Below the pieces are notes generated by a model. The model worked only from the letters and a program-made list of their open reading frames with translations. It was not told the DNA's origin and did not search any database. A stretch of 64,000 nt of DNA from Micromonospora sp. NBC_01813 (GTDB taxonomy: Bacteria; Actinomycetota; Actinomycetes; Mycobacteriales; Micromonosporaceae), in NCBI RefSeq assembly GCF_035917335.1, contig NZ_CP109067.1:6881001-6945000 (forward strand). The letters run 5' to 3'. The translations under genes and the position numbers were made by a program. This document shows positions 1 through 64,000 of the stretch, in pieces. Each line of letters begins with the position of its first letter. Position 1 is the stretch's first letter.

Positions 1-1
1 G

Positions 2-325
2 GCCGCCGCGACCTGCCTGCCGCTGGACCTTGAAGACGGTCGCTCCGCACGCAACTTTCGAGACGCGATGACTATCCGCGCCCGGCGGGCCGAGATCATG
101 ACCGATTTGCCGATAACCACGGCTGTGGCGACCCGGTCCCGCGACATCCAGCTTGCCTTGACCCAACGCGGCTACCACCGCGCTGCGAGTCCGGTCGATC
201 TGATCGCAGCCGCAGCGGCTGCCGAGTACGGTGCCACCCTGCTTCACTACGACCGCGACTTCGATCTGATCGCCGAGGTCGGCGGACCTCGTAGCGAGTG
301 GGTGGCCCCACCCGGCACTCTGTGA
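2..325 (+). CDS. PIN-domain toxin (VapC-like), C-terminal part, cut by window edge
   Basis: The reading frame is open from base 2 to a TGA at 323-325, so the 5' end lies outside the window. The visible 107 residues end in a typical PIN C-terminal half. A DLIAAAAAAEYG segment is followed by HYDRDFDLIA, where the acidic residues normally complete the Mg-binding ribonuclease site of VapC toxins. The family cleaves tRNA or rRNA and is neutralised by an antitoxin, usually encoded just upstream, which would lie outside the window. An in-frame ATG at 68 falls inside the conserved domain and is unlikely to be the true start. A long perfect palindrome begins 15 bases after the stop. The family call is firm; the toxin role is inferred. 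Confidence 0.75.
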   Translation, partial: AAATCLPLDLEDGRSARNFRDAMTIRARRAEIMTDLPITTAVATRSRDIQLALTQRGYHRAASPVDLIAAAAAAEYGATLLHYDRDFDLIAEVGGPRSEWVAPPGTL

Positions 326-340
326 CGCCCTGCGGCCCCT

Positions 341-400
341 GCCGAGGTGAGGCTGGCGCACGTCAAAACGCCGTTTGACGTGCGCCAGCCTCACCTCGGC
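341..400. repeat. 60-bp palindrome with perfect 27-bp arms
   Basis: Bases 341-367 are the exact reverse complement of 374-400, with a 6-base loop. It lies between the PIN gene stop and the MTHFR-like gene. It could act as a bidirectional terminator for the PIN gene, but perfect arms this long are more typical of a small mobile hairpin. Core bases GAGGTGA and CGCACGT recur in the element at 1435-1491. Confidence 0.85.
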
Positions 401-457
401 GCAGGCGGTTGGAGCCGATCGGACACCGGCCGATCGCAGGTCGATATTCTCGCCGAC

Positions 458-1390
458 ATGGCCCACACACCCCACTCGCTTTTCGGCGGAGGGTCGGACG
501 GGCTGCTTCTGTTCGGCATCACCCCGCCGCGTCGCGACGCCGCACCAGAGCGGATGCGTGAGATCGCCCAGGTCACCCTCGACCGGCTCGCACCGCTCGA
601 CCTCGACGCTCTGGTGCTCTACGACATCGACGACGAGGCAGACCGTAACCCGGACGAGCGGCCGTTCCCGTACCTGCCGACCGCCGATCCGGCTGCCTTC
701 CACGCCGAACACCTCGGCACCTGGCACCGTCCGGTGATCGTTTATCGCTGTGTCGGCAAGTACCAGGAGTCGCAGTTGCGGTCGTGGTTGACGACGGTGG
801 ACACCGATCAGGTTGGCGCGGTCTTTGTCGGCTCTTCCTCGCGCGACAAGCCGGTGCACACCAGCCTGACCCGGGCGCACGAGGTACGCCGTGAGACTCG
901 GCCGGATCTATTCGCCGGCGCGGTGACGATCACCGAGCGGTACACCCGTGGCCGTGACGAGCACCTGCGCATGTTGGCCAAGCAGGAGCAGGGCTGTACG
1001 TTTTTCATCTCCCAGGTCGTCTACGACGTCGATGCGACCAAGAGCATGCTGTCGGACTACTACTACGCATGCCTCGATCGAGGTGTGGCGCCGCGTACTG
1101 TCGTGTTGACCATGTCGGTGTGCGGGTCGCTCAAGACATTGTCGTTTCTCCAGTGGCTCGGCGTCGACGTCCCCCGCTGGCTGGAGAACGCGCTGCGGCG
1201 CGCCGAAGATCCACTCGCCGAGTCGTACGCTCAGTGTCTACGCAACGCGAGTGACCTGCTCGATTTCTGCCGCCGCCTCGGGTTGCCGTTCGGCTTCCAC
1301 ATAGAGAGCGTGTCGATCCGCAAGGCCGAGATCGAGGCGGCGGTCTCACTCGCGACGGAACTGCGGGCGATGCTCGACCGGAACCGTTGA
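458..1390 (+). CDS. Methylenetetrahydrofolate reductase-like flavoprotein
   Basis: The 310-residue protein has the layout of the MTHFR TIM-barrel family. An FGITPP segment lies near the N-terminus, and there is a central FISQVVYD motif resembling the FITQPVYD signature of MetF enzymes, preceded by a KQEQGC segment. MetF reduces 5,10-methylenetetrahydrofolate to 5-methyl-THF using FAD and NAD(P)H. The overall divergence suggests a paralogue, possibly acting on another substrate. I chose the ATG at 458 because an upstream in-frame start at 347 would lie inside the palindrome at 341-400 and would translate its second arm. No strong ribosome binding site is visible. Neighbours give no pathway context: a PIN toxin tail upstream and a second palindrome downstream. 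Confidence 0.7.
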   Translation: MAHTPHSLFGGGSDGLLLFGITPPRRDAAPERMREIAQVTLDRLAPLDLDALVLYDIDDEADRNPDERPFPYLPTADPAAFHAEHLGTWHRPVIVYRCVGKYQESQLRSWLTTVDTDQVGAVFVGSSSRDKPVHTSLTRAHEVRRETRPDLFAGAVTITERYTRGRDEHLRMLAKQEQGCTFFISQVVYDVDATKSMLSDYYYACLDRGVAPRTVVLTMSVCGSLKTLSFLQWLGVDVPRWLENALRRAEDPLAESYAQCLRNASDLLDFCRRLGLPFGFHIESVSIRKAEIEAAVSLATELRAMLDRNR

Positions 1391-1434
1391 CGCTGTCACA
1401 GTCGCGTCCGCGCCGCCAGCCCTGTTGATCTCGA

Positions 1435-1491
1435 CGAGGTGACGCCTACGCACGTTACTTCGACGGTTTAGCGTGTGTCAGCGTCACCTCG
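1435..1491. repeat. Imperfect palindrome related to the 341-400 element
   Basis: Bases 1435-1445 (CGAGGTGACGC) pair perfectly with 1481-1491. The stem continues imperfectly through CGCACG/CGTGTG to a loop of about 16 bases. It shares GAGGTGA, then GC, then CGCACGT at equal spacing with the perfect palindrome 1 kb upstream, so the two bracket the MTHFR-like gene. It also follows that gene's stop by 44 bases and could terminate its transcript. Confidence 0.6.
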
Positions 1492-1502
1492 ACGCGATAG
1501 TT

Positions 1503-1625
1503 GGTGCGCGACACTTGCTCTGCTTCCTCACCCAGGGCCTGGTCGGGCCGATCCTCATCGGCCTGTACAGCCCGGACGAGGCACTGGCCCTGGTCGACGC
1601 ACAGCTCGACCGGGTGTTCCGCTAA
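1503..1625 (+). pseudogene. Remnant: C-terminal tail of a TetR-type regulator (tentative)
   Basis: A reading frame without a plausible start runs to a TAA at 1623-1625. It ends LVGPILIGLYSPDEALALVD followed by AQLDRVFR. This wording is common at the C-terminal end of TetR/AcrR ligand domains. No DNA-binding half is present upstream; that space holds the palindrome at 1435-1491. I infer a decayed regulator whose front was lost, perhaps together with arrival of the palindrome. The stretch from 1391 to 1670 otherwise contains no gene I can support. Confidence 0.35.
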
Positions 1626-1670
1626 GACTCAGCTGACCGGCTAACGGGCTCAGCTGGCCGACTACCGGGC

Positions 1671-2315
1671 TCAACTGACCGCCTGCCAGGCGAGGCGGAT
1701 GGCGAGCAGGGCGATGATGCCGTTGCCGACCAGGGCGGTGATCAGCCGGCCGCGTGGGCTGGCGAGAGTGCGGCCGAGGATTGCGCCACCGGAGGCCAGC
1801 AGCAGTTGCCAACTCGCCGAGGCGACGAATGCCGCGCCGACGAACACCGCGCCGACGAGCGCCGGGCTGCTGCTTGCACCCATCGCATCCCCCTGGTAGC
1901 CGACCACCAGGGCGGCGAAGTAGACGATCGTCATCGGGTTCAGCAGCGTCAGCCCGACGAAGGCGGCGTACGTCCGGGTCAGGGTTCCGGTCGGTGCCGA
2001 CCGCGCCGTATCGGCGGGCGCGCGGCGGGCCCGCACCGCTACGACGATTCCGCGTACGGCGATCGCGGCGAGCACCACGGCGGCGGCTGCCTGCAGGACG
2101 CCAACGGCGGGGCTGAGCAGCCGGGCGATCGCCGCACCGCCGACGACGGCGGCGAGCGCGTACAGCCCGTCGGCGGTGGCGACGCCGAGCCCGGCGGCCG
2201 CGCCGTGTCGCAGCGACACCCGCGCGGACAAGGTGACGACCAGGACGCCGATCGCGCCGACCGGGATCGCGATGCCGTAGCCGGCGAGCAGCCCGGAGGT
2301 CAGCGCGTCGATCAC
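1671..2315 (-). CDS. LysE/RhtB-family amino-acid exporter
   Basis: This 214-residue membrane protein has about six hydrophobic helices. The N-terminal GYGIAIPVGAIGVLVV corresponds to the conserved P-x-G region of LysE transporters. The central LLNPMTIVYFAALVVGYQG matches the second half's NP motif. The family exports amino acids or related small cationic or neutral metabolites using the proton gradient; the substrate here is unknown. The gene lies 39 bases downstream of the SARP-type regulator on the same strand and is probably co-transcribed with it. A roughly 30-base stretch of this gene is echoed at about 35,402-35,431, far away. Confidence 0.85.
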   Translation of the reverse strand: MIDALTSGLLAGYGIAIPVGAIGVLVVTLSARVSLRHGAAAGLGVATADGLYALAAVVGGAAIARLLSPAVGVLQAAAAVVLAAIAVRGIVVAVRARRAPADTARSAPTGTLTRTYAAFVGLTLLNPMTIVYFAALVVGYQGDAMGASSSPALVGAVFVGAAFVASASWQLLLASGGAILGRTLASPRGRLITALVGNGIIALLAIRLAWQAVS

Positions 2316-2354
2316 GGCAGGACTATGCCTACGCTGCGCAACCGTCGCAACCAG

Positions 2355-4205
2355 TTAACGGGTGTGCGCGGTCGTTGAAGTGCCTATGCGTACCGCCGGC
2401 TGGATGTCGGCGGGGCCGCCGAGTGCCCGCAGCCGGGCCTGTAGCAGCGGATTCGTCACCCCATCGGCGGCGGCTCGGGCAAGGGAGATCCGGCTTGCGT
2501 CGCCGGCCTCCGCCTGATGGACCAGAGCCCAGGCCAGGAACTCCGGCAGGTCGGTACGCACGGCATAGTCGTGCAGCCGGTCCGCCGCCTTCCTGATGTC
2601 GGTGCCCGCCCGGACGGCCAACTCCAGATCGGCCAGCGCGATGTAGGCCGAGACCCAGACGTACCGGTCGGACACCCGGTCGCAACGCCGCCGTGCGTCG
2701 GTGATCCAGGTCTGCGCCGCCGCAGGGTCACCGTCGTGCAGTTCGAGCAGCCCCAGCGCCCGACCGGCCATGCCTTCCCAGCATGGGTCGCCCAGCTCGC
2801 AGGCGAGCGCGAAGGCGTTCTCGGCGTCGTCGCGGGCGGTGCCCCAGTCGCCAGCTTCGGCGAGCGCCTGCGACCGCAACACCTGCGGCCAGGGCAGGAA
2901 CGCGTTCCACTGGTGTCGGTGCGCCACCTCGATGCTGTCCTCGGCCGCCTTGCGCGCCTGGTCGACCTCACCGGAAAGCAGCAGGGAACGGGCGAGGACG
3001 CCCAGCGACCAGGCCTGCTGACGGGGCCGCCCGGTCTGCGCGGCGACCTCGGCGGACTCGGCCAGCAGGGTGGCGGCCGTGACGTGCCGGCCCTGGTCCG
3101 CCTCGTTCATGCCGTCGACGGCGCGGATCGCGGCGAGCAGCGCGTCGTCGCCAGCGGCCGAGGCCTGCCGGCCGGCTTCCTGCAGCGCGCGGCCGGCGGA
3201 GACGTGTCGGCCGGCTTGGACGTCCACGAAGGCCAGTTCGCGCAGGATCTCGGCGGCGACGCCCGGCCGTTCGGCGCTGCGGGCCACCGCGAGTGCCTGG
3301 TGCAGTACGACGGCACCTTCGCCGTCGAAGCCCCGTACCGCGTGGACCAGGGCGCCGCCCAGGGCGCGGAGGATGTCCGCCTGCAAGGCCAGGTCGTGTG
3401 CGCGCAGCGCTTCGTCGGCCGCACGCCGCAACGTCTCGATCCCGGCGTCGGCCGCGCCGGCGTCAAGGGCCGCGTTACCGGCCCGCAGCAGCGAGGCGGC
3501 GACCACCCGGGCGCGCAGTCCGGTCCGGGGCCCTGGTCGTCGACCGCGCGCGGCGGCGCGCAGCGCCGGTGACACCACCAGCCCTTCCCGGGCGAACGTG
3601 GCCGCGCACGAGGCCAGATGCACCGAGGCCTGACCTTCGTGTCCCGCCGCCACCAGCGCCCGCAGGAACAGTTCCTGTGCCGGCTCGTCCAACGGGTCCA
3701 GGCCGGCCGACCTGCCGGCCACCGTCACGGCCTGCTCCGCGTCGCCCGCCGTCAGGAGTTCCAGTGCCTGACGGCGAAGTTCCTCCATCGAGCGGGCGAC
3801 GCTGCGGGGGCGGGCCATCAGGATCCAGGTCTCGAAGCGCGGGCAGTTCTGCAGCTCGATCCCCTCCAGCAGTTCACCGCTGATCTCGGCCGCCGGCAGG
3901 GTGCCGTCCTCCAACGCCCAGACGTCGACCCACACCTGGTCCGGTGTCAGGCAGACAGGGTCGCCGCGTAACACGTCGGGCAGGTCGAGGCTGCGGCGCA
4001 GGTCGGCCAGCGACCACCGCAGGGCCCCGAGTGGATCGTTGGCGTCGGAGAAGAGCTGGCCGGCGAGTTCCCGCCGCGAGACCGGCCGCTCGGACAGGGC
4101 GATCCGGGCCAGCAGGGCCCACGGCTTGAACCCGCGAGGCTGCGGACACGGCTGCCCGCCGCCCTCGATCCGAGGGCGCCCGAGCAGCCGGATCTGCTTG
4201 TGCAC
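2355..4205 (-). CDS. SARP/AfsR-type regulator with BTAD and TPR region
   Basis: The 616-residue protein starts at a GTG. Residues about 1-90 form an OmpR-like winged helix (IRLLGRPRIEG, then ALRWSLADLRRSLDLP). A bacterial transcriptional activation domain follows (SMEELRRQALELLTAGDAEQ to about residue 225), then a long Ala/Arg-rich helical repeat region resembling TPRs. There is no Walker A motif, so it is a small SARP without the NTPase of AfsR. Family members activate secondary-metabolite or stress genes by binding repeats near -35 boxes. Likely targets are itself and the LysE exporter immediately downstream. A 35-codon reading frame lies 16 bases upstream on the same strand. Confidence 0.8.
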   Translation of the reverse strand: MHKQIRLLGRPRIEGGGQPCPQPRGFKPWALLARIALSERPVSRRELAGQLFSDANDPLGALRWSLADLRRSLDLPDVLRGDPVCLTPDQVWVDVWALEDGTLPAAEISGELLEGIELQNCPRFETWILMARPRSVARSMEELRRQALELLTAGDAEQAVTVAGRSAGLDPLDEPAQELFLRALVAAGHEGQASVHLASCAATFAREGLVVSPALRAAARGRRPGPRTGLRARVVAASLLRAGNAALDAGAADAGIETLRRAADEALRAHDLALQADILRALGGALVHAVRGFDGEGAVVLHQALAVARSAERPGVAAEILRELAFVDVQAGRHVSAGRALQEAGRQASAAGDDALLAAIRAVDGMNEADQGRHVTAATLLAESAEVAAQTGRPRQQAWSLGVLARSLLLSGEVDQARKAAEDSIEVAHRHQWNAFLPWPQVLRSQALAEAGDWGTARDDAENAFALACELGDPCWEGMAGRALGLLELHDGDPAAAQTWITDARRRCDRVSDRYVWVSAYIALADLELAVRAGTDIRKAADRLHDYAVRTDLPEFLAWALVHQAEAGDASRISLARAAADGVTNPLLQARLRALGGPADIQPAVRIGTSTTAHTR

Positions 4206-4221
4206 CTGAGGGATCCTCGCG

Positions 4222-4329
4222 CTACCCGGCTGCCGGCGAGCGGCCCTGCAGCGCGTGGGCGTCGGCGCTGGTCAGGGCATTGCCACGGTTACCCACGCCT
4301 TCGACGAGCTTGACGTCGATGAGCGGCAT
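4222..4329 (-). CDS. 35-residue micro-protein, N-terminus like 4-oxalocrotonate tautomerase
   Basis: An ATG at 4329 is preceded by an AGGAGAAGG ribosome binding site. The frame encodes 35 residues, starting MPLIDVKLVEGV, which closely resembles the N-terminus of 4-oxalocrotonate tautomerase-like enzymes including the catalytic Pro2. After residue 12 the resemblance stops (GNRGNALTSADAHALQGRSP) and a TAG follows. It may be a degraded tautomerase gene, or a leader peptide for the SARP gene that begins 16 bases further on. The good ribosome binding site supports translation; the function is unknown. Confidence 0.45.
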   Translation of the reverse strand: MPLIDVKLVEGVGNRGNALTSADAHALQGRSPAAG

Positions 4330-4538
4330 GGCCTTCTCCTGTCTGGTCGTCTGCTGGTATGGCGAGCATGTCGGCGCACCGTGTGACCCCCCGTGTGCGG
4401 CGACGACCAGTTCGAAACCAGTTTCAGCCTAGGCGACCTCGACGTTCGTCACACACGCGCTCACACGCCGTGCTCCTACGCTCCGGTGGCGCGGCCGGAT
4501 ACGGCCTGCGGCGAATCGGGTGAACAGGGGTACGGGAC

Positions 4539-5375
4539 GTGAAAACTGACGACATCGGTCCGGCCGGGGCCGTCGCCACAGCGCCGGCGTGGCGTGGCGT
4601 CGACGACGGTTGGGGCCGCCAGGCGGTCGACTTCGCCACCCTCAGCGAGCCGGCGAACTGCCGCGAGTACGTCGCCGTGCACCACCGGCTCGGCGTCGGC
4701 GAACCGGACCGGCTGCTGGACGTCGCCTGCGGTGCGGGCCTGGCGATCGAGCTGGCCCGGGCCCGCGGAGCCAGCTGCGCCGGCATCGACGCCTCGCCCC
4801 GACTGGTCGCCGTGGCCCGCGACCGCAGTCCGGACGCCGACATCCGGGTCGGCGACATGCACGCGCTGCCGTGGGCGGACGCGTCCTTCGACGTCGTGAC
4901 GAGCTTCCGTGGGATCTGGGGCACGACACCGGCGGCGATGGCCGAGATTCGCCGAGTCCTGGTGCCGGGCGGTCGGGTCGGCCTGACGGTGTGGGGTCAC
5001 GTCAAGAAGTCGCCGGGCGCGTGGGCGTTGGCACCGTTCCGGATGGCCGACGCGGCCAAGGTCGCGAACCAGGCCGCGATGGTGGCGCTCGGTCGGCCCG
5101 GTGCCGGCGAGGAGTTGCTGGCGCGGACCGGTTTCGTGGACATCACCAGGGTCACCGTGCCGTTCGTGTGGGAGTTCCCGGATCCGGAGACGTTCGCCCG
5201 GGCGCTCGCCACCACCGGCCCGGCGTACGAGGCGATGCAGCAGGTGGGCGAGGATCACTTCCTGCGGGCCGCGACCGAGCAGGCCCGGGAACGTGTCCGG
5301 GACGGTCTGCCGCTGCGGGCACCGATCGATGTGGTCGGCTACCTCGCCCGTACGCCAGAGATGGTGACGGCATGA
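4539..5375 (+). CDS. Class I SAM-dependent methyltransferase
   Basis: The 278-residue protein has the Rossmann-type methyltransferase signatures. LLDVACGAGLAIELAR (motif I, SAM-binding) lies at about residues 63-78, an acidic GIDAS follows, DMHALPWADASFDVV is motif II, and RRVLVPGGRVGL is motif III. The small-molecule substrate cannot be read from sequence. It begins at a GTG at 4539. Its stop overlaps the ATG of the AhpD-like gene (ATGA at 5372-5375), so the two are translationally coupled and probably act in one pathway. Confidence 0.85.
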   Translation: MKTDDIGPAGAVATAPAWRGVDDGWGRQAVDFATLSEPANCREYVAVHHRLGVGEPDRLLDVACGAGLAIELARARGASCAGIDASPRLVAVARDRSPDADIRVGDMHALPWADASFDVVTSFRGIWGTTPAAMAEIRRVLVPGGRVGLTVWGHVKKSPGAWALAPFRMADAAKVANQAAMVALGRPGAGEELLARTGFVDITRVTVPFVWEFPDPETFARALATTGPAYEAMQQVGEDHFLRAATEQARERVRDGLPLRAPIDVVGYLARTPEMVTA

Positions 5376-5974
5376 CGGCGGCCGGTTTCCTCGGCGAGCC
5401 GGCGATGACCGCTGAGGCTCGGCAGCACTTCGACGACGACGTGGCAGAGCTCGGCTTCGTGATGAACGCGACGCGGCTGTGGGCCTACGCGCCCGCGACC
5501 ATGGACGGACTTTTCGACCTGATGAGGCACGTCCCCGGGGCCGACGACCTCACCGTACGGCAGCGCGGGATCCTGGTGGCGGCCTGCGCGGCGGCCTTCG
5601 GTGACTCGTACTGCTCGCTGGCCTGGGGGTCCAGGCTGGCGACGGCGGCCGACGCCGCGACGGCCGCCGCGGTCCTGCGTGGTTCGGACGATGGGCTGAC
5701 CACGAGCGAGCGGGCGATGGCGGTGTGGGCGCGCACCGTGGCCCGCGATCCCCATCGCACGGGCGCGGCGGATGTCCAGCAACTGCGCGACGCTGGATTC
5801 GCCGACACCCAGATCTTCGGGATCACGGTGTACGTCGCGTTGCGCATCGCCTTCTCGACGGTCAACGACGCGCTCGGCGTACGGCCCGACGCCGAGTTCA
5901 GATCGGTGGCTCCCGCAGCCGTTCTGGCCGCGGTGACCTACGGACGGCCGCTCAGCGACGAGACCGCAGGTTGA
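5372..5974 (+). CDS. Carboxymuconolactone decarboxylase/AhpD-like protein
   Basis: The 200-residue, mostly helical protein contains TVRQRGILVAACAAAFGDSY followed by CSLAWG. This is the place where AhpD-type peroxidase-related proteins carry their redox CxxC motif. Only one cysteine is present here, so classical disulfide peroxidase chemistry is doubtful. The later part (DAGFADTQIFGITVYVALR) matches the family's C-terminal helices. Its start codon overlaps the methyltransferase stop by four bases, so co-translation is expected. The role may be detoxification or a lyase/decarboxylase step on the methyltransferase product. That is inference. Confidence 0.7.
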   Translation: MTAAGFLGEPAMTAEARQHFDDDVAELGFVMNATRLWAYAPATMDGLFDLMRHVPGADDLTVRQRGILVAACAAAFGDSYCSLAWGSRLATAADAATAAAVLRGSDDGLTTSERAMAVWARTVARDPHRTGAADVQQLRDAGFADTQIFGITVYVALRIAFSTVNDALGVRPDAEFRSVAPAAVLAAVTYGRPLSDETAG

Positions 5975-6193
5975 ATCGCGGTGAGCGCGGCCACCCGCCC
6001 TGAGGCGCAGGGGATCAGCGTCGCTGCCGACCGTCGAGTCAACAGACGTGGCCAATTGTCATCTCTGTCGATGTGTTGACTTGGCTGGCGGGCCGGCGCG
6101 AGGAGCATCTGGCGCACCGGTGGCGGTTGGCCGGACGCGACATCGGCGCGGGCAAGCGGGACCGCCGCGACGACAAGGCAGGAGCTGGTCGAC

Positions 6194-7516
6194 ATGCTGA
6201 TCACGACTCGACGACGGTGGCGCGGCGGCGTGGCCGCCATCCTGGCCGGCGTACTGCTGGCCGCAGGCCCGCTGCCGACGGCGGCGGCGTCCGCCGGGCC
6301 GGCGGCGACGCCCGCGGACGCCGCGCCAGCCGGGCAGGTGCCCGAATCGCAGGCGGTGTGGCGGGTCGACCCGCTCGGCTCGCCGGTGCCGAACCCGACC
6401 TCGGTGCAGATGGTCGGGGCGGTCGCGGTGCAGGACGGCCCCACCGCCATCCAGCGGCCGTACGTCTTCAACATCATCGATGGCAAGCTGTGGGTGACGT
6501 GGTGGACCGGTGCCAGCTGGGTCTGGACCGAGTTGGGTTTCGTGCCGTCGGGAAGCCCGATCGTCGCCAGCGTCGGGGCGATCACCGTTGCGCGCGGGCC
6601 GAGCGAGGCGAAGCTGCCGTACGCCTTCGTCCGCACCGCAGACGGGCACGTGTGGGCGAATCGGTGGGTCGGCGACGGCTGGTCCTGGCAGGACCTGGGT
6701 GCCCCGGTCACCGGTGGCGTCCAGGCTCAGACAGCCATCGGGGTGCTCGCGGTCGCGCAGACCCCCAACGGGCCGCAGGTGCCGCAGACCTTCGTGGTCG
6801 GTTCGGACGGCAACGTGTGGCTGCACTACTGGGATGCCGGTGCCGGCCACTGGTACAACGACGGCACGCCGGCGCCCGGCACGTTCGACGGCCTCCCGGC
6901 CCGCCGCGTCGTCGGGGTGGCCAACCTGCGGACCACCGCCACCGGCGCGGACAGCCCGCAGGTGTTCCTGCTGGACTGGCGGGGGAACCTGTGGCGCGGG
7001 GCTGCCGGCGACAGAACCTGGGGCTGGACCAACCACGGCTTGGCGCCGTTCCCGAACGCCGGTGCCACCAACGGGGTCGGGGCGTTGACGATGCTCGGCG
7101 CTCCGGGCGAGGGAACCTTCCCGTTCGCCTTCGTCGGCAACTTCAGCATCATGTACGCGCTGAGTTGGACCGGCAGCGAGTACCAGTGGACTGAACAGGG
7201 CAGTCCTGGCGCCGGGGCCTACCGGCGACGGGCTGGTGCGATCGCGGTCTACGACACCGATCGGCTGCGGCAGCGGCCGTACGTCTTCACCGTCGACCTG
7301 GAGGGCGGCGTGATCGAGTGCAACTGGTTCACTCCGGAACACCGCTGGGTCTGGTCCGCGCAGGCGGGCACGGACGCGGCGGGAATCGATCCGACCGCTG
7401 GCGTCGCCGTCGGCATCCAGGACGCACCGTTCTTCTCGCAGCGGCCGTACGTCTTCTACTGGTCCCGGCAGAGTCCGAGCCAGCTCATGGTCAACTTCCG
7501 GGGCCTGGCGCCCTGA
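6194..7516 (+). CDS. Secreted seven-repeat beta-propeller protein (lectin-like)
   Basis: The 440-residue protein starts at an ATG preceded by AGGAG. Residues 1-34 form a signal peptide (RRRW, then a hydrophobic Ala/Leu core, then TAAASA). The mature part contains about seven Trp-rich repeats, each opening with a segment such as QRPYVF, LPYAFV, VPQTFV, SPQVFL or FPFAFV. Most then contain a D/G turn and an LW-x-x-W strand. Seven such units suggest a closed seven-bladed propeller similar in style to PLL/fungal fucose-lectin folds. No enzyme motif is visible. A role in extracellular sugar or cell-surface binding is inferred. The 219 bases upstream include a TTGACT at 6076-6081 that could be a -35 box. 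Confidence 0.65.
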   Translation: MLITTRRRWRGGVAAILAGVLLAAGPLPTAAASAGPAATPADAAPAGQVPESQAVWRVDPLGSPVPNPTSVQMVGAVAVQDGPTAIQRPYVFNIIDGKLWVTWWTGASWVWTELGFVPSGSPIVASVGAITVARGPSEAKLPYAFVRTADGHVWANRWVGDGWSWQDLGAPVTGGVQAQTAIGVLAVAQTPNGPQVPQTFVVGSDGNVWLHYWDAGAGHWYNDGTPAPGTFDGLPARRVVGVANLRTTATGADSPQVFLLDWRGNLWRGAAGDRTWGWTNHGLAPFPNAGATNGVGALTMLGAPGEGTFPFAFVGNFSIMYALSWTGSEYQWTEQGSPGAGAYRRRAGAIAVYDTDRLRQRPYVFTVDLEGGVIECNWFTPEHRWVWSAQAGTDAAGIDPTAGVAVGIQDAPFFSQRPYVFYWSRQSPSQLMVNFRGLAP

Positions 7517-7532
7517 CCGATCCCGCCAGTGG

Positions 7533-8132
7533 TCAGCTGGCGGCGGTGTCCGAGGTGGATGCGGCCCACTCGGCGAGGGCTTCGCCGACCCGGTGGAAGC
7601 CCTCACCGGTGTCGCTGAAGGTGTAGCTGCCGTCGGCGAGCCGGCGGATCAGCCCGCGCTGGTCCAGGTCGGCGAGGCGTTGGGTGAGGGTGACCTGGTT
7701 GACGCCGGTGTCGCGGGCCAGGTCGGTGAAGCGGCGCGGCCCGACCAGCAGTGCGCAGTGCAGCTCCAGCATCCAGCGTTCCTGCATCAGTGCCAGCAGG
7801 TCGTCGAGCTGGTGGTGGCGGGTGTCCGGGTCGGTGGTGTCGCCGGCCCAGACCGCCAGCTCGGCGAGCACCGGGCGCAGTCCGGCGCCGGTCGGCGTCA
7901 GTGTGTAGCGGGTGCCCGGCGGGTTGGCGTCGATCACCGTACGGCTGACGATGCCGGCCGCCTCCAGCTCGCCGAGCCGCCGGGCCAGGGTGCTCGGGCC
8001 GACGCCCGGGACTGCCCGGCGCAGGTCGTTGAAGCCGGCTGGGCCGTCGAGCAGCGCGTGCACGATGTGCAGCGTCCAGCGGCCCCGGAGCCGGCCGACG
8101 GCGGCCAGCAGTACGTCCTGCTCAACCTGCAC
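7533..8132 (-). CDS. Tandem HxlR-type winged-helix regulator
   Basis: The 199-residue protein (GTG start) consists of two HxlR/MarR-like winged helices in a row. The first (residues about 8-95) contains GRWTLHIVHALLDGPAGFND followed by LRRAV. The second (about 110-190) contains QERWMLELHCALLVGPRRFT. HxlR regulators are usually about 110-130 residues with one domain and act as dimers, so this looks like a covalent pseudo-dimer. It is divergent from the SDR gene at 8195 with 62 bases between, and probably controls that gene and itself. Confidence 0.8.
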   Translation of the reverse strand: MQVEQDVLLAAVGRLRGRWTLHIVHALLDGPAGFNDLRRAVPGVGPSTLARRLGELEAAGIVSRTVIDANPPGTRYTLTPTGAGLRPVLAELAVWAGDTTDPDTRHHQLDDLLALMQERWMLELHCALLVGPRRFTDLARDTGVNQVTLTQRLADLDQRGLIRRLADGSYTFSDTGEGFHRVGEALAEWAASTSDTAAS

Positions 8133-8194
8133 GTCGCCACTGTATCCAGCACCACTCTTGTTAAAGAGCCGTAGCTAGTACTATTTTCTTAGTC
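8133..8194. promoter_or_regulatory. Divergent promoter between HxlR regulator and SDR
   Basis: The 62-base gap is unusually AT-rich for this DNA. On the plus strand a TTGTTA is followed 15 bases later by TACTAT, a plausible promoter pair for the SDR gene. The partly symmetric GTAGCTAGTAC between them is a candidate operator for the HxlR-type protein. Assignment is from position and composition only. Confidence 0.35.
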
Positions 8195-9103
8195 ATGACA
8201 GAGTCAACGAAGCGAGCCCTGGTGACCGGCGGCACCGGCGGGATCGGCCTGGCCACCGCCCACGCCCTGGCCAGCCACGGCTACGCCGTCACGATCGTCG
8301 GGCGCGACCAGCGCCGCGGCGACGCCGCCCGCGACCAACTGGCCGCAGCCGCAGCCGCCCGCTCGGCCGCGACCGGAACAGCCGCCGCCACCGCCCGGTT
8401 CATCCGGGCCGACCTCTCCTCGCTGCACGCCGTCAATGCCCTCGCCGACGACATCCGGGCCAGCGGCCCGCTCGACCTGCTGGTCAACAACGTCGGCGGG
8501 GGCCACCGGCAGCACACGCACACCGCCGACGGCATCGAGGCGACCTTCGCGATCAACCACCTCTCCGGCTACCTGCTCACCGAACTGCTGGTCGACGACA
8601 TGATCTCCGCCGGCCACGGGCGGATCGTCACCCTGACCTCCGGCGCGATCCGGCTCGCCGACCGCACCCCGCTGGACCGGGTCGAGATGGCGGGGCGCTA
8701 CTACGGCTTCTCCGCGTACGGGCGGGCGAAGCTCGCCAACCTCGCGTACACGATGGGTCTTGCCGACCGGTTGCGCGGCACCGGCGTCGCGGTGCTCGCC
8801 GCCGACCCGGGCGCCAGCGCCACCGACATGGGCCGCTCGATGCGCGCGGACCTGTTTCCGATGCCGGCCCGGCTGGCGTTCCCGCTGATCTACCTCAACC
8901 TGTTCCGCAGCAGTCCCGCCGACGCCGCCCGTAGCTCGATCGCCGCCGCCACCGGCGACTTCCCGACCGGTACGGTGCTCGGCCCGAAGGGCACACCGGT
9001 GACGCCGGACGCCCGTGCCACCGACCCGACGGTGATCCAGGCCGTCACCGCGCTGAGTCAGGCGACCTGCGCCTCCGCCCTCACCACCAGCCGCCCCGAC
9101 TGA
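8195..9103 (+). CDS. Short-chain dehydrogenase/reductase
   Basis: The 302-residue protein starts TKRALVTGGTGGIGLATAHA, the NAD(P)-binding glycine motif TGxxxGIG. NNVGGG replaces the usual NNAG, there is a catalytic Ser region (VTLTSGAIR), and SAYGRAKLANLAY provides the catalytic Tyr-x-x-x-Lys. The layout resembles retinol-dehydrogenase-like SDRs that reduce or oxidise lipophilic carbonyls; the substrate is unknown. It is transcribed away from the tandem HxlR regulator, its likely repressor. Its 3' end overlaps the convergent TetR gene by 23 bases. Confidence 0.85.
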   Translation: MTESTKRALVTGGTGGIGLATAHALASHGYAVTIVGRDQRRGDAARDQLAAAAAARSAATGTAAATARFIRADLSSLHAVNALADDIRASGPLDLLVNNVGGGHRQHTHTADGIEATFAINHLSGYLLTELLVDDMISAGHGRIVTLTSGAIRLADRTPLDRVEMAGRYYGFSAYGRAKLANLAYTMGLADRLRGTGVAVLAADPGASATDMGRSMRADLFPMPARLAFPLIYLNLFRSSPADAARSSIAAATGDFPTGTVLGPKGTPVTPDARATDPTVIQAVTALSQATCASALTTSRPD

Positions 9104-9713
9104 CCGACCGGTGCGGCGGCGGGTCACCACCGGCGAGCACGATCGTCACAGCCGTCCGCATCCCGGTGCGGTACCCCTCGACCGACGGGACCTTGTGCTT
9201 GAGCCCGAACGAGGTGGCGTGCAGGTGCTCGGCCAGGTCCCGGGCGGTCAACCCGGCAGAGCGCCACCGATCGGCGACACCACTGTCGGTCAGGATCCGC
9301 TCCACCCCGTCGACCAGTCCCTGCTCGATCCGGCCGGCCAGCGAGCAGCGCAGGGTGGCTGCGGCGCTCAGCAACTCCTCGAAGTTGCCGTGCACCGCAG
9401 CCCCGACCCCTGGCGCCTGGCACGCCTCGAACGCGCCCAGGAGCCGCTGCGACACGTCGAGATCGTCGCGGGCGAACGCCGCCTGCGTCGCCGAGCACAC
9501 CCCGGTCACCAACCGTTCCACGGCGGCGATGAACAGCTCTTCCTTGGTCTTGAAATGCAGGTACAGCCCCTGCCGGGAGATGTCCGCCGCCCGCGCGAGG
9601 TCGTCCATCGACGTCTTCTTGAACCCGTACCGGATGAAGACGTCGATGGCGGCGTCGGCGATCGCGTCCCGTCGTGCGGTGCTTGTCTGCGCCGGGTCCG
9701 CCGTCGGGGACAT
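9081..9713 (-). CDS. TetR/AcrR-family transcriptional regulator
   Basis: The 210-residue protein has an N-terminal helix-turn-helix (AIDVFIRYGFKKTSMDDLAR, then AADISRQGLYLHFKTKEELF) and a helical ligand-binding C-terminus without a recognisable specific domain. It begins two bases after the stop of the upstream SDR gene (9716-10657), so the pair is an operon. The regulator probably senses a substrate or product of that SDR. Its 3' end overlaps the convergent SDR gene ending at 9103. Confidence 0.85.
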   Translation of the reverse strand: MSPTADPAQTSTARRDAIADAAIDVFIRYGFKKTSMDDLARAADISRQGLYLHFKTKEELFIAAVERLVTGVCSATQAAFARDDLDVSQRLLGAFEACQAPGVGAAVHGNFEELLSAAATLRCSLAGRIEQGLVDGVERILTDSGVADRWRSAGLTARDLAEHLHATSFGLKHKVPSVEGYRTGMRTAVTIVLAGGDPPPHRSVSRGGWW

Positions 9714-9715
9714 GC

Positions 9716-10657
9716 TCAGCGCTCCGTACGCTCGGCCACCGCGAAAGAGTACGTCACACCGGTCAGTTGCTCACTTTCGGTCCACAGCCGCCGGGCCGCC
9801 ACGGTGTCCCGGGCCCGCGACGAACTGCTGGCGGGCACCGGTGGTCCGACTGTCCCGAACCGGCGGGCCGGCCCCCAGTAGCTGCCGCCGGTGACGTCGG
9901 AATCGGTGGCGGCGCGCAGGCTCGGCAACGCCCCGTCGGCCGGCTGCATCCGGATCATCCGTTCGATGCGGGACGGACTGCCGCCGCTGCTGGACCGGCC
10001 GGCGTGCCGGCCGATCTGCGTCGAGGTCAGCCCCGGGTGGGCGGCGACCGCGCGGGCCGCCGACCCGGCCTCGGCCAGCCGGCGCTGCAACTCCGTGGTG
10101 AACAGCAGGTTGGCGAGCTTGCTCTGCCCGTACGCCGACCACGGTCGGTAGCGGCGGTGCTGCCAGTTGAGGTCGTCGAAGTCGATACCGCTCATCCGGT
10201 GCGCCAGGCTGGAGACGGTGACGACCCGGGCGGCCGGCGCGGCCAGCAGTCGCGGCAGCAGTTCCCCGGTGAGCGCGAAGTGGCCCAGATGGTTGGTGCC
10301 GAACTGCAGCTCGAAACCCTGCCGGGTGCGCCCCAGTGGCGGCACCATCACCCCGGCGTTGTTGATCAGCAGGTCGAGCTGGTCGTGCTCGGCCTGGAAG
10401 TGGTCGGCGAACGCGCTGACCGAGTCGAGGTCGGCCAGGTCGAGCAGGGCACCACTGACCTCGCCGGCCGGCCGCTCGGCCCGGATCCGTTCGAGTGCGG
10501 ACTCGCCCTTGCTCTTGTCGCGGTAGGTCAGCACCACGTGGGCGTTCTTGTGCGCCAGCATCCGGGCCGTCTCGAAGCCGATGCCGGTGTTCGCCCCGGT
10601 GACGACCGCCACCCATCCTGTCTGGTCCGGAATGTCATCGTGTGTCCACTGCTGCAT
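9716..10657 (-). CDS. Retinol-dehydrogenase-like short-chain dehydrogenase
   Basis: This is a 313-residue SDR. VVTGANTGIGFETARMLA is the cofactor motif, LLINNAGVM the second signature, and SAYGQSKLANLLF holds the catalytic Tyr and Lys. I chose the ATG at 10657 (protein beginning MQQWTHDDIPDQTG). The frame stays open much further upstream, but that part would run through the palindromic element at 10754-10811 and antisense to the TetR coding region. Such enzymes act on retinol-like, steroid-like or polyketide carbonyl groups. It is followed by a TetR gene two bases downstream and forms an operon with it. Confidence 0.85.
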   Translation of the reverse strand: MQQWTHDDIPDQTGWVAVVTGANTGIGFETARMLAHKNAHVVLTYRDKSKGESALERIRAERPAGEVSGALLDLADLDSVSAFADHFQAEHDQLDLLINNAGVMVPPLGRTRQGFELQFGTNHLGHFALTGELLPRLLAAPAARVVTVSSLAHRMSGIDFDDLNWQHRRYRPWSAYGQSKLANLLFTTELQRRLAEAGSAARAVAAHPGLTSTQIGRHAGRSSSGGSPSRIERMIRMQPADGALPSLRAATDSDVTGGSYWGPARRFGTVGPPVPASSSSRARDTVAARRLWTESEQLTGVTYSFAVAERTER

Positions 10658-10699
10658 GCCTACCTCACAACCCCTTGCCCCATGTTGACACCCGCGACA

Positions 10700-10728
10700 A
10701 GCTTTACGCAGTGAACCAATGCTGTCAA
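10700..10728 (-). promoter_or_regulatory. Putative promoter of the SDR-TetR operon
   Basis: On the minus strand TTGACA (10728-10723) is followed after 16 bases by TAAAGC. The pair lies about 45 bases upstream of the SDR start. The -35 box is perfect and the -10 box is weak. Confidence 0.4.
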
Positions 10729-10753
10729 GTAAGCCGACAGCGCTCCTGCCTGG

Positions 10754-10811
10754 CGATCTTGCACTTATCGACGGACAAATAAGACAAAAACTGTCGATAA
10801 TCGCAAGATCG
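10754..10811. repeat. 58-bp inverted-repeat element, copy A
   Basis: The left arm is CGATCTTGCACTTATCGA (10754-10771). The right arm (10794-10811) is its reverse complement with two mismatches. The 22-base centre contains CGGAC then GACAAAAA. Copies B (38390-38447) and C (59902-59959) have the same total length and arms. This copy lies between two genes on the minus strand, downstream of the TetR gene stop at 10825. Confidence 0.85.
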
Positions 10812-10824
10812 TCGAGGGGAGGGG

Positions 10825-11376
10825 TCAGGGGGCGAAGAGGAGGCGGATGACCGGGTGCACGGCGGCGGTCGCGTCGTCGCCGAGGCTGGCGGGCAGCGCG
10901 CCGGCCAGCCAGAGGGTGGCGAAGCCGTGCACGATCGACCAGGCGGCGAGTTGGGCGTTGTCCCGGTCGTCGGGTGGCACCCGGTGGTCGGCGAGGCTGT
11001 CCCGCAGCGCCTGCCCGGCCCGCTGCCGGGCGGCCACCACCTCCGGCGCGTCGAAGTGCAGCAGGCTCGGCTGGAACATCACCTCGAAGTGCGCCCGGTG
11101 GGTCACCGCGAACCGCACGTACGCCCGACCGGCCGCCAGGATGTCGCCGCCGGCACCCTCGATCTCCTCGGCGAGCAACTCCAGGCCCTCGACGGCGATC
11201 GCGGTGAGCAGGCCGGTCTTGTCGCCGAAGTGGTGCGCCGGGGCGGCGTGCGAGACGCCGACCCGGCGGGCCAGGTCGCGCAGGCTCAACGCGGCCGGCC
11301 CGCTCTCGGCGATCGTCGCGGTCGCCGCGTCGAGCAGGGCCCGGCGCAGGTCGCCGTGGTGGTACGGCTGCGGCAT
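10825..11376 (-). CDS. TetR/AcrR-family regulator
   Basis: The 183-residue protein begins at an ATG at 11376 with MPQPYHHGDLRRALLDAA, a typical N-terminus for TetR proteins with the WHG-type C-terminal domain. The helix-turn-helix is SLRDLARRVGVSHAAPAHHF. A longer frame starting at 11406 would run through the operator palindrome, so I rejected it. The protein probably binds the inverted repeat at 11390-11410 and controls itself and the divergent membrane protein gene at 11484. Confidence 0.85.
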   Translation of the reverse strand: MPQPYHHGDLRRALLDAATATIAESGPAALSLRDLARRVGVSHAAPAHHFGDKTGLLTAIAVEGLELLAEEIEGAGGDILAAGRAYVRFAVTHRAHFEVMFQPSLLHFDAPEVVAARQRAGQALRDSLADHRVPPDDRDNAQLAAWSIVHGFATLWLAGALPASLGDDATAAVHPVIRLLFAP

Positions 11377-11389
11377 CTGAACGTACTCC

Positions 11390-11410
11390 CATCTTGTCGT
11401 TGACAAGATG
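11390..11410. promoter_or_regulatory. TetR-type operator overlapping a -35 box
   Basis: CATCTTGTC and GACAAGATG are perfect 9-base inverted arms around a GTT centre. A TTGACA at 11400-11405 overlaps the right arm, and TATCTT at 11425-11430 could be the matching -10 box for the plus-strand gene at 11484. A further half-site-like ATCTTGTCG lies at 11426-11434. Bound repressor would block that promoter. Confidence 0.65.
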
Positions 11411-11483
11411 TTACTCGACGTGGGTATCTTGTCGCTGTAAAGATTGCCCAGCGCGCGAGCGCCGACCCGAGGAGAAACCCCTG

Positions 11484-11882
11484 ATGAGTACGGCGGACAA
11501 ATGGCTCACGGTGATCGCGCTGGTCAGCGTGCCGACGGTGATGTTCGGCGGCTACGCGCTGATGCGGCTGACCGGTGCCGGCAAACTCAACGCCTACCAG
11601 CTGTCGCTGTTCAAGGCCGGGCACGCACACGCCGGGGTGTTGCTGGTGCTGACCCTCACCTCGCTCGGCATCGCCGCCCGCGCCGGCCTGTCCGACCCGT
11701 ACACCTGGGTGGTCGGTGCCCTGCTCGCCGCCGGGACGATCAGCCAGTCCGGCGGCTTCTTCCTGCACGCCGCGATCGGCCGGCCCGGCAAATGGTCGGT
11801 CGGAAACACGCTGACCGTGCTCGGCGCGGCGGAACTCACCGTCGCCCTGTTGGCGCTCGCCTACGGTGTCGCGACCAGCTGA
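11484..11882 (+). CDS. Small four-helix membrane protein of unknown function
   Basis: The 132-residue protein begins at an ATG preceded by GAGGAGAAA. It is mostly hydrophobic, with about four transmembrane helices and a conserved-looking FKAGHAHAGVLLVL segment; the His residues in the second helix may matter. It is divergent from a TetR gene and carries the TetR-type operator in its promoter, so it is probably that regulator's main target. A transport or efflux role is possible but not shown. Confidence 0.65.
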   Translation: MSTADKWLTVIALVSVPTVMFGGYALMRLTGAGKLNAYQLSLFKAGHAHAGVLLVLTLTSLGIAARAGLSDPYTWVVGALLAAGTISQSGGFFLHAAIGRPGKWSVGNTLTVLGAAELTVALLALAYGVATS

Positions 11883-11951
11883 GCGCGCCGTAAGAGTTCC
11901 ACAACAACTCCACCGGGTTTCGCAGACCCTTGCGGCCGTACGCTGGTCCGC

Positions 11952-12548
11952 GTGTTGAAACGTCTCTTCTCCGGCCCGGTGGGTTGGGCCCTGACCGCCG
12001 TGGTCGTCGCCGGTGTGCTCTTCGGCGGCTACTGGTTCCAGCCGTGGAAACTCGTCACCGACGACGTCGTCGACGAGTCCGTACCCGTGGTCCAGGCCCC
12101 CGCGCCGACCCCGGACGCGACCCCGAGCCCGGATGCGACCCCGGATGCGACCCCGAGCCCGGAGGCGAGCCCCAGCGTCAGCCCGAGCCCGGCCGGCAAC
12201 CAACTGCTCGCCTCCGGCGAGTTCGTCACCCACGAGCACGAGACCACCGGCACCGCCCAGGTGATCCAGCTCGGCGACGGCCGCCGGCAACTCGTCCTGC
12301 GCGACTTCGCCACCTCCAACGGCCCGGACCTGCGGGTCTGGCTGTCGGACCAGCCGGTGCTCGAAGGTCAGGCAGGCTGGTTCGTCTTCGACGACGGGCA
12401 GTGGGCCGAGCTGGACCGGCTCAAGGGCAACCAGGGCAACCAGGTGTACGACATCCCGGCCGACGTCGACCTGGCCGAGCTGACCAGCGTCTCCATCTGG
12501 TGCAAGCGGTTCTCGGTCTCCTTCGGCGCAGCCGACCTCACCGCCTGA
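11952..12548 (+). CDS. Membrane-anchored DM13-domain protein
   Basis: The 198-residue protein starts at a GTG. One transmembrane helix (about residues 9-30) is followed by a Pro/Asp/Thr/Ser linker (PDATPSPDATPDATPSP) and a C-terminal domain of about 110 residues. LLASGEFVTHEHETTGTAQV opens that domain, RDFATSNGPDLRVWLS follows, and VSIWCKRFSVSFG near the end holds the single conserved Cys. This matches the DM13 domain, thought to have an electron-transfer or redox role outside the membrane. The gene runs 11 bases ahead of the response regulator and probably belongs to the same transcript. Confidence 0.75.
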   Translation: MLKRLFSGPVGWALTAVVVAGVLFGGYWFQPWKLVTDDVVDESVPVVQAPAPTPDATPSPDATPDATPSPEASPSVSPSPAGNQLLASGEFVTHEHETTGTAQVIQLGDGRRQLVLRDFATSNGPDLRVWLSDQPVLEGQAGWFVFDDGQWAELDRLKGNQGNQVYDIPADVDLAELTSVSIWCKRFSVSFGAADLTA

Positions 12549-12559
12549 GTCTGTCCACG

Positions 12560-13324
12560 ATGAGCATCCCGACCGCCGCCGGCCCACCCGCCCGGGTGCT
12601 CGTCGTCGACGACGATCCGACAGTGTCCGATGTGGTGCTGCGCTACCTGGAGCGGGCCGGCTACCAGGTCGACCGGGCCGCAGACGGGCTCGCGGCGCTG
12701 GCGGCGGTCGACCGGGCGGCACCCGATCTGGTGGTGCTCGATCTGATGCTGCCCGGGATCGACGGACTGGAGGTGTGTCGGCGGCTCCGGCAGCGGGCGG
12801 TCACCGTACCGGTGATCATGCTGACCGCCCTCGGCGAGGAGTCCGACCGCATTCTCGGCCTGCGGCTCGGGGCCGACGACTATGTCACCAAGCCCTTCTC
12901 CCCCCGGGAGTTGGTGCTGCGGGTCGGCTCGGTGCTGCGCCGCTCCGGCGTCGGCGCAGCCGCCGGGCCGCCCGGTGCCGACCCGGTGGTCGCCGCGGCG
13001 CCGGGCGCCGGGTCGAGGATCGTCGACGGGGATCTGACCCTGGACACCGGACGGCGGCTGGCCAGCCGCCGGGGGACCGACCTGACCCTGACGGTCCGCG
13101 AGTTCGACCTGCTGCTGCACTTCATCCGGCACCCGGCGCGGGTGTTCCGCCGCGACGAACTGCTCGCCCAGGTGTGGGGGTGGAACTTCGGTGACCAGTC
13201 CACCGTGACCGTCCACGTGCGACGGCTGCGGGAGAAGGTCGAGGACGAACCGGCGCAGCCCCGCCGGATCGTCACCGTCTGGGGCGTCGGCTACCGCTAC
13301 GAACCGGCGGCCGGCCATGCTTGA
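12560..13324 (+). CDS. OmpR-family response regulator
   Basis: The 254-residue protein has a receiver domain (residues about 12-125). VLVVDDDP supplies the acidic pocket, Asp61 in LVVLDLMLPGIDG is the phosphorylation site, and the conserved Lys is in DDYVTKPF. The C-terminal winged helix ends RRIVTVWGVGYRYEP. An Ala/Gly/Pro-rich linker of about 35 residues separates the domains. Its stop overlaps the start of the histidine kinase gene by eight bases, so the two are a cognate pair. Confidence 0.93.
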   Translation: MSIPTAAGPPARVLVVDDDPTVSDVVLRYLERAGYQVDRAADGLAALAAVDRAAPDLVVLDLMLPGIDGLEVCRRLRQRAVTVPVIMLTALGEESDRILGLRLGADDYVTKPFSPRELVLRVGSVLRRSGVGAAAGPPGADPVVAAAPGAGSRIVDGDLTLDTGRRLASRRGTDLTLTVREFDLLLHFIRHPARVFRRDELLAQVWGWNFGDQSTVTVHVRRLREKVEDEPAQPRRIVTVWGVGYRYEPAAGHA

Positions 13325-14378
13325 CCTGCCCGCGGGCGACGTCGCCGTGATCCTCGCGGTCGGCCTCGGCGCGTCGCTGCTGGTCGGGCTGCCCGGCGCG
13401 GCGGCGCTGCGGATGGCCCGCCGACGCACCATCACCCTGCACGTCACCCTGCTGCTCACCACCACCGTGCTGGCGGTGCTCGCCGGGGTGGTCGGCGCCG
13501 CCCAGGCGATGTTCCTGTCCGCCCACGACCGCGACGTCGTGGTCCTGGTCCTCGCCGGATCCGGGGCGGTCAGCCTCGGCATCGGCTGGTGGCTCGGCGG
13601 CCGGTTGGCCCGTGACGCGGTCTGGGCCGACCAGCTGCGCCAGCGGGAACGCCAGGCCGAGGCCAACCGGCGGGAACTCGTCGCCTGGGTGTCGCACGAC
13701 CTGCGTACCCCGCTGGCCGGGCTACGGGCGATGGCCGAGGCGCTGGAGGACGGTGTCGTCGCCGACCGGGCCACCACCGCCGAGTACCACCGGCGGATCC
13801 GGGTGGAGACCGACCGGATGACGCAGCTCGTCGACGACCTGTTCGAGCTGTCCCGGATCAACGCCGGCGCACTGCGACTGTCGCTGCGCCCGGTGCAACT
13901 GGCCGAGGTGGTCTCCGACGCGCTCGCCTCCGCCGCGCCGCTGGCCCGGGCCCGCGGCATCCGGCTGGCCGCCGCCGAGTTCGGCTGGCCGGCGGTCGTC
14001 GCCAGCGAGCCGGAGTTGGCGCGGATCGTCGGCAACCTGCTGCGCAACGCGGTCCGGTTCACCCCGTACGACGGGGTGGTGCAGGTCAGCGCGGGCCGCG
14101 ACGGGGACCGCGCCTGGCTGGCGGTGGCCGACACCTGCGGTGGCATCCCCGAAGCCGATCTGCCCCGGGTGTTCGACGTGGCGTTCCGTGGTGAGCCGGC
14201 GCGCAGCCCGACCGGCACCGGCGCGACGGCCCGATCCGCTGCCGGGTCGACCGGTGGCGGGCTCGGTCTGGCGATCGTCCGGGGCCTGGTCGAGGCGCAC
14301 GGCGGCCGGGTCGAGGTGGCGAACGCCGGCGCCGGCTGCCGGTTCCTGGTCCACCTGCCGGCCGCCGCCGCCTACTGA
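13317..14378 (+). CDS. Membrane sensor histidine kinase
   Basis: The 353-residue protein has about three N-terminal membrane helices (residues about 9-30, 43-65 and 73-93) and almost no extracellular sensor, so it probably senses within the membrane. His127 in AWVSHDLRTPLAGL is the phosphorylated residue. The catalytic domain has NLLRNAVRFTP (N box), DTCGGIP and GGGLGLAIVRGLVEAHGG. The G1 box normally reads DxGxG, and its first glycine position is Cys here. It overlaps the response regulator. Targets are unknown; the convergent ABC exporter starts its own regulation elsewhere. Confidence 0.9.
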   Translation: MLDLPAGDVAVILAVGLGASLLVGLPGAAALRMARRRTITLHVTLLLTTTVLAVLAGVVGAAQAMFLSAHDRDVVVLVLAGSGAVSLGIGWWLGGRLARDAVWADQLRQRERQAEANRRELVAWVSHDLRTPLAGLRAMAEALEDGVVADRATTAEYHRRIRVETDRMTQLVDDLFELSRINAGALRLSLRPVQLAEVVSDALASAAPLARARGIRLAAAEFGWPAVVASEPELARIVGNLLRNAVRFTPYDGVVQVSAGRDGDRAWLAVADTCGGIPEADLPRVFDVAFRGEPARSPTGTGATARSAAGSTGGGLGLAIVRGLVEAHGGRVEVANAGAGCRFLVHLPAAAAY

Positions 14379-14385
14379 CCGGCAC

Positions 14386-15990
14386 TCACCCGGCGGGCAG
14401 GTCGCGGCGGCGCAGCCCGACCAGGCCGGCGACGGCGAACCCGGCGGTCAGCAGCGACAGCCAGATCAGCGGCCAGGCCGACACCGCCCCGCCGGGCACA
14501 CTCGGCAGATGGCTGAACGGGGACAGGTCCCGCAGTGGCTGCGGCAGCCGCAGGATCGCGCCGAACAGGCTCGCCGACACGGCCACCGCCAGCACCGCCC
14601 ACGCGAGGCCAGTCAGCCGGGGTGCCAACCCGACCAGCGCGAACGCGACCGCCGCCAGCAGCCACACCGCCGGCAGTTGCACCAGCGCACCGGCCAGCAC
14701 CCGCCACACGTCGCGACCCTGGCCGCCGCCCACCGCGTGCGTCGCCCCCATCGCCAGCCCGGCACCGGCCAGCACCACTGCCGGCCCGAGCCCGACGAAC
14801 GCCAGGTGGCTGGCCGCCCAGCGCAGCCGGGACACCGCCGTGGCCAGCACCGGCTCGGCCCGCTGGCTGGTCTCCTCGGCGCGCAGCCGCAGCACGGCCG
14901 AGATCGCGTATCCGGCGGTGCCCATCCCGAGCAGCCCGAGCATCGCGGCCAGGTACAGGTCGACCAGGCCGGCATCCCCGCCGAGCCGGGCGAACAGATC
15001 GCGCAGCGTCGGGTTGTCGGTGAACATGTCGCCGACCCCGCCGGCCACCCCACCGAGCACCAGCCCGGTGCCGGCCAGCCCGGCGGTCCAGCCGGCCAAC
15101 TGTCCCCGGTGCAGCCGCCAGGCGAGCGCGAGTGGACCGCCCAGGCGCGGGCCGCCGACCGCCGGGCCGGTCCCGGTGGCCAGCAGCCCGGCACCGAGGT
15201 CCCGGCGGGCGGTCAGCACGACCGCGACGCCGACCAGCGCGGCGCTCGCGGCGACGACCGGGCCGAGGATCCACCAGCTGTCATCGGCGTACGGGCGCAG
15301 CCGCGACAGCCAGCCGAGCGGTGTCACCCAGCTCAGCCAGCCCAACGGGCCGCCGGTGTGGCTGCTCAGGTCGCCGGCGATCCGGGCCAGTACGGCGCCG
15401 CCGAGGGTCGCGGCGGCGATCCCGCGGGCCGCGCCGGCACCGGTGGTGAGCTGCGCGGCGACCGCCCCGACTCCGGCGAAGACCCAGCCGGCGGCGGCGA
15501 ACTGGACGCCGAGGGCGACCGACCCGGCCAGCGGCAGGCCCTGGGCGCTCAGCCCGGCGGCGACGCCGCCGGCGAGCAGCAGGTTCGCGGCGCAGGTGAC
15601 GGTGAGCGCGGCGGCGAGTCCGGCGTACCGGCCGATCGGGGCGGCACCGAGCAGCTCCCGCCGGCCGGCTTCCTCCTCGACGCGGGTGTGCCGGATGACG
15701 GTGAGCAGGCTGATCAGCGCGACGATCACCGTGGCGATGCTGATCCGCCAGGCGACCAGCCCGCCGACGTCGGCGCTGTGCACCGGGCCGTAGAGCGCGA
15801 CCAGGGCGGCGTTGGCGTTGCTGGTCTGCGCGAAGGTGTCCCGGTCGGCCGCGCTCGGGTAGAGGCCGGGGAAGGCGGCGGCGAAGTTGGCCGGCATCGC
15901 CGCCAGCCAGATAATCCACAGTGGCATGATCAGTCGATCCCGGCGCAGGATCAGCCGGACGAGGTGACCGGTGCCGGCGAGCGGGCTCAC
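14386..15990 (-). CDS. ABC exporter permease (ABC-2/antibiotic exporter type)
   Basis: The 534-residue protein has about twelve membrane helices in two halves, like the large permeases of tetronasin/polyketide-antibiotic exporters. The start is a GTG at 15990 ([20 protein letters not shown]), which overlaps the TGA of the ATPase gene (GTGA). The frame stays open upstream only because of base composition inside the ATPase gene. With the ATPase it forms a two-gene drug-exporter-like system. The exported compound is unknown. Confidence 0.85.
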
Positions 15991-16952
15991 CGCTGCGCTC
16001 CGCTGCCGCGGTAGTGCCGCAGGAACAACTCCTCCAGCGTGGGCGGCTGACTGACGAGTGCCCGTACGCCGTGGTCGGCGAGCCGACGCAGCACCGGCGC
16101 CAGCGCGGCCGGCTCGACCTCGCAACGCACCCGGTGGCCGTCGACGGTGAGCGCGTGCACGCCGGCCAGCCCGGCCAGCCCGGCCAGCCCGGCGAGTCCG
16201 GCCGGGTCCGCGACGGTGCTGGTCGGCTCGTCGGTCGGTCCGATGCCGGTCGTCGCCGTCGCCGGCAGGTCGGCGACGATCGTGGTCCGGGTCAGCTGGC
16301 GCAGGTCGGTGAGGGTGCCGCTGCGCACGGTGCGTCCATCGCGGACGATGGTCACCCGGTGGCACAGCGCTTCGACCTCGGCGAGGATGTGGCTGGACAG
16401 CAGCACGGTGCGACCCTGCCGGCTGGCGTCGGCGACGCAGTCGCGGAACACCGCCTCCATCAGCGGGTCCAGGCCGGAGGTCGGCTCGTCGAGCAGTAGC
16501 AGTTCGACGTCGGCGGCGAGCGCGGCGACCAGCGCCACCTTCTGCCGGTTGCCTTTGGAGTAGGTGCGGCACCTGCGGGTCGGGTCCAGGGCGAACCGGT
16601 CCAGCAGCTCGGCCCGGCGTTGCCGGTCGAGCCCGCCCCGGAGCCGGCCGAGCAGGTCGATCACCTCGCCGCCGGTCAGGTTCGGCCACAGGCTCACGTC
16701 GCCGGGCACGTACGCGAGTCGGCGGTGCAGCGTCACCGCGTCGTGCCACGGGTCACCGCCCAGCAGTTGCGCCTCGCCGCCGTCGGCCCGCAGCAGGCCG
16801 AGCAGCACCCGGATGGTGCTGGTCTTGCCAGCGCCGTTGGGGCCGAGGAAGCCGTGCACCTCTCCGGTGGTCACGTCCAGATCGAGTCCGTCGAGCGCGG
16901 TCGAGCGGCCGTACCGCTTGGTCAGCCCGCGGGTCCGGATAGCCATTTCCAT
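15987..16952 (-). CDS. ABC exporter ATP-binding protein
   Basis: The 321-residue ATPase contains [14 protein letters not shown] (Walker A), [16 protein letters not shown] (signature region, SKGNRQK instead of LSGGQ), [13 protein letters not shown] (Walker B) and a switch His in LSSHIL. A C-terminal segment of about 100 residues includes a [13 protein letters not shown] stretch typical of this exporter group. I chose ATG 16952. The promoter's -10 box ends at 16960, so the transcript would begin almost at this codon (leaderless), and a start at 16988 would lie upstream of that promoter. The operator inside the promoter suggests control by the divergent MarR/GbsR-type protein. Confidence 0.9.
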
Positions 16953-16959
16953 ATCTAGA

Positions 16960-17088
16960 AAGCTACGTTGCGTTTGCAACACCGTCAATCAAGATCGCTG
17001 CGAGCAGCGCCTACTCGACAGTTCAGCGGAGCTCTTCGTTGCAATGACGCTCGATCCGAATGCAACGGCGGGTAGCATGAGTTGCAAT
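16960..17088. promoter_or_regulatory. Divergent promoters with repeated GTTGCAA-type operators
   Basis: On the minus strand TTGACG (16988-16983), a 17-base spacer and TAGCTT (16965-16960) form a promoter for the exporter. The spacer holds GTTGCAAACGCAAC, an inverted repeat (16967-16980). On the plus strand GTTGCAATGA occurs at 17038 and again at 17081, with an inverted AATGCAAC at 17059-17066 between them. A TAGCAT at 17073-17078 is a likely -10 box for the regulator gene. The shared core points to one repressor acting on both genes. Confidence 0.65.
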
Positions 17089-17123
17089 GAGATGGAGCTG
17101 AACGCAGTGGAGAGGTGGACCGG

Positions 17124-17873
17124 ATGCCCGGCGGACGGCTGACCTATCAGGACCGGCAGCGGATCGAGCAGGCGCTCGCCGCCGGCACCGGATACGCGGA
17201 GATAGCCCGTGAACTGGGGCGGCCGACCTCGACGATCAGCCGCGAGGTCGGCCGCAACGGCGGGCCGGGTGGCTACCGCGCCACCGCCGCGCATCGGGCC
17301 ACCGTGCACCGGGCCCGTCGCACCGGCCCGATCGCCCGCCCGCCGGTCGAAGAATCCATCGGGTACGGGCGGGACCCGGCCGCCGTCCGGGACTTCGAGC
17401 AGCAGTTCGTCGCGATGATGGTGCAGTCGGGATTTCCCCGGATGACCGCCCGGGTGCTGGTCAGCCTCTTCGTCAGCGACAGCGGCTCGCTCACCGCCGC
17501 CGACCTGGTCGCCCGGCTGCGGGTGAGCCCGGCATCGGTCTCGAAGTCGATCGTCTTCCTGGAACGGATCGGCTTCGTCACCCGGCAGCGGCCGCCCGGT
17601 CAGCGCCGCGACCGGTACGCCGTTGACGAGGGCCTGTGGTACCGCGCCTGGTCGTTGCGGGTCCGCGTCTTCCAGACCTGGGCGGACGCCGCGGCCCAGG
17701 GCGCGGCGGTGCTCGGCGTCGACACCCCGGCCGGCGACCGGCTGCAGTTGATGGGCGAGTTCTTCGGTCTGGTCGTCAGCGACGTCGAGCGGATCACCGC
17801 CGACTGGCAGGCGTTCCTGTCCGCCCGTGCCGCCAACGCCAACGCCACTGCCAACGCCGCCGGGCAGCTATGA
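17124..17873 (+). CDS. MarR/GbsR-type regulator with IS30-like HTH at its N-terminus
   Basis: The 249-residue protein has two DNA-binding parts. Residues about 5-50 (LTYQDRQRIEQALAAGTGYA, then EIARELGRPTSTISREVGRN) look like the HTH of IS30-type transposases. Residues about 85-220 form a GbsR/MarR-like winged helix (SLTAADLVARLRVSPASVSK, then SIVFLERIGFVTRQ). The ATG at 17124 follows GAGAGG at good spacing; a GTG at 17115 is an alternative. It probably represses the divergent ABC exporter and itself through the GTTGCAA sites. Confidence 0.8.
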   Translation: MPGGRLTYQDRQRIEQALAAGTGYAEIARELGRPTSTISREVGRNGGPGGYRATAAHRATVHRARRTGPIARPPVEESIGYGRDPAAVRDFEQQFVAMMVQSGFPRMTARVLVSLFVSDSGSLTAADLVARLRVSPASVSKSIVFLERIGFVTRQRPPGQRRDRYAVDEGLWYRAWSLRVRVFQTWADAAAQGAAVLGVDTPAGDRLQLMGEFFGLVVSDVERITADWQAFLSARAANANATANAAGQL

Positions 17874-17897
17874 GGGACGGCACTTCCGTTCCACCGG

Positions 17898-17933
17898 TAT
17901 GCCGCTCCGGCATGTTCATGCCGGAGCGGCATA
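17898..17933. terminator. Bidirectional terminator hairpin
   Basis: Perfect 16-base arms (TATGCCGCTCCGGCAT and its complement) surround a GTTC loop. It lies between the convergent MarR/GbsR-type gene (stop 17873) and lipoprotein gene (stop 17975). There is no U-tract, as is common in actinobacteria. Confidence 0.8.
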
Positions 17934-17974
17934 TCCCCTGAAGGGTGTGCACCGGGTCGCCCGCAGGCGGCTCA

Positions 17975-18541
17975 CTAGCAGGCGGCGGCGATGATCACCC
18001 TGTCCCCGGCCAGCGTTCCGCTGAATTCGAGGTACGACTGGGAGTGGGTGGTGATGACCGTCCCGGTGAAGGCGGACGTCGTACCGTCGGCATGTTCCAC
18101 CGTCCCGGTCGCGTCGATCGGAGTGTCCGACGGCTTGCCGGTCGCGCTGAGCTCGACCGCGACGTACCGGGGCTCACCGACGTCCGGGAAGTGGTTGCGG
18201 GCGGTGACGACAAATGTGCCGCTGCCGTCGTCGGCTTCGGCGCAGACCGCGGTGTCGGTCCGGTCGGAGAAGATGGTGGCGACGTCGTCGGTGATGTTGA
18301 TCAACACCGGAGTGCCGGCGGCGCCGCTGTCCTCGGACGAGCCGCCGGACGAAGTTCCGTCGGTGCCGGACGACTCCGCGCCGGTCGATCCGGCGTCCGG
18401 CGCGCTCTGCCCGCCCGCTCCGATGTCGTCGATCCGGTCGGCGACGTCGGCGCCGCAGCCGGTCAGGGTGATCGCAGCACCGACCAGCACCGCCAGTGCC
18501 ACGCCGCTCAGTTTGCGGGAAGAAACGGTGGTCACTCGCAT
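17975..18541 (-). CDS. Secreted lipoprotein, lipoprotein antigen-like, unknown function
   Basis: The 188-residue protein has a signal peptide ending in the lipobox LTGC (GAAITLTGCGAD), then a Ser/Gly/Asp-rich linker (residues about 40-75). A beta-rich domain follows (VAVELSATGKPSDTPIDATG, then TSAFTGTVITTHSQSYLEFS) with two cysteines, one at the very C-terminus. The start is an ATG at 18541. The stop of the upstream lipoprotein gene overlaps it by ten bases, so the two are co-translated. The style resembles actinobacterial surface lipoproteins of the LppX/MPB83-like kind, but I do not recognise the family. Confidence 0.75.
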   Translation of the reverse strand: MRVTTVSSRKLSGVALAVLVGAAITLTGCGADVADRIDDIGAGGQSAPDAGSTGAESSGTDGTSSGGSSEDSGAAGTPVLINITDDVATIFSDRTDTAVCAEADDGSGTFVVTARNHFPDVGEPRYVAVELSATGKPSDTPIDATGTVEHADGTTSAFTGTVITTHSQSYLEFSGTLAGDRVIIAAAC

Positions 18542-18966
18542 GTGGTCCGGCCACCCTCCGGGTACTCCAGGATCAGGGTCTCGCCCTCCTCCAGCACCGC
18601 CTTGCCACTCAGGCAGTCGATCATGCCGTCGAAGCTGGCGCTGCCGTCGCTGAAGGTGATGACAGCGGTCTGACCGTCGATGGTGAAGCCCTCGACGTCG
18701 GTCAGCGTGTCGGCGACGACCTCGATCCGGGTCTCGAAGTCGAGCGAGTCGACCCAGTCGCTGTCCGACGAAGCTTCCCCGGTTGCGCCCGGAGCGGCTG
18801 CGCCGAGCGCGTCGGCGGCGGCCGACGCCCCGTCGGAAGCGGCGGTGGTCGTGGCGTCGGTGCCGCCGCACGCGGCCGCACCAGCGGCGAGAAGCAGGGC
18901 CGAAAAGGCTCCGGCGGCGATCCGCCGGGCGCGGCCGGGCAGGTTGGTACGGGCTGAAGCTGTGAT
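18532..18966 (-). CDS. Small secreted (lipo)protein with apparent ATC start codon
   Basis: The frame encodes about 144 residues: a basic N-terminus (ARTNLPGRARR), a hydrophobic stretch (AAGAFSALLLAAGAAAC), a low-complexity linker and a folded C-terminal part. That part includes FTIDGQTAVITFSDGSASFD and ends EEGETLILEYPEGGRTTCE. In-frame TGA lies just upstream, and no ATG, GTG or TTG precedes the signal peptide. A perfect AGGAG sits seven bases before an ATC at 18966-18964, so translation probably starts there (a CTG further in is the alternative). The lipobox-like AAAC is weak. The same gene layout and style as the overlapping lipoprotein suggest a paired secreted system. Confidence 0.6.
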   Translation of the reverse strand: MTASARTNLPGRARRIAAGAFSALLLAAGAAACGGTDATTTAASDGASAAADALGAAAPGATGEASSDSDWVDSLDFETRIEVVADTLTDVEGFTIDGQTAVITFSDGSASFDGMIDCLSGKAVLEEGETLILEYPEGGRTTCE

Positions 18967-19082
18967 GGCGGCGCTCCTGGCTCATGATCTTCAACGTGGT
19001 CGGGTCGGCAGCGTAGGTCGGCGACGGCTACGGTCGCCATGGGTCGAATCCACCTAACCTGCCCGGGCGACGCCGTCACCGG

Positions 19083-21791
19083 ATGAGGGCCGGCCGGCCA
19101 CGTCCGGCTGATCGGTACCCTCCCCAGGTGGTGGAGAAAAGCGAGGTCATCGGCCGGTCGACCGACCTCGACCAGATGCTGCGGGGGCTTGAGTCGGGCG
19201 ACGGCACCACCACCGCGGTAGTGGTCACCGGGGCGGCCGGGCTCGGCAAGACCCGGCTGCTGACCGAGATCCGGCAGGTGCTGACCGCCCGGGGGACCCC
19301 GGTCCTTGTCGTCGCCGGCAGCGCGTCGGCACCGGAGGTGCCGCTCGGTGCGTTCGCCTTCGCCCTGCCCGAACCGGACGAGCCGGCAGCCGGTGACCCG
19401 CCGACCATCCGGCTGATCCGACGACTCGGCCAGGAGTACGCCGACGGGGTCCTGCTCGTCGATGACGTCGACCGCCTCGACCGCGCCTCCCTGGTGATCG
19501 TCGGCCAACTGCTGCACCGGGGCCGCCCCCAGCTGATCCTCACCGCCCGCCGGTTCGCCGACCTGCCGCCGATGGTCACCCGGCACTACGACGCCGGCCG
19601 GTGCGTCGCGCACCCACTCAGGCCGTTGACCGGCGACCAGACCCGGCAACTCGCCGAAGACACCATCGGCGGCCCGATCACCCCCGACGCGCTGGCGCTG
19701 CTCGCCGCACACACCGCCGGCAACCCGCTGCACATCCGGGAACTGCTGCACTGGTCGCGGCGCGGCGGCGCGTTGGTCCGCACCGACCACGGCTGGGACT
19801 TCCACGGCCGACCCGAGCCCGGCCAGCGGCTGACCGACCTCATCGGCGCGGTCTTCGACAACCTGCCCCCGGCCGATCAGCAGATCCTGGAGACGATCGC
19901 GTTGGCCGGGCTGCTGCCAACCGCCGCGTTCGCGGAGCAGACCGTCGACCGGCTGGAACGCCGCGGCCTGGTGGCCGTGGTCGGAGCCGACGACGAACAG
20001 ATCAGGCTGGCTCACCCGTTGCACGCCGAAGTACTGCGCGGCCGGATCGGCCCGGACCGGGCCCGGCGGCTCAACCGGCGGGCGGTACGGCTGCTGGAAC
20101 CGGCCGGCGACCAGCGACACCTCTGGTACCGCCGGATGCTGTTGCTGGCCGACCTCGGTGAGCCGCTGTGCGCCGACGACGTGGTACGCGCCGGTGAGCT
20201 GGCGTTGACCGGTGACGACCCCCGGCAGGCGCTGGCCTTCGTGGCGGCTCTCGACCCTGCCGCCGAGCCGTCCAGCCAGGTGTGGCGGATCCGGGGGGCC
20301 GCGTACTCGGCGCTGGGCCGGGTGACCGAGGCGGACCAGGCGTTGCGCACGGCGCTCGACCGGGCCGACCGGCGCGACTGCGGCCAGGCCGGTGCCGCGG
20401 CCCGTGCCCTGGCTGCCCACCTGGCGACCCGCCGGATGGATCCGGGGGCAGCGGTCGCGGTGCTCGCCGGCCAGGTGGCCGACTGCGCCGACCCGGCCGA
20501 GCGGAGCCGGCTCGAACACGACCTCGTCCGCTGGGGGATGGTCGCCGGTCTCACCGTCATGCTGCCGCCGCTGCCGGCGGCGGCCGACGAGGAAACGTAC
20601 CGGCATGCGCTGGTGATGCGGCTGCTGGCCAGCGCCATCACCGGACCGTTGCCGCAGGCGGTCGGCTACCGCGAACAGGCCGCGCAGGCCGGTGTGGACG
20701 GTGCTTCGACGACCGGGCAGCTGGTCCGGCTCGCCGACATCATGCTCGCCTGCTACGACGGTCGGGTCGCGGACGGGCTGGCGTACGCCCGGCGGTTGAC
20801 CGCCCCGGCAGCCGCCCACGGCGGCACCGGTTCGGCCAGTAGCGGCAGCACCGAGTTGGCCAGTAGCGGTGGCGGGCAGGTGGCCGAACTCACCGGTTCC
20901 TGGGAGTTCACCGCCGGCATCATCACCATGCTCGCCGCCGATCTGCGCGACGCCCACCGGCTCGCCGGCGCCGCGATCCGCCATCTGCGTTGGCGCGACC
21001 CGATCGCCATGCTGCCGGCCGCGCTGGCCCTGCGGGCAGCGACCAGCGCCGCGCTGCGCTCCGACGCCGAGGAAGCTGCGGCCCGCGCCGCACTGCCGGC
21101 CAGCGCGGTCGCCGACCCGAAGGTGACGATGCTGTTGACCTGGGCCGACGCCCGCCGGGAGCAGGCAGCCGGCGAGCACAAGGCAGCGGCGGCCCGGCTC
21201 GCCGCCGCCGCCCGGTCGCTGCTCGACGTGCACCACGTCTTCCTGGCCGGGATGCTCGGGCACTGCGCCGCCCGGCTCGGGCACCCCGATCTGGTCGTCG
21301 ACCTGCTCGACGAGGCGCAGGCCGCCGGCCAGGCCGGGGTGCTGACCCGGTTCGCCGCGCACGCCCGGGCGGTGCGCGACCGGGACCGGGACGCGCTCGG
21401 CGGGCTGGTCGGGGTCTTCCACCGGCAGGGGATGATCACCAGTGCGGTGGACGCCGCCACGATGCTGGCCGATTGGGCCGGTCAGGACGGCAACGTGACC
21501 GCCCGGGACGGCTGGCTGCTGCAGGCCGGCCGGATCGCCGCCGACGCGACCCGGCTGGCGCTGTGGCAACAGATCCCGCGAGGCCGGCCGATCCTGACCG
21601 AGCGGGAGCGCCAGGTGGCCGAGTTGGCTGCCCGCCGGCACACTGTCCGGGAGATCGCCCAGGAGTTGGGCACGTCTCCGAGCACGATCGGTAACCAGTT
21701 GAACGCCGTCTACCGCAAGCTGGCGGTCGGTTCGCGGGCCGAGTTGGCCGCCGCGTTGGCCCGGCTGACCGCCGACCCGACGGCACACTGA
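19083..21791 (+). CDS. Large ATP-binding LuxR-family regulator (LAL type)
   Basis: The protein is about 902 residues. An AAA-type NTPase near the N-terminus has VTGAAGLGKTRLLTEI (Walker A) and GVLLVDDVDRLD (Walker B). A long helical repeat region follows, and the C-terminal LuxR helix-turn-helix is LTERERQVAELAARRHTVRE then IAQELGTSPSTI. LAL regulators activate transcription in response to a ligand. The start could be the ATG at 19083 or GTG codons near 19128 (VVEKSEVIGR); neither has a strong ribosome binding site. It is followed 64 bases later by the ThuA-like gene on the same strand, so it may control that gene and the giant genes beyond. Confidence 0.85.
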   Translation: MRAGRPRPADRYPPQVVEKSEVIGRSTDLDQMLRGLESGDGTTTAVVVTGAAGLGKTRLLTEIRQVLTARGTPVLVVAGSASAPEVPLGAFAFALPEPDEPAAGDPPTIRLIRRLGQEYADGVLLVDDVDRLDRASLVIVGQLLHRGRPQLILTARRFADLPPMVTRHYDAGRCVAHPLRPLTGDQTRQLAEDTIGGPITPDALALLAAHTAGNPLHIRELLHWSRRGGALVRTDHGWDFHGRPEPGQRLTDLIGAVFDNLPPADQQILETIALAGLLPTAAFAEQTVDRLERRGLVAVVGADDEQIRLAHPLHAEVLRGRIGPDRARRLNRRAVRLLEPAGDQRHLWYRRMLLLADLGEPLCADDVVRAGELALTGDDPRQALAFVAALDPAAEPSSQVWRIRGAAYSALGRVTEADQALRTALDRADRRDCGQAGAAARALAAHLATRRMDPGAAVAVLAGQVADCADPAERSRLEHDLVRWGMVAGLTVMLPPLPAAADEETYRHALVMRLLASAITGPLPQAVGYREQAAQAGVDGASTTGQLVRLADIMLACYDGRVADGLAYARRLTAPAAAHGGTGSASSGSTELASSGGGQVAELTGSWEFTAGIITMLAADLRDAHRLAGAAIRHLRWRDPIAMLPAALALRAATSAALRSDAEEAAARAALPASAVADPKVTMLLTWADARREQAAGEHKAAAARLAAAARSLLDVHHVFLAGMLGHCAARLGHPDLVVDLLDEAQAAGQAGVLTRFAAHARAVRDRDRDALGGLVGVFHRQGMITSAVDAATMLADWAGQDGNVTARDGWLLQAGRIAADATRLALWQQIPRGRPILTERERQVAELAARRHTVREIAQELGTSPSTIGNQLNAVYRKLAVGSRAELAAALARLTADPTAH

Positions 21792-21855
21792 GCTCACGGG
21801 GACGCTGGGTCGACTGGACATCGCGAGGACACCGACGTCGAGAGGACAGGCGAGT

Positions 21856-22698
21856 ATGGGCACCGGTCCGCGTACCGGCGACCAGCGGCGGCGGGCCGGC
21901 CTGCTCGGCTGCCTCGCGGCACTGGTGCTGCTCGGCTGCACCGGGCCCGCCGACGAGGCCGGGCAGGAGCGTCCGGGCGGCAACGGCCAGCAGTCCGGTG
22001 AGCCCGGCGAGGACGCGTACCGGGTGCTGGTCTACAGCCGGACCACCGGCTTCCGGCACGATTCGATCCCGGCCGGGGTCGCCGCCGTCGGCGAACTCGG
22101 CGCGGCGCACGGCTTCGCCGTCGACGCCACCGAGGACCCGGCCGAGTTCACCCCCGACAACCTGCGCCGGTACGCCGCCGTGATCTTCCTCAACACCAGC
22201 GGTGACGTGCTCGACGACGCCGGCCGGACGGCCTTCGAGGCGTACATCGGCGACGGAGGCGGCTTCGTCGGCGTGCACGCGGCCGCTGACACCGAGCACC
22301 ACTGGCCCTTCTACGGTGAACTGGTCGGCGCCTACTTCGCCCGCCACCCGCAGGTGCAGCCGGCCACCGTCGAGGTCGTCGACCGGACGCACCCGGCGAC
22401 CGCGCACCTGCCGGCGCGGTGGGAACGCACCGACGAGTGGTACGACTACCAGGCCGATCCGACCGGTGCGCGGATTCTCGCCACCCTCGACGAGACCAGC
22501 TACACCGGCGCCGAGATGGGGCAGCCGCACCCGCACGTCTGGTGCAAGACACACGCCGGGGGCCGCGCCTTCTACACCGGTGGCGGGCACACCATCGAGT
22601 CGTACGCCGAGCCACAGTTCCGCGCCCACCTGCTCGGCGGTATCCGCTACGCCGCAGGCCAGCTGCCCGGTGACTGCAGTTCGGCAAACTATCCATGA
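21856..22698 (+). CDS. ThuA-domain lipoprotein
   Basis: The 280-residue protein has a lipoprotein signal (CLAALVLLGCTG) and a disordered linker. The ThuA-like fold follows from about residue 54: RVLVYSRTTGFRHDSI, then VIFLNTSGDVLD, GGGFVGVHAAADTEHHWPFY, and a C-terminal HTIESYAEPQFRAHLLGGIR. ThuA domains are class-I-amidotransferase-like and occur in sugar metabolism and in extracellular carbohydrate-active proteins. The catalytic function is not established. Lipid anchoring puts it outside the membrane. It precedes the first giant gene by 83 bases. Confidence 0.85.
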   Translation: MGTGPRTGDQRRRAGLLGCLAALVLLGCTGPADEAGQERPGGNGQQSGEPGEDAYRVLVYSRTTGFRHDSIPAGVAAVGELGAAHGFAVDATEDPAEFTPDNLRRYAAVIFLNTSGDVLDDAGRTAFEAYIGDGGGFVGVHAAADTEHHWPFYGELVGAYFARHPQVQPATVEVVDRTHPATAHLPARWERTDEWYDYQADPTGARILATLDETSYTGAEMGQPHPHVWCKTHAGGRAFYTGGGHTIESYAEPQFRAHLLGGIRYAAGQLPGDCSSANYP

Positions 22699-22781
22699 TC
22701 TGATTGAACACGGAGTGTGATCTGGCGCACGCTGCAGACCGGCCTAAGCCCGGCCGCAGCAACCTCCCCGAGGAGGAGCGC

Positions 22782-25700
22782 GTGTCAGAGCCATTCCGTA
22801 CCACCTTGCACCATCTCGCCGCATCGGCCGCCACCCGGTCCGCGTCGCAACTGCCGCGCGACGCCCGGCTGGTCCACCGCCGCGACGAACGCGAGCAGCT
22901 ACTCGCCGGCAGCTTCGTCGACAGCCTCACCGGGCTCGCCCCGGCCCGCCGGATCGGCCCGCTGCGCACCCCCGGCGGGGTCGACGTCTGGTACGAGGCG
23001 TTCGTCGCCGCCCGGCGCATCCAGGTCAAGGAAGTCGGCGCCAGCGCACCGGCGTTCGTGTTCACCCAGGCCCGGCCGGCGATCGTGCAACGCACCGGCA
23101 CCGTCGTCGACATCGAGGCCGGGACGGTGTGGATCCGCGGCGACCTGTTCGGCGGCCTGCCGGCCGACGCGTACGCCGGCCTGCCGGTCACCGGCGGGAC
23201 GCTCACCCTCGGTACGGCGACGGTGCACGGCGACGTCATCGAGGTGCCCGCCCCGCTCGCCGCGGTGCTCCGGCTCGACCCGGCGCCGGATCCGGCACCG
23301 GGCGGTGCGCACGGCGGCTGCACCACCGCCGAAACCGGCACCGACCTGCCCGGCTCGGTGACGTTCCGGTTCCGGACCGGGGCGGTCGAGCTGGTCGGCG
23401 ACCCCGGCGCGGCGAAGGCGTGGGGGCAGGAGTTCCGGTTCGGCCCGGCCACCGGACGCTGGACGTTCGTCGAGCGGCTCTGGACGCTGGTGCTCGGCTA
23501 CGCCGTCGAGCCGACCCGGGTCGACGGCACCCCGATCGGCGCCGACCCGGCCGGCAACCCGCTGGTCGGCTTCGCCGGCACCGGCGCGGTCCACGACGCC
23601 GGACTCGGCCTGCCGGTGGTGGTCACCGCCGACCCGGCGATCCTCGGCGAAGCGTCCACGGCGGCGACCTGGCTGCTGCGGGTGACCGGCCTGACCGCCC
23701 GCTGGTACGCACCCGACCCGCGCGAGCACCCGCTGGACAGCGTCTGGATCGCGATCGCCGCGTCCAGCGCGACGCTGCTCGCCGACCCGGTCGCCCCGCT
23801 GGCGCCGCCGGTCGCCCATGACATCCAGTTGTGGGCGATCGCCGGCGGCGGCGGGCACCGGCTCGGCTGGCGGCAGACCTACGACGACACGTTCTGGCTG
23901 TTCTACCGCTGCCACAGCGTCGACGGCGAACACCTGATGGTGACCGGCACCAGCGAGGTGGCCCTGGACCGGCCGGTGACCACCGCCGGACACCCGGTGC
24001 CGACCCCGTCCGGGCCGGGCACGCTGCTGCTGGCCCGTCACGACGGCGAGATCACCGTGCTGCTCGGCGCGGCAGTCCCGGCGGATGCCCGCCGGCATCA
24101 TCAGTTCGCGTTGCGCAACGCGCTGCTGTGGACCACGGTCCCGGCGTTCGTCTACGTGCGGGGCACCCTCGCCGGACCGGCCGGACCGACCGCCGCCGGC
24201 CCGATGCCGATCGACAACGGCACCGCGCAGCTGGCGTTCGGCCTGCACGCCTGGGCACCGACGCTGCCCGACCCGTACGTGTCGAACGCCGCCTTGCTCC
24301 GGCCCCGGATCGGGCGGGAACCCCCGCCGGCGGCGTTGATCTGCCGGATCGTCTGGACCGCGCCAGCGGACGTGACGGTCGGGTTCGAAGGCCAGCTCGG
24401 TGCCGAGTTGGCGATCACCGGTCGGGGGATGTCGCCGGGCACGCCACAGCGACCGCCGAAGTCCACCGGCCCGGACGTCGGGCCGACCCAGGTCGGGCAG
24501 GGCCGCATCGGCCTGGACAAGGAGGCGGGCGCGCGGTGGGACGCCGCCCGACGGCTGGAGGTGGAGCTGCGCGGCCAGCGGGTGCAGGCGGCACAGCACA
24601 CCGACACCGAGTCCGTCGTCATGATCGACCGTTACCTGTCCGAGGTGCTGGGACCGCCGCCGAACCTGCTGCTGCTGGACGTCTCCACCAACCAGGACCT
24701 GCTCGGCGTCGGGCTCGGGGTGGGCCACAACCGTCCGGGCGTCGCGGCAGGCTCCCATCATTCGGGCGGTGCCGTCGGCCTAGCCGGCGCCGGTGGCTTC
24801 ACCGTCGCCGGACTGGCCACCCAGACCGAGGTCGCCGCGCTGCGGGTGCTGGCGCTGCCGCAGGTGCAGTGGGAACCGGTCCGCACCCTCGACGCGGACC
24901 AGGACATCGCCACCCTCGGACTGTTCCCCACGCCGCTCGCCTCGGCCACCGACGGCGGTGCCACCCAGCTCGGTGCCCGCTCGCAGCGGCTGGTGCCGGT
25001 GGTGCCCGCCGACGCGGTCGCCGGCACCCTCGCCGCGTTCGGCGACGGCACCCCGGTCGGGGTGCGGACCACGTTCCCGTTCGGACTGATCGCGGCGGTG
25101 ACGGTGCAGCCGTACGACAGTGGGCCGCGCCCGGCCGACCAGCTCGGGCTGACCCGGCCCGAGTTCGACGACGCCCTCGGCGGCATCCAGATCACCGCGC
25201 ACGCCGAAGGCGGCCGGCCGGACGGCGGCGGCGTGTCGGCGACCTTCGCCGGCCGGATGCGGCAGCTGATCAACGGTGTCGAGCTGCCCACCGGGGATCC
25301 GGTCGGGCTGTCGGTGCTCGGCTCCGTCGCCGACCCGGCCGGCTCCGTCGAGGCGATCTTCAACAGCGACATGGCGGCCGACCCACGGGTGCCGGTGACC
25401 CGAATCGACCTGTCCGGCTACGGCGCCAGCAACTTCAGCGACTGGAACAACCCGTTCGCCGCGTTCTCCGCCACCGCCAAGGTGCAGTTCCGGGTGATGG
25501 GTGGCCGGACCGCGATGGAGATCATCAAGGTCAACACGGTGCTGCATCCGTGGGGGATCCGGGTGACCCGCTCGGTCACCGTCGAACGCCGCCCCGGTGG
25601 CGGCGTGATCCGCCGCGACAGCGGCTGGCAGGCCTTCACCCCCGGACTGTTCGACTACCGGTACGCGCGTACCGACGGCACCATCGCCGTCGCCCCGTAC

Positions 25701-27479
25701 GTCTTCGACGCCGGGGTGTTCCGGGGCCTGTTCGACGTCCGCTCGATCCGGCCGGCACCGGGCGCGGTGTTCGGCCACGGCGCAACCCAACTGGTGCCGT
25801 ACCACTTCGATGCCGACCTGGCCCTCGACGGCGCCGCCGGGACGACCCCGGCGGCCGGGGTGCTCGGCTGGCTGCAGTTGGCCCCCAGCAACGACCCGGC
25901 CGGCGCGGACGCGTTGCGTGCGTTGATCGAGGCCCAGGGTCCGATCGGCGGGCCGATCGACACGCACCTCGACGTCGGCGGCAGTGGTCTGCCGATGCGT
26001 GCCCAGCGGGTCGAGGTCGGGCTCGCCGACGACGCCGGTGCTTCGGTGTTCGTGGCGACGGTGCGCGGCACCCCGCAGCTGCCGACGACCGGATCCTGGT
26101 CGATGGTGGTCCGGCCGGTCGCCGGCGCGCCGCCCGGTGGCGGCGAGGCGACCTCGGTCGCGGACAGCCGCGGCACGCCGTTGATCCGCCGCTACCCGGT
26201 CGTCTACCCGGCCAACACCGACGTGATCACCGTGCCGCCGCTGGCCGGCGCGCCGGGGGAGTACCGCTTCGCCGACGCCGCCGACCTGCTGCGCCCGACG
26301 GACCCGGCCAACGAGTACGCCTTCGTGCAGTCCACCCCGACGCACGCGTTCCTGTTTCCCCGGCCGGTGGTGCCGGCGCCCGGGGTGCCGAAGGTCGAGT
26401 CGCGGCACCGGCCGGCACTGGCCGACATCCTGGCCCGGTCAAGCTCCAAAGGGGCGTTCCCACCGCCGGCCAACACGTTGGAGACCGCGCCGGGCGCGCT
26501 GCACCTGGATGTCGGCCCGGCCGGCACACTGGCGTTCAGCGCCCCGGTGACGTTCACCAATCCGCCGACGCAGCTGCGGCTGGCCGGCACCGTCGGGCAC
26601 GGGTCCAACCTGCGCTACGACAGCGCGACGCTGCGCCTGGAGGTCACCGAGGACCGCTGGTCGGCGGACTTCGCCGGGCTGCGGATCTGGACCGACGTCG
26701 CGGGCATGGTAGCGCTCACCGGTTCGGAGCTGCACATCGTCGGCGGGACCGACCAGCGGCCACAGATCGCGCAACTGCGTTCGCTGCTGCTGGCCGAGAT
26801 CGAGGAGATTCTGCGCTACCTGCCGTTCATCGGTGACCGGGGAGTGCAGGGCCCGATCGATCTGGGTGCGGCCAACGCCAAACACGAGGTCAAGTTCGAG
26901 GCGAAGACGATCGTCAAGTTCCCGAAGTCGGTGCTTCCGCTCGGCGACTACTTCAACCTGACGTTGTCGCTGGGTGCCAGCGCCGGCGTCGATCTGGCCA
27001 CCGGCGGCCCGAAGGCGTCCGGCAGCTTCGGTGTCGAGCTCGAAGGCCGGATTCCGGTGCTGTCGGTCGGCGTCGTCGAGGTCTTCGTCATCGTCAGCGG
27101 CAAGATCACCTTCACCATCACGTCGGTCTCCGGGACGGTCACCTCGGAACTGCTGGAACTGATCGCGTTCGTCGGGGTCGGGGTGCGCGGCACCATCGGC
27201 GGTTTCAAGGCGTACGCCTTCCTCGGCATCGGGTTCGTGCTCACCTACGACGCGGTCTCCGACACCACCAAGTACGGCGGACTGGTCGCCCTGGAAGCCG
27301 GGGTGGAGATCCTCGCCATCGTCAAGGTCAAGATCCGGGCCGAGCTGAAAGGCCTGGTGTACGACGACGCCGGCACCACCAAGTGCGACTACTCCGGCTC
27401 GGTCAAGATCCAGGTCGATCTGTTCCTGATCATCTCGATCAGCGCGTCCTACCAGGTCTCCGACACGGCGACCCTCTGA
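22782..27479 (+). CDS. Giant protein of unknown function, 1565 residues (first of pair)
   Basis: I do not recognise this family. The GTG at 22782 follows GAGGAGGAG at ideal spacing (protein begins VSEPFRTTLHHLAA). There is no signal peptide and no clear transmembrane helix. The protein looks almost entirely beta-rich: short strands, Gly/Asp/Pro turns, FWLFYRCHSVDGEH and several W-containing segments in the first 700 residues. The last 250 residues differ. They hold long runs of alternating polar and hydrophobic residues (SVGVVEVFVIVSGKITFTIT, then FVGVGVRGTIGGFKAYAFLG and VDLFLIISISASYQV), as in membrane-inserting beta-hairpins or a beta-barrel. The next giant gene follows after 27 bases. A large assembly, toxin or adhesin is conceivable; none is shown. 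Confidence 0.85.
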   Translation: MSEPFRTTLHHLAASAATRSASQLPRDARLVHRRDEREQLLAGSFVDSLTGLAPARRIGPLRTPGGVDVWYEAFVAARRIQVKEVGASAPAFVFTQARPAIVQRTGTVVDIEAGTVWIRGDLFGGLPADAYAGLPVTGGTLTLGTATVHGDVIEVPAPLAAVLRLDPAPDPAPGGAHGGCTTAETGTDLPGSVTFRFRTGAVELVGDPGAAKAWGQEFRFGPATGRWTFVERLWTLVLGYAVEPTRVDGTPIGADPAGNPLVGFAGTGAVHDAGLGLPVVVTADPAILGEASTAATWLLRVTGLTARWYAPDPREHPLDSVWIAIAASSATLLADPVAPLAPPVAHDIQLWAIAGGGGHRLGWRQTYDDTFWLFYRCHSVDGEHLMVTGTSEVALDRPVTTAGHPVPTPSGPGTLLLARHDGEITVLLGAAVPADARRHHQFALRNALLWTTVPAFVYVRGTLAGPAGPTAAGPMPIDNGTAQLAFGLHAWAPTLPDPYVSNAALLRPRIGREPPPAALICRIVWTAPADVTVGFEGQLGAELAITGRGMSPGTPQRPPKSTGPDVGPTQVGQGRIGLDKEAGARWDAARRLEVELRGQRVQAAQHTDTESVVMIDRYLSEVLGPPPNLLLLDVSTNQDLLGVGLGVGHNRPGVAAGSHHSGGAVGLAGAGGFTVAGLATQTEVAALRVLALPQVQWEPVRTLDADQDIATLGLFPTPLASATDGGATQLGARSQRLVPVVPADAVAGTLAAFGDGTPVGVRTTFPFGLIAAVTVQPYDSGPRPADQLGLTRPEFDDALGGIQITAHAEGGRPDGGGVSATFAGRMRQLINGVELPTGDPVGLSVLGSVADPAGSVEAIFNSDMAADPRVPVTRIDLSGYGASNFSDWNNPFAAFSATAKVQFRVMGGRTAMEIIKVNTVLHPWGIRVTRSVTVERRPGGGVIRRDSGWQAFTPGLFDYRYARTDGTIAVAPYVFDAGVFRGLFDVRSIRPAPGAVFGHGATQLVPYHFDADLALDGAAGTTPAAGVLGWLQLAPSNDPAGADALRALIEAQGPIGGPIDTHLDVGGSGLPMRAQRVEVGLADDAGASVFVATVRGTPQLPTTGSWSMVVRPVAGAPPGGGEATSVADSRGTPLIRRYPVVYPANTDVITVPPLAGAPGEYRFADAADLLRPTDPANEYAFVQSTPTHAFLFPRPVVPAPGVPKVESRHRPALADILARSSSKGAFPPPANTLETAPGALHLDVGPAGTLAFSAPVTFTNPPTQLRLAGTVGHGSNLRYDSATLRLEVTEDRWSADFAGLRIWTDVAGMVALTGSELHIVGGTDQRPQIAQLRSLLLAEIEEILRYLPFIGDRGVQGPIDLGAANAKHEVKFEAKTIVKFPKSVLPLGDYFNLTLSLGASAGVDLATGGPKASGSFGVELEGRIPVLSVGVVEVFVIVSGKITFTITSVSGTVTSELLELIAFVGVGVRGTIGGFKAYAFLGIGFVLTYDAVSDTTKYGGLVALEAGVEILAIVKVKIRAELKGLVYDDAGTTKCDYSGSVKIQVDLFLIISISASYQVSDTATL

Positions 27480-27506
27480 CCCACCGGTCGACAATAGGAG
27501 ACGGAC

Positions 27507-30500
27507 ATGGCCACGCCACACAAGCTCACCCTGGTGCCGTACCTGCAGCGGTGGGACCACACCAGCCGGACCCTCACCGTACGGCTGCTGATCGCCCCGG
27601 CCGCCGACCCGCTCGCGCCGCTGCTGCCCGCACCGGCCGGCGTGCCGGCGTTCGCCGACGCCAAGCTCGCCTTCGCGGCGTCCATCTCGGACACCGTGCT
27701 GGCGCTGCCGCAACGCGACCGGGTCGACCAGACGGCGATCCTGCCCGCCGCCCCGGACACCCGGCACGCGCCGCACGCCCGGGAGATCTTCACCGCGATC
27801 GGCGAGGCCTTGGCGATCCCCGCCGGCCCGGCCGGTGACACGTTCGCCCCGCAGCAGCGCGACGTCACCCGGCAACTGCGCAAGTATCTGCCCGGCAGCT
27901 ACCGCCGGTCGTTCGGGTTCGTCCGCCCGCGTACCTCCCTGGCGGTCACCGACGCCAGCTACCACTGCCTGATGAAATGCCCGCCGGACCCGGCCCCGCC
28001 AGCGGCGCCGAACGTCATCGGCTGGGGCGAGGCGATCGCGTACGCGCTGCGCCGACCCCGGCTGGCCGAAGCACTCGGGCTCGTCGTCACCCTCGACGTA
28101 CCAGTCGACGCCGACCCCCGACTGGCCGCCGGTGGCTGGCTCTGGGTCGACCTCGCCGCGCACAGCGACTACGCCGACCAGGTCGCCGCCGACCCGGCGC
28201 TGCTGCGGGCCTTCGCCACCCGGGTGCCGCCGCTGCCCACCGACGGCACCCGGCCCGTCTTCACGCCGGTGGCGTTCCCGGTCTCCGCCGACGCCACCGA
28301 GGCCGCCACCCTCGGCAACTACGACAAGGTCTTCGCCGAGGCGCTGCGCTTCGACGACGGCTTCGCCAAGATCGTGCACGCCCGGCAGCCGGTCAGCTCC
28401 GACCCGCTCGACGAGGCCGGCGACGGCGCGCCGATCGCCCGCGACGAAGGCATCCAACTCGGCTGGGACGACGAGGACATCCTCGAAGGGCAGAACCGGG
28501 CCCTCGGCGCCCCACCCGACGGTGAGGACCCGGTGCTCGCCCCGCGCGGCGTCCTCGGCTACCGGGTCGACGTACGCCCGGCCGGCGGCCCCGACTGGAC
28601 CTCCCTGTCGCTGGTCGACGCCCCGCTGAACATCGGCGTCGACCTGGGCGTGGCCCGTGAGGAACGCTGGAGCGAGGTCGCCCCGGCCGAACACAGCGGC
28701 CAGCTGTGGCTGCCCGCCTGGTTCGTCCGCTGGCGCGGCGGATCACTCGTCGTCGACACCGACGACGAGCAGCGGCTGATGGAGGTGCCGGCCGGCACCC
28801 CGGAGGAAGCGGTCCCGGTCGACGCCGACACGGTGGCGCCCCGCTACGGCCAGTCGTACGAGTTCCGGGTCCGCCTCGCCGACCCGACCGGCGGCGGCCC
28901 GGAGCTGATCACCGACCCGGTCCGCACCGGCGAGGCACCGACCGCGCTGCTGCACCTGCGCCGACACCGGCCGCCGGCCCGGCTGCAACTCGACCCGTTC
29001 ACCCCCGAACCGGACGGCACCCTGGCTGCGCTGCGGGCGCACCGGCCCCGGCTCGGCTACCCGGAGGCGGTGTACGCCGCCGGCCCCGCCGCCCGCGCCG
29101 ACCTGCTCGCCCAGATCGCCGCCAACGCCGCCGGACCGCCCGAAGCGGCGGCGGTGCCGAGCATCGCCGACCCGGACACCGCGCTGCTGCAGATCCGACT
29201 GCTGCTCAAGGCACCCGCGTTCGACCCGGCGGCCGACGCCGACGGGTACGTCGACTGGTACACCACCACCCGACTGTTCCCCGACGACGTGTCCGCCGCG
29301 CTCGACCTCACGCTGTCCTGGGTGGACGCCGCCGACTACCGGGCGGTCGACGTCACCGACCAGCTCGGCCCGGACGGGCTGGTGACCGGGCCGGTCACCG
29401 TGATCACCGGCCGCGACCTGCGACTGGAGCTGCGTGCCGTCGGCCGCGACGACCTCGGCTACTTCGGCAGCGACGCCGCCCGCTTCGGCCCCGCCGAGAT
29501 CATCGACCTGCACGGCCTGGCCGACCCGGCGGCCGAAGCCGACCTGCTGCGCCCGCTGCCGCCGGCCGACACCCTCCGGTCGGTGTTCCTGCGCCCGGAT
29601 CCCACCGGTACGCAGCTGGCGGTGCACGCCGTCGCCGCCCAGAGCGCACCCACCCCGGCGCTGCTCGGCCGGCTGGCCGGCGCACTCGACCTGGTCGCCG
29701 ACGGGTCGACGCTGCTCGGCGCACCGGGGGAGCGGGTGGTGTTCGGCTGCGCCGGGCTCGGCCACTACCTCGCCCCGGACGGCGGCACCGTCGAGTTCAC
29801 CGATCCGGCCGAGCTGGCCGGGCAGTGGCTCAACGCCGTAGCGCTGGTGGTGGACCGGGACTGGACCTGGCGGGGTGCCGGCTCGCCGACCGTGACCCTG
29901 ACCCGCACCCTCCGGCTGCCCGACGCGCCCGGCGGGGGGTCGCCGACCGTCGCCGAGGTCGGCGTGATCGAACTGGTCGACTCGGTCAACGTGCAGGCCA
30001 CCACCGGCGCCACCGACCGCGGCTTCACCCGGATGGTGTTCCTCGACGCGCTGGCGGCACCGCTCGGGCCCGACGGGCTGCCGTACGAGGTCCAGGTCGA
30101 CTACGAGGTGACCCTCCGCCTCGAAGGCGGCGATGAGGTGCGACAGACGATCTCGTCGACGCTGCCGATCGTCACCCCACCCCGGCAGGTGCCGCGCGTG
30201 GTCGCCGCCGGCATCGCGCTCACCCCGTACGGCACCGACCCGGCGTACGCGGCGACCCTGCCCCGGATCCGGCGGCTGTGGTTGGAGTTCGCCGAGCCGC
30301 TGGTCGACCCACGGGACGCCTACTTCGTCCGGCCGCTGACCGTCACCCCGGACCCGATGCTGCTGCCCGGCACCGAGCCGGTCGCCGACCCGGCCACCGT
30401 GCCGGCGCTGCCGCTGGACCCGGAACTGATCCGGACCATCACCCCCGGGCAGGTGCAGGACCTGGCCGGCTACGCCACCATGCAGCGCCTCGAACCGGCC

Positions 30501-31151
30501 GCCGACAGCGATCGGCACTTCCTGGTGCCGCTGCCGCCGAACACCGACCCGGGCTCACCGGAGCTGTTCTCGTTCTACACCTACGAGATCCGGGTCGGGC
30601 ACGACCGGGGGCCGGCCGAGGATCCACTCTGGTCCACCGCACAGGGCCGCTTCGGCGAGGCGCTCACCCTGGAGGGGGTCGCGCATCCGGCGCCCGAGCT
30701 GGTCTGCACGGTGCTCGCCGAGCCGGATGGCGCGATCGGGGTCCGGGCCCCGTACGCGACCCCGTACGTCGGGCTGCGCCGGGCGCTGCCCAACCCGCCG
30801 AACACCCAGCTGTGGGCGGTGCTGTACGCCCGGGTCGTGCAGGCCGACGCGGCCACCCGTCGCAACGTGCAGATCGACCTGCGTCGGTTGGCGATCCCAC
30901 GTCGCGGCAAGGACGACCGGTCGGTCCCGTTGCCGGTGGAGGGGGAGACGTACTGGACGGGTGCCGAGGTGCGGTCGGCACTGGCCGCCGCCGGGCTACC
31001 CGACGAACTGCCGGTCAGCGTGCTCTGCGTCGAGGTGCTGCCGGAGCCGAACGGCGGCTTCGTCGACCCGCTCGGCGGCGACCTGGGCCAGGTCCGGATC
31101 CTGCGTACGTCGCCACTGTCCGCCGTCGAGCGCGACTGCTGCGTGTCGTGA
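27507..31151 (+). CDS. Giant protein of unknown function, 1214 residues (second of pair)
   Basis: The ATG at 27507 is preceded by ATAGGAGACGG. The protein has no signal peptide or transmembrane helix and no family I can name. It begins KLTLVPYLQRWDHTSRTLTV. Beta-rich segments recur, such as WLPAWFVRWRGGSLVVDTDD and YGQSYEFRVRLADPTGGGPE, the latter reminiscent of fibronectin-type or jelly-roll strands. Near the C-terminus come YTYEIRVGHDRGPAEDPLWS and TQLWAVLYARVVQADAATRR. It ends ERDCCVS, a rare adjacent cysteine pair at the C-terminus. The tight spacing to the first giant gene and the terminator after it indicate one operon and a joint function. Confidence 0.85.
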   Translation: MATPHKLTLVPYLQRWDHTSRTLTVRLLIAPAADPLAPLLPAPAGVPAFADAKLAFAASISDTVLALPQRDRVDQTAILPAAPDTRHAPHAREIFTAIGEALAIPAGPAGDTFAPQQRDVTRQLRKYLPGSYRRSFGFVRPRTSLAVTDASYHCLMKCPPDPAPPAAPNVIGWGEAIAYALRRPRLAEALGLVVTLDVPVDADPRLAAGGWLWVDLAAHSDYADQVAADPALLRAFATRVPPLPTDGTRPVFTPVAFPVSADATEAATLGNYDKVFAEALRFDDGFAKIVHARQPVSSDPLDEAGDGAPIARDEGIQLGWDDEDILEGQNRALGAPPDGEDPVLAPRGVLGYRVDVRPAGGPDWTSLSLVDAPLNIGVDLGVAREERWSEVAPAEHSGQLWLPAWFVRWRGGSLVVDTDDEQRLMEVPAGTPEEAVPVDADTVAPRYGQSYEFRVRLADPTGGGPELITDPVRTGEAPTALLHLRRHRPPARLQLDPFTPEPDGTLAALRAHRPRLGYPEAVYAAGPAARADLLAQIAANAAGPPEAAAVPSIADPDTALLQIRLLLKAPAFDPAADADGYVDWYTTTRLFPDDVSAALDLTLSWVDAADYRAVDVTDQLGPDGLVTGPVTVITGRDLRLELRAVGRDDLGYFGSDAARFGPAEIIDLHGLADPAAEADLLRPLPPADTLRSVFLRPDPTGTQLAVHAVAAQSAPTPALLGRLAGALDLVADGSTLLGAPGERVVFGCAGLGHYLAPDGGTVEFTDPAELAGQWLNAVALVVDRDWTWRGAGSPTVTLTRTLRLPDAPGGGSPTVAEVGVIELVDSVNVQATTGATDRGFTRMVFLDALAAPLGPDGLPYEVQVDYEVTLRLEGGDEVRQTISSTLPIVTPPRQVPRVVAAGIALTPYGTDPAYAATLPRIRRLWLEFAEPLVDPRDAYFVRPLTVTPDPMLLPGTEPVADPATVPALPLDPELIRTITPGQVQDLAGYATMQRLEPAADSDRHFLVPLPPNTDPGSPELFSFYTYEIRVGHDRGPAEDPLWSTAQGRFGEALTLEGVAHPAPELVCTVLAEPDGAIGVRAPYATPYVGLRRALPNPPNTQLWAVLYARVVQADAATRRNVQIDLRRLAIPRRGKDDRSVPLPVEGETYWTGAEVRSALAAAGLPDELPVSVLCVEVLPEPNGGFVDPLGGDLGQVRILRTSPLSAVERDCCVS

Positions 31152-31181
31152 ACCCTGGCCCCCCGCAGTGGCGGTGACCAG

Positions 31182-31244
31182 GGCGGAGCTCCCCGGCCTC
31201 GGACAGTCGTCGGCGTCGACTGCCGTTGGCCGGGGAGCTCCGCC
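31182..31244. terminator. Terminator hairpin between convergent genes
   Basis: Seventeen-base perfect arms (GGCGGAGCTCCCCGGCC and its complement at 31228-31244) enclose a 29-base loop that itself has some pairing. It follows the giant-gene pair and faces the GH43 gene, so it can stop transcription from both sides. Confidence 0.75.
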
Positions 31245-31253
31245 GGCTTCTGG

Positions 31254-33017
31254 TCAGCTCGCCGTGCAGGTCACGCTCGTCGGGGGCTGACTGCCGCCGC
31301 TGGTCGATGCGATGAAACCGGCGGTGGTCGACGACCCGGCGGACAGTTGCCCGTTGTAGCTGGCGTTGGTCACCGTCACCTGGTTGCCCTGCTGGCTGAA
31401 GGTGCCGCTCCAGCCCTGCGACACGGTCTGCCCGGCGGGCAGGGTGAAGGTCACCCGCCAGCCGTTGGTGGTGGCGGTGGTGGCGTTGGTGACCGTCAGC
31501 CGGCCCTCGTAGCCGCCCTGCCAGGAGGCCGGCACCGAGACGGTGGCAGTGCAGGACGATCCCGGGGTGGGCGGCGGCGCGGTCGTCGGCGGTGCCGTGG
31601 TGGGCGGTGCGGTGGTCGGCGGTGCCGTCGTCGGCGGCGGGTTGCCGCCGGCGGAGAACTGCCACCAGTCGGCGTTGAGCAGGTAGCCGCTGCCGCCAGT
31701 GAACCGCAAGTAGAGGTCGTGGGTGCCGGACGCGCCCGTCACCGGGCAGGAGACGGTGGTCCAGGTCTGCCAGCCGCCGGTGCCTGGCACGCCGCAGCTG
31801 CCGACCTGGGTGCCGGTCGGGCCGCCGAGCCGCACCTCGATGTTGCCGCCGCTCGACCCCGACGCCACCCGGGTGGTGAACGACGTCGCGCCCGAGCCGA
31901 AGGCGACCCCCTTGACCTTGATGTAGTCGCCGTTCTCGATCCACCCGACGTTCAGGGTGCCTTCGCCGGCCGGCTCCGTCTCGATCCCGGACGACCAGGC
32001 GATCGTCTCGGCCTCCTGGCGTACGAACGGGTTGAGGGTGCCGACCTGCGGTGCGCCCGTCGTGGTCATGTTCATCGTCGGGATCGTGCCGTTGGTGTTG
32101 TAGCTGAACTTCTCCACCGCCACCGACCGGGTGTATCCGCCGCCGCCGGGCAGCGCTCCGTTGTGGTAGAAGAAGTACGAACCGCCGGCGAAGTCGATGA
32201 TGCCGGGGTGGTTGGTGAAGCTGCTGCCCTGCCTGGGCATGACGGTTCCCCGGTAGGTCCAGGGGCCGGTCGGGCCGGTGGCCGTCGAGTAGCCGATGAA
32301 CTCGGAGCAGCACTCGGCGGCGAAGACGTTGTAGTAGAGCCCGTTGCGTTTGTAGACCCAGGGCCCTTCCTCGTACAGGGTGGTCCGGGTCGCGTGCCCG
32401 GTGCGGGTGCCGAAACCGGCGGTGGTGAGCGGGATCTGGGTCGGGCTGCCGGAGAAGGAGATCATGTCGGCGTTGAGCCGGACGTACCAGAGGTTCGGGT
32501 TTCCCCAGTAGAGATACGCCTGGCCGTTGTCGTCGATGAAGGCGTGCGGGTCGATCTCGCTGTTGCCGACCAGTGGGCGGCCGAGGGCGTCCCGGAACGG
32601 GCCGGTGGGGCTGTCCGCGACGGCCACGCCGATGACCATCTGCCCGTTGGAGCGTTGGCGCACCGGGACGTACCAGTAGAACTTGCCGTTGCGTTCGATC
32701 ACGTGACCGGCCCAGGCGTTCTGGTCCGCCCAGCTGAACGTGGCCAGACTCAACGGCGAGCCGTGGTGGTTCCAGTTGACCATGTCGGCGGACGAGAACA
32801 CATGCCAGTCGTTCATGGTGAAGTACGTAGAGCCGTCCTCGTCGTGCCCGGTGTAGAGGTACACGCGTCCGTCGTGGACCAGCGGTGCCGGGTCGGCGGT
32901 GTAGATCGTCTGCACGATCGGGTTGTCGGCGTTGGCGGGGGTCGCGGTGCAGAACACGGCCACGCAGAGCAGGCTCGCGACGCTGGCGATCGCCCTTCTC
33001 AGTCTTGATCTGGTCAC
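31254..33017 (-). CDS. Secreted GH43 arabinoxylan-active glycosidase with CBM6 and CBM2
   Basis: The 587-residue protein starts at a GTG after GAGGAG. Residues 1-30 are a signal peptide ending ATPANA. The five-bladed GH43 domain (about 31-330) shows Asp42 (YTADPAPL, base), Asp156 (SEIDPHAF) and Glu217 (YEEGPW, acid). A CBM6-like domain follows (about 340-470, RQEAETIAWSSGIE, YLRFTGGSGYLLNADWWQF), then a PTTAP-repeat linker, then a C-terminal CBM2 (about 495-587, WQGGYEGRLTVTNATT). GH43 enzymes with this module order release arabinose or xylose from arabinoxylan. Two TGTTATCGATAACA-like operators lie upstream. A strong terminator follows. Confidence 0.9.
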   Translation of the reverse strand: MTRSRLRRAIASVASLLCVAVFCTATPANADNPIVQTIYTADPAPLVHDGRVYLYTGHDEDGSTYFTMNDWHVFSSADMVNWNHHGSPLSLATFSWADQNAWAGHVIERNGKFYWYVPVRQRSNGQMVIGVAVADSPTGPFRDALGRPLVGNSEIDPHAFIDDNGQAYLYWGNPNLWYVRLNADMISFSGSPTQIPLTTAGFGTRTGHATRTTLYEEGPWVYKRNGLYYNVFAAECCSEFIGYSTATGPTGPWTYRGTVMPRQGSSFTNHPGIIDFAGGSYFFYHNGALPGGGGYTRSVAVEKFSYNTNGTIPTMNMTTTGAPQVGTLNPFVRQEAETIAWSSGIETEPAGEGTLNVGWIENGDYIKVKGVAFGSGATSFTTRVASGSSGGNIEVRLGGPTGTQVGSCGVPGTGGWQTWTTVSCPVTGASGTHDLYLRFTGGSGYLLNADWWQFSAGGNPPPTTAPPTTAPPTTAPPTTAPPPTPGSSCTATVSVPASWQGGYEGRLTVTNATTATTNGWRVTFTLPAGQTVSQGWSGTFSQQGNQVTVTNASYNGQLSAGSSTTAGFIASTSGGSQPPTSVTCTAS

Positions 33018-33205
33018 TTGAGCTCCTCGAGCAGAGCATCGATACGGCAGGAAGATTCACCGGTACGGGCGGGACAGCGGACGGTGCCGGCCGCCCGGAG
33101 GCGCAGTGCGCGTTGCGCGTCGCGACTGCGCGGGTCTCCACCGGCCCGGCCGTGGCGGGTTGGAGCGTCGAAGCGTGCCCTTCGCTTCCGGCGCTGAGAC
33201 TATCG

Positions 33206-33219
33206 TGTTATCGATAACA
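33206..33219. promoter_or_regulatory. LacI-type operator (perfect 14-bp palindrome)
   Basis: TGTTATCGATAACA is perfectly symmetric with a CG centre, as in LacI-family sites. It lies 190 bases upstream of the GH43 start in a 394-base gene-free stretch (33018-33411). That stretch holds this site and a near copy at 33315-33328; I see no other gene in it. A xylose- or arabinose-responsive repressor encoded elsewhere is the likely ligand. Confidence 0.6.
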
Positions 33220-33314
33220 TCGGCAATCCATCGACCTGCATGCATCGCAGATCAGTGACCCCGCTGCTCTGTAAGCCTCTTCAGGTGACATCGCGAACCG
33301 TTTCAGGAGAAGCG

Positions 33315-33328
33315 TGTTTGCGATAACA
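33315..33328. promoter_or_regulatory. Second LacI-type operator, imperfect copy
   Basis: TGTTTGCGATAACA differs from the perfect site at 33206-33219 at two positions in its left half. The two sites are 109 bases apart, about ten helical turns, which would allow looping. It lies between the GH43 promoter region and the end of the ADP-ribosylglycohydrolase gene. Confidence 0.5.
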
Positions 33329-33411
33329 GAGGCGGTTGTGCATGTCCTTCCCAGCCCGCTGGGCGCGCGGCAGACGGGCGTCGCCGGCAAGTGGACGGTA
33401 CGGCGGAGTGG

Positions 33412-34419
33412 TCAGTCCCAGGCGCGGCCGAGGGCGTGCAGCTGATCGGCGTACTCGATGCGGTCCGGCCACGACGCCGGCCAGGCCGCCATCCCGTACG
33501 CCGCGCCGACGAACGCCCCGGCCAGGCAGGCGATCGAGTCCGAGTCGCCGGCGGTGGCCGCGCCCCGAGCCAGCGCACCCACCGGATCGTCGGCGTGCCA
33601 CAGCGCGCAGAGCAGCCCGGTGGCCAGGGCCTCCTCCGCGATCCAGCCCTCCCCGGTGATCCGGCACGCGTCACCGCCATCGTCTCCGACGGCGAGCGCG
33701 GCGTCGAGCCGGTCCAGTACGGCCAGACACTCGTCCCAGCCGCGCGAGATGAAGGCGGTGGGACTGTCCACTCCGGGCCGCTGCCACAACGGGCCGAGCC
33801 ACTCGTCACGGTAGACGGTGCGCTGCCGGTGGCAATGCTCCCGTAGCAGAAGCGGCAGCGCGGCCAACGGCGTACCGGTGCGCAGCAGCCGGACCGCGAC
33901 GGCGGTCAACTCGCTCGCGGCCAGCGCCGTCGGATGTCCGTGGGTCAGCCCGGCCTGCAGCTGCGCCAGCCCGGCCACGGTGTCGTCGTCGTAGCCGGCG
34001 ACCAGGCCGACCGGTGCGACCCGCATGTTCGCCCCGCAGCCCTTCGACCCGCCCACGGTGGCCTGCTGCCACGGCACGCCGTCGGACAGCCGGCCGCAGG
34101 CCCGCAGGCAGGTCATGCCGGGTGCCCGGTTGTTGTCCGGGCTGGCCGCCCAGGCCAGGAACCGGGCCCGCAGCAGCGGCTCCAGCGTCCGCGGCGTCGC
34201 GGCCGGCGCGTCGTGCAACGCCCAGCCGACGGCAAGCGTCATCTGGGTGTCGTCGGTGACCAACGCCGGGTCGCCGACCAGCTCACGTGGGCCGGCCGGG
34301 CCGTACCGGTCGCGGATCTCGGTGAATGTCATGAACTCGGTCGGCTTGCCGAGCGCGTCGCCGTACGCCAGCCCGAACAGACACCCCGACGCCCGGTCTT
34401 CCGATGCCGTGACACCCAT
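33412..34419 (-). CDS. ADP-ribosylglycohydrolase family protein
   Basis: The 335-residue protein begins at an ATG at 34419 after GGGGAGGG. It shows the family's metal-site motifs. LFGLAYGDALGKPTEF opens the protein, LVTDDTQMTLAVGWAL is the N-terminal Mg-ligand motif, NMRVAPVGLVAGYDD lies in the middle, and AGDSDSIACLAGAFVGAAYG is the C-terminal ligand motif. Such enzymes remove ADP-ribose from modified proteins or nucleic acids, acting in the cytosol with two Mg ions. No ADP-ribosyltransferase gene is adjacent. It may be a general repair or maintenance enzyme. Confidence 0.88.
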   Translation of the reverse strand: MGVTASEDRASGCLFGLAYGDALGKPTEFMTFTEIRDRYGPAGPRELVGDPALVTDDTQMTLAVGWALHDAPAATPRTLEPLLRARFLAWAASPDNNRAPGMTCLRACGRLSDGVPWQQATVGGSKGCGANMRVAPVGLVAGYDDDTVAGLAQLQAGLTHGHPTALAASELTAVAVRLLRTGTPLAALPLLLREHCHRQRTVYRDEWLGPLWQRPGVDSPTAFISRGWDECLAVLDRLDAALAVGDDGGDACRITGEGWIAEEALATGLLCALWHADDPVGALARGAATAGDSDSIACLAGAFVGAAYGMAAWPASWPDRIEYADQLHALGRAWD

Positions 34420-34496
34420 CGCTACCCTCCCCGTTCGACCAGGTCGCAGCGTAGCCGGCGAGATCAACCTGACGCGTGTCTCCTACGCCGGCAGCG

Positions 34497-35309
34497 TCAC
34501 GTCGTACCGTCGGGCACGACACCGGCCGCGAGCAGGTGCGCGCTGGCGGCGAGCAGCGCCGGCTCGCTGCCGTAGACCCGGGCCAGGTCGAGCGCGTCGT
34601 GGAACACGGTCTCCGCGTCGGGGGCACCGACGGCCGCCTCGGCCGCCGTCCAGCCAGGGCCTTCGATCCCCTGTACGGCGACCCCCGCGAGGCCGACGGT
34701 GTGCAACTCGTCGACCAACTCCTCGACCCGGTGGAAGTAGGCCACGGTGAAGCCGATGCGGCCATCGTTGCGTCCGTCGGTGAGCAGTGCGCGGGCTTCC
34801 CGCGCGATCGACTCGCTCCACCGGCGGGTCGCGGCGAAGTGCAGCGGGCCGGCGAATCGGGAGATCGCGGCGGCGACGACCAGGCCGCCGGGCCGGGTCA
34901 CCCGGACCGCCTCGGCCAGCGCGGTCATCCGGTCGCCGCGGTCCACCAGGTGGTAGAGCGGCCCGAGCAGCAGTGTCGCGTCGTAGGCGTCGTCGGGCTC
35001 GGGCAGCGCACGGGCGTCGGCGACGTCGGCGTCGATCGCCGGCACACCGGAGCGGGCCTGCGCCACGTGCGCCGGGACGAGGTCCAGCAGCCTGACCTGG
35101 TGGCCGGCGGCGACAAGATGCCGGGCGTACGCGCCGTCGGCCCCACCGACGTCGAGGATCCGGGCTGGTGCCGCCGGCAGTAACCCGTCGAGCAACTCGC
35201 AGGTCCGCTGCCATTCCAGCCGGCCGCTGGGCCGCGACTGGAGGCGAAGCGCCTCCTGGTGACGCACGGTGTAGTAGTCAACGATGAGGGACGTCGACGA
35301 GTCGGCCAT
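34497..35309 (-). CDS. SAM-dependent methyltransferase
   Basis: The 270-residue protein has ARILDVGGADGAYARHLVAA (motif I, with DVGGADG for the SAM glycine loop), then LLDLVPAHV, DADVADARALP and LLLGPLYHLVDRGDR, where the family often has substrate-contact residues. AVRVTRPGGLVVAAAISRFA is motif III. The start is placed at the ATG at 35309, though two further in-frame ATGs lie just upstream (35318 region). The substrate is unknown. It is 77 bases upstream of the ADP-ribosylglycohydrolase gene on the same strand. Confidence 0.83.
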   Translation of the reverse strand: MADSSTSLIVDYYTVRHQEALRLQSRPSGRLEWQRTCELLDGLLPAAPARILDVGGADGAYARHLVAAGHQVRLLDLVPAHVAQARSGVPAIDADVADARALPEPDDAYDATLLLGPLYHLVDRGDRMTALAEAVRVTRPGGLVVAAAISRFAGPLHFAATRRWSESIAREARALLTDGRNDGRIGFTVAYFHRVEELVDELHTVGLAGVAVQGIEGPGWTAAEAAVGAPDAETVFHDALDLARVYGSEPALLAASAHLLAAGVVPDGTT

Positions 35310-36891
<1,582 letters not shown>

Positions 36892-36924
36892 CCGTGACCA
36901 ACTGACGGGACCATCCCGCACGAC

Positions 36925-36959
36925 GAGCGGGCCGACCCTGCTGGGGGGTCGGCCCGCTC
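36925..36959. terminator. Terminator hairpin after the xylanase gene
   Basis: Fourteen-base perfect arms (GAGCGGGCCGACCC and its complement) surround a 7-base loop, 34 bases after the GH11 stop. It should end the xylanase transcript before the DUF72 gene. Confidence 0.8.
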
Positions 36960-37016
36960 CGCGCGTACCACCCGGTGGTCGTTTCGCCCGGCCGTCGGTT
37001 GGGGACACTGACCCAC

Positions 37017-37937
37017 ATGAGTGTGATTCGGGTGGGTACGTCGTCCTGGGCGGACCAGCGGTTGCTGGCCTCCGGCTGGTATCCCCGGTCCGCCAACACG
37101 CCGGCCGGGCGGCTTGCCCACTACAGCGGACACTTCGACCTGGTGGAGGCGGACACCAGCTTCCACGCCATCCCGGCGGTGGAGACGACCCAGGCGTGGG
37201 CCGACCGCACCCCAGTGCGGTTCACCTTCGACGTGAAGGCGTATGGGCTGCTTACCGGGCATCGGGTGGCGGCGCAGACGCTGCCGGCCGATCTGCGGCC
37301 GGCCGCCGGTGGCCACCTGCGTTGGCGGGACCTCGACCCCGAGGTCCACGACGAACTCTGGGTCCGCTTCCGGGCCGCGCTGGACCCGATCGCGGCCGCC
37401 GGAAAACTCGGTGTGGTGCTGCTGCAGTTGCCGCCGTGGCTGGTGCGCTCCGACGCCGCGACCAGGCGGATCCTTGACGCCGCCGAGCGGTGCCGGCAGC
37501 TTGCCGGCGGCCCGGTGCGGCTCGCCGTCGAGCTGCGGCACAGCTCTTGGTTCGGCGAGCACACCCTGGACACGTTGCGCCTGCTGCAACGGCACGACCT
37601 GTCGTACGTCTGCGTCGACATGCCGCAAGGGCTTGCCTCGTCCGTACCACCCGTGCTGGTGGTGACCGCGGATCCGGCAGTGATCCGGTTCCACGGGCAC
37701 GGTGCGCAGTGGGCGGCCGGCAACAAGCAGGACAAGCCGCAGTACGCGTACCGCGATCGCGAACTTGTCGACTGGGCGCAGCGCCTGCACGCGCTGGCCC
37801 GCGACACCACCGAGCTGCACGCACTGTTCGACAACTGCTGCGGAGACCAGGCGGTGCGCGACGCGGCCCGACTGACCGAACTGCTCGGCGACGGCCAGGC
37901 GAGGACCCCGATACGTCAGATGCGCGTGGTTCGCTAG
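37017..37937 (+). CDS. DUF72 family protein
   Basis: The 306-residue protein begins with the family signature VIRVGTSSWADQRLLASGWY. Further conserved parts are YSGHFDLVEADTSFHAIP, FTFDVKAYGLLTGH, LRHSSWFGEHTL and RFHGHGAQWAA; it ends FDNCCGDQAVRDAARL. DUF72 proteins have a TIM-barrel fold and are widespread, but no reaction is firmly established. I used the ATG at 37017, because an earlier in-frame codon at 36975 lies in the region just after the terminator. It has no functional link to its neighbours that I can see. Confidence 0.88.
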   Translation: MSVIRVGTSSWADQRLLASGWYPRSANTPAGRLAHYSGHFDLVEADTSFHAIPAVETTQAWADRTPVRFTFDVKAYGLLTGHRVAAQTLPADLRPAAGGHLRWRDLDPEVHDELWVRFRAALDPIAAAGKLGVVLLQLPPWLVRSDAATRRILDAAERCRQLAGGPVRLAVELRHSSWFGEHTLDTLRLLQRHDLSYVCVDMPQGLASSVPPVLVVTADPAVIRFHGHGAQWAAGNKQDKPQYAYRDRELVDWAQRLHALARDTTELHALFDNCCGDQAVRDAARLTELLGDGQARTPIRQMRVVR

Positions 37938-37993
37938 GGCGGCCGGCTGTCGTCCGATCCGGCTCAGGTGGTCTGACCAGCGTTGGAGGTCCG

Positions 37994-38383
37994 GTGTCCG
38001 AGAAGGAAATGCCGCAGTACGGTGTGGTGGTCGGCTTCGACCTGACGGTCCCGGACGCCGACCGGGTCCGCGACTTCTACGCCGATGTGCTCGGCTGGCG
38101 GGCCGAGCCGCTCGACATGGGCGGCTACGCCGACTACGTGATGGTCACCGCCGACGGCACACCGGTGGCCGGAGTCTGCCACGCCCGAGGCGCCAACGCC
38201 GATCTTCCGCCGCAGTGGCTGACCTATCTGCGGGTCGTCGACCTCGACGCCAGCATCGACCGGGTGCGCGCGTTGGGCGGCGCGGTGGTCGCCGGGCCGA
38301 AGGGCGACCCACCCGGACCCCGGTACGTGGTGGTCCGCGACCCGGCCGGTGCACACGTCGCCCTGCTGCAGTCCGAGGCCTGA
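37994..38383 (+). CDS. VOC (glyoxalase/bleomycin-resistance) family protein
   Basis: The 129-residue protein starts at a GTG (VSEKEMPQYG). It has the two-module VOC layout: VVGFDLTVPDADRVRDFYAD, then VLGWRA, and later TYLRVVDLDASIDRVRALGG and RDPAGAHVALLQSEA. Metal ligands are only partly kept. VOC proteins include glyoxalases, dioxygenases and drug-binding proteins; which applies here cannot be told. The 58-bp repeat copy B begins six bases after its stop. Confidence 0.82.
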   Translation: MSEKEMPQYGVVVGFDLTVPDADRVRDFYADVLGWRAEPLDMGGYADYVMVTADGTPVAGVCHARGANADLPPQWLTYLRVVDLDASIDRVRALGGAVVAGPKGDPPGPRYVVVRDPAGAHVALLQSEA

Positions 38384-38389
38384 CTCCAG

Positions 38390-38447
38390 CGATCTTGCAC
38401 TTATCGACGGACTAAGCGGACATATCTTCTCGATAAGTGCAAGATCG
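38390..38447. repeat. 58-bp inverted-repeat element, copy B
   Basis: Arms CGATCTTGCACTTATCGA (38390-38407) and its perfect complement (38430-38447) flank a 22-base centre beginning CGGACTAAG. It sits exactly between two convergent genes (VOC stop 38383 and RtcB stop 38465) and could serve both as terminator. Confidence 0.9.
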
Positions 38448-38464
38448 CGGAGACGGTCGGGCGG

Positions 38465-39664
38465 TCAGCCCTTGACGCAGACGACCTGCTTCAGGTGTGC
38501 TACCACCTCGACCAGGTCGGCCTGCTCGGCGATCACCTGATTCAGATCCTTGTACGCCGCCGGGATCTCGTCGACCACGCCGGCGTCCTTGCGGCACTCC
38601 ACCCCGGAGGTCTGCTCGGCGAGATCCGTCACGTTGAACGCCTTGCGCGCCGCGGTCCGCGACATCCGTCGACCCGCGCCATGTGACGCCGAGCAGTACG
38701 CCGTCTCGTTGCCCAGCCCACGCACCACGTAGGAGCCGGTCCCCATCGACCCCGGGATGATGCCCAACTCGCCCCGGCCGGCCCGGATCGCGCCCTTGCG
38801 GGTGACCAGCAGCGGCACCCCGTCGTAGGTCTCCTCGGCCACGTAGTTGTGGTGGCAGGAGATCGGCTCGTCGAAGCGGGCCGCCGGCACCGCGTCGCGC
38901 AGCACCCGGCACAGCAGCGCCAGCATGATCGCCCGGTTGCGGGCCGCGTACTCCTGGGCCCAGGTCAGGTCCCGGCGGTACGCCGCCATCTCCGGGGTGT
39001 CGGCGAGGAACACCGCCAGGTCCCGGTCGGGCAGGCTGGCGTTGTGTGGCAGCTTGCGGGCCGCCGCGATGTGCCGTTCGGCCAGCTCCTTGCCGATGTT
39101 GCGCGAGCCGGAGTGCAGCATCAGCCAGACCTGGCCGGCGTCGGCACCGCCCTGCTCGACGCAGACCTCGACGAAGTGGTTGCCGCCGCCGAGGGTGCCC
39201 AGCTGGCGCTGCGCCCGCGACTCCAACGCACTGACCCCGGAGTGCAGGCCGGTGAAACCGGCCCAGAACCGGGACCAGCCAGCCGTCGGCAGACCGTGCA
39301 CCCGGTGCGGGTCGACCGGGTTGTCGTGGGAGTGGAACCCGACCGGAATCGCGGCCTCGATCGCGGTACGCAGTGCACCGAGGTCGTCGGGCAACTGCGC
39401 ATCGGTCAGGTTGGTCCGCACCGCCGACATGCCGCAGCCGATGTCGACGCCGACTGCGGCCGGTGCCAGCGCCTGACGCATCGCGATCACCGAACCGACG
39501 GTCGCGCCCTTGCCGAAGTGCACGTCCGGCATCACCGCGACGCCGTGCACCCACGGCAGCGCGCCGATGTTGCGCAGCTGCTGGGTGGCCTGCGGCTCGA
39601 TGGTCGACGGGTCGGTCCAGACCTTGACCGGGGCACGGGTTCCGGGCAGCAGGGTGTGACTCAT
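38465..39664 (-). CDS. rtcB: RtcB-type RNA ligase
   Basis: The 399-residue protein starts at an ATG with GGAGAG upstream. It carries RtcB signatures: GVDIGCGMSAVRTNL (Mn ligand Cys), GGGNHFVEV, HSGSRNIGKELAERH, HHNYVAEE, and near the C-terminus YCSASHGAGRRMSRTAAR, whose His is guanylylated. RtcB joins 2',3'-cyclic phosphate or 3'-phosphate RNA ends to 5'-OH ends using GTP, repairing tRNA or rRNA cut by toxins or stress. No archease or RtcA gene is adjacent. Upstream is a 223-base gap with a possible micro-ORF at 39812-39853. Confidence 0.93.
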   Translation of the reverse strand: MSHTLLPGTRAPVKVWTDPSTIEPQATQQLRNIGALPWVHGVAVMPDVHFGKGATVGSVIAMRQALAPAAVGVDIGCGMSAVRTNLTDAQLPDDLGALRTAIEAAIPVGFHSHDNPVDPHRVHGLPTAGWSRFWAGFTGLHSGVSALESRAQRQLGTLGGGNHFVEVCVEQGGADAGQVWLMLHSGSRNIGKELAERHIAAARKLPHNASLPDRDLAVFLADTPEMAAYRRDLTWAQEYAARNRAIMLALLCRVLRDAVPAARFDEPISCHHNYVAEETYDGVPLLVTRKGAIRAGRGELGIIPGSMGTGSYVVRGLGNETAYCSASHGAGRRMSRTAARKAFNVTDLAEQTSGVECRKDAGVVDEIPAAYKDLNQVIAEQADLVEVVAHLKQVVCVKG

Positions 39665-39811
39665 GATGATCTCTCCGATGGAGCACAAAATCTACGATGG
39701 ACAGCAATGGCGACGAAGGTCGACGGTCCCCGGACGACGACGGCAACGACCATCGTCGGACCGGACCGGACCGTCGTGGAGGGGGGGCAGCGGGCAGCGG
39801 GTGGAGCTGAC

Positions 39812-39853
39812 TCAGCCGCGTTGGGCGGCGGCGGGTTTCGCCATCAGTGGCAT
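39812..39853 (-). other. Possible 13-codon leader ORF upstream of rtcB
   Basis: An ATG at 39853 follows GAGGAGCGACCG and encodes MPLMAKPAAAQRG before a TGA. It ends about 150 bases ahead of rtcB on the same strand. The ribosome binding site is good, but so short a frame could be chance. Confidence 0.2.
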
Positions 39854-39887
39854 CGGTCGCTCCTCGGTCGTCGCTGTGCGGTTCACG

Positions 39888-40489
39888 TTAGACGCCGCCG
39901 CGCGGGCACGGCAATCGGATTGCTGCCGGCGAGGCCGACAGTGTCGGCGACGTCGATGGTGTCGGTGCGGGCGCCTCGGGCGCGCCGGGAGGCGCGTAGG
40001 TGACCGTTCGGAGCCGCTGGATCAGCCCGCCCGGCCGCAACCGCAGCGGAGGGTTGCCGGTCGGGTCGAAGGCGAGCGCGGCATCGACCGCATCCGGCAG
40101 CGGGTCGCCGACATCGATCCGGCCGAACGGACGCCAACGGCCGGTGGCGGTGGCCGCTGCCAGGGTCAGGGCGATCGGGCGGCGGGCGGCGATCGTGGCG
40201 AGTTGTTCGGGCGAGCCGCCGAGGCGGCCAGGATTGGCCGGCACCGCCGCCAGGTAGATCCGGTGCCGGCCGTGGCGCAACGACAGGATGCTGCCGTACG
40301 TGGTGGCGAAGTCCCGCCTGGGCATCGGCAGGTGTCGGAGCACCGGTCGTCGGCCGGCACTGGACACCAGCAGGTCGACCGGCCGGTCCGGAGCGTGGAC
40401 GCGGATGGCCAGGCCGAGGCGAACGACCGGCCACGGGGGTGCAGCAACCGCCCACCCCGGGCGCGCGCCAGCCGAGCTCCGAGCGTCAC
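39888..40489 (-). pseudogene. Broken phosphodiesterase-like gene with internal deletion/frameshift
   Basis: Two frames on the minus strand together resemble one protein type I know only loosely, annotated as phosphodiesterase-like in actinomycetes. The first, from GTG 40489, reads LGARLARARGGRLLHPRGRS and then loses sense. The second continues as LGLAIRVHAPDRPVDLLVSS, then RRPVLRHLPMPRRDFATTY, and runs to a TAA at 39888. They join around 40410-40420 and are out of phase. Intact relatives would have some 40 more residues between the two parts. I infer loss of an internal piece with a frameshift, leaving no full-length product. The name is uncertain; the break is clearer. Confidence 0.5.
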
Positions 40490-40561
40490 CCGGTGGGCGT
40501 ACCCAGGTTCGGGGCGATCTACCCGCCGGCGGTGCGGTCGGGCGCGGCGGACTGCCCGGAT

Positions 40562-41224
40562 TCAGGCCGTACGGCGGGCCGGATCGGGGCGGATCAGGAC
40601 CTCGGCGCCGATCGGGGTGAACCCGGCGGCCAGGAACGCGCGTAGCGATCGGGCGTTGCCCGGCGCGACCCCGGCGAACACCGGTGCACCGGCCGGTACG
40701 AGCGCCAACGTGTCGACGAGCAGTGTCCGTCCGGCCCGATCACCCGGCTGGGTCGCCTCGATGCTGATCTCCCGTCGGCCGCCGAGTCCGTCCGCCAGGG
40801 TGACCAGGCCACGTTCGTCGCCGTAGACGGTGACCCGATCGCGCAACCTTCGCGCACGGCGTACCCGTGGGTGCCCCGAGAGGTCGTCGCGTCGAGCGAG
40901 TCGGCCGTCGCCACTGCCGTCGCCAGCGTCACGGCCGTGGGCGACCAGCGTGACGTCGAGGCTGTCGAGCCAGCCCTGCGGGCCGGCCAACCAGCGTAGG
41001 AAATCGGGGGAGTGTGCGCCGCCGAACCCGTCGGGTCCGTGGGCGAGGACCTCGGCCGCCGGTACGGCGGTGGCGACCACCGCGTATCCGGTGAATGCCA
41101 GGACGCACTCCAGCCCGCCGGGCAGCGCCGGCGTGACGGCGACGCTGCCGTCGGCCGGCGGGAATTCGCCGGCGGCGGCCCGGTGCAGCAGCGCGTGGAG
41201 CGGGTGGGCCGGCTGCTGGGTCAC
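40562..41224 (-). CDS. GNAT-like N-acetyltransferase domain protein
   Basis: The 220-residue protein starts at a GTG overlapping the ArsR stop (GTGA at 41221-41224), so it is translated together with the regulator. The C-terminal third has a GNAT-like end: LLVDTLALVPAGAPVFAGVA, then PGNARSLRAFLAAGFTPIGA. The N-terminal part (PGGLECVLAFTGYAVVATAV) is less typical, so acetyl-CoA binding is probable but not certain. The acceptor is unknown. It is probably expressed under control of the ArsR-type repressor. Confidence 0.65.
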   Translation of the reverse strand: MTQQPAHPLHALLHRAAAGEFPPADGSVAVTPALPGGLECVLAFTGYAVVATAVPAAEVLAHGPDGFGGAHSPDFLRWLAGPQGWLDSLDVTLVAHGRDAGDGSGDGRLARRDDLSGHPRVRRARRLRDRVTVYGDERGLVTLADGLGGRREISIEATQPGDRAGRTLLVDTLALVPAGAPVFAGVAPGNARSLRAFLAAGFTPIGAEVLIRPDPARRTA

Positions 41225-41571
41225 CGCTGGTCGGTGCCGTCGTCACGGCGCTGCTCCCGCCGGCCCCGGACGAGCTCGGTGGCGAGGGCGTCGAGCCGCT
41301 GTGTCCAGAAGTGCCGGTAGCGGTCGAGCCATTCGTCGATCTCGCGCAGCGGGGTGGCGTCGACGGCGTAGAGCCGGCGGGTGCCAGCCGCGCGCACGGT
41401 GGTGAATCCGTTGTCCCGCAGCACCCGCAGGTGCTGTGACACCGCCGGTTGGGAGATGCCGAACTCGGCCTGCACCACTGCCCCGATGTCGCCGGCGGAG
41501 TGTTCGCCGTCGGCGAGTAGTTCGAGGATGCGGCGGCGGACCGGGTCACCGAGGACATCGAACGCGTGCAC
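41221..41571 (-). CDS. ArsR-family transcriptional repressor
   Basis: The 116-residue winged-helix protein begins MHAFDVLGDPVRRRILELLA and has SQPAVSQHLRVLRDNGFTTV as its recognition helix. No cysteine cluster for metal sensing is present, so it belongs to the non-metal ArsR group that often pairs with a small effector gene. It overlaps the GNAT-like gene by four bases. An AT-rich stretch just upstream (GTATACGTGTCAGCTTATAT, about 41581-41600) is the likely promoter and operator. Confidence 0.88.
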   Translation of the reverse strand: MHAFDVLGDPVRRRILELLADGEHSAGDIGAVVQAEFGISQPAVSQHLRVLRDNGFTTVRAAGTRRLYAVDATPLREIDEWLDRYRHFWTQRLDALATELVRGRREQRRDDGTDQR

Positions 41572-41763
41572 GGACCAAAGGTATACGTGTCAGCTTATAT
41601 TAACAATCCGGCGGTGGGTCGGCTCGCGCCGGTCGGATCCGTCGCTGCCGTCGTCCGCCGTTGGTCGGCGGCGACGTACGCGCGGGTGGGTGGATCACTC
41701 TGCGTGTCTGAGTGCGGGATGTCGTTACAGGGAAGGCATCCGGAACTTCTTCACGTAACACCA

Positions 41764-41821
41764 TTGACATCTGCACTTCCCCAGCTCTAGCGTCGTCGAA
41801 ACGTTTCGACGAAGCGCTTCG
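41764..41821 (+). promoter_or_regulatory. Promoter and tandem LacI operators of the glycan cluster
   Basis: TTGACA (41764-41769), an 18-base spacer and TAGCGT (41788-41793) form a strong promoter. The palindrome TCGTCGAAACGTTTCGACGA (41793-41812) starts at the last base of the -10 box and covers the expected start point. A second palindrome, CGAAGCGCTTCG (41810-41821), overlaps it. Both have the CG or GC centre usual for LacI-family sites. The first gene, lacI-like, is 42 bases further, so the regulator controls its own operon. Confidence 0.75.
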
Positions 41822-41862
41822 ACCACCCAGAGTGCGTCGGTGCTCAACTGAGCGGAGTGGGG

Positions 41863-42906
41863 ATGAGCTCGTTACGCGACGTAGCCAAGCGGGCGAACGT
41901 TGCCGTCAGCACGGTCTCGGCGGCGCTCAACGGCACCCGTCCGGTCGCCGCCGACACCCGGGTGCGCATCGAGGCGGCCGCCGCCGAACTCGGCTACCGG
42001 CCCAACCTGCTCGCCCGCGGTCTGGTCAGCAAACGCACCCGGATCCTGGCCCTGCTCTACCCGGCCCCCGAGCGCGGCTTCGGGCTGACCGAGATGCAGT
42101 TCGCCACCAGCGCCGCCGAGGCGGCCAGCGCCGCCGGCTACCACCTGCTGCTCTCTCCGGAGAACGCCGACGCGGTCGAGGAACTGCGCTACCTGACCGG
42201 CCTCGGACTGATCGACGGCGTACTGCTGATGGAGGTCCGCCTGGACGACGAGCGGGTCGACTTCCTCACCGAGGCCGGGGTGCCGTTCAGCATGATCGGC
42301 CGGACCCGCGACCCGGCCGCGATCGACCACGCCGACATCGACTTCCGGGCCACCGCCCGCGACGCGGTGGCACACCTGGCCGGGCTCGGCCATCGCGGCT
42401 TCGCCTTCGTCAACCACCCGGCGGACGCCTACGCCGCCCACTACGGACCGACCGTACGCACCGGTGCCGAATTCGCCACGGCCGCCGCCGACGCCGGCCT
42501 GACCTACCTCGACGCCTTCCCGGCCGAGACCGCCGAGCAGGGCCGGCGGGCCTTCGCGCAGCTGGTCACCGCCGACCCGCAGCTGACCGCGATCGCGGTG
42601 ATGAGCGACCACGCCGCGGTCGGGGTGCTGGCCGCGGCGGCCGAGTACGGCTGGCGGGTCCCGCAGGACCTCACGCTGCTGCTGGTGCTCACCGCACGGC
42701 GGGTCGCCGAGATGTTCCACCCGCAGCTGACCACTCTGGAACCGCCGAGCACCGAGCTGGGCCAGCTCGGCGTACGGATGCTGATCGACCGGCTCGCCGC
42801 CGGCCCGGACGCCCCGGCCCGCTCCGAGCTGGTCGCCTGCCGGCTGGTCCCGGGGGACAGCTCCGCCCCGCCGCGCCCCGCTACCGCTGCCTTGGAGGTG
42901 GCCTGA
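41863..42906 (+). CDS. LacI-family repressor of the oligosaccharide cluster
   Basis: The 347-residue regulator has the LacI helix-turn-helix and hinge: SSLRDVAKRANVAVSTVSAA, then ELGYRPNLLARGLVSKRTRI. A periplasmic-binding-protein-like sensor follows, with FVNHPADAYAAHYGPTVRTG and AIAVMSDHAAVGVLAAAAEY. The ATG at 41863 follows GGAG. It heads the cluster and its stop overlaps the GH42 start (TGATG), so regulator and enzyme are made from one message. The inducer is probably an imported oligosaccharide or released sugar. Confidence 0.9.
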   Translation: MSSLRDVAKRANVAVSTVSAALNGTRPVAADTRVRIEAAAAELGYRPNLLARGLVSKRTRILALLYPAPERGFGLTEMQFATSAAEAASAAGYHLLLSPENADAVEELRYLTGLGLIDGVLLMEVRLDDERVDFLTEAGVPFSMIGRTRDPAAIDHADIDFRATARDAVAHLAGLGHRGFAFVNHPADAYAAHYGPTVRTGAEFATAAADAGLTYLDAFPAETAEQGRRAFAQLVTADPQLTAIAVMSDHAAVGVLAAAAEYGWRVPQDLTLLLVLTARRVAEMFHPQLTTLEPPSTELGQLGVRMLIDRLAAGPDAPARSELVACRLVPGDSSAPPRPATAALEVA

Positions 42907-44966
42907 TGACGGGCCTCGGCATGCACACCCTGACCGCCGGGCGCGGCCTGATCTTCGGCGGCGACTACAACCCCGAGCAGTGGCCCGAGGAGGTCTGGGC
43001 GCAGGACGCGGCGCTGATGCGCGCCGCCGGCGTCAACCTGGCCACCGTCGGCGTGTTCAGCTGGGCCCGGATCGAGCCCGAACCGGGGGTACGCGACTTC
43101 GGCTGGCTGGACCGGGTGCTGGAGCTGCTGCACGACGCCGGGGTGGCGGTCGACCTGGCCACGCCGACCGCGTCCCCGCCGCCGTGGCTCGGCCACCGCT
43201 GGCCGCAGACCCTGCCGGTCGACGAATCCGGGCACACCCTCTGGTACGGATCCCGCAACCAGTTCTGCCCCTGCTCGCCGATCTACCGGGAGCGGGCCCT
43301 GGCACTGGTCACCGACCTGGCCGACCGGTACGCCGACCACCCGGCCCTGGCGCTGTGGCACGTCGGCAACGAGTACGGCCAGGTCTGCCACTGCGACGTC
43401 GCGGCGCAGGCGTTCCGCGACTGGCTGCAGGACCGCTACGGCGACCTGGCCGGGCTCAACGAGGCGTGGGGCACCACCTTCTGGAGCCAGCGCTACGGCG
43501 ACTGGGCCGAGATCCTGCCGCCGCGTCGGGCCCCGTACCTGGTGAATCCGACCCAGCGGTTGGACTTCTGGCGGTTCACTTCCGACGCGCTGCGAGCCCA
43601 TTTCCGGGCCGAACGCGACGTGCTGCGCGCCCGTACCCCGCAGATTCCGGTGACGACGAACTTCATGGGCCTGTTCAAGCCGGTCGACTACTGGTCGTGG
43701 GCCGGTGACGAGGACATCGTCGCCAACGACTGGTACCCGGACCCGGCCGACCCGGACTTTCCTGCGCGGGCCGCGTTGACCCACGACCTGATCCGGTCGC
43801 TCGGGGGTGGGCGGCCGTGGCTGCTGCTGGAGTCGGCCACCGGCGCGGTCAACTGGCGGCCCCACAACCTGCCGAAACCCGCCGGGCAGCTGCGGCTGGA
43901 GTCGTTGCAGGCGGTTGCCCGGGGCGCGGACGGCGTCTGCTACTTCCAGTGGCGGGCGTCCCGGTTCGGCGCGGAGCGGTTCCACTCGGCGATGCTGCCG
44001 CACGCCGGCCCGGACACCCGGGCGCACGCCGAGGTCCGGGCGCACGGTGCCGAGCTGCGTCGGCTGGCCCCGGTGGTCGGCGAACGGGTGGCGGCCCAGG
44101 TGGCGCTGCTGCACGACTGGCCGAGCTGGTGGGCGTTGGAGGAGCCGGGCCGCCCCAGCGACCGGATCAACGCCGTCGACCAGCTGTTCGGCTACTACCA
44201 CCCGCTGTGGCGGCGCGGCGTCACCGTCGACCTGGCGCACCCGGAGTCCGACCTGACCGGGTACGCCTGCGTGGTCGCGCCCAACCTGTACCTGATCAGC
44301 GACGCGGCGGCACAGGCGCTCACCCGGTACGTGGCCGGCGGCGGGACGCTGCTGGTCGGCCCGTTCTCCGGGGTGGCCGACCCGAACGGGCACATCCGGA
44401 CCGGCCGCTTCCCGGCCCCGCTGCGCGAGGTGCTGGGCGGTTCCGGTGAGGCGTGGCTGCCGGCCCCGGCCGATCAGCCGGTGCGCTGTCGCTGGGCCGA
44501 CGGGACGCCGTTCACCGCCAGTGTCTGGACGGAGTCGTTGCGGGTCGAGGGCGCCGAGCCGGTGGCGACCTTCGTCGACGGCGACCTGGCCGCAGCGCCG
44601 GCGGTGCTGCGGCACCGCTTCGGTGCCGGCACCGCCTGGTACGTCGCCACCATCGCCGACCCGGCACCGCAGGCCGAGCTGATCGAGCGGGTGCTCGCTG
44701 ACGCCGGAGTCGTCGGCGTGCTGAGCGCAGCCGCCGACACCACAACAGCCGCCGACACCACAGCCGTCGGTGGCGGCCCGCGCGAGTTGCCGCCCGGTGT
44801 CGAGGCGATCCGGCGCGGCCCGCTGCTGTTCCTGCTCAACCACGGTGCCGACCCGGCCCACGTACCCATCCCCGACCCGGCCGAGGACCTGCTCACCAAC
44901 GAGTTGGTCACCGGCCGGCTGACGCTCGCCCCCCGCGCGGTGCTCGCGCTGCGGCCGCGCAGCTGA
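42906..44966 (+). CDS. GH42 beta-galactosidase
   Basis: The 686-residue enzyme begins GLIFGGDYNPEQWPEEVWAQ, the GH42 opening. Glu156 in WHVGNEYGQ is the acid/base and Glu309 in WLLLESATGAVNW is the nucleophile. A Cys-rich FCPCSP and CHCDV pair may bind zinc. The C-terminal half has the GH42 trimerisation and beta domains (LLHDWPSWWALEEPGRPSDR). There is no signal peptide, so it acts in the cytosol on imported sugars, removing terminal beta-galactose. An Ala/Asp/Thr-rich insertion (AADTTTAADTTAVGGG) near the end is low complexity. In this cluster, galactosylated xyloglucan oligosaccharides are a likely substrate. Confidence 0.9.
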   Translation: MTGLGMHTLTAGRGLIFGGDYNPEQWPEEVWAQDAALMRAAGVNLATVGVFSWARIEPEPGVRDFGWLDRVLELLHDAGVAVDLATPTASPPPWLGHRWPQTLPVDESGHTLWYGSRNQFCPCSPIYRERALALVTDLADRYADHPALALWHVGNEYGQVCHCDVAAQAFRDWLQDRYGDLAGLNEAWGTTFWSQRYGDWAEILPPRRAPYLVNPTQRLDFWRFTSDALRAHFRAERDVLRARTPQIPVTTNFMGLFKPVDYWSWAGDEDIVANDWYPDPADPDFPARAALTHDLIRSLGGGRPWLLLESATGAVNWRPHNLPKPAGQLRLESLQAVARGADGVCYFQWRASRFGAERFHSAMLPHAGPDTRAHAEVRAHGAELRRLAPVVGERVAAQVALLHDWPSWWALEEPGRPSDRINAVDQLFGYYHPLWRRGVTVDLAHPESDLTGYACVVAPNLYLISDAAAQALTRYVAGGGTLLVGPFSGVADPNGHIRTGRFPAPLREVLGGSGEAWLPAPADQPVRCRWADGTPFTASVWTESLRVEGAEPVATFVDGDLAAAPAVLRHRFGAGTAWYVATIADPAPQAELIERVLADAGVVGVLSAAADTTTAADTTAVGGGPRELPPGVEAIRRGPLLFLLNHGADPAHVPIPDPAEDLLTNELVTGRLTLAPRAVLALRPRS

Positions 44967-44994
44967 ACACACCCCACCCCTGAAGGAGATTCCG

Positions 44995-46305
44995 ATGCGC
45001 AGACGAACCCTGTTGCTCTCATCCGCCGCCGCCCTGTTCGTCACCGCCTGCGGCAGCGACGACGCCGGCACCGACACCGGCGCCCCGATCGAGGGCGACG
45101 AGAACGCCCCCGCCAACCTGACGTTCTGGGCCTGGGCCGAGAACATCCAGCGGGCCGTCGACCTGTGGAACGAGAAGAACCCGGACCAGCAGGTCACCCT
45201 CAGCGGTCAGGCCGCCGGTGACGACCTGGTCGCCAAGTTCCTCACTGCGGCGAAGGCCGGCAACGCACCCGATCTGCTGCAGGCCGAGTACCAGGCGCTG
45301 CCCACGCTGATCACGAACAACGCCCTGCAGGACCTGACCGGGGTGATCGACTCAGTCCGGGACGCCTTCCCCGACGGCACCTGGAACCTCACCTCGTTCA
45401 GCGGCGCCACGTACGCGATCCCGCAGGACGTCGGCCCGATGATGCTGTTCTACCGGGAGGACATCTTCACCGAGATGGGGCTGACCGTCCCGACCACCTG
45501 GGACGAGTTCGGTGCACTCGCCGAGACGGTGCGCAGCCAGAACCCGAACCGCTACCTGACCACGTTCTCACCCGGCGACCCGGGCTGGCTGTCCGGCTTC
45601 GCCCAGCAGGCCGGAGCCGACTGGTGGGCGAACGAAGACGGTGCCTGGCGGGTCAGCATCGACGACGAGGCCACCGGACGGGTGCTCGACTTCTGGAGCG
45701 GCCTGGTCAACTCCGGGACGATCCTGGGTGACCCGATGTACACCCCGCAGTGGAACGCCCAGATGGGCGACGGCACCATCATCGCCTGGCCGAGCGCGGT
45801 CTGGGGCGCCGGCGTCCTCGCCGGGGTGGCGCCGGCGACCCAGGGCAAGTGGCGGATGGCTCCGCTGCCGCAGTGGAGCGCCGGTGAGCAGCTGACCGGC
45901 TTCTGGGGCGGCTCGTCGACGGCGGTCAGCGCCGGATCCACCCAGAAGCCGCAGGCGGCCAAGTTCGCCCGCTGGCTCAACAGCGACCCGGAGGCACTCA
46001 AGGTGCTCGTCGAGATCGGGCTCTACCCGTCGGCCACCGCCGGGCAGACCTCCGACGAGCTGGGTGCCGCCCCGGACTTCATGGCCAACCAGCCCGATTA
46101 CTACGACTCGGCGGCGCAGATCGCCCAGACCGCCCGCGGCTTCAGCAGCTGGGGGCCGAACACCAACGTCACGTACGCGGCCTTCGAGGAACTGCTGCCG
46201 ACCGCGGTGCGCGACGGTGCCGACTTCGCCGACGTCGCCGCGCAGGTGCAGCAGCGCAGTGTCGAGGACCTGACCAAGCAGGGATACCAGGTCGCCGGTG
46301 AGTGA
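44995..46305 (+). CDS. Sugar ABC transporter substrate-binding lipoprotein
   Basis: The 436-residue protein has a lipobox VTAC (Cys19) and follows GAAGGAGA. The mature part is a family 1 solute-binding protein: LTFWAWAENIQRAVDLWNEK, AIPQDVGPMMLFYREDIFTE and WLSGFAQQAGADWWA. Such proteins deliver oligosaccharides to MalFG-type permeases. It lies after GH42, and its stop overlaps the first permease gene by eight bases. Given the surrounding enzymes, branched beta-glucan-type oligosaccharides are the expected ligand. Confidence 0.92.
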   Translation: MRRRTLLLSSAAALFVTACGSDDAGTDTGAPIEGDENAPANLTFWAWAENIQRAVDLWNEKNPDQQVTLSGQAAGDDLVAKFLTAAKAGNAPDLLQAEYQALPTLITNNALQDLTGVIDSVRDAFPDGTWNLTSFSGATYAIPQDVGPMMLFYREDIFTEMGLTVPTTWDEFGALAETVRSQNPNRYLTTFSPGDPGWLSGFAQQAGADWWANEDGAWRVSIDDEATGRVLDFWSGLVNSGTILGDPMYTPQWNAQMGDGTIIAWPSAVWGAGVLAGVAPATQGKWRMAPLPQWSAGEQLTGFWGGSSTAVSAGSTQKPQAAKFARWLNSDPEALKVLVEIGLYPSATAGQTSDELGAAPDFMANQPDYYDSAAQIAQTARGFSSWGPNTNVTYAAFEELLPTAVRDGADFADVAAQVQQRSVEDLTKQGYQVAGE

Positions 46306-47233
46306 CGTGCGCCCCGCTGCCCGGACCGTCCGTCGCCGGCGGCGCGGTCCGGGCAGCGCCCCCTACCTGATGTCCGCGCCGGCGATCGCGCTGTTCGTGG
46401 CGTTCGTGCTGCTGCCGATCGGGTACGCCGTCTGGCTCAGCATGCATGCGATGCGGGTCACCGGGGGCGGCTTCGGCATCCGCAGCGAGGTGTTCGTCGG
46501 GTTCGAGAACTACCTGACCTCGGTCACCGACGACGCGCTCTACGGCGCTTTGCAACGGATGCTCGCGTACGGCCTGATCATGGTGCCGTTGACGATGGGC
46601 CTGGCGCTGCTGTTCGCGCTGCTGCTCGACGCACCCCGGGTCGGCGGCGCGCGGGCCGCCCGGATCGCGATCTTCCTGCCGTACGCGGTCCCCGGCGTGA
46701 TCGCCAGCCTGCTCTGGGGCTTCCTGTACCTGCCGGCGGTCAGCCCGATCACCGCCGCGCTGGAGGCGGTCGGCCTGCCCGCGCCGAACTTCTTCGGCGA
46801 GGTGTCGATCTTCTTCTCGGTGGCCAACATCGCCATCTGGGGTGGGGTCGGCTTCAACATGGTGGTGCTGTTCACCGCGCTGCGGGCGATCCCCGCCGAG
46901 CTGTACGACGCGGCCCGCATCGACGGCTGCACCGAGTGGCAGATCGCGCTGCGGGTCAAGGTGCCGCTGCTGCGGCCGGCGCTGGTGATGACCTCGGTCT
47001 TCACCCTGATCGGCATGCTGCAGGTGTTCGGCGAGCCGACCACGCTGCAGCCGATGACCAACGTCATCACCCCGGACTGGGTGCCGTTGATGCGCATCTA
47101 CCAGCAGGCGTTCCTGGAGAACGACATCCACCTGGGCGCGGCCACCTCGGTGCTGCTGGCGTTGGTGACCGTGCTGATGTCGTTGGCCGCGTTGGCCGTG
47201 TTCCGCATCCGAGCGGTCAGGAGTGGCCAGTGA
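46298..47233 (+). CDS. Sugar ABC transporter permease (MalF type)
   Basis: The 311-residue, six-helix permease has the EAA loop (RIDGCTEWQIALRVKVPLLR) that contacts the ATPase. It begins at a GTG overlapping the binding-protein gene and ends in GTGA shared with the second permease. A basic N-terminus (RRRRGPGSAPYL) precedes the first helix. With its partner it forms the membrane channel for oligosaccharide uptake. Confidence 0.92.
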   Translation: MSDVRPAARTVRRRRRGPGSAPYLMSAPAIALFVAFVLLPIGYAVWLSMHAMRVTGGGFGIRSEVFVGFENYLTSVTDDALYGALQRMLAYGLIMVPLTMGLALLFALLLDAPRVGGARAARIAIFLPYAVPGVIASLLWGFLYLPAVSPITAALEAVGLPAPNFFGEVSIFFSVANIAIWGGVGFNMVVLFTALRAIPAELYDAARIDGCTEWQIALRVKVPLLRPALVMTSVFTLIGMLQVFGEPTTLQPMTNVITPDWVPLMRIYQQAFLENDIHLGAATSVLLALVTVLMSLAALAVFRIRAVRSGQ

Positions 47234-48120
47234 CGACGACCGCCGCACCGCGCGGCTCGAAGCGCAACCCGAACCGCAACCCGAATCGGCGGGCCAAGCT
47301 GGTGCCCACCCTGGTGCTCGCCCTCGGCGGCGTCTACGCGCTCGCGCCGGTGCTGTGGGTGGTGTTCGCCGCGACCAAGAGTCCGGCCGAGCTGTTCAGC
47401 ACCTTCTCCGGCTGGCCGAGCTTCAACGGTGGCTTCACCGGCAACGTGGCGGCACTCAACGACTTCGGCGACGGCCGGTTCTGGCTCTGGACGATGAACA
47501 GCCTGATCTACGCCGGCGGTGGCGCGTTGCTCACCGTCGCGGTCTCCGCATCCTGCGGGTACGCGCTGGCCAAGTACCGGTTCCGCGGCCAGAAACTGAT
47601 CTTCGGGGCGTTGCTGGCCGGGGTGCTGATACCGGGGATCACCCTGGCCGTCCCGCAGTACCTGCTGCTCAGCGAGGTCGGCCTGGCCGGCAGCTACTGG
47701 TCGGTGATCCTGCCGAGCGTGATCAGCCCGTACAGCATCTACCTGTGCCGCATCTACGCCGCGGCGGCGATCCCGGACGAGATGCTGGAGGCCGGCCGGG
47801 TCGACGGGGCGGGGGAGTTCCGGCTGCTGCGCTCGGTGGCGCTGCCGGTGATGCTGCCCGGCCTGGTCACCGTCTTCCTGCTGCAGTTCATCGGCATCTG
47901 GAACAACTTCCTGCTGCCGTACATCATGCTCGCCAACGACGACCGGTTCCCGCTCACCGTCGGGCTGTACTCGCTGCTCAACCGGGGCGCGTCACAACCC
48001 GCCCTGTACACCCTGGTGATCACCGGGGCGCTGCTGTCGATCATCCCGATCGTCGCGCTCTTCCTGTTCCTGCAACGGTTCTGGCGGCTCGACCTGGTGG
48101 CCGGCGGAATCAAGGGCTGA
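47230..48120 (+). CDS. Sugar ABC transporter permease (MalG type)
   Basis: The 296-residue permease starts at a GTG in the GTGA overlap; the frame is open upstream only by composition. The EAA loop is EAGRVDGAGEFRLLRSVALP. An Asn/Arg-rich stretch (NPNRNPNRRAKL) lies before the first helix. No ATPase gene follows, so a shared MsiK-like ATPase elsewhere in the genome is expected. The hairpin at 48131-48164 separates it from the GH31 gene. Confidence 0.92.
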   Translation: MTTTAAPRGSKRNPNRNPNRRAKLVPTLVLALGGVYALAPVLWVVFAATKSPAELFSTFSGWPSFNGGFTGNVAALNDFGDGRFWLWTMNSLIYAGGGALLTVAVSASCGYALAKYRFRGQKLIFGALLAGVLIPGITLAVPQYLLLSEVGLAGSYWSVILPSVISPYSIYLCRIYAAAAIPDEMLEAGRVDGAGEFRLLRSVALPVMLPGLVTVFLLQFIGIWNNFLLPYIMLANDDRFPLTVGLYSLLNRGASQPALYTLVITGALLSIIPIVALFLFLQRFWRLDLVAGGIKG

Positions 48121-48130
48121 CCCTCGACGG

Positions 48131-48164
48131 CGTGACCGGTCCGACTACCGTCGGGCCGGTCACG
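48131..48164 (+). terminator. Strong hairpin inside the glycan cluster
   Basis: The 15-base arms (48131-48145 and 48150-48164) pair with one mismatch around a 4-base loop, starting 10 bases after the permease stop. It could partly terminate transcription or protect the transporter mRNA, making transporter and enzyme levels differ. Confidence 0.5.
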
Positions 48165-48186
48165 GTCCAATCATGAATGGAAATCG

Positions 48187-50550
48187 ATGAAGTTCAAGGA
48201 CGGCTACTGGCGGATGCGTCCCGGCGTGCGGGGACGGTACGCGCACGCCGCGTACGACGTGACCGCCGGTCCGGACGGCCTGCGGGTACTCGCCCCGGTG
48301 CAACCGATCACCCGGCGCGGCAACACCATCGACGGCCCGGTGCTGCGGCTGGACATCACGGCACCGATGCCCGACGTGATCCGGGTCCGCACGGTGCACT
48401 TCGCCGGATCCGTACCGGCCGCCCCGACGTTCGCCCTCACCCCGGCGCCGGACGCCGCGCCGCCGCTGGTCGAGGTCGACGCCGGGTACGCCCGACTGAC
48501 CAGCGGTGAACTCAGCGTCGAGATCGGCCGCGAAGGTCCATGGGAGATGGTGTTCCGCGTCGGCGACCGGGTGCTCACCCGCAGCGGTGCCAAGTGTCTC
48601 GGCATCATGACCGACGCCACCGGTGAGCAGCATCTGAGCGAGCAACTGCAGCTCGGGGTCGGCGAACTGGTCTACGGCATGGGGGAGCGGTTCGGCCCGC
48701 TGGTGCGCAACGGCCAGTCGGTGGACATCTGGAACGCCGACGGCGGCACCTCAAGCGAGCAGGCGTACAAGAACGTGCCCTTCTACCTCACCAACCGGGG
48801 GTACGGCGTCTTCGTCAACCATCCCGGCAGGGTCTCCTTCGAGGTCGCCTCGGAGACCGTCTCCCGGGTGCAGTTCAGCGTCCCCGGCCACGAGCTGGAG
48901 TACCTGATCATCCACGGCCCCACCCCGGCCGACATTCTGCGCCGCTACACCGCGCTGACCGGCCGCCCGGCCCTGCCGCCGGCCTGGTCGTTCGGGCTGT
49001 GGCTGTCGACGTCGTTCACCACCGACTACGACGAGGCCACCGTCACCTCGTTCGTCGACGGCATGGCGCAGCGGGACCTGCCGCTGAGCGTGTTCCACTT
49101 CGACTGCTTCTGGATGCGCCAGTTCCGCTGGTGCGACTTCGAATGGGACCCGGAGGTGTTCCCCGACCCGGCCGGCATGCTGCGTCGGCTCAAGGAACGT
49201 GGGCTGCGGATCTGCGTCTGGATCAACCCGTACATCGGGCAGGCGTCGGCGCTGTTCGACGAGGGTGCCGCCGCCGGCCATCTGCTGCGCCGCCCGGACG
49301 GCACCATCTGGCAGGACGACCACTGGCAGGCCGGCCGGGCCCTGGTCGACTTCACCGACCCGGCCGCCCGGGACTGGTACGCCGGCAAGCTGCGCACCCT
49401 GATCGACATGGGCGTCGACGCGTTCAAGACCGACTTCGGCGAGTGGGTGCCGACCGACGTGGCCTGGGCCGACGGCTCCGACCCGCAGCGGATGCACAAC
49501 TACTACAGCCTGCTCTACAACCAGGTGGTGCACGACGTGCTCGCCGCCGAGCGCGGCGCCGACGAGGCGGTGCTGTTCGCCCGGTCGGCCACCGTCGGCG
49601 GTCAGCGGCTGCCGGTGCACTGGGGCGGCGACTGCGAGTCGACGTACGAGGCGATGGCCGAGAGCCTGCGCGGCGGTCTCTCGCTCGGCCTGGCCGGGTT
49701 CGGCTTCTGGAGCCACGACATCGGCGGCTTCGAGGGGCTGCCCGACCCGGCGGTGTTCAAACGGTGGATCGCCTTCGGGCTGTTGTCGTCGCACAGCCGA
49801 CTGCACGGCAGCAGCTCCTACCGGGTGCCGTGGCACTTCGACGAGGAATCGGTCGACGTGCTGCGCCACTTCACCAAGCTCAAGGCCCGGCTGATGCCGT
49901 ACCTCTACGCCGCCGCGGTGGCGGCCACCGAGGAGGGGATGCCGGTGATGCGGGCCATGCCGTTGGCGTTCCCGGCCGACCCGGCCGCCGCCCACCTGGA
50001 GACCCAGTACCTGCTCGGCCCGGACCTGCTGGTCGCCCCGGTGCTCAGCGCGGACGGCGCGGTCGACTACTACCTGCCGGCCGGCGGTTGGACCCGGCTG
50101 CCCGGTGGCACCCTGCCGGACGGGTCCGACCCGCTGCCACCTGTCGTGACCGGAGCAGGCTGGCAGCGGGAACGGCACGGTGCCGGCAGCCTGCCGCTGC
50201 TGGTACGCCCCGGCGCGGTGCTGCCGCTCGGCGCCCGCGACGACCGCCCCGACTACGACTACGTCGACGGGGTGACGCTGTGCGCGTACCAGTTGGCTGA
50301 TGGTGACCGGCGGATCGTGCGGGTGCCGACGGTCACCGGTGCCGACGGCGCCGTGTTCGAGGTCACCCGCGACGGGCGGCGGGTCCGGGCCCGCCGGGTG
50401 AGCGGACAGCAGGCATCCTGGAACCTGTTGATCGTCGGGGAGCCGGCCGCCGAAACGTCCAGCCCAGGCCCGCTCGACGTCACCGAGGCAGGCGTCCGGG
50501 TCACCGCCGACCCGGCCACCGACCAGCTCGAGATCGTGCTCAGGGCGTAA
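48187..50550 (+). CDS. yicI: GH31 alpha-xylosidase (YicI-like)
   Basis: The 787-residue protein closely follows E. coli YicI in length and wording. It opens [14 protein letters not shown], then [48 protein letters not shown] and WGGDCEST. Asp416 (KTDFGE) is the nucleophile and Asp482 the acid/base. There is no signal peptide. YicI-type enzymes remove alpha-1,6-xylose from the non-reducing glucose of xyloglucan oligosaccharides. It follows the transporter genes by 66 bases and precedes the GH1 gene by ten. The alpha-xylosidase subtype is well supported by the conserved aglycone-site wording. Confidence 0.92.
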
Positions 50551-50560
50551 GGAGTCCCAC

Positions 50561-51979
50561 ATGTCATCATCCGTACCGTCCGGCCGTGTCTTCCCGGGCA
50601 ACTTCCTCTGGGGTACGGCGACCGCGTCGTACCAGGTCGAGGGGGCTGCCGCAGTGGACGGTCGGACCCCGTCGATCTGGGACACCTTCGCGCACACCCC
50701 TGGTCTGGTCACCAACGGCGACACCGGCGACGTGGCGTGCGACCACTACCACCGGCTGGAGGAGGACCTGGACATCCTCGCCCAGCTGGGCGTGGGCGCC
50801 TACCGGTTCTCCATCTCCTGGTCGCGGGTGCTGCCGAACGCGGGCAAGCAGCTCAACCGCAAGGGCGTCGACTTCTACTCGGCGCTGGTCGACGGGCTGC
50901 GGGCGCGGGGTATCGCACCGGTGGCCACCCTCTACCACTGGGACCTGCCGCAGGAGCTGGAGGACGCCGGCGGTTGGCCGCACCGGGACACCGCCGAGCG
51001 GTTCGCCGAGTACGCCAGCCAAATGGGCGAGGCGCTCGGCGACCGGGTGCACACCTGGATCACCCTCAACGAGCCCTGGTGCTCGGCGTACCTGGGTTAC
51101 GGCTCCGGGGTGCACGCCCCGGCCCGCACCGAACCGGCCGCCGCGCTGGCCGCCGTGCACCACCTCAACCTTGGTCACGGGCTGGCCGTACGGGCGCTGC
51201 GGGCCACCATCGACCCGGCGGCCCGGGTCAGCGTCACCCTGAACCTGCACCAGGTGCGGGGCGAGTCGGCTGCCGACGCCGACGCGGTACGCCGGATCGA
51301 CGCCCTGGCCAACCGGGCGTTCCTCGGCCCGATGCTGGACGGGGCGTACCCCCGGGATCTGATCGACGACACCGCCTCGGTGACCGACTGGTCGTTCGTC
51401 CGCGACGGTGACGAGGCCGCCGCACACGCCCCGCTGGACCTGCTCGGGGTCAACTACTACAACCCGGTGCTGGTCCGGCAGTGGGACGGCGTCTCGGCCC
51501 GGTCGACCGCCGACGGACACGCCGACGGGTCCGCCTCGCCGTGGATCGGCGTCACCGACGTCGAGTTCGTCAAGCAGCCCGGTCCGTACACCCAGATGGG
51601 CTGGAACGTCGACGAGACCGGGCTGACCGAGCTGCTGCTGCGGCTGCACCGCGACTACCCGGGGCTGCCGATGATGATCACCGAGAACGGGGCGGCGTTC
51701 GACGACGTGCTCGACGCCGACGGCCGGATTCCCGACGTGCGACGCGTCGACTATCTGCACCGGCACCTGAGCGCGGTGGCCGAGGCGATCGAGGGCGGGG
51801 CGGACGTCCGCGGCTACTTCGTCTGGTCGTTGCTGGACAACTTCGAGTGGGCGCACGGCTACGGCAAGACGTTCGGCATCGTGCACGTCGACCGGGAGAC
51901 CATGCGCCGCACCTGGAAGGACAGCGCCCACTGGTACCGGCGGGTGGTGGCCGCCAACGCGCTGCCGCCGGTCGGCTGA
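50561..51979 (+). CDS. GH1 beta-glucosidase
   Basis: The 472-residue enzyme has the GH1 opening [15 protein letters not shown], Glu171 in TLNEPW (acid/base) and Glu375 in MMITENGA (nucleophile). [20 protein letters not shown] lies in the C-terminal part. No signal peptide is present, so it is intracellular. It splits beta-glucosyl bonds once side chains have been removed and completes the pathway after GH42 and GH31. The gene begins ten bases after the GH31 stop with a GTAAGGAG-type site (AAGGAG) before the ATG. Confidence 0.94.
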
Positions 51980-52035
51980 GCCGGGCGGCCGGCCCCGCTG
52001 ACCGGAAACTGCCCCAGTCTGGTTCACCTATCGCC

Positions 52036-52063
52036 TTGATAATCCCGATCGAGAAGCTAGACA
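52036..52063 (+). promoter_or_regulatory. Putative promoter of the TauE/SafE gene
   Basis: TTGATA and TAGACA are separated by 16 bases, about 31 bases upstream of the chosen start codon. It suggests the transporter gene is transcribed separately from the GH1 gene. Confidence 0.4.
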
Positions 52064-52093
52064 TTGCCGGGTCGGTCCGGCACCCTCGGTGGG

Positions 52094-53083
52094 GTGGACT
52101 GGATATTGGTGCTGGCCGGCCTCGGTATCGGGATCATCGTCGGACTGACCGGGATGGGCGGCGGGGCGTTGATGACCCCGATGCTGGTCATCTTCTTCGG
52201 CATCCCACCGCTCGCCGCCGTCTCCAGCGATCTCGTGGTCAGCGCGATCATGAAGCCGGTCGGCGGGCTGGTGCACATCCGGCGGCGCACCGTGCACTGG
52301 TCACTGGTGGGCTGGCTCTGCCTGGGCAGCGTGCCGTGCGCGTTCGCCGGCGTACTGCTGCTGCGGGCACTCGGCGACGGTGAAGGACTGCAGCACGGCA
52401 TCAAGGTGGCCCTCGGGGTCGCCCTGCTGCTGGCCGCCGCAGGTCTGGTGTTCCGCACCTACACCCGGATGGCCGAGCACGCCGCCCGTCGGCGGGCCGT
52501 CGCCGCCGGCGCCGACCCGGCCTCGGTCGCCGCGCCGCCGGAGGCTCCGCTGCGGGCCCGCCCGCTGCCGACCGTGCTGATCGGTGCCGTCGGCGGGCTG
52601 ATCGTCGGGATGACCAGTGTCGGCTCCGGATCGCTGATCATCATCGCGTTGTTGATGCTCTACCCGCTGCTGCGCCCGGCGTTCCTGGTCGGCACCGACC
52701 TGGTGCAGGCGGTGCCGCTGGTGACCGCCGCCGCCATCGGGCACCTGCTGTTCGGCGACTTCCGCCTCGACCTGACCGCCTCGTTGCTGCTCGGCGCGGT
52801 GCCCGGCGCCTGGATCGGCGCCCAGTTCTCCTCCCGGGCACCCGGCGGGTTGGTCCGCCGGGCACTGACCCTGGTGCTGCTGGCCAGCGCCCTCAAACTG
52901 CTCGGCATGCCGGACATCCCGCTGCTGGTGATCCTCGTCGGCCTGGTGGTGGGCGGCTCGCTCGGCTGGATGGCCACCCGCCGCCGGCACGGCCTGCCGG
53001 CACTGGCCCGCACCGAGCTACGCGAGCCGCAGCAGCAAGCGGAGCAGCCGGCCGAACCGGTGAAGATCGGCGGCGGCCCGTAG
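52094..53083 (+). CDS. TauE/SafE-family membrane exporter
   Basis: This 329-residue protein has about eight membrane helices in two related halves. IGIIVGLTGMGGGALMTPML opens the first and GGLIVGMTSVGSGSLIIIAL the second; these Gly-rich turns define the family. Members export sulfite, sulfoacetate or related anions. The start is a GTG at 52094 (VDWILVLAGLG); earlier in-frame codons overlap the promoter. A hydrophilic loop of about 45 residues lies between the halves. It converges with the DUF3152 gene with three bases between. Confidence 0.88.
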   Translation: MDWILVLAGLGIGIIVGLTGMGGGALMTPMLVIFFGIPPLAAVSSDLVVSAIMKPVGGLVHIRRRTVHWSLVGWLCLGSVPCAFAGVLLLRALGDGEGLQHGIKVALGVALLLAAAGLVFRTYTRMAEHAARRRAVAAGADPASVAAPPEAPLRARPLPTVLIGAVGGLIVGMTSVGSGSLIIIALLMLYPLLRPAFLVGTDLVQAVPLVTAAAIGHLLFGDFRLDLTASLLLGAVPGAWIGAQFSSRAPGGLVRRALTLVLLASALKLLGMPDIPLLVILVGLVVGGSLGWMATRRRHGLPALARTELREPQQQAEQPAEPVKIGGGP

Positions 53084-53086
53084 CGG

Positions 53087-53974
53087 TCAGGACGGCCGCC
53101 ACGGGCCGGTCACGAACCGGCCGTCGACGTCGAACGGGTGCGGGTTCGGCAGACAGCCGCCGAGGTCGGTGGTCTGCGGCGACATCACCGGCGCCAACTG
53201 CCCCCGACCGGCGCACCCCATGTGGTCGAAGCCCAGGAAGTGGCCCATCTCGTGGTTGATCACCACGGTCTGGTACTCGTCGAGGGTCAACGGATAGCCC
53301 GCCGCGCCCTGCAGCCAGCGCCGCAGGTTGATCATGATGGTCTTGCCGAACCGGCAGGAGAACACCCCGTCGGTGTCCAGCCCGGCCCGCCCGCACTGCT
53401 GGTCGACGGTCCGCGCGGTGGCCAACCGGATCCGCACGTCGTAGCTGTCGCCGCCGACCCGGCGGAACGACCAGGACGCCTGGGTCAACCCGACGCTGGG
53501 GTCGGTCACCGGGTGGAAGGCCGACTCGGTCCAGCCCCCCGAGGCGGCCAGGATGCCGTCCACCCGGTTGGCGAACGCACCCACCGTCCACGGCTCCAGG
53601 TCACCCCAGTCGATACCCTGCTCGACCTCCACCCGGTAGGCGACGATCCGGGTGCCGATGCCGATTCGGCCCGCCGCCCCCGACGCGGCCTCGAACCGGC
53701 CGCTGCCGGACCGGGGGACCGCCGAATCCGGCAGCACGCTCGGCGTCGGACTGGGCGTCGGGCTGGGCGTCGGACTGAAGCTCGGCGTCGGGCTCAGGCT
53801 GGGCGTCGGGTCCACCGCCGGGTCCGGACCGGGGGCGGCCAGACCGCCGCCGGTGCCCTCGGCCGGCTGCCACCGCGCCGGAGCGGTCCCGCACCCGACC
53901 AGTAGGCCGGCCGCCAGCACCACCACCAGCACCGCCGCCCGGCGTACCGGCTGATATCGCCTCGACCGCACCAT
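53087..53974 (-). CDS. DUF3152-type secreted zinc metalloprotease-like lipoprotein
   Basis: The 295-residue protein has a lipoprotein signal (LAAGLLVGCGT), a Pro/Thr/Ser linker (SPTPSFSPTPSPTPSPTPS) and a C-terminal domain. That domain holds INHEMGHFLGFDHMGC, an HExxHxxGxxH zinc motif as in metzincins, and ends APVMSPQTTDLGGCLPNPHP. This combination corresponds to the actinobacterial DUF3152 family. The motif is complete, so protease activity outside the membrane is plausible though not demonstrated. Four cysteines could form disulfides. ATG 53974 follows GGGAGGAAC. Confidence 0.85.
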   Translation of the reverse strand: MVRSRRYQPVRRAAVLVVVLAAGLLVGCGTAPARWQPAEGTGGGLAAPGPDPAVDPTPSLSPTPSFSPTPSPTPSPTPSVLPDSAVPRSGSGRFEAASGAAGRIGIGTRIVAYRVEVEQGIDWGDLEPWTVGAFANRVDGILAASGGWTESAFHPVTDPSVGLTQASWSFRRVGGDSYDVRIRLATARTVDQQCGRAGLDTDGVFSCRFGKTIMINLRRWLQGAAGYPLTLDEYQTVVINHEMGHFLGFDHMGCAGRGQLAPVMSPQTTDLGGCLPNPHPFDVDGRFVTGPWRPS

Positions 53975-54152
53975 CCCGTTCCTCCCTGCATCGAAACGCA
54001 CACGGTATCTGCACCGAAACGTCCCCAATGACAGGACGTCGTCGGCTCCCGCAACGGTGACCGGAGTGATCCAGTCGACGGCAGAAGTCCCGGCGAACCT
54101 TGGGTGAACCGGCGGATGGGTCGCCGCCCAGACGTTGGCTAAGGTCGATGCG

Positions 54153-56531
54153 ATGCACAGGATCGAGGACACCGCGCCGGCCGCGCGCTGGGAAGACGCC
54201 TTCCTCACCGGCAACGGCGAGTACGGGCTGATGGTGCACGGCGACCCCGCCGCCGAGCGGATCGTGGTCAACCACCACCGGTTCGTTCTGCCCAACGGCA
54301 CCCGGGACCTGCGCCCGCCGGAGTTGGCCGGGACGATCGAACAGGTCCGGGACCTGATCCTGGCCGGCCGGCGGGCCGAAGCGGGGCGGCTGCTCGCCGG
54401 CGGCCGACAACTGCGGTGGACCCAGTCGTTCCACCCCGGGTACGCGTTGACGATCGACGCGCCGGCCACCCCGACGGGACCGGCCGGGCTGACGGGACCG
54501 GCGGGATGGGTCGGGCCGCTGCCCGCCGGCTATCGGCGTACCACCGATTTCGCCACCGGCGAGGTCGCCGCCACCTGGGACGGCGGCCACGCCCGACGGG
54601 CCTTCGTGTCCCGCGCCGACGCGGTCGCCGTGCTGCGGCTCACCGCCGGGGCCTGCCTGCTCGGCGCCACCGGCGACCTGCCCGGCCGACCGACCGACGT
54701 CGGCTACGACACCGCCGCGTACCGCCGCGCCGGGCACACCTTCCTGCGGGTACGCGGCACGTACCCACCCGGCCTCGGCGCGTACGGCTTCGAGGGGTTG
54801 ACGCTGGTGCTCGGTGACGCCGAGATCGTCGGCGACCGGATCCTGGTCGCCGGGGACGCGTTGGCGCTCACCGTGCTGGACCGCTACGACACGCCGGCCT
54901 GGGGCACCGAAGCGCTGCACGCCCGCCTCGCCGCCCTCGCCGCGTCGCTGAACCCGACCGACGCAGACGCTGACGCCGACAAGGACACCGGCGCTGACGC
55001 CGACAAGGACACCGGCGCTGACGCCGACAAGGACACCGGCGCTGACGCCGACGCCGGCATCGCCGCTGGTTACGCCGACCTGCTGGCCCGGCACACCGCG
55101 CTGCACACCCCGATGTACCGGCGGGCCAGCCTGGAGTTGCGGGTCGACGAGGACGACCGCCGACGCCCGGTCGGTGACCTGCTCGCCGCGCAGCGCGCCG
55201 ACGGCCAACAGCTGCTCCCGGCGTTGCTGGAGCGGCTGTTCCAGGCCGGTCGGTATCTGCTGATCAGCTCCAGCGGGGTGCTGCCGCCCCGACTTACCGG
55301 GCTCTGGCTGGCCTCCTGGGATGCCGCCTGGGCGGGGGACTTCACCACCGACGCCAACCTCAACCTGCAGATGGCCGGGGCGAACGTCGGCGCCCTGCCG
55401 GAGGTGACGGCGGCGTACCGGCGGTTGATCGCCGGGCAGGTCGACGACTGGCGGCGCAACGCGCGCGCCGTGTACGGCGGCCGTGGCCTGCTCGCCCCCG
55501 GGCGCACCGACGGCGAGCACGGCCATCTGTTCCACTTCTGCGACGAGTGGCCGTGGCCGGCCTGGCTGCCCGGCGCGCACTGGCTGCTGTATCCACTGTG
55601 GGAGCACCATCTGGTGACCGGGGAGCCGCTCGGTGCGGTGGCCGGCTGGCTGGTCGAGACGGCCGAGTTCTTCGCCGATTTCCTGACCCGGGTCGACGAC
55701 GACGGCCGGTTCGTCATCGTGCCGTCGTTCTCCGGCGAGACCGGCCCGCTCGACGAGCACGACCAGCCGGTGTATCCGGCGGTGAACGCGACGATGGACA
55801 TCGCCGCCGCCCGGCACGCGCTGCTCGTCGCCGGGAGCCTGACCGGGTCGCCCCGGTGGGCGGAGCTGGCCGCGCGGCTGCCCGACTACCTGGTCGACGA
55901 CCGTGGGGCGCTGGCCGAGTGGGCCTGGCCGGGCTACCGGGCCGACGACGACCACCGGCACGTCAGCCACCTCTACCCGGTCTGGCCACTGCACGAGATC
56001 ACCCCGTACGGCACGCCGGGGTTGGCCCGCGCCGCGCGTCAGGCCCTGCTGGTACGCGGTGACGAGAACCGGTCCGCGCACGGCAGTCTGCACCGGGCGC
56101 TGGTGGCCGCCCGGCTGCGGGACGCCGAGCTGGTCGCCGCGAACCTACGCAAGATCATCTGTGCGGACATGTTCTTCCGGTCGTTGATGAGTGCGCACAA
56201 CCCGGGCCTGGAGACCTACAACGCCGATGCCGCCCACGCGCTGCCCGGCATCCTGATCGAGATGCTGGTCGACGCACAGGTCGGCCTCGACGGGTCGCCG
56301 GTGAGCCTGCACCTGCTGCCGGCCTGGCCGGCCGAACTGCCCGGCGGCACCCTGCGCGGGGTCACCTGCCGGGGGCGGATCACCGTGACGGAGCTGACCT
56401 GGGACGATGCTGGGCTGCGGGTCCGGTTGCGCTCCGCGGTTGACCAGCAGGCGACGGTACGCAGCCCGTACGGCGTAGTGACGGTCGACCTGCCCGCCGA
56501 TGATCCGGTGGAATTGTCCCTGCATACTTAG
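54153..56531 (+). CDS. GH95-family alpha-L-fucosidase (or related)
   Basis: The 792-residue protein follows the GH95 outline. An N-terminal beta domain begins WEDAFLTGNGEYGLMVHGDP. The central (alpha/alpha)6 barrel includes WLASWDAAWAGDFTTDANLN, then LQMAG, VYPAVNATMDIAAARHALLV and HRHVSHLYPVWPLHEITPYG. The Asn-rich NLNLQ element matches the position of the catalytic-site asparagines of GH95. The end has a small beta domain. No signal peptide is present. GH95 enzymes remove alpha-1,2-fucose, as on xyloglucan side chains; some members act on L-galactose. The ATG at 54153 is used; a TTG at 54135 is possible. A 24-base tandem repeat sits inside. Confidence 0.8.
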   Translation: MHRIEDTAPAARWEDAFLTGNGEYGLMVHGDPAAERIVVNHHRFVLPNGTRDLRPPELAGTIEQVRDLILAGRRAEAGRLLAGGRQLRWTQSFHPGYALTIDAPATPTGPAGLTGPAGWVGPLPAGYRRTTDFATGEVAATWDGGHARRAFVSRADAVAVLRLTAGACLLGATGDLPGRPTDVGYDTAAYRRAGHTFLRVRGTYPPGLGAYGFEGLTLVLGDAEIVGDRILVAGDALALTVLDRYDTPAWGTEALHARLAALAASLNPTDADADADKDTGADADKDTGADADKDTGADADAGIAAGYADLLARHTALHTPMYRRASLELRVDEDDRRRPVGDLLAAQRADGQQLLPALLERLFQAGRYLLISSSGVLPPRLTGLWLASWDAAWAGDFTTDANLNLQMAGANVGALPEVTAAYRRLIAGQVDDWRRNARAVYGGRGLLAPGRTDGEHGHLFHFCDEWPWPAWLPGAHWLLYPLWEHHLVTGEPLGAVAGWLVETAEFFADFLTRVDDDGRFVIVPSFSGETGPLDEHDQPVYPAVNATMDIAAARHALLVAGSLTGSPRWAELAARLPDYLVDDRGALAEWAWPGYRADDDHRHVSHLYPVWPLHEITPYGTPGLARAARQALLVRGDENRSAHGSLHRALVAARLRDAELVAANLRKIICADMFFRSLMSAHNPGLETYNADAAHALPGILIEMLVDAQVGLDGSPVSLHLLPAWPAELPGGTLRGVTCRGRITVTELTWDDAGLRVRLRSAVDQQATVRSPYGVVTVDLPADDPVELSLHT
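54969..55052 (+). repeat. 24-bp in-frame tandem repeat inside the GH95 gene
   Basis: Three identical 24-base units (54969-54992, 54993-55016, 55017-55040) plus a half unit encode ADADKDTG repeated. It forms an acidic loop of about 35 residues between the N-terminal beta domain and the barrel. Copy number could vary between strains without breaking the frame. Confidence 0.9.
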
Positions 56532-56546
56532 GCGATGCTTACCTCA
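56528..56546 (+). promoter_or_regulatory. IdeR/DtxR-like iron box at the permease operon
   Basis: TTAGGCGATGCTTACCTCA agrees with the actinobacterial iron box TTAGGTTAGGCTAACCTAA at 14 of 19 positions. It overlaps the end of the GH95 gene and an ATG at 56535. It suggests iron-repressed transcription starting here and a translation start further downstream. Confidence 0.55.
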
Positions 56547-56582
56547 CTTCGACCCGGTCGGGGTGAGCGCGACACCGCAACG

Positions 56583-57605
56583 GTGACCGAAAGGGCTCGC
56601 ACGCTCACTGTTGGTCGGCGACTCGGCGGGCTGCTGATCGCCGTACTGCTGCTGGCCGTCGCGGTCTTCGCCAGCCTCGCCTTCGGTGCCCGTGACATCG
56701 CGCTGCCGGTGGTCGTCGAGGCGCTGCTCGACCGCGATCCCGGCGTCAACGACCACGTCGTCGTCTGGGACCTGCGGCTGCCCCGGACGGTGATCGGCCT
56801 GCTCGCCGGGCTGGCCCTCGGCCTGTCCGGTGCCCTCATGCAGGGACTGACCCGCAACCCGATCGCCGACCCCGGACTGCTCGGCATCAACGCCGGCGCG
56901 TCGCTCGCCGTCGTCGTCGCGATCACCTGGCTCGGCATCGGCACCACCGCCGGCTACATCTGGTTCGCCTTCGCCGGTGCGACGCTGGCCGCGCTCGCCG
57001 TCTACGGCGTCGGGTCGATGGGCTGGGGCGGCGCCACCCCGGTCAAACTGGCCATCGCCGGCTCCGCGCTGACCGCCGTGCTCACCTCGCTGATCACCCT
57101 GGTGCTGCTGACCAACCTGCAGACGCTGGAACGCTACCGGTTCTGGCAGGTCGGCTCGCTGGTCGGCCGGGACCTGTCCACCGCCCGTACGGTGCTGTTG
57201 TTCATCGTCGCCGGCACCGTGCTGGCGTTGGCGTCCGGCCGGGTGCTCAACGCGCTCAGCCTCGGCGACGACGTCGCCCACGGGCTCGGCCAGCACGTGG
57301 TCCGCGACCGGGCGACGATCCTCACCGCGACCGTGCTGCTCTGCGGCTCGGCCACCGCGCTCGCCGGCCCGATCGTCTTCGTCGGACTGGTCGTGCCGCA
57401 CGCCGCCCGCTGGGTCACCGGGCCCGACTACCGCTGGATCCTCGCGTACAGCGGGGTGCTCGGCGCCGCCTTGCTGATCGCGGCAGACGTGCTCGGCCGG
57501 CTGATCGTGTCCACGGGGGAGGTCGAGGCCGGCCTGGTCGCCGCGTTCCTCGGCGCCCCGGTGCTGATCGCCCTGGTCCGCCGCTCCCGGATGGCCGCCG
57601 TATGA
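56583..57605 (+). CDS. Siderophore ABC transporter permease (FecCD family), first
   Basis: The permease has nine to ten helices of FecCD type: VWDLRLPRTVIGLLAGLALG, then MQGLTRNPIADPGLLGINAG and VGLVVPHAARWVTGPDYRWI, which includes the ATPase-contact region. I place the start at GTG 56583 because the iron box at 56528-56546 covers the earlier ATG (56535). That ATG remains possible and would add 16 residues. Its stop overlaps the second permease (ATGA). Together they import ferric siderophores; no ATPase gene is nearby. Confidence 0.88.
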   Translation: MTERARTLTVGRRLGGLLIAVLLLAVAVFASLAFGARDIALPVVVEALLDRDPGVNDHVVVWDLRLPRTVIGLLAGLALGLSGALMQGLTRNPIADPGLLGINAGASLAVVVAITWLGIGTTAGYIWFAFAGATLAALAVYGVGSMGWGGATPVKLAIAGSALTAVLTSLITLVLLTNLQTLERYRFWQVGSLVGRDLSTARTVLLFIVAGTVLALASGRVLNALSLGDDVAHGLGQHVVRDRATILTATVLLCGSATALAGPIVFVGLVVPHAARWVTGPDYRWILAYSGVLGAALLIAADVLGRLIVSTGEVEAGLVAAFLGAPVLIALVRRSRMAAV

Positions 57606-58663
57606 CCGTCACCGACATCGAGCCGGCCGGCCGGGAACTGCCCGCGCTGCGGCGGTTGCGCTGGCGGCGGCGTCGCCGGGCAGCGGCCGTGCTGTCCGTA
57701 CTGGTCGGGCTGGTGCTGATCTTCGCGGTGCTCAGCCTGAGCCTGGGGGCGTACCGGATCTCCCTGGACGGAGTGCTGCGCACCCTGGTCGGGCAGGGCA
57801 GCAGCCGCGACGAGTTCATCATCGTCGACCTGCGGCTGCCCCGGCTGGTCGCCGGCATCCTGGCCGGTGCCGCGTTCGGCCTGGCCGGTGGCATCTTCCA
57901 GACGTTGCTGCGCAACCCGCTGGCCAGCCCGGACATCATCGGCGTCACCGGCGGCGCGAGCGTCGCGGCGGTGGCCGCGCTGATGATGTTCAGCGCCGGC
58001 AGCCTGGGCGTCTCGGTCGCCGCGTTTATCGGCGCGATGGGTACGGCGACCGCGGTCTACCTGCTCTCCTGGCGTGGCGGGCTGACCGGCTACCGGTTCG
58101 TGCTGGTCGGCATCGCCGCCGCGTTCATGGCCCACGGCGCCCTCGGCTACCTGCTGACCCGGGGCGAGGTACGCGAGGCGCAGACCGCGTTGTCCTGGAT
58201 GGTCGGCAGCCTGGGTGCCGCCCGCTGGCCGGAGATCGCCGTGCTGGCGGCGGTGCTCGGCCTCCTGACACCGGCGCTGTTGGCGTTGCGCCCGACGCTG
58301 GGTCTGCTGCAGTTCGGCGACGACACCGCGACCGGGCTGGGCGTGCTGCTGGAACGCAGCCGGATCGGCCTGCTGGCGGTGGCGGTGACGCTGGCGGCGG
58401 TGGCGACCGCGGTGACCGGGCCGATCGCGTTCGTGGCGTTCGTCGCCATGCCGATCGCCCGGCGGATGATGCGCAGCGGTGCTCCGGTGCTGCTGCCGGC
58501 GGCTCTGGTCGGCGTGGTGGTGGTGACCGGGTCGGATCTGATCGCCCAGCATCTGTTGCCCGGCAATGTGAAGACCCCGGTCGGCATCGTCACGGCCGTC
58601 ATCGGCGGCCCGTACCTGTTGTGGTTGCTGGCCACGACGGGCCGCGACGGACGCGGCACGTAG
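57602..58663 (+). CDS. Siderophore ABC transporter permease (FecCD family), second
   Basis: The 353-residue permease has an Arg-rich N-terminus (RRLRWRRRRR) before the first helix. FecCD wording follows: LRLPRLVAGILAGAAFGLAG, TLLRNPLASPDIIGVTGGAS and FVAFVAMPIARRMMRSGAPV. It forms a heterodimer with the previous permease, the FepD/FepG arrangement. The ATG lies in the four-base overlap with its partner. The binding-protein gene follows after a 183-base gap with its own iron box, so it may also be transcribed on its own. Confidence 0.9.
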   Translation: MTVTDIEPAGRELPALRRLRWRRRRRAAAVLSVLVGLVLIFAVLSLSLGAYRISLDGVLRTLVGQGSSRDEFIIVDLRLPRLVAGILAGAAFGLAGGIFQTLLRNPLASPDIIGVTGGASVAAVAALMMFSAGSLGVSVAAFIGAMGTATAVYLLSWRGGLTGYRFVLVGIAAAFMAHGALGYLLTRGEVREAQTALSWMVGSLGAARWPEIAVLAAVLGLLTPALLALRPTLGLLQFGDDTATGLGVLLERSRIGLLAVAVTLAAVATAVTGPIAFVAFVAMPIARRMMRSGAPVLLPAALVGVVVVTGSDLIAQHLLPGNVKTPVGIVTAVIGGPYLLWLLATTGRDGRGT

Positions 58664-58741
58664 CCCCGGACCGGCACCGCCTCGCGCGGTGCGGACTGCC
58701 GTTTCGCCGGTCGGCCATCACAGCTCCGTAACCGGAATTAC

Positions 58742-58760
58742 ATAGGCTAGCCAAACCTAA
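58742..58760 (-). promoter_or_regulatory. IdeR/DtxR-like iron box before the binding-protein gene
   Basis: Read on the minus strand, TTAGGTTTGGCTAGCCTAT agrees with the iron-box consensus TTAGGTTAGGCTAACCTAA at 16 of 19 positions. It is about 87 bases upstream of the binding-protein start, in an AT-rich stretch, and is the stronger of the two boxes here. Confidence 0.65.
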
Positions 58761-58846
58761 CTACCGCGTGATTGCATGTGCTGACCTCGCGGAACGCCCG
58801 CTTGCCCAACCAGGGTCGGACGCTCCACGCGCATGTAGGAGAGACA

Positions 58847-59878
58847 GTGATCAGCAGAAGATTCAGTCGCGCCCTTGTCGCCGCCCCGCTCGCCCTCGCC
58901 CTGGGGCTCGCCGCCTGCGGATCCGGTGACGACTCCACCGACGACACCGCCAGCGGCGCGAGCGGAGCCGGCTTCCCGGTGACCATCACGCACGCGTTCG
59001 GCGACACCACCATCGACGACACCCCGACCCGGGTCGTCGCATGGGGCTGGGGCAGCGCCGACGCCGCCATCGCGCTCGACGTGGTGCCGGTCGCCATCCC
59101 GTTCCAGAGCTACGGCGGCGACGCCAACGGCGTACTGCCGTGGATCGCCGAGAAGCTGGACGAGACCGGCGCCGAGGTGCCCACCGTTTTGCCGGACGCG
59201 CAGGAGCCGCCGTTCGACGAGATCGCCGCCGCCGAGCCGGATCTGATCCTCGCCGTCTACTCCGGCATCGACCAGGAACAGTACGACCTGCTCAGCCGGA
59301 TCGCCCCGACGGTCGCCTACCCGGGCGAGGCGTGGGCCACCCCGTGGCGTGACCTGATCACCACGGTCGGCACCGCGCTCGGCAAGAGCACCGAGGCGCA
59401 GGCGCTGCTCGACGACATCGACGCGCAGATCGCCACCAAGGCGCAGGAGAACCCGCAGCTGGCCGGCAAGAGCGTCGCCATGGTCTGGGACTCCGCCGGC
59501 ACCTTCTACGTCTACAAGGAAGCCGACCCACGGGTCGAGTTCGCCCTCGACCTGGGGATGACCGGCGCCGAGAGCGTCGACGCGCTCGGCACCGACGAGT
59601 CGACGTTCTACTTCACCATGAGCTACGAGCAGCTGGACCAGCTCACCTCCGACGTGCTGGTCTCCTTCGCCACCACCCAGGAGGAGCAGGACGCGTTCCT
59701 GTCCTCGCAGGCGGCGCAGACCATGCCGCAGATCCAGTCCGGCGCGGTCGCCTCCCTGGTCGGTGCCGAGTTCATCGCCTCGGTGTCGCCGCCGACCGCC
59801 CTGTCGGTCACCTGGGGTCTGGACGACTACGTCGCCGCGCTTGCCGCCGCCGCCGACAAGGTCGACGCCACCTCCTAA
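58847..59878 (+). CDS. Ferric-siderophore-binding lipoprotein
   Basis: The 343-residue protein starts at a GTG after GTAGGAGAG. The lipobox is LAAC (GLAACGSGDD). The mature part is a class III binding protein: PVTITHAFGDTTIDDTPTRV, then VVAWGWGSADAAIALDVVPV and EIAAAEPDLILAVYSGIDQE. It captures ferric siderophore at the cell surface for the FecCD permeases. An earlier in-frame start at 58772 would give no proper signal peptide, so I did not use it. It ends 23 bases before repeat copy C. Confidence 0.92.
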   Translation: MISRRFSRALVAAPLALALGLAACGSGDDSTDDTASGASGAGFPVTITHAFGDTTIDDTPTRVVAWGWGSADAAIALDVVPVAIPFQSYGGDANGVLPWIAEKLDETGAEVPTVLPDAQEPPFDEIAAAEPDLILAVYSGIDQEQYDLLSRIAPTVAYPGEAWATPWRDLITTVGTALGKSTEAQALLDDIDAQIATKAQENPQLAGKSVAMVWDSAGTFYVYKEADPRVEFALDLGMTGAESVDALGTDESTFYFTMSYEQLDQLTSDVLVSFATTQEEQDAFLSSQAAQTMPQIQSGAVASLVGAEFIASVSPPTALSVTWGLDDYVAALAAAADKVDATS

Positions 59879-59901
59879 CCCCACCCACCCCTCTTTCCCG
59901 G

Positions 59902-59959
59902 CGATCTTGCACTTATCGAGAAGATTTTTCCCAAATGTCCATCGATAAGTGCAAGATCG
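59902..59959. repeat. 58-bp inverted-repeat element, copy C
   Basis: Perfect 18-base arms (59902-59919 and 59942-59959) identical to copy B flank a 22-base centre. Compared with copies A and B, this centre is in the opposite orientation (TGGACA at its reverse-complement start). It lies between the convergent siderophore-binding-protein and PQQ-propeller genes. Confidence 0.9.
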
Positions 59960-59974
59960 TCGGGATCTTGGAGG

Positions 59975-61360
59975 TCAGAGCTGGTAGCGCCAGACGGTGA
60001 TGCCCTCGGCTCCGCTGCGGCACACGATGGTGGCCGGATCGGCGACACACCCGCCGACCGGGCCGGGCACGGTGCCGACGAGGCGCACCGTCCGGGTGGC
60101 CGGTGCCAGCACCGCGAGCCAGGCCGGGCCGTCCTCCACCGGCTGGCGGTAGCCGACGAACGTCGCGTCACCCCGCCCCTCCAACTCGGTGTACCAGGCG
60201 CTCAACGCCAGCAGTGTCCGCCCGGTCACCGGGTCGACGATCCGCCCACTGCCCGCCCCGGCCTCGGTGCTGGTGCTGCTCAACGCCGCCGAGGCACCGC
60301 CGCTGGCATCGGAGCCGCCGGCTGCCCCCGCCGTACCACCCGACACGCTGTACGCCACCAGATAGCTGTCGAAGTCGACGACCAGGTCCGCGTCGATCCG
60401 CCACACCGACTCCCCGGTCAGCGGATCGACCGCCTCGATCTGCGGGCCGGCCGGGAAACAGATCAGCCGGCCGCACTCGGTGATCCGACCCGGCCCGTAC
60501 CGCACCGGCCGCTGCCAGAGCTGCCGCAACGTCGCCGGATCGTAGCCGGCCACGCCCAACTCACCACCGGTCGACTGCCGCATCAACAACGCACCGGCCA
60601 TGCTGTCCGGCCGCGACACCGCACCCAGATCGGCGGTACGCAGCACCGTCCCGTCCCGGCCGTCGCGCAACTCGGCCCGCCCGTCGGCGCCGACCAGCAG
60701 CGCCTGCCCGTCGGGGCCGGTGAGTACCTCGGTCGAGGCGGTCAATTCGGTGCGCCACAGCTCGTCGCCGCTGGTCACGTCGACGGCCACCAGCGTCGAC
60801 GCGGTGCCGTCGGGCCCACCCGGTTCGTCGAGCAGGGCGGTGCGGCCGTCGTCGGTCAGGGTCAGCCCGCTGCGGGCCACCCAGCGGGTCCGCCCGGTGT
60901 CGGCGTCCAGGACCACCGTCGCCCCGCTGCCGGGCCCGGAGCGCGGATCGACGAGCACGACATCACCGGTACGGCGTACCTGCCGCAGCCGCCAGCTCGC
61001 CGCATCGAACGGCACCGTCCAGAGCAGGTCACCGGCCGGGATCGCGTACGCGGAGAGCTGCCACGTCGTGGACGAGCCCTGGGCGGCGGCGGAGGTGACC
61101 AGCAGCCGGTCCCCGGCGAGCACGATGTCGCGGGCCTTCACCTGATGCGCGGCGACCTGGACCAGCAGCGGGCCGTCGGGCGGCGTGGCACCGGCCAGCC
61201 CGAGTAGCAGCGCCAGGCAGACGAACACGGCGTACGGGCGCACCCGGCGCACGAGCGACCGCCCGCCGCCCGCCGGGTCCGAGGATGCCCCGCGCCACCA
61301 ACCACCGGCTGCCGCCGGCGGCGTCTCCGGCTCGCGGGCCAGCCCCAGCTCGATGACCAT
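59975..61360 (-). CDS. Membrane-anchored PQQ-type beta-propeller protein
   Basis: The 461-residue protein has one membrane helix (VRPYAVFVCLALLLGLAGA). Repeats of the PQQ-binding-like propeller follow, e.g. AYAIPAGDLLWTVPFD, VVLDADTGRTRWVARSG, VAVDVTSGDELWRTELT and EAVDPLTGESVWRIDADL. Such proteins act as scaffolds outside the membrane, often without PQQ; no dehydrogenase residues are visible. The ATG at 61360 follows GGAGCG; a GTG nine bases earlier is possible. It is divergent from the SanA-like gene. Confidence 0.8.
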   Translation of the reverse strand: MVIELGLAREPETPPAAAGGWWRGASSDPAGGGRSLVRRVRPYAVFVCLALLLGLAGATPPDGPLLVQVAAHQVKARDIVLAGDRLLVTSAAAQGSSTTWQLSAYAIPAGDLLWTVPFDAASWRLRQVRRTGDVVLVDPRSGPGSGATVVLDADTGRTRWVARSGLTLTDDGRTALLDEPGGPDGTASTLVAVDVTSGDELWRTELTASTEVLTGPDGQALLVGADGRAELRDGRDGTVLRTADLGAVSRPDSMAGALLMRQSTGGELGVAGYDPATLRQLWQRPVRYGPGRITECGRLICFPAGPQIEAVDPLTGESVWRIDADLVVDFDSYLVAYSVSGGTAGAAGGSDASGGASAALSSTSTEAGAGSGRIVDPVTGRTLLALSAWYTELEGRGDATFVGYRQPVEDGPAWLAVLAPATRTVRLVGTVPGPVGGCVADPATIVCRSGAEGITVWRYQL

Positions 61361-61436
61361 GCGCTCCACACTTCTCCCTGTCGCCGCGGGTGTCCAGCAT
61401 GCGGGCGTGATGGAGCCCGTCGACAATACTTACGGG

Positions 61437-62129
61437 ATGGACGACGCCCCGGCTCACCGGTCCCGCCGCTCACGTTGGCTGCGCCGCAAGTTTCTTCTCG
61501 TCGCCGTGGTCGCGATCGCGACCGCGCTGTTGGTCACCGCCAGCGGGTACTGGATCCGGGCATCGGCCGCCGAGCACGTCTACGACCTGGCGGACGTGCC
61601 GGCCGCGCCGGTCGCCATCGTCCTCGGCGCCCAGGTCAGACCGGACGGTACGCCGTCGGAGTTCCTCGCCGCCCGGCTGGAGTTGGCCCGGCGGCTGGTC
61701 GAAGCCGACCGGGTACAGGCGGTGCTGGTCTCCGGCGATCACGCCGAGTGGGAGTACGACGAGCCGGGGGCGATGCGCCGCTGGTTGATCGAGCGCGGCG
61801 TACCGGCCGAGAAGATCGTGCAGGACCACGCCGGTTTCGACACCTACGACTCGTGCGTACGGGCGCGTCGGATCTTCGGTGTGCAGCAGGCGATCGTGGT
61901 GACGCAGAGCTTCCACATCGAGCGGGCGGTGACCGTCTGCCGGCGGGTCGGCGTGGACGCGGTCGGCGTCGGCGACGACTCGGTACGCCGGTTCGAGCGG
62001 GCCTGGCGGTGGGGTGCGACCCGCGAGCGGCTGGCGGCGGTCAAGGCGGCGTACGACGTGGTGGTCGGCCGGGATCCGGCGCTGCTCGGCCCCCGCGAGA
62101 CCAGCCTCGACGATGCCCTGCACGACTGA
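61437..62129 (+). CDS. SanA/YdcF-like DUF218 membrane protein
   Basis: The 230-residue protein has one N-terminal membrane helix after RSRRSRWLRRKF. The DUF218 domain follows: APVAIVLGAQVRPDGTPSEF, then LARRLVEADRVQAVLVSGDH and VVTQSFHIERAVTVCRRVGV. SanA proteins are linked to cell-envelope integrity and vancomycin tolerance in other bacteria. The reaction is unknown. The ATG at 61437 is used, because earlier in-frame codons run antisense into the PQQ gene. Confidence 0.87.
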   Translation: MDDAPAHRSRRSRWLRRKFLLVAVVAIATALLVTASGYWIRASAAEHVYDLADVPAAPVAIVLGAQVRPDGTPSEFLAARLELARRLVEADRVQAVLVSGDHAEWEYDEPGAMRRWLIERGVPAEKIVQDHAGFDTYDSCVRARRIFGVQQAIVVTQSFHIERAVTVCRRVGVDAVGVGDDSVRRFERAWRWGATRERLAAVKAAYDVVVGRDPALLGPRETSLDDALHD

Positions 62130-62205
62130 CGGCATATGTCGGCTTTGGGGTGCACTTTTTGCGCTTGCGCGCGATGCTGATGGTCAGAGACCGTGAAGGA
62201 GGGCC

Positions 62206-62667
62206 ATGAACGGGGATGCGATTGTGCCCGGTCTGGACGAGCGCGCGGAGCTGACGCGGCTTGCTGACCTGCTCGAGACGGCCAAGGGACGTGAGCTCGC
62301 GTTGGTTCGCGACGGCATCGAGACGGAGCTTCCCGCGTCGGTGCGTGAAGTATTCGCGCGTCTGGTGCAGGTGCTCGCCTCGGGCAGGGGCGTGGCAATC
62401 GTGCCGGTCGACCAGGAGCTGACCACAAGAGAAGCAGCTGAGCTGCTCGGTGTGTCCCGGCCGACTCTCATCAAACTGCTCGACGATGGGGAGATCCCCT
62501 ATTCCAGGCCCAACTCGTCCCGGCGGATTCCGCTAAGTGGTCTGCTCGCCTACAAGCAGCAGCGGAGCCACTCGCGACGCCAACTGCTGGCCGAGATGAC
62601 CGCGGACGCGGTGGATTCCGGAATGTACGGCACTCCGGCAAACTCTGACGAGCGTGACGTCGCGTAG
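62206..62667 (+). CDS. Antitoxin with excisionase-type HTH
   Basis: The 153-residue protein follows GAAGGAGGG. Its C-terminal half has an Xis/MerR-like helix-turn-helix: ELTTREAAELLGVSRPTLIK, then LLDDGEIPYSRPNSSRRIPL. The N-terminal half is helical. It overlaps the PIN gene by 14 bases, the usual order for an antitoxin that binds its toxin and represses the shared promoter. Confidence 0.85.
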   Translation: MNGDAIVPGLDERAELTRLADLLETAKGRELALVRDGIETELPASVREVFARLVQVLASGRGVAIVPVDQELTTREAAELLGVSRPTLIKLLDDGEIPYSRPNSSRRIPLSGLLAYKQQRSHSRRQLLAEMTADAVDSGMYGTPANSDERDVA

Positions 62668-63034
62668 CGTGCCACTCACCGCCGTCCTGGACGCCAACGT
62701 CCTCATCCCCAATGCCCTGTGTGATCTGCTGCTCCGGCTCGCGGAGGAAGAGCTCTACGTCCCGCGTTGGTCGCACCTGATCCTCGATGAGGTGCGCCGG
62801 AACCTGCCGATGCAGCCGCCGGACGCGGTCGAGCGTCGAATCGCCTTCATGAACGCCGCATTCGGCGACGCAATGGTGCGAGATTTCGAGCAGTTGATAC
62901 CGGCGATGACGAACGATCGCAAGGACCGGCACGTTCTGGCTGCGGCGGTTGCCGCCGACGCCGATCGGATTCTCACCTGCAACTTCGTCGAGGCTGTCCG
63001 ACCGCATCTGCCGAAGGCCGATGAGCCGGTGTAG
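62654..63034 (+). CDS. PIN-domain toxin, possibly C-terminally shortened
   Basis: The 126-residue protein (GTG start) has Asp in TAVLDANVLIP, Glu in LILDEVRRNL and Asp in NDRKDRHVLAAAVAADADRI, the expected Mg ligands of PIN ribonucleases. PIN proteins paired with this antitoxin type are usually longer and continue after a T-x-N-x-x-F segment. Here the segment reads LTCNFVEAVRPHLPKADEPV and stops. The toxin may have lost its end, while the core active site is kept. It forms a pair with the upstream antitoxin. Confidence 0.82.
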   Translation: MTSRSVPLTAVLDANVLIPNALCDLLLRLAEEELYVPRWSHLILDEVRRNLPMQPPDAVERRIAFMNAAFGDAMVRDFEQLIPAMTNDRKDRHVLAAAVAADADRILTCNFVEAVRPHLPKADEPV

Positions 63035-63055
63035 ACACTGGCGGGTACGGCGCGG

Positions 63056-63382
63056 TCAGGCTCCAGAGTGGTGAGATTCCGCGTCGGGTGGGCCGGGGTC
63101 GGCGGGTCGGTCGTCGCGTCGGGTGACGGCACCGGGGCCTCTCAGCGCCGAGGCCCGCACGGTGACCATCATCATCTGCCCCTCGGCCTCGCCGTGCAGC
63201 CGGTAGCCGAGCAGGTGGATCCACTCGATGTTCGGGTGGTTGGCGTCGTGTCGTACGTGCAGCACCCGCAGGCGTAACGGTCCGTCGCCGTTGAGCCAGT
63301 CCTGGCAGCCGATCGAGATCACGTCCCAGGCGGCCACCAGCGGTGCACCGGGCGGCTGGTCGTCGGGGGCCATCGCGTTCAC
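63056..63382 (-). CDS. Small hypothetical protein, coupled to the next gene
   Basis: The 108-residue protein begins at a GTG in a GTGA overlap with the gene at 63379-63717; an ATG at 63373 is the alternative. Residues such as VAAWDVISIGCQDWLNGDGP, RHDANHPNIEWIHLLGYRLH and GQMMMVTVRASALRG are not of a family I know. It has an unstructured Pro/Asp-rich end. Its partner and a divergent XRE regulator suggest a small regulatory locus. Confidence 0.6.
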   Translation of the reverse strand: MNAMAPDDQPPGAPLVAAWDVISIGCQDWLNGDGPLRLRVLHVRHDANHPNIEWIHLLGYRLHGEAEGQMMMVTVRASALRGPGAVTRRDDRPADPGPPDAESHHSGA

Positions 63383-63717
63383 CGCCGGACCGGCGCGGCG
63401 GGCAGCGCGACGCCGGCCGATTCGAGGAGTTGGCGCAGCGTACCGGCGGTTTCCCGGTCGTGCCGGTCGAGGTGCGCGAGGGCGAAGTCGAACCGTGCGC
63501 ACAGCGGTTGGCCGACGCAGACCGGGCAGCCGTCGACCGGGTCCGGCAGGTGGATCGCGGCCAGGTGGCGGACCCGGGCCAGGCCCGGATTCCCGGTGTA
63601 CGCGGGACGCCGACTGCCGACGGGCACCGAGTGTCGGCCGATCCCGCTGGGGCGTGGCCGGTCGGGTCTGGCCGGGCAGAAGCGGTACGGCGTACTGAAT
63701 CCGGAGTTCCATCCCAT
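63379..63717 (-). CDS. Small hypothetical protein with CPVC motif
   Basis: The 112-residue protein starts at an ATG at 63717, eight bases after CGGAG. It contains DGCPVCVGQPLCARFDFALA, three close cysteines that may bind zinc, and a helical end (LRQLLESAGVAL). I do not recognise the family. It overlaps the next small gene by four bases and is divergent from the XRE gene at 63883. Pairs of small unknown proteins next to XRE regulators are common in actinomycetes. Confidence 0.6.
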   Translation of the reverse strand: MGWNSGFSTPYRFCPARPDRPRPSGIGRHSVPVGSRRPAYTGNPGLARVRHLAAIHLPDPVDGCPVCVGQPLCARFDFALAHLDRHDRETAGTLRQLLESAGVALPAAPVRR

Positions 63718-63882
63718 CACCGTGCTCCGATCTTTTTCGCTTCGAGGTATTGGCAGTCTGCTGTGGATGCGGTGTAGTGGGAATGTCTCCCGGCTCGCCA
63801 AGGGGAAGTTGTCGGGCCGCGCCAACTGGATCTTCGGTGATGTGGAATCGCGAAGATCAAATGTGGAAGGAGTGTGGAACGC

Positions 63883-64000
63883 GTGCCGCTTTCACCATCG
63901 GAGTTCCTGGTCCGCGAGCTGCGCCGGCGGCGGCTCGCCGCTGGCCTGACCCAGGACGAGTTGGGGGCATTGATCAACTGGTCGGGCACCAAGGTCAGCG
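63883..64000 (+). CDS. XRE-family regulator, N-terminal part, cut by window edge
   Basis: The frame starts at GTG 63883 (AAGGAG lies 10 bases upstream). It reads FLVRELRRRRLAAGLTQDEL, then GALINWSGTKVS, before the window ends. LRRRRLAAGLTQDELG is the first part of the XRE helix-turn-helix. Actinomycete proteins of this kind usually have a DUF5753 domain further on, which cannot be seen here. GTG 63874 is an alternative start. Confidence 0.75.
   Translation, partial: MPLSPSEFLVRELRRRRLAAGLTQDELGALINWSGTKVS

Follow-up and report, generated by a model that had tools for sequence, protein, structure and literature searches.

The described systems nearest in appearance to the locus reported here are the autotransporters of type V secretion, whose beta-domains (BrkA, EspP and Hbp among them) resemble a barrel predicted in the first of its two giant proteins, A. 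Autotransporters carry an N-terminal Sec signal peptide, whereas neither A nor its partner B shows one in the window, the 64,000-nucleotide stretch of Micromonospora sp. NBC_01813 DNA that we analyzed, and because these proteins fail this crude hydropathy test we do not class the A-B cassette as an autotransporter. Further, the hosts of A include lineages expected to lack an outer membrane, the tail of A has nine predicted strands with short turns, B is a constant second giant protein, and the sequence identity of autotransporters to the A tail is 4-14% among the matches listed. Two-partner secretion joins a TpsB protein with POTRA domains to a TpsA protein with a TPS domain, and no such Pfam family was found in A or B of the window or of loci L012 (first piece of A), L013, L014 and L028. 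Pfam likewise detected no fibronectin type III (FN3) domain in B of five loci at E-values up to 1, and a profile search of PDB sequences returned a weak match of B to FN3con (E = 0.92) and chance matches for A.

The DUF6603 giants (PF20248) are likewise very large proteins of obscure function, and 8 of 61 genomes from the same family carry them. Comparison of A and B with sequences from these family genomes by BLAST, HMMER and hhalign led us to reject them as relatives (hhalign probability 0.7% and 0.07%, E = 0.077; no Pfam or HMMER relation), and PF20248 has no match anywhere in the window genome. DUF6603 giants of up to about 1900 residues lie at L053 and L055 (genomes G031 and G048) and also at L052 (G003), with other genes beside them conserved between two of these genomes. 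We found no literature mention of DUF6603.

The window genome is a single contig of 7.63 Mb with one match each for A and for B. Gene A (22782-27479, + strand) starts with GTG and encodes 1565 residues, and gene B (27507-31151, + strand) starts with ATG and encodes 1214; both frames are intact, adjacent and separated by 27 bases, as the initial annotation had described, and neither could be placed in a known family. The ribosome binding sites proposed for the pair correspond to a purine-rich stretch 5' of each start, GAGGAGGAG for A and TAGGAGACGG for B. The N-terminus of A, (V)SEPFR, is the same in two genus relatives and reads (V)SEPVR in a third. Given the dN/dS values against four genus relatives (0.37-0.41 for A and 0.28-0.35 for B) and the colinearity of the homologues of both genes across phyla, we conclude that A and B are protein-coding. 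The best conserved core of A spans residues 690-1110 (24849-26111, + strand), where 7 homologues are 39-77% identical to the window sequence, and homologues of B are 33-87% identical to the window protein over the best segment. An acidic cluster in B (DDGF...H...RDxG...WDDE) is invariant in all nine B rows aligned. B is otherwise poor in cysteine, yet all 13 rows keep a cysteine at the C-terminus (31137-31151) with just 1-4 residues after it, and 11 of the 13 have a CC pair there.

The claim that neither window protein has a signal peptide held up under hydropathy and inspection, a crude test: within the N-terminal 45 residues, the highest hydropathy of any 10-residue segment is 0.69 for A and 1.69, at residue 23, for B. 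Three more hydrophobic N-termini occur among the 13 homologous pairs (2.33 in L013 B, 2.11 in L003 A and 1.91 in L002 A). The absence of membrane helices was less clear-cut, since the 19-residue hydropathy of A peaks at 2.01 at residue 1424, although this peak falls within a predicted beta-strand.

Neither protein had been assigned a family motif, and all matches to the libraries searched are indeed sub-threshold. For A, Pfam, NCBIfam, PHROGs, PADLOC and PDB sequences all came back empty at a cut-off of E = 1. For B, the matches to DUF6225 (E = 0.13) and to a model of acyl-CoA synthetase (E = 0.21) stayed below threshold, and PHROGs, PADLOC and PDB sequences had nothing. Pfam scans of homologues, taken from three plasmids and from a distant genome in the same phylum, likewise produced sub-threshold matches only, and no characterized family in these libraries was matched. 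We also considered and rejected paralogy between A and B (hhalign E = 0.77). A search of titles and abstracts returned no publication on the pair, and six protein accessions belonging to the plasmid homologues had no literature mention. By calling the A-B pair new we mean that our tools linked it to no known family or system; a remote known relative could still emerge from a deep profile-profile search.

Homologues of the two genes are paired almost without exception. Across 18 distinct loci, the window included, 17 have A and B sequence adjacent, with A directly upstream of B, and the remaining one has a B fragment only; homologues that occur alone and never paired are thus not what the neighborhood survey revealed. 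Six B loci came from scanning 84,980 species genomes with a pattern-based method that detects close relatives only (best segments 60-75% identical): they belong to Micromonospora endolithica and to MAGs of Pirellula, Parvularcula, Pyrinomonadaceae, Hyphomicrobiales and Nannocystis, and A lies directly upstream of B in all six. Large plasmids carry three pairs, in Tistrella, Microvirga terrae and Chlorohelix, each with A upstream of B, and one fragment, that of B without A in Microvirga sp. VF16. Further loci were found in genomes G034, G060, G305, G307, G308 and G037, and in the distant G152. Relatives of B are thereby present in the Actinomycetota, Planctomycetota, Pseudomonadota, Acidobacteriota, Myxococcota and Chloroflexota, phyla of which some have an outer membrane and some do not.

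Both genes are open at full length in 13 of the 18 loci, with an A-B gap of -1 to 36 bases. In Tistrella, A is split over two frames, and in the Hyphomicrobiales MAG the cassette is fragmented into pieces. G308 holds a decayed same-genus copy (L032, 4479-7051) in which a deletion joins the front of A to the back of B in different frames. In G152, an open B lies about 650 bases past the main A frame, and the A tail matches weakly in another frame. Some of these broken copies may reflect assembly errors. Across the loci, the pairwise distances of A correlate strongly with those of B (r = 0.992; 78 pairs, 13 taxa). The initial annotation had suggested a multi-part structure such as a surface fiber, a shell or a toxin complex; this co-divergence supports the multi-part structure as an inference, and none of the three specific forms was established.

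B was matched in 6 of the 7 genomes of the genus, counting the deletion remnant of G308. Beyond the genus the cassette is rare, and the counts that follow are lower bounds because only the best few candidates were scored per genome in the large surveys. In the family, B was found in at least 4 of 61 genomes and the tail of A in at least 6 of 121, plus a marginal match in G309 (E = 0.095). In the phylum sample, A was found in at least 2 of 246 genomes, the window genome and G152, and B in the same two; the profile of the A core likewise matched 2 of the 246, each with B too (again a lower bound). A third match to B in the phylum, in G110, was dropped as it is a formamidopyrimidine-DNA glycosylase. 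The only true match in the class sample was the window genome, at least 1 of 345. The B tree is at odds with the phyla: the planctomycete groups with the acidobacterium and both stand beside Micromonosporaceae rows, and the nearest named relative of the window genome is Micromonospora. Transposase genes lie near several cassette copies. Among the plasmid flanks we observed toxin-antitoxin genes (L012), transposases (L013 and L014), a type I-D CRISPR cluster (L014), catalase-type genes (L012 and L014) and, on the Chlorohelix plasmid, a Bro-N gene, and no theme is common to the flanks of L012, L013 and L014.

The cassette appears to be bounded by A and B themselves. A LAL regulator (19083-21791) and a ThuA protein (21856-22698) precede A as originally described. 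Two genus relatives lack, at the corresponding position, the stretch containing the LAL gene (17830-21885); this points to a local insertion or to loss in these kin. None of the neighbor frames at the other loci matches the LAL frame, and the regulator is outside the cassette. The ThuA gene and a GH43 gene (31254-33017) were found within the genus only. Among 230 neighbor frames from 17 loci, just 6 weak cross-locus pairs (26-32% identity) occur outside the genus, with no recurring gene. Given this lack of a recurring neighbor, the absence of LAL elsewhere and the confinement of ThuA and GH43 to the genus, we take the cassette to consist of A and B alone, and the rarity of a pair that is kept together with no companion gene outside the genus suggests that it spreads as a self-contained unit. 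Downstream, an ADP-ribosylglycohydrolase gene (33412-34467) and an RtcB ligase gene (38465-39688) have matches in two genus relatives (L031 and L032) and none at loci outside the genus. A very stable hairpin follows B (31175-31256, + strand; MFE -75.6 kcal/mol, z = -5.27, equaled in stability by none of 200 shuffles). Of the strong terminator reported there, the stable structure was borne out, but it has no T-run and is absent from the list of our terminator scan; it may halt transcription from both directions, between B and the convergent gene at 31254-33017.

Both proteins had been judged fully folded and beta-rich. Our AlphaFold models, which cover A 366-1565 and B 1-1200 and were built from an input alignment of only six sequences, are poor (mean pLDDT 36.9 and 44.1, respectively); they bear out this judgment for the tail of A and weakly for parts of B, but not elsewhere. 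Residues of about 1369-1547 of A (26886-27422, + strand) form a C-terminal amphipathic beta-meander with a predicted fold like that of an outer-membrane beta-barrel. A Foldseek search of the A model against PDB gave no match at E = 0.001 or below (best 3.3e-3), and in VIA-align all 50 matches listed for the tail are outer-membrane-type barrels by title, although amphipathic meanders may be over-modeled as barrels. In B, possible beta-sandwiches of FN3/Ig-like type (residues of about 487-670; 28965-29516, + strand) and of Ig-like type (about 772-888; 29820-30170, + strand) were noted. The hydrophobic and polar faces of the A tail are equally conserved (0.75 versus 0.74, p = 0.70, 9 rows), which is unlike residues that freely face lipid; this is compatible with either a membrane barrel or a soluble one and decides neither.

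We tentatively favor, while holding it far from assured, the reading that one large complex has A and B as its two obligate subunits, and that their two-gene operon is self-contained and passes from one bacterium to another as an accessory trait. Their co-divergence suggests that the two proteins bind each other, the medium-confidence model of the A tail suggests that it folds as an amphipathic outer-membrane-type barrel, and B may contain beta-sandwich domains that serve as a scaffold or binding surface. The complex would be assembled in the cytoplasm, and we conjecture that the tail of A could then insert into, or dock on, a membrane or hydrophobic target. Microbial conflict would be its likeliest use, a conjecture prompted by the mobile and patchy nature of the trait and by its several damaged copies; no direct tie to conflict was found, and PADLOC gave 0 models for A and B of the window and of L014 at E-values up to 1. 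The B matches in 6 of 7 genus genomes, the remnant included, also fit a stable genus trait.

A second reading, possible if on the unlikely side, is a soluble cytoplasmic carrier or enzyme complex, in which the tail of A would be a soluble barrel whose hydrophobic interior binds a lipid-like or apolar ligand, and the A core and the acidic cluster of B would form a binding or active site. The lack of signal peptides on the window proteins, the occurrence of the cassette in phyla both with and without an outer membrane, the equal conservation of the two faces of the A tail and the invariance of the acidic cluster in all nine rows are in its favor. However, the 50 tail matches listed are all of outer-membrane type and include no lipocalin or fatty-acid-binding barrel, an absence that does not amount to exclusion, and for neither A nor B was any enzyme family found above cut-off in Pfam or NCBIfam.

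A cell-surface or matrix fiber, in which B would be a chain of FN3/Ig-like domains and A an anchoring barrel, with export independent of a signal peptide, is doubtful. It gains nothing from Pfam, which found no FN3 match for B at the five loci scanned; no export gene is common to the loci, the window proteins have no signal peptide, and the host is not expected to have an outer membrane in which such a barrel could be anchored. A role for A and B as cargo or tip of a contractile injection system whose genes lie at another site in the genome is highly improbable. Although the sheath family PF17482 occurs in 6 of the 9 genomes examined, and in 4 of the 6 of these nine in which both genes are open, the window genome (G000) and G034 carry an open pair with no sheath match, two carriers that weaken this explanation, and no injection-system gene was seen among annotated or scanned neighbors. 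That A and B are virion parts of a phage remnant or its cargo verges on the negligible, as the Bro-N gene beside the Chlorohelix plasmid copy and the best match of the poor B model in a viral fold library that gave low-quality matches only, an FN3 phage protein with several domains (E = 2.6e-5, at an rmsd of 51), are set against a series of negative results: A and B have no match in 50,697 phage records, three scans of IMG/VR contigs yielded no confirmed relative, the window proteins matched no PHROG, and the neighbors seen include no phage structural gene.

To return to the two-subunit complex, its membrane module poses a difficulty of its own. Micromonosporaceae are not known to have an outer membrane, A has no signal peptide and no secretion gene goes with the cassette, so that no route by which such a module would reach a membrane is apparent. 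A bolder form of the proposal, which we regard as rather unlikely, is that the cassette represents a new class of mobile two-protein nanostructure, present in at least six phyla, some with outer membranes and some without, whose giant cytoplasmic protein would bear an outer-membrane-type barrel that enters a membrane with neither a signal peptide nor known assembly machinery. Should the A tail prove to be a true barrel, it would raise directly the question of how a cell builds and employs a barrel of membrane type in the absence of a signal peptide or an outer membrane. In either case, nearly 2,800 conserved and co-diverging residues that are nameless in the libraries searched and paired in six phyla constitute a well-bounded unknown, and because only two genes are involved, the function of the cassette is directly testable by deletion or co-expression.
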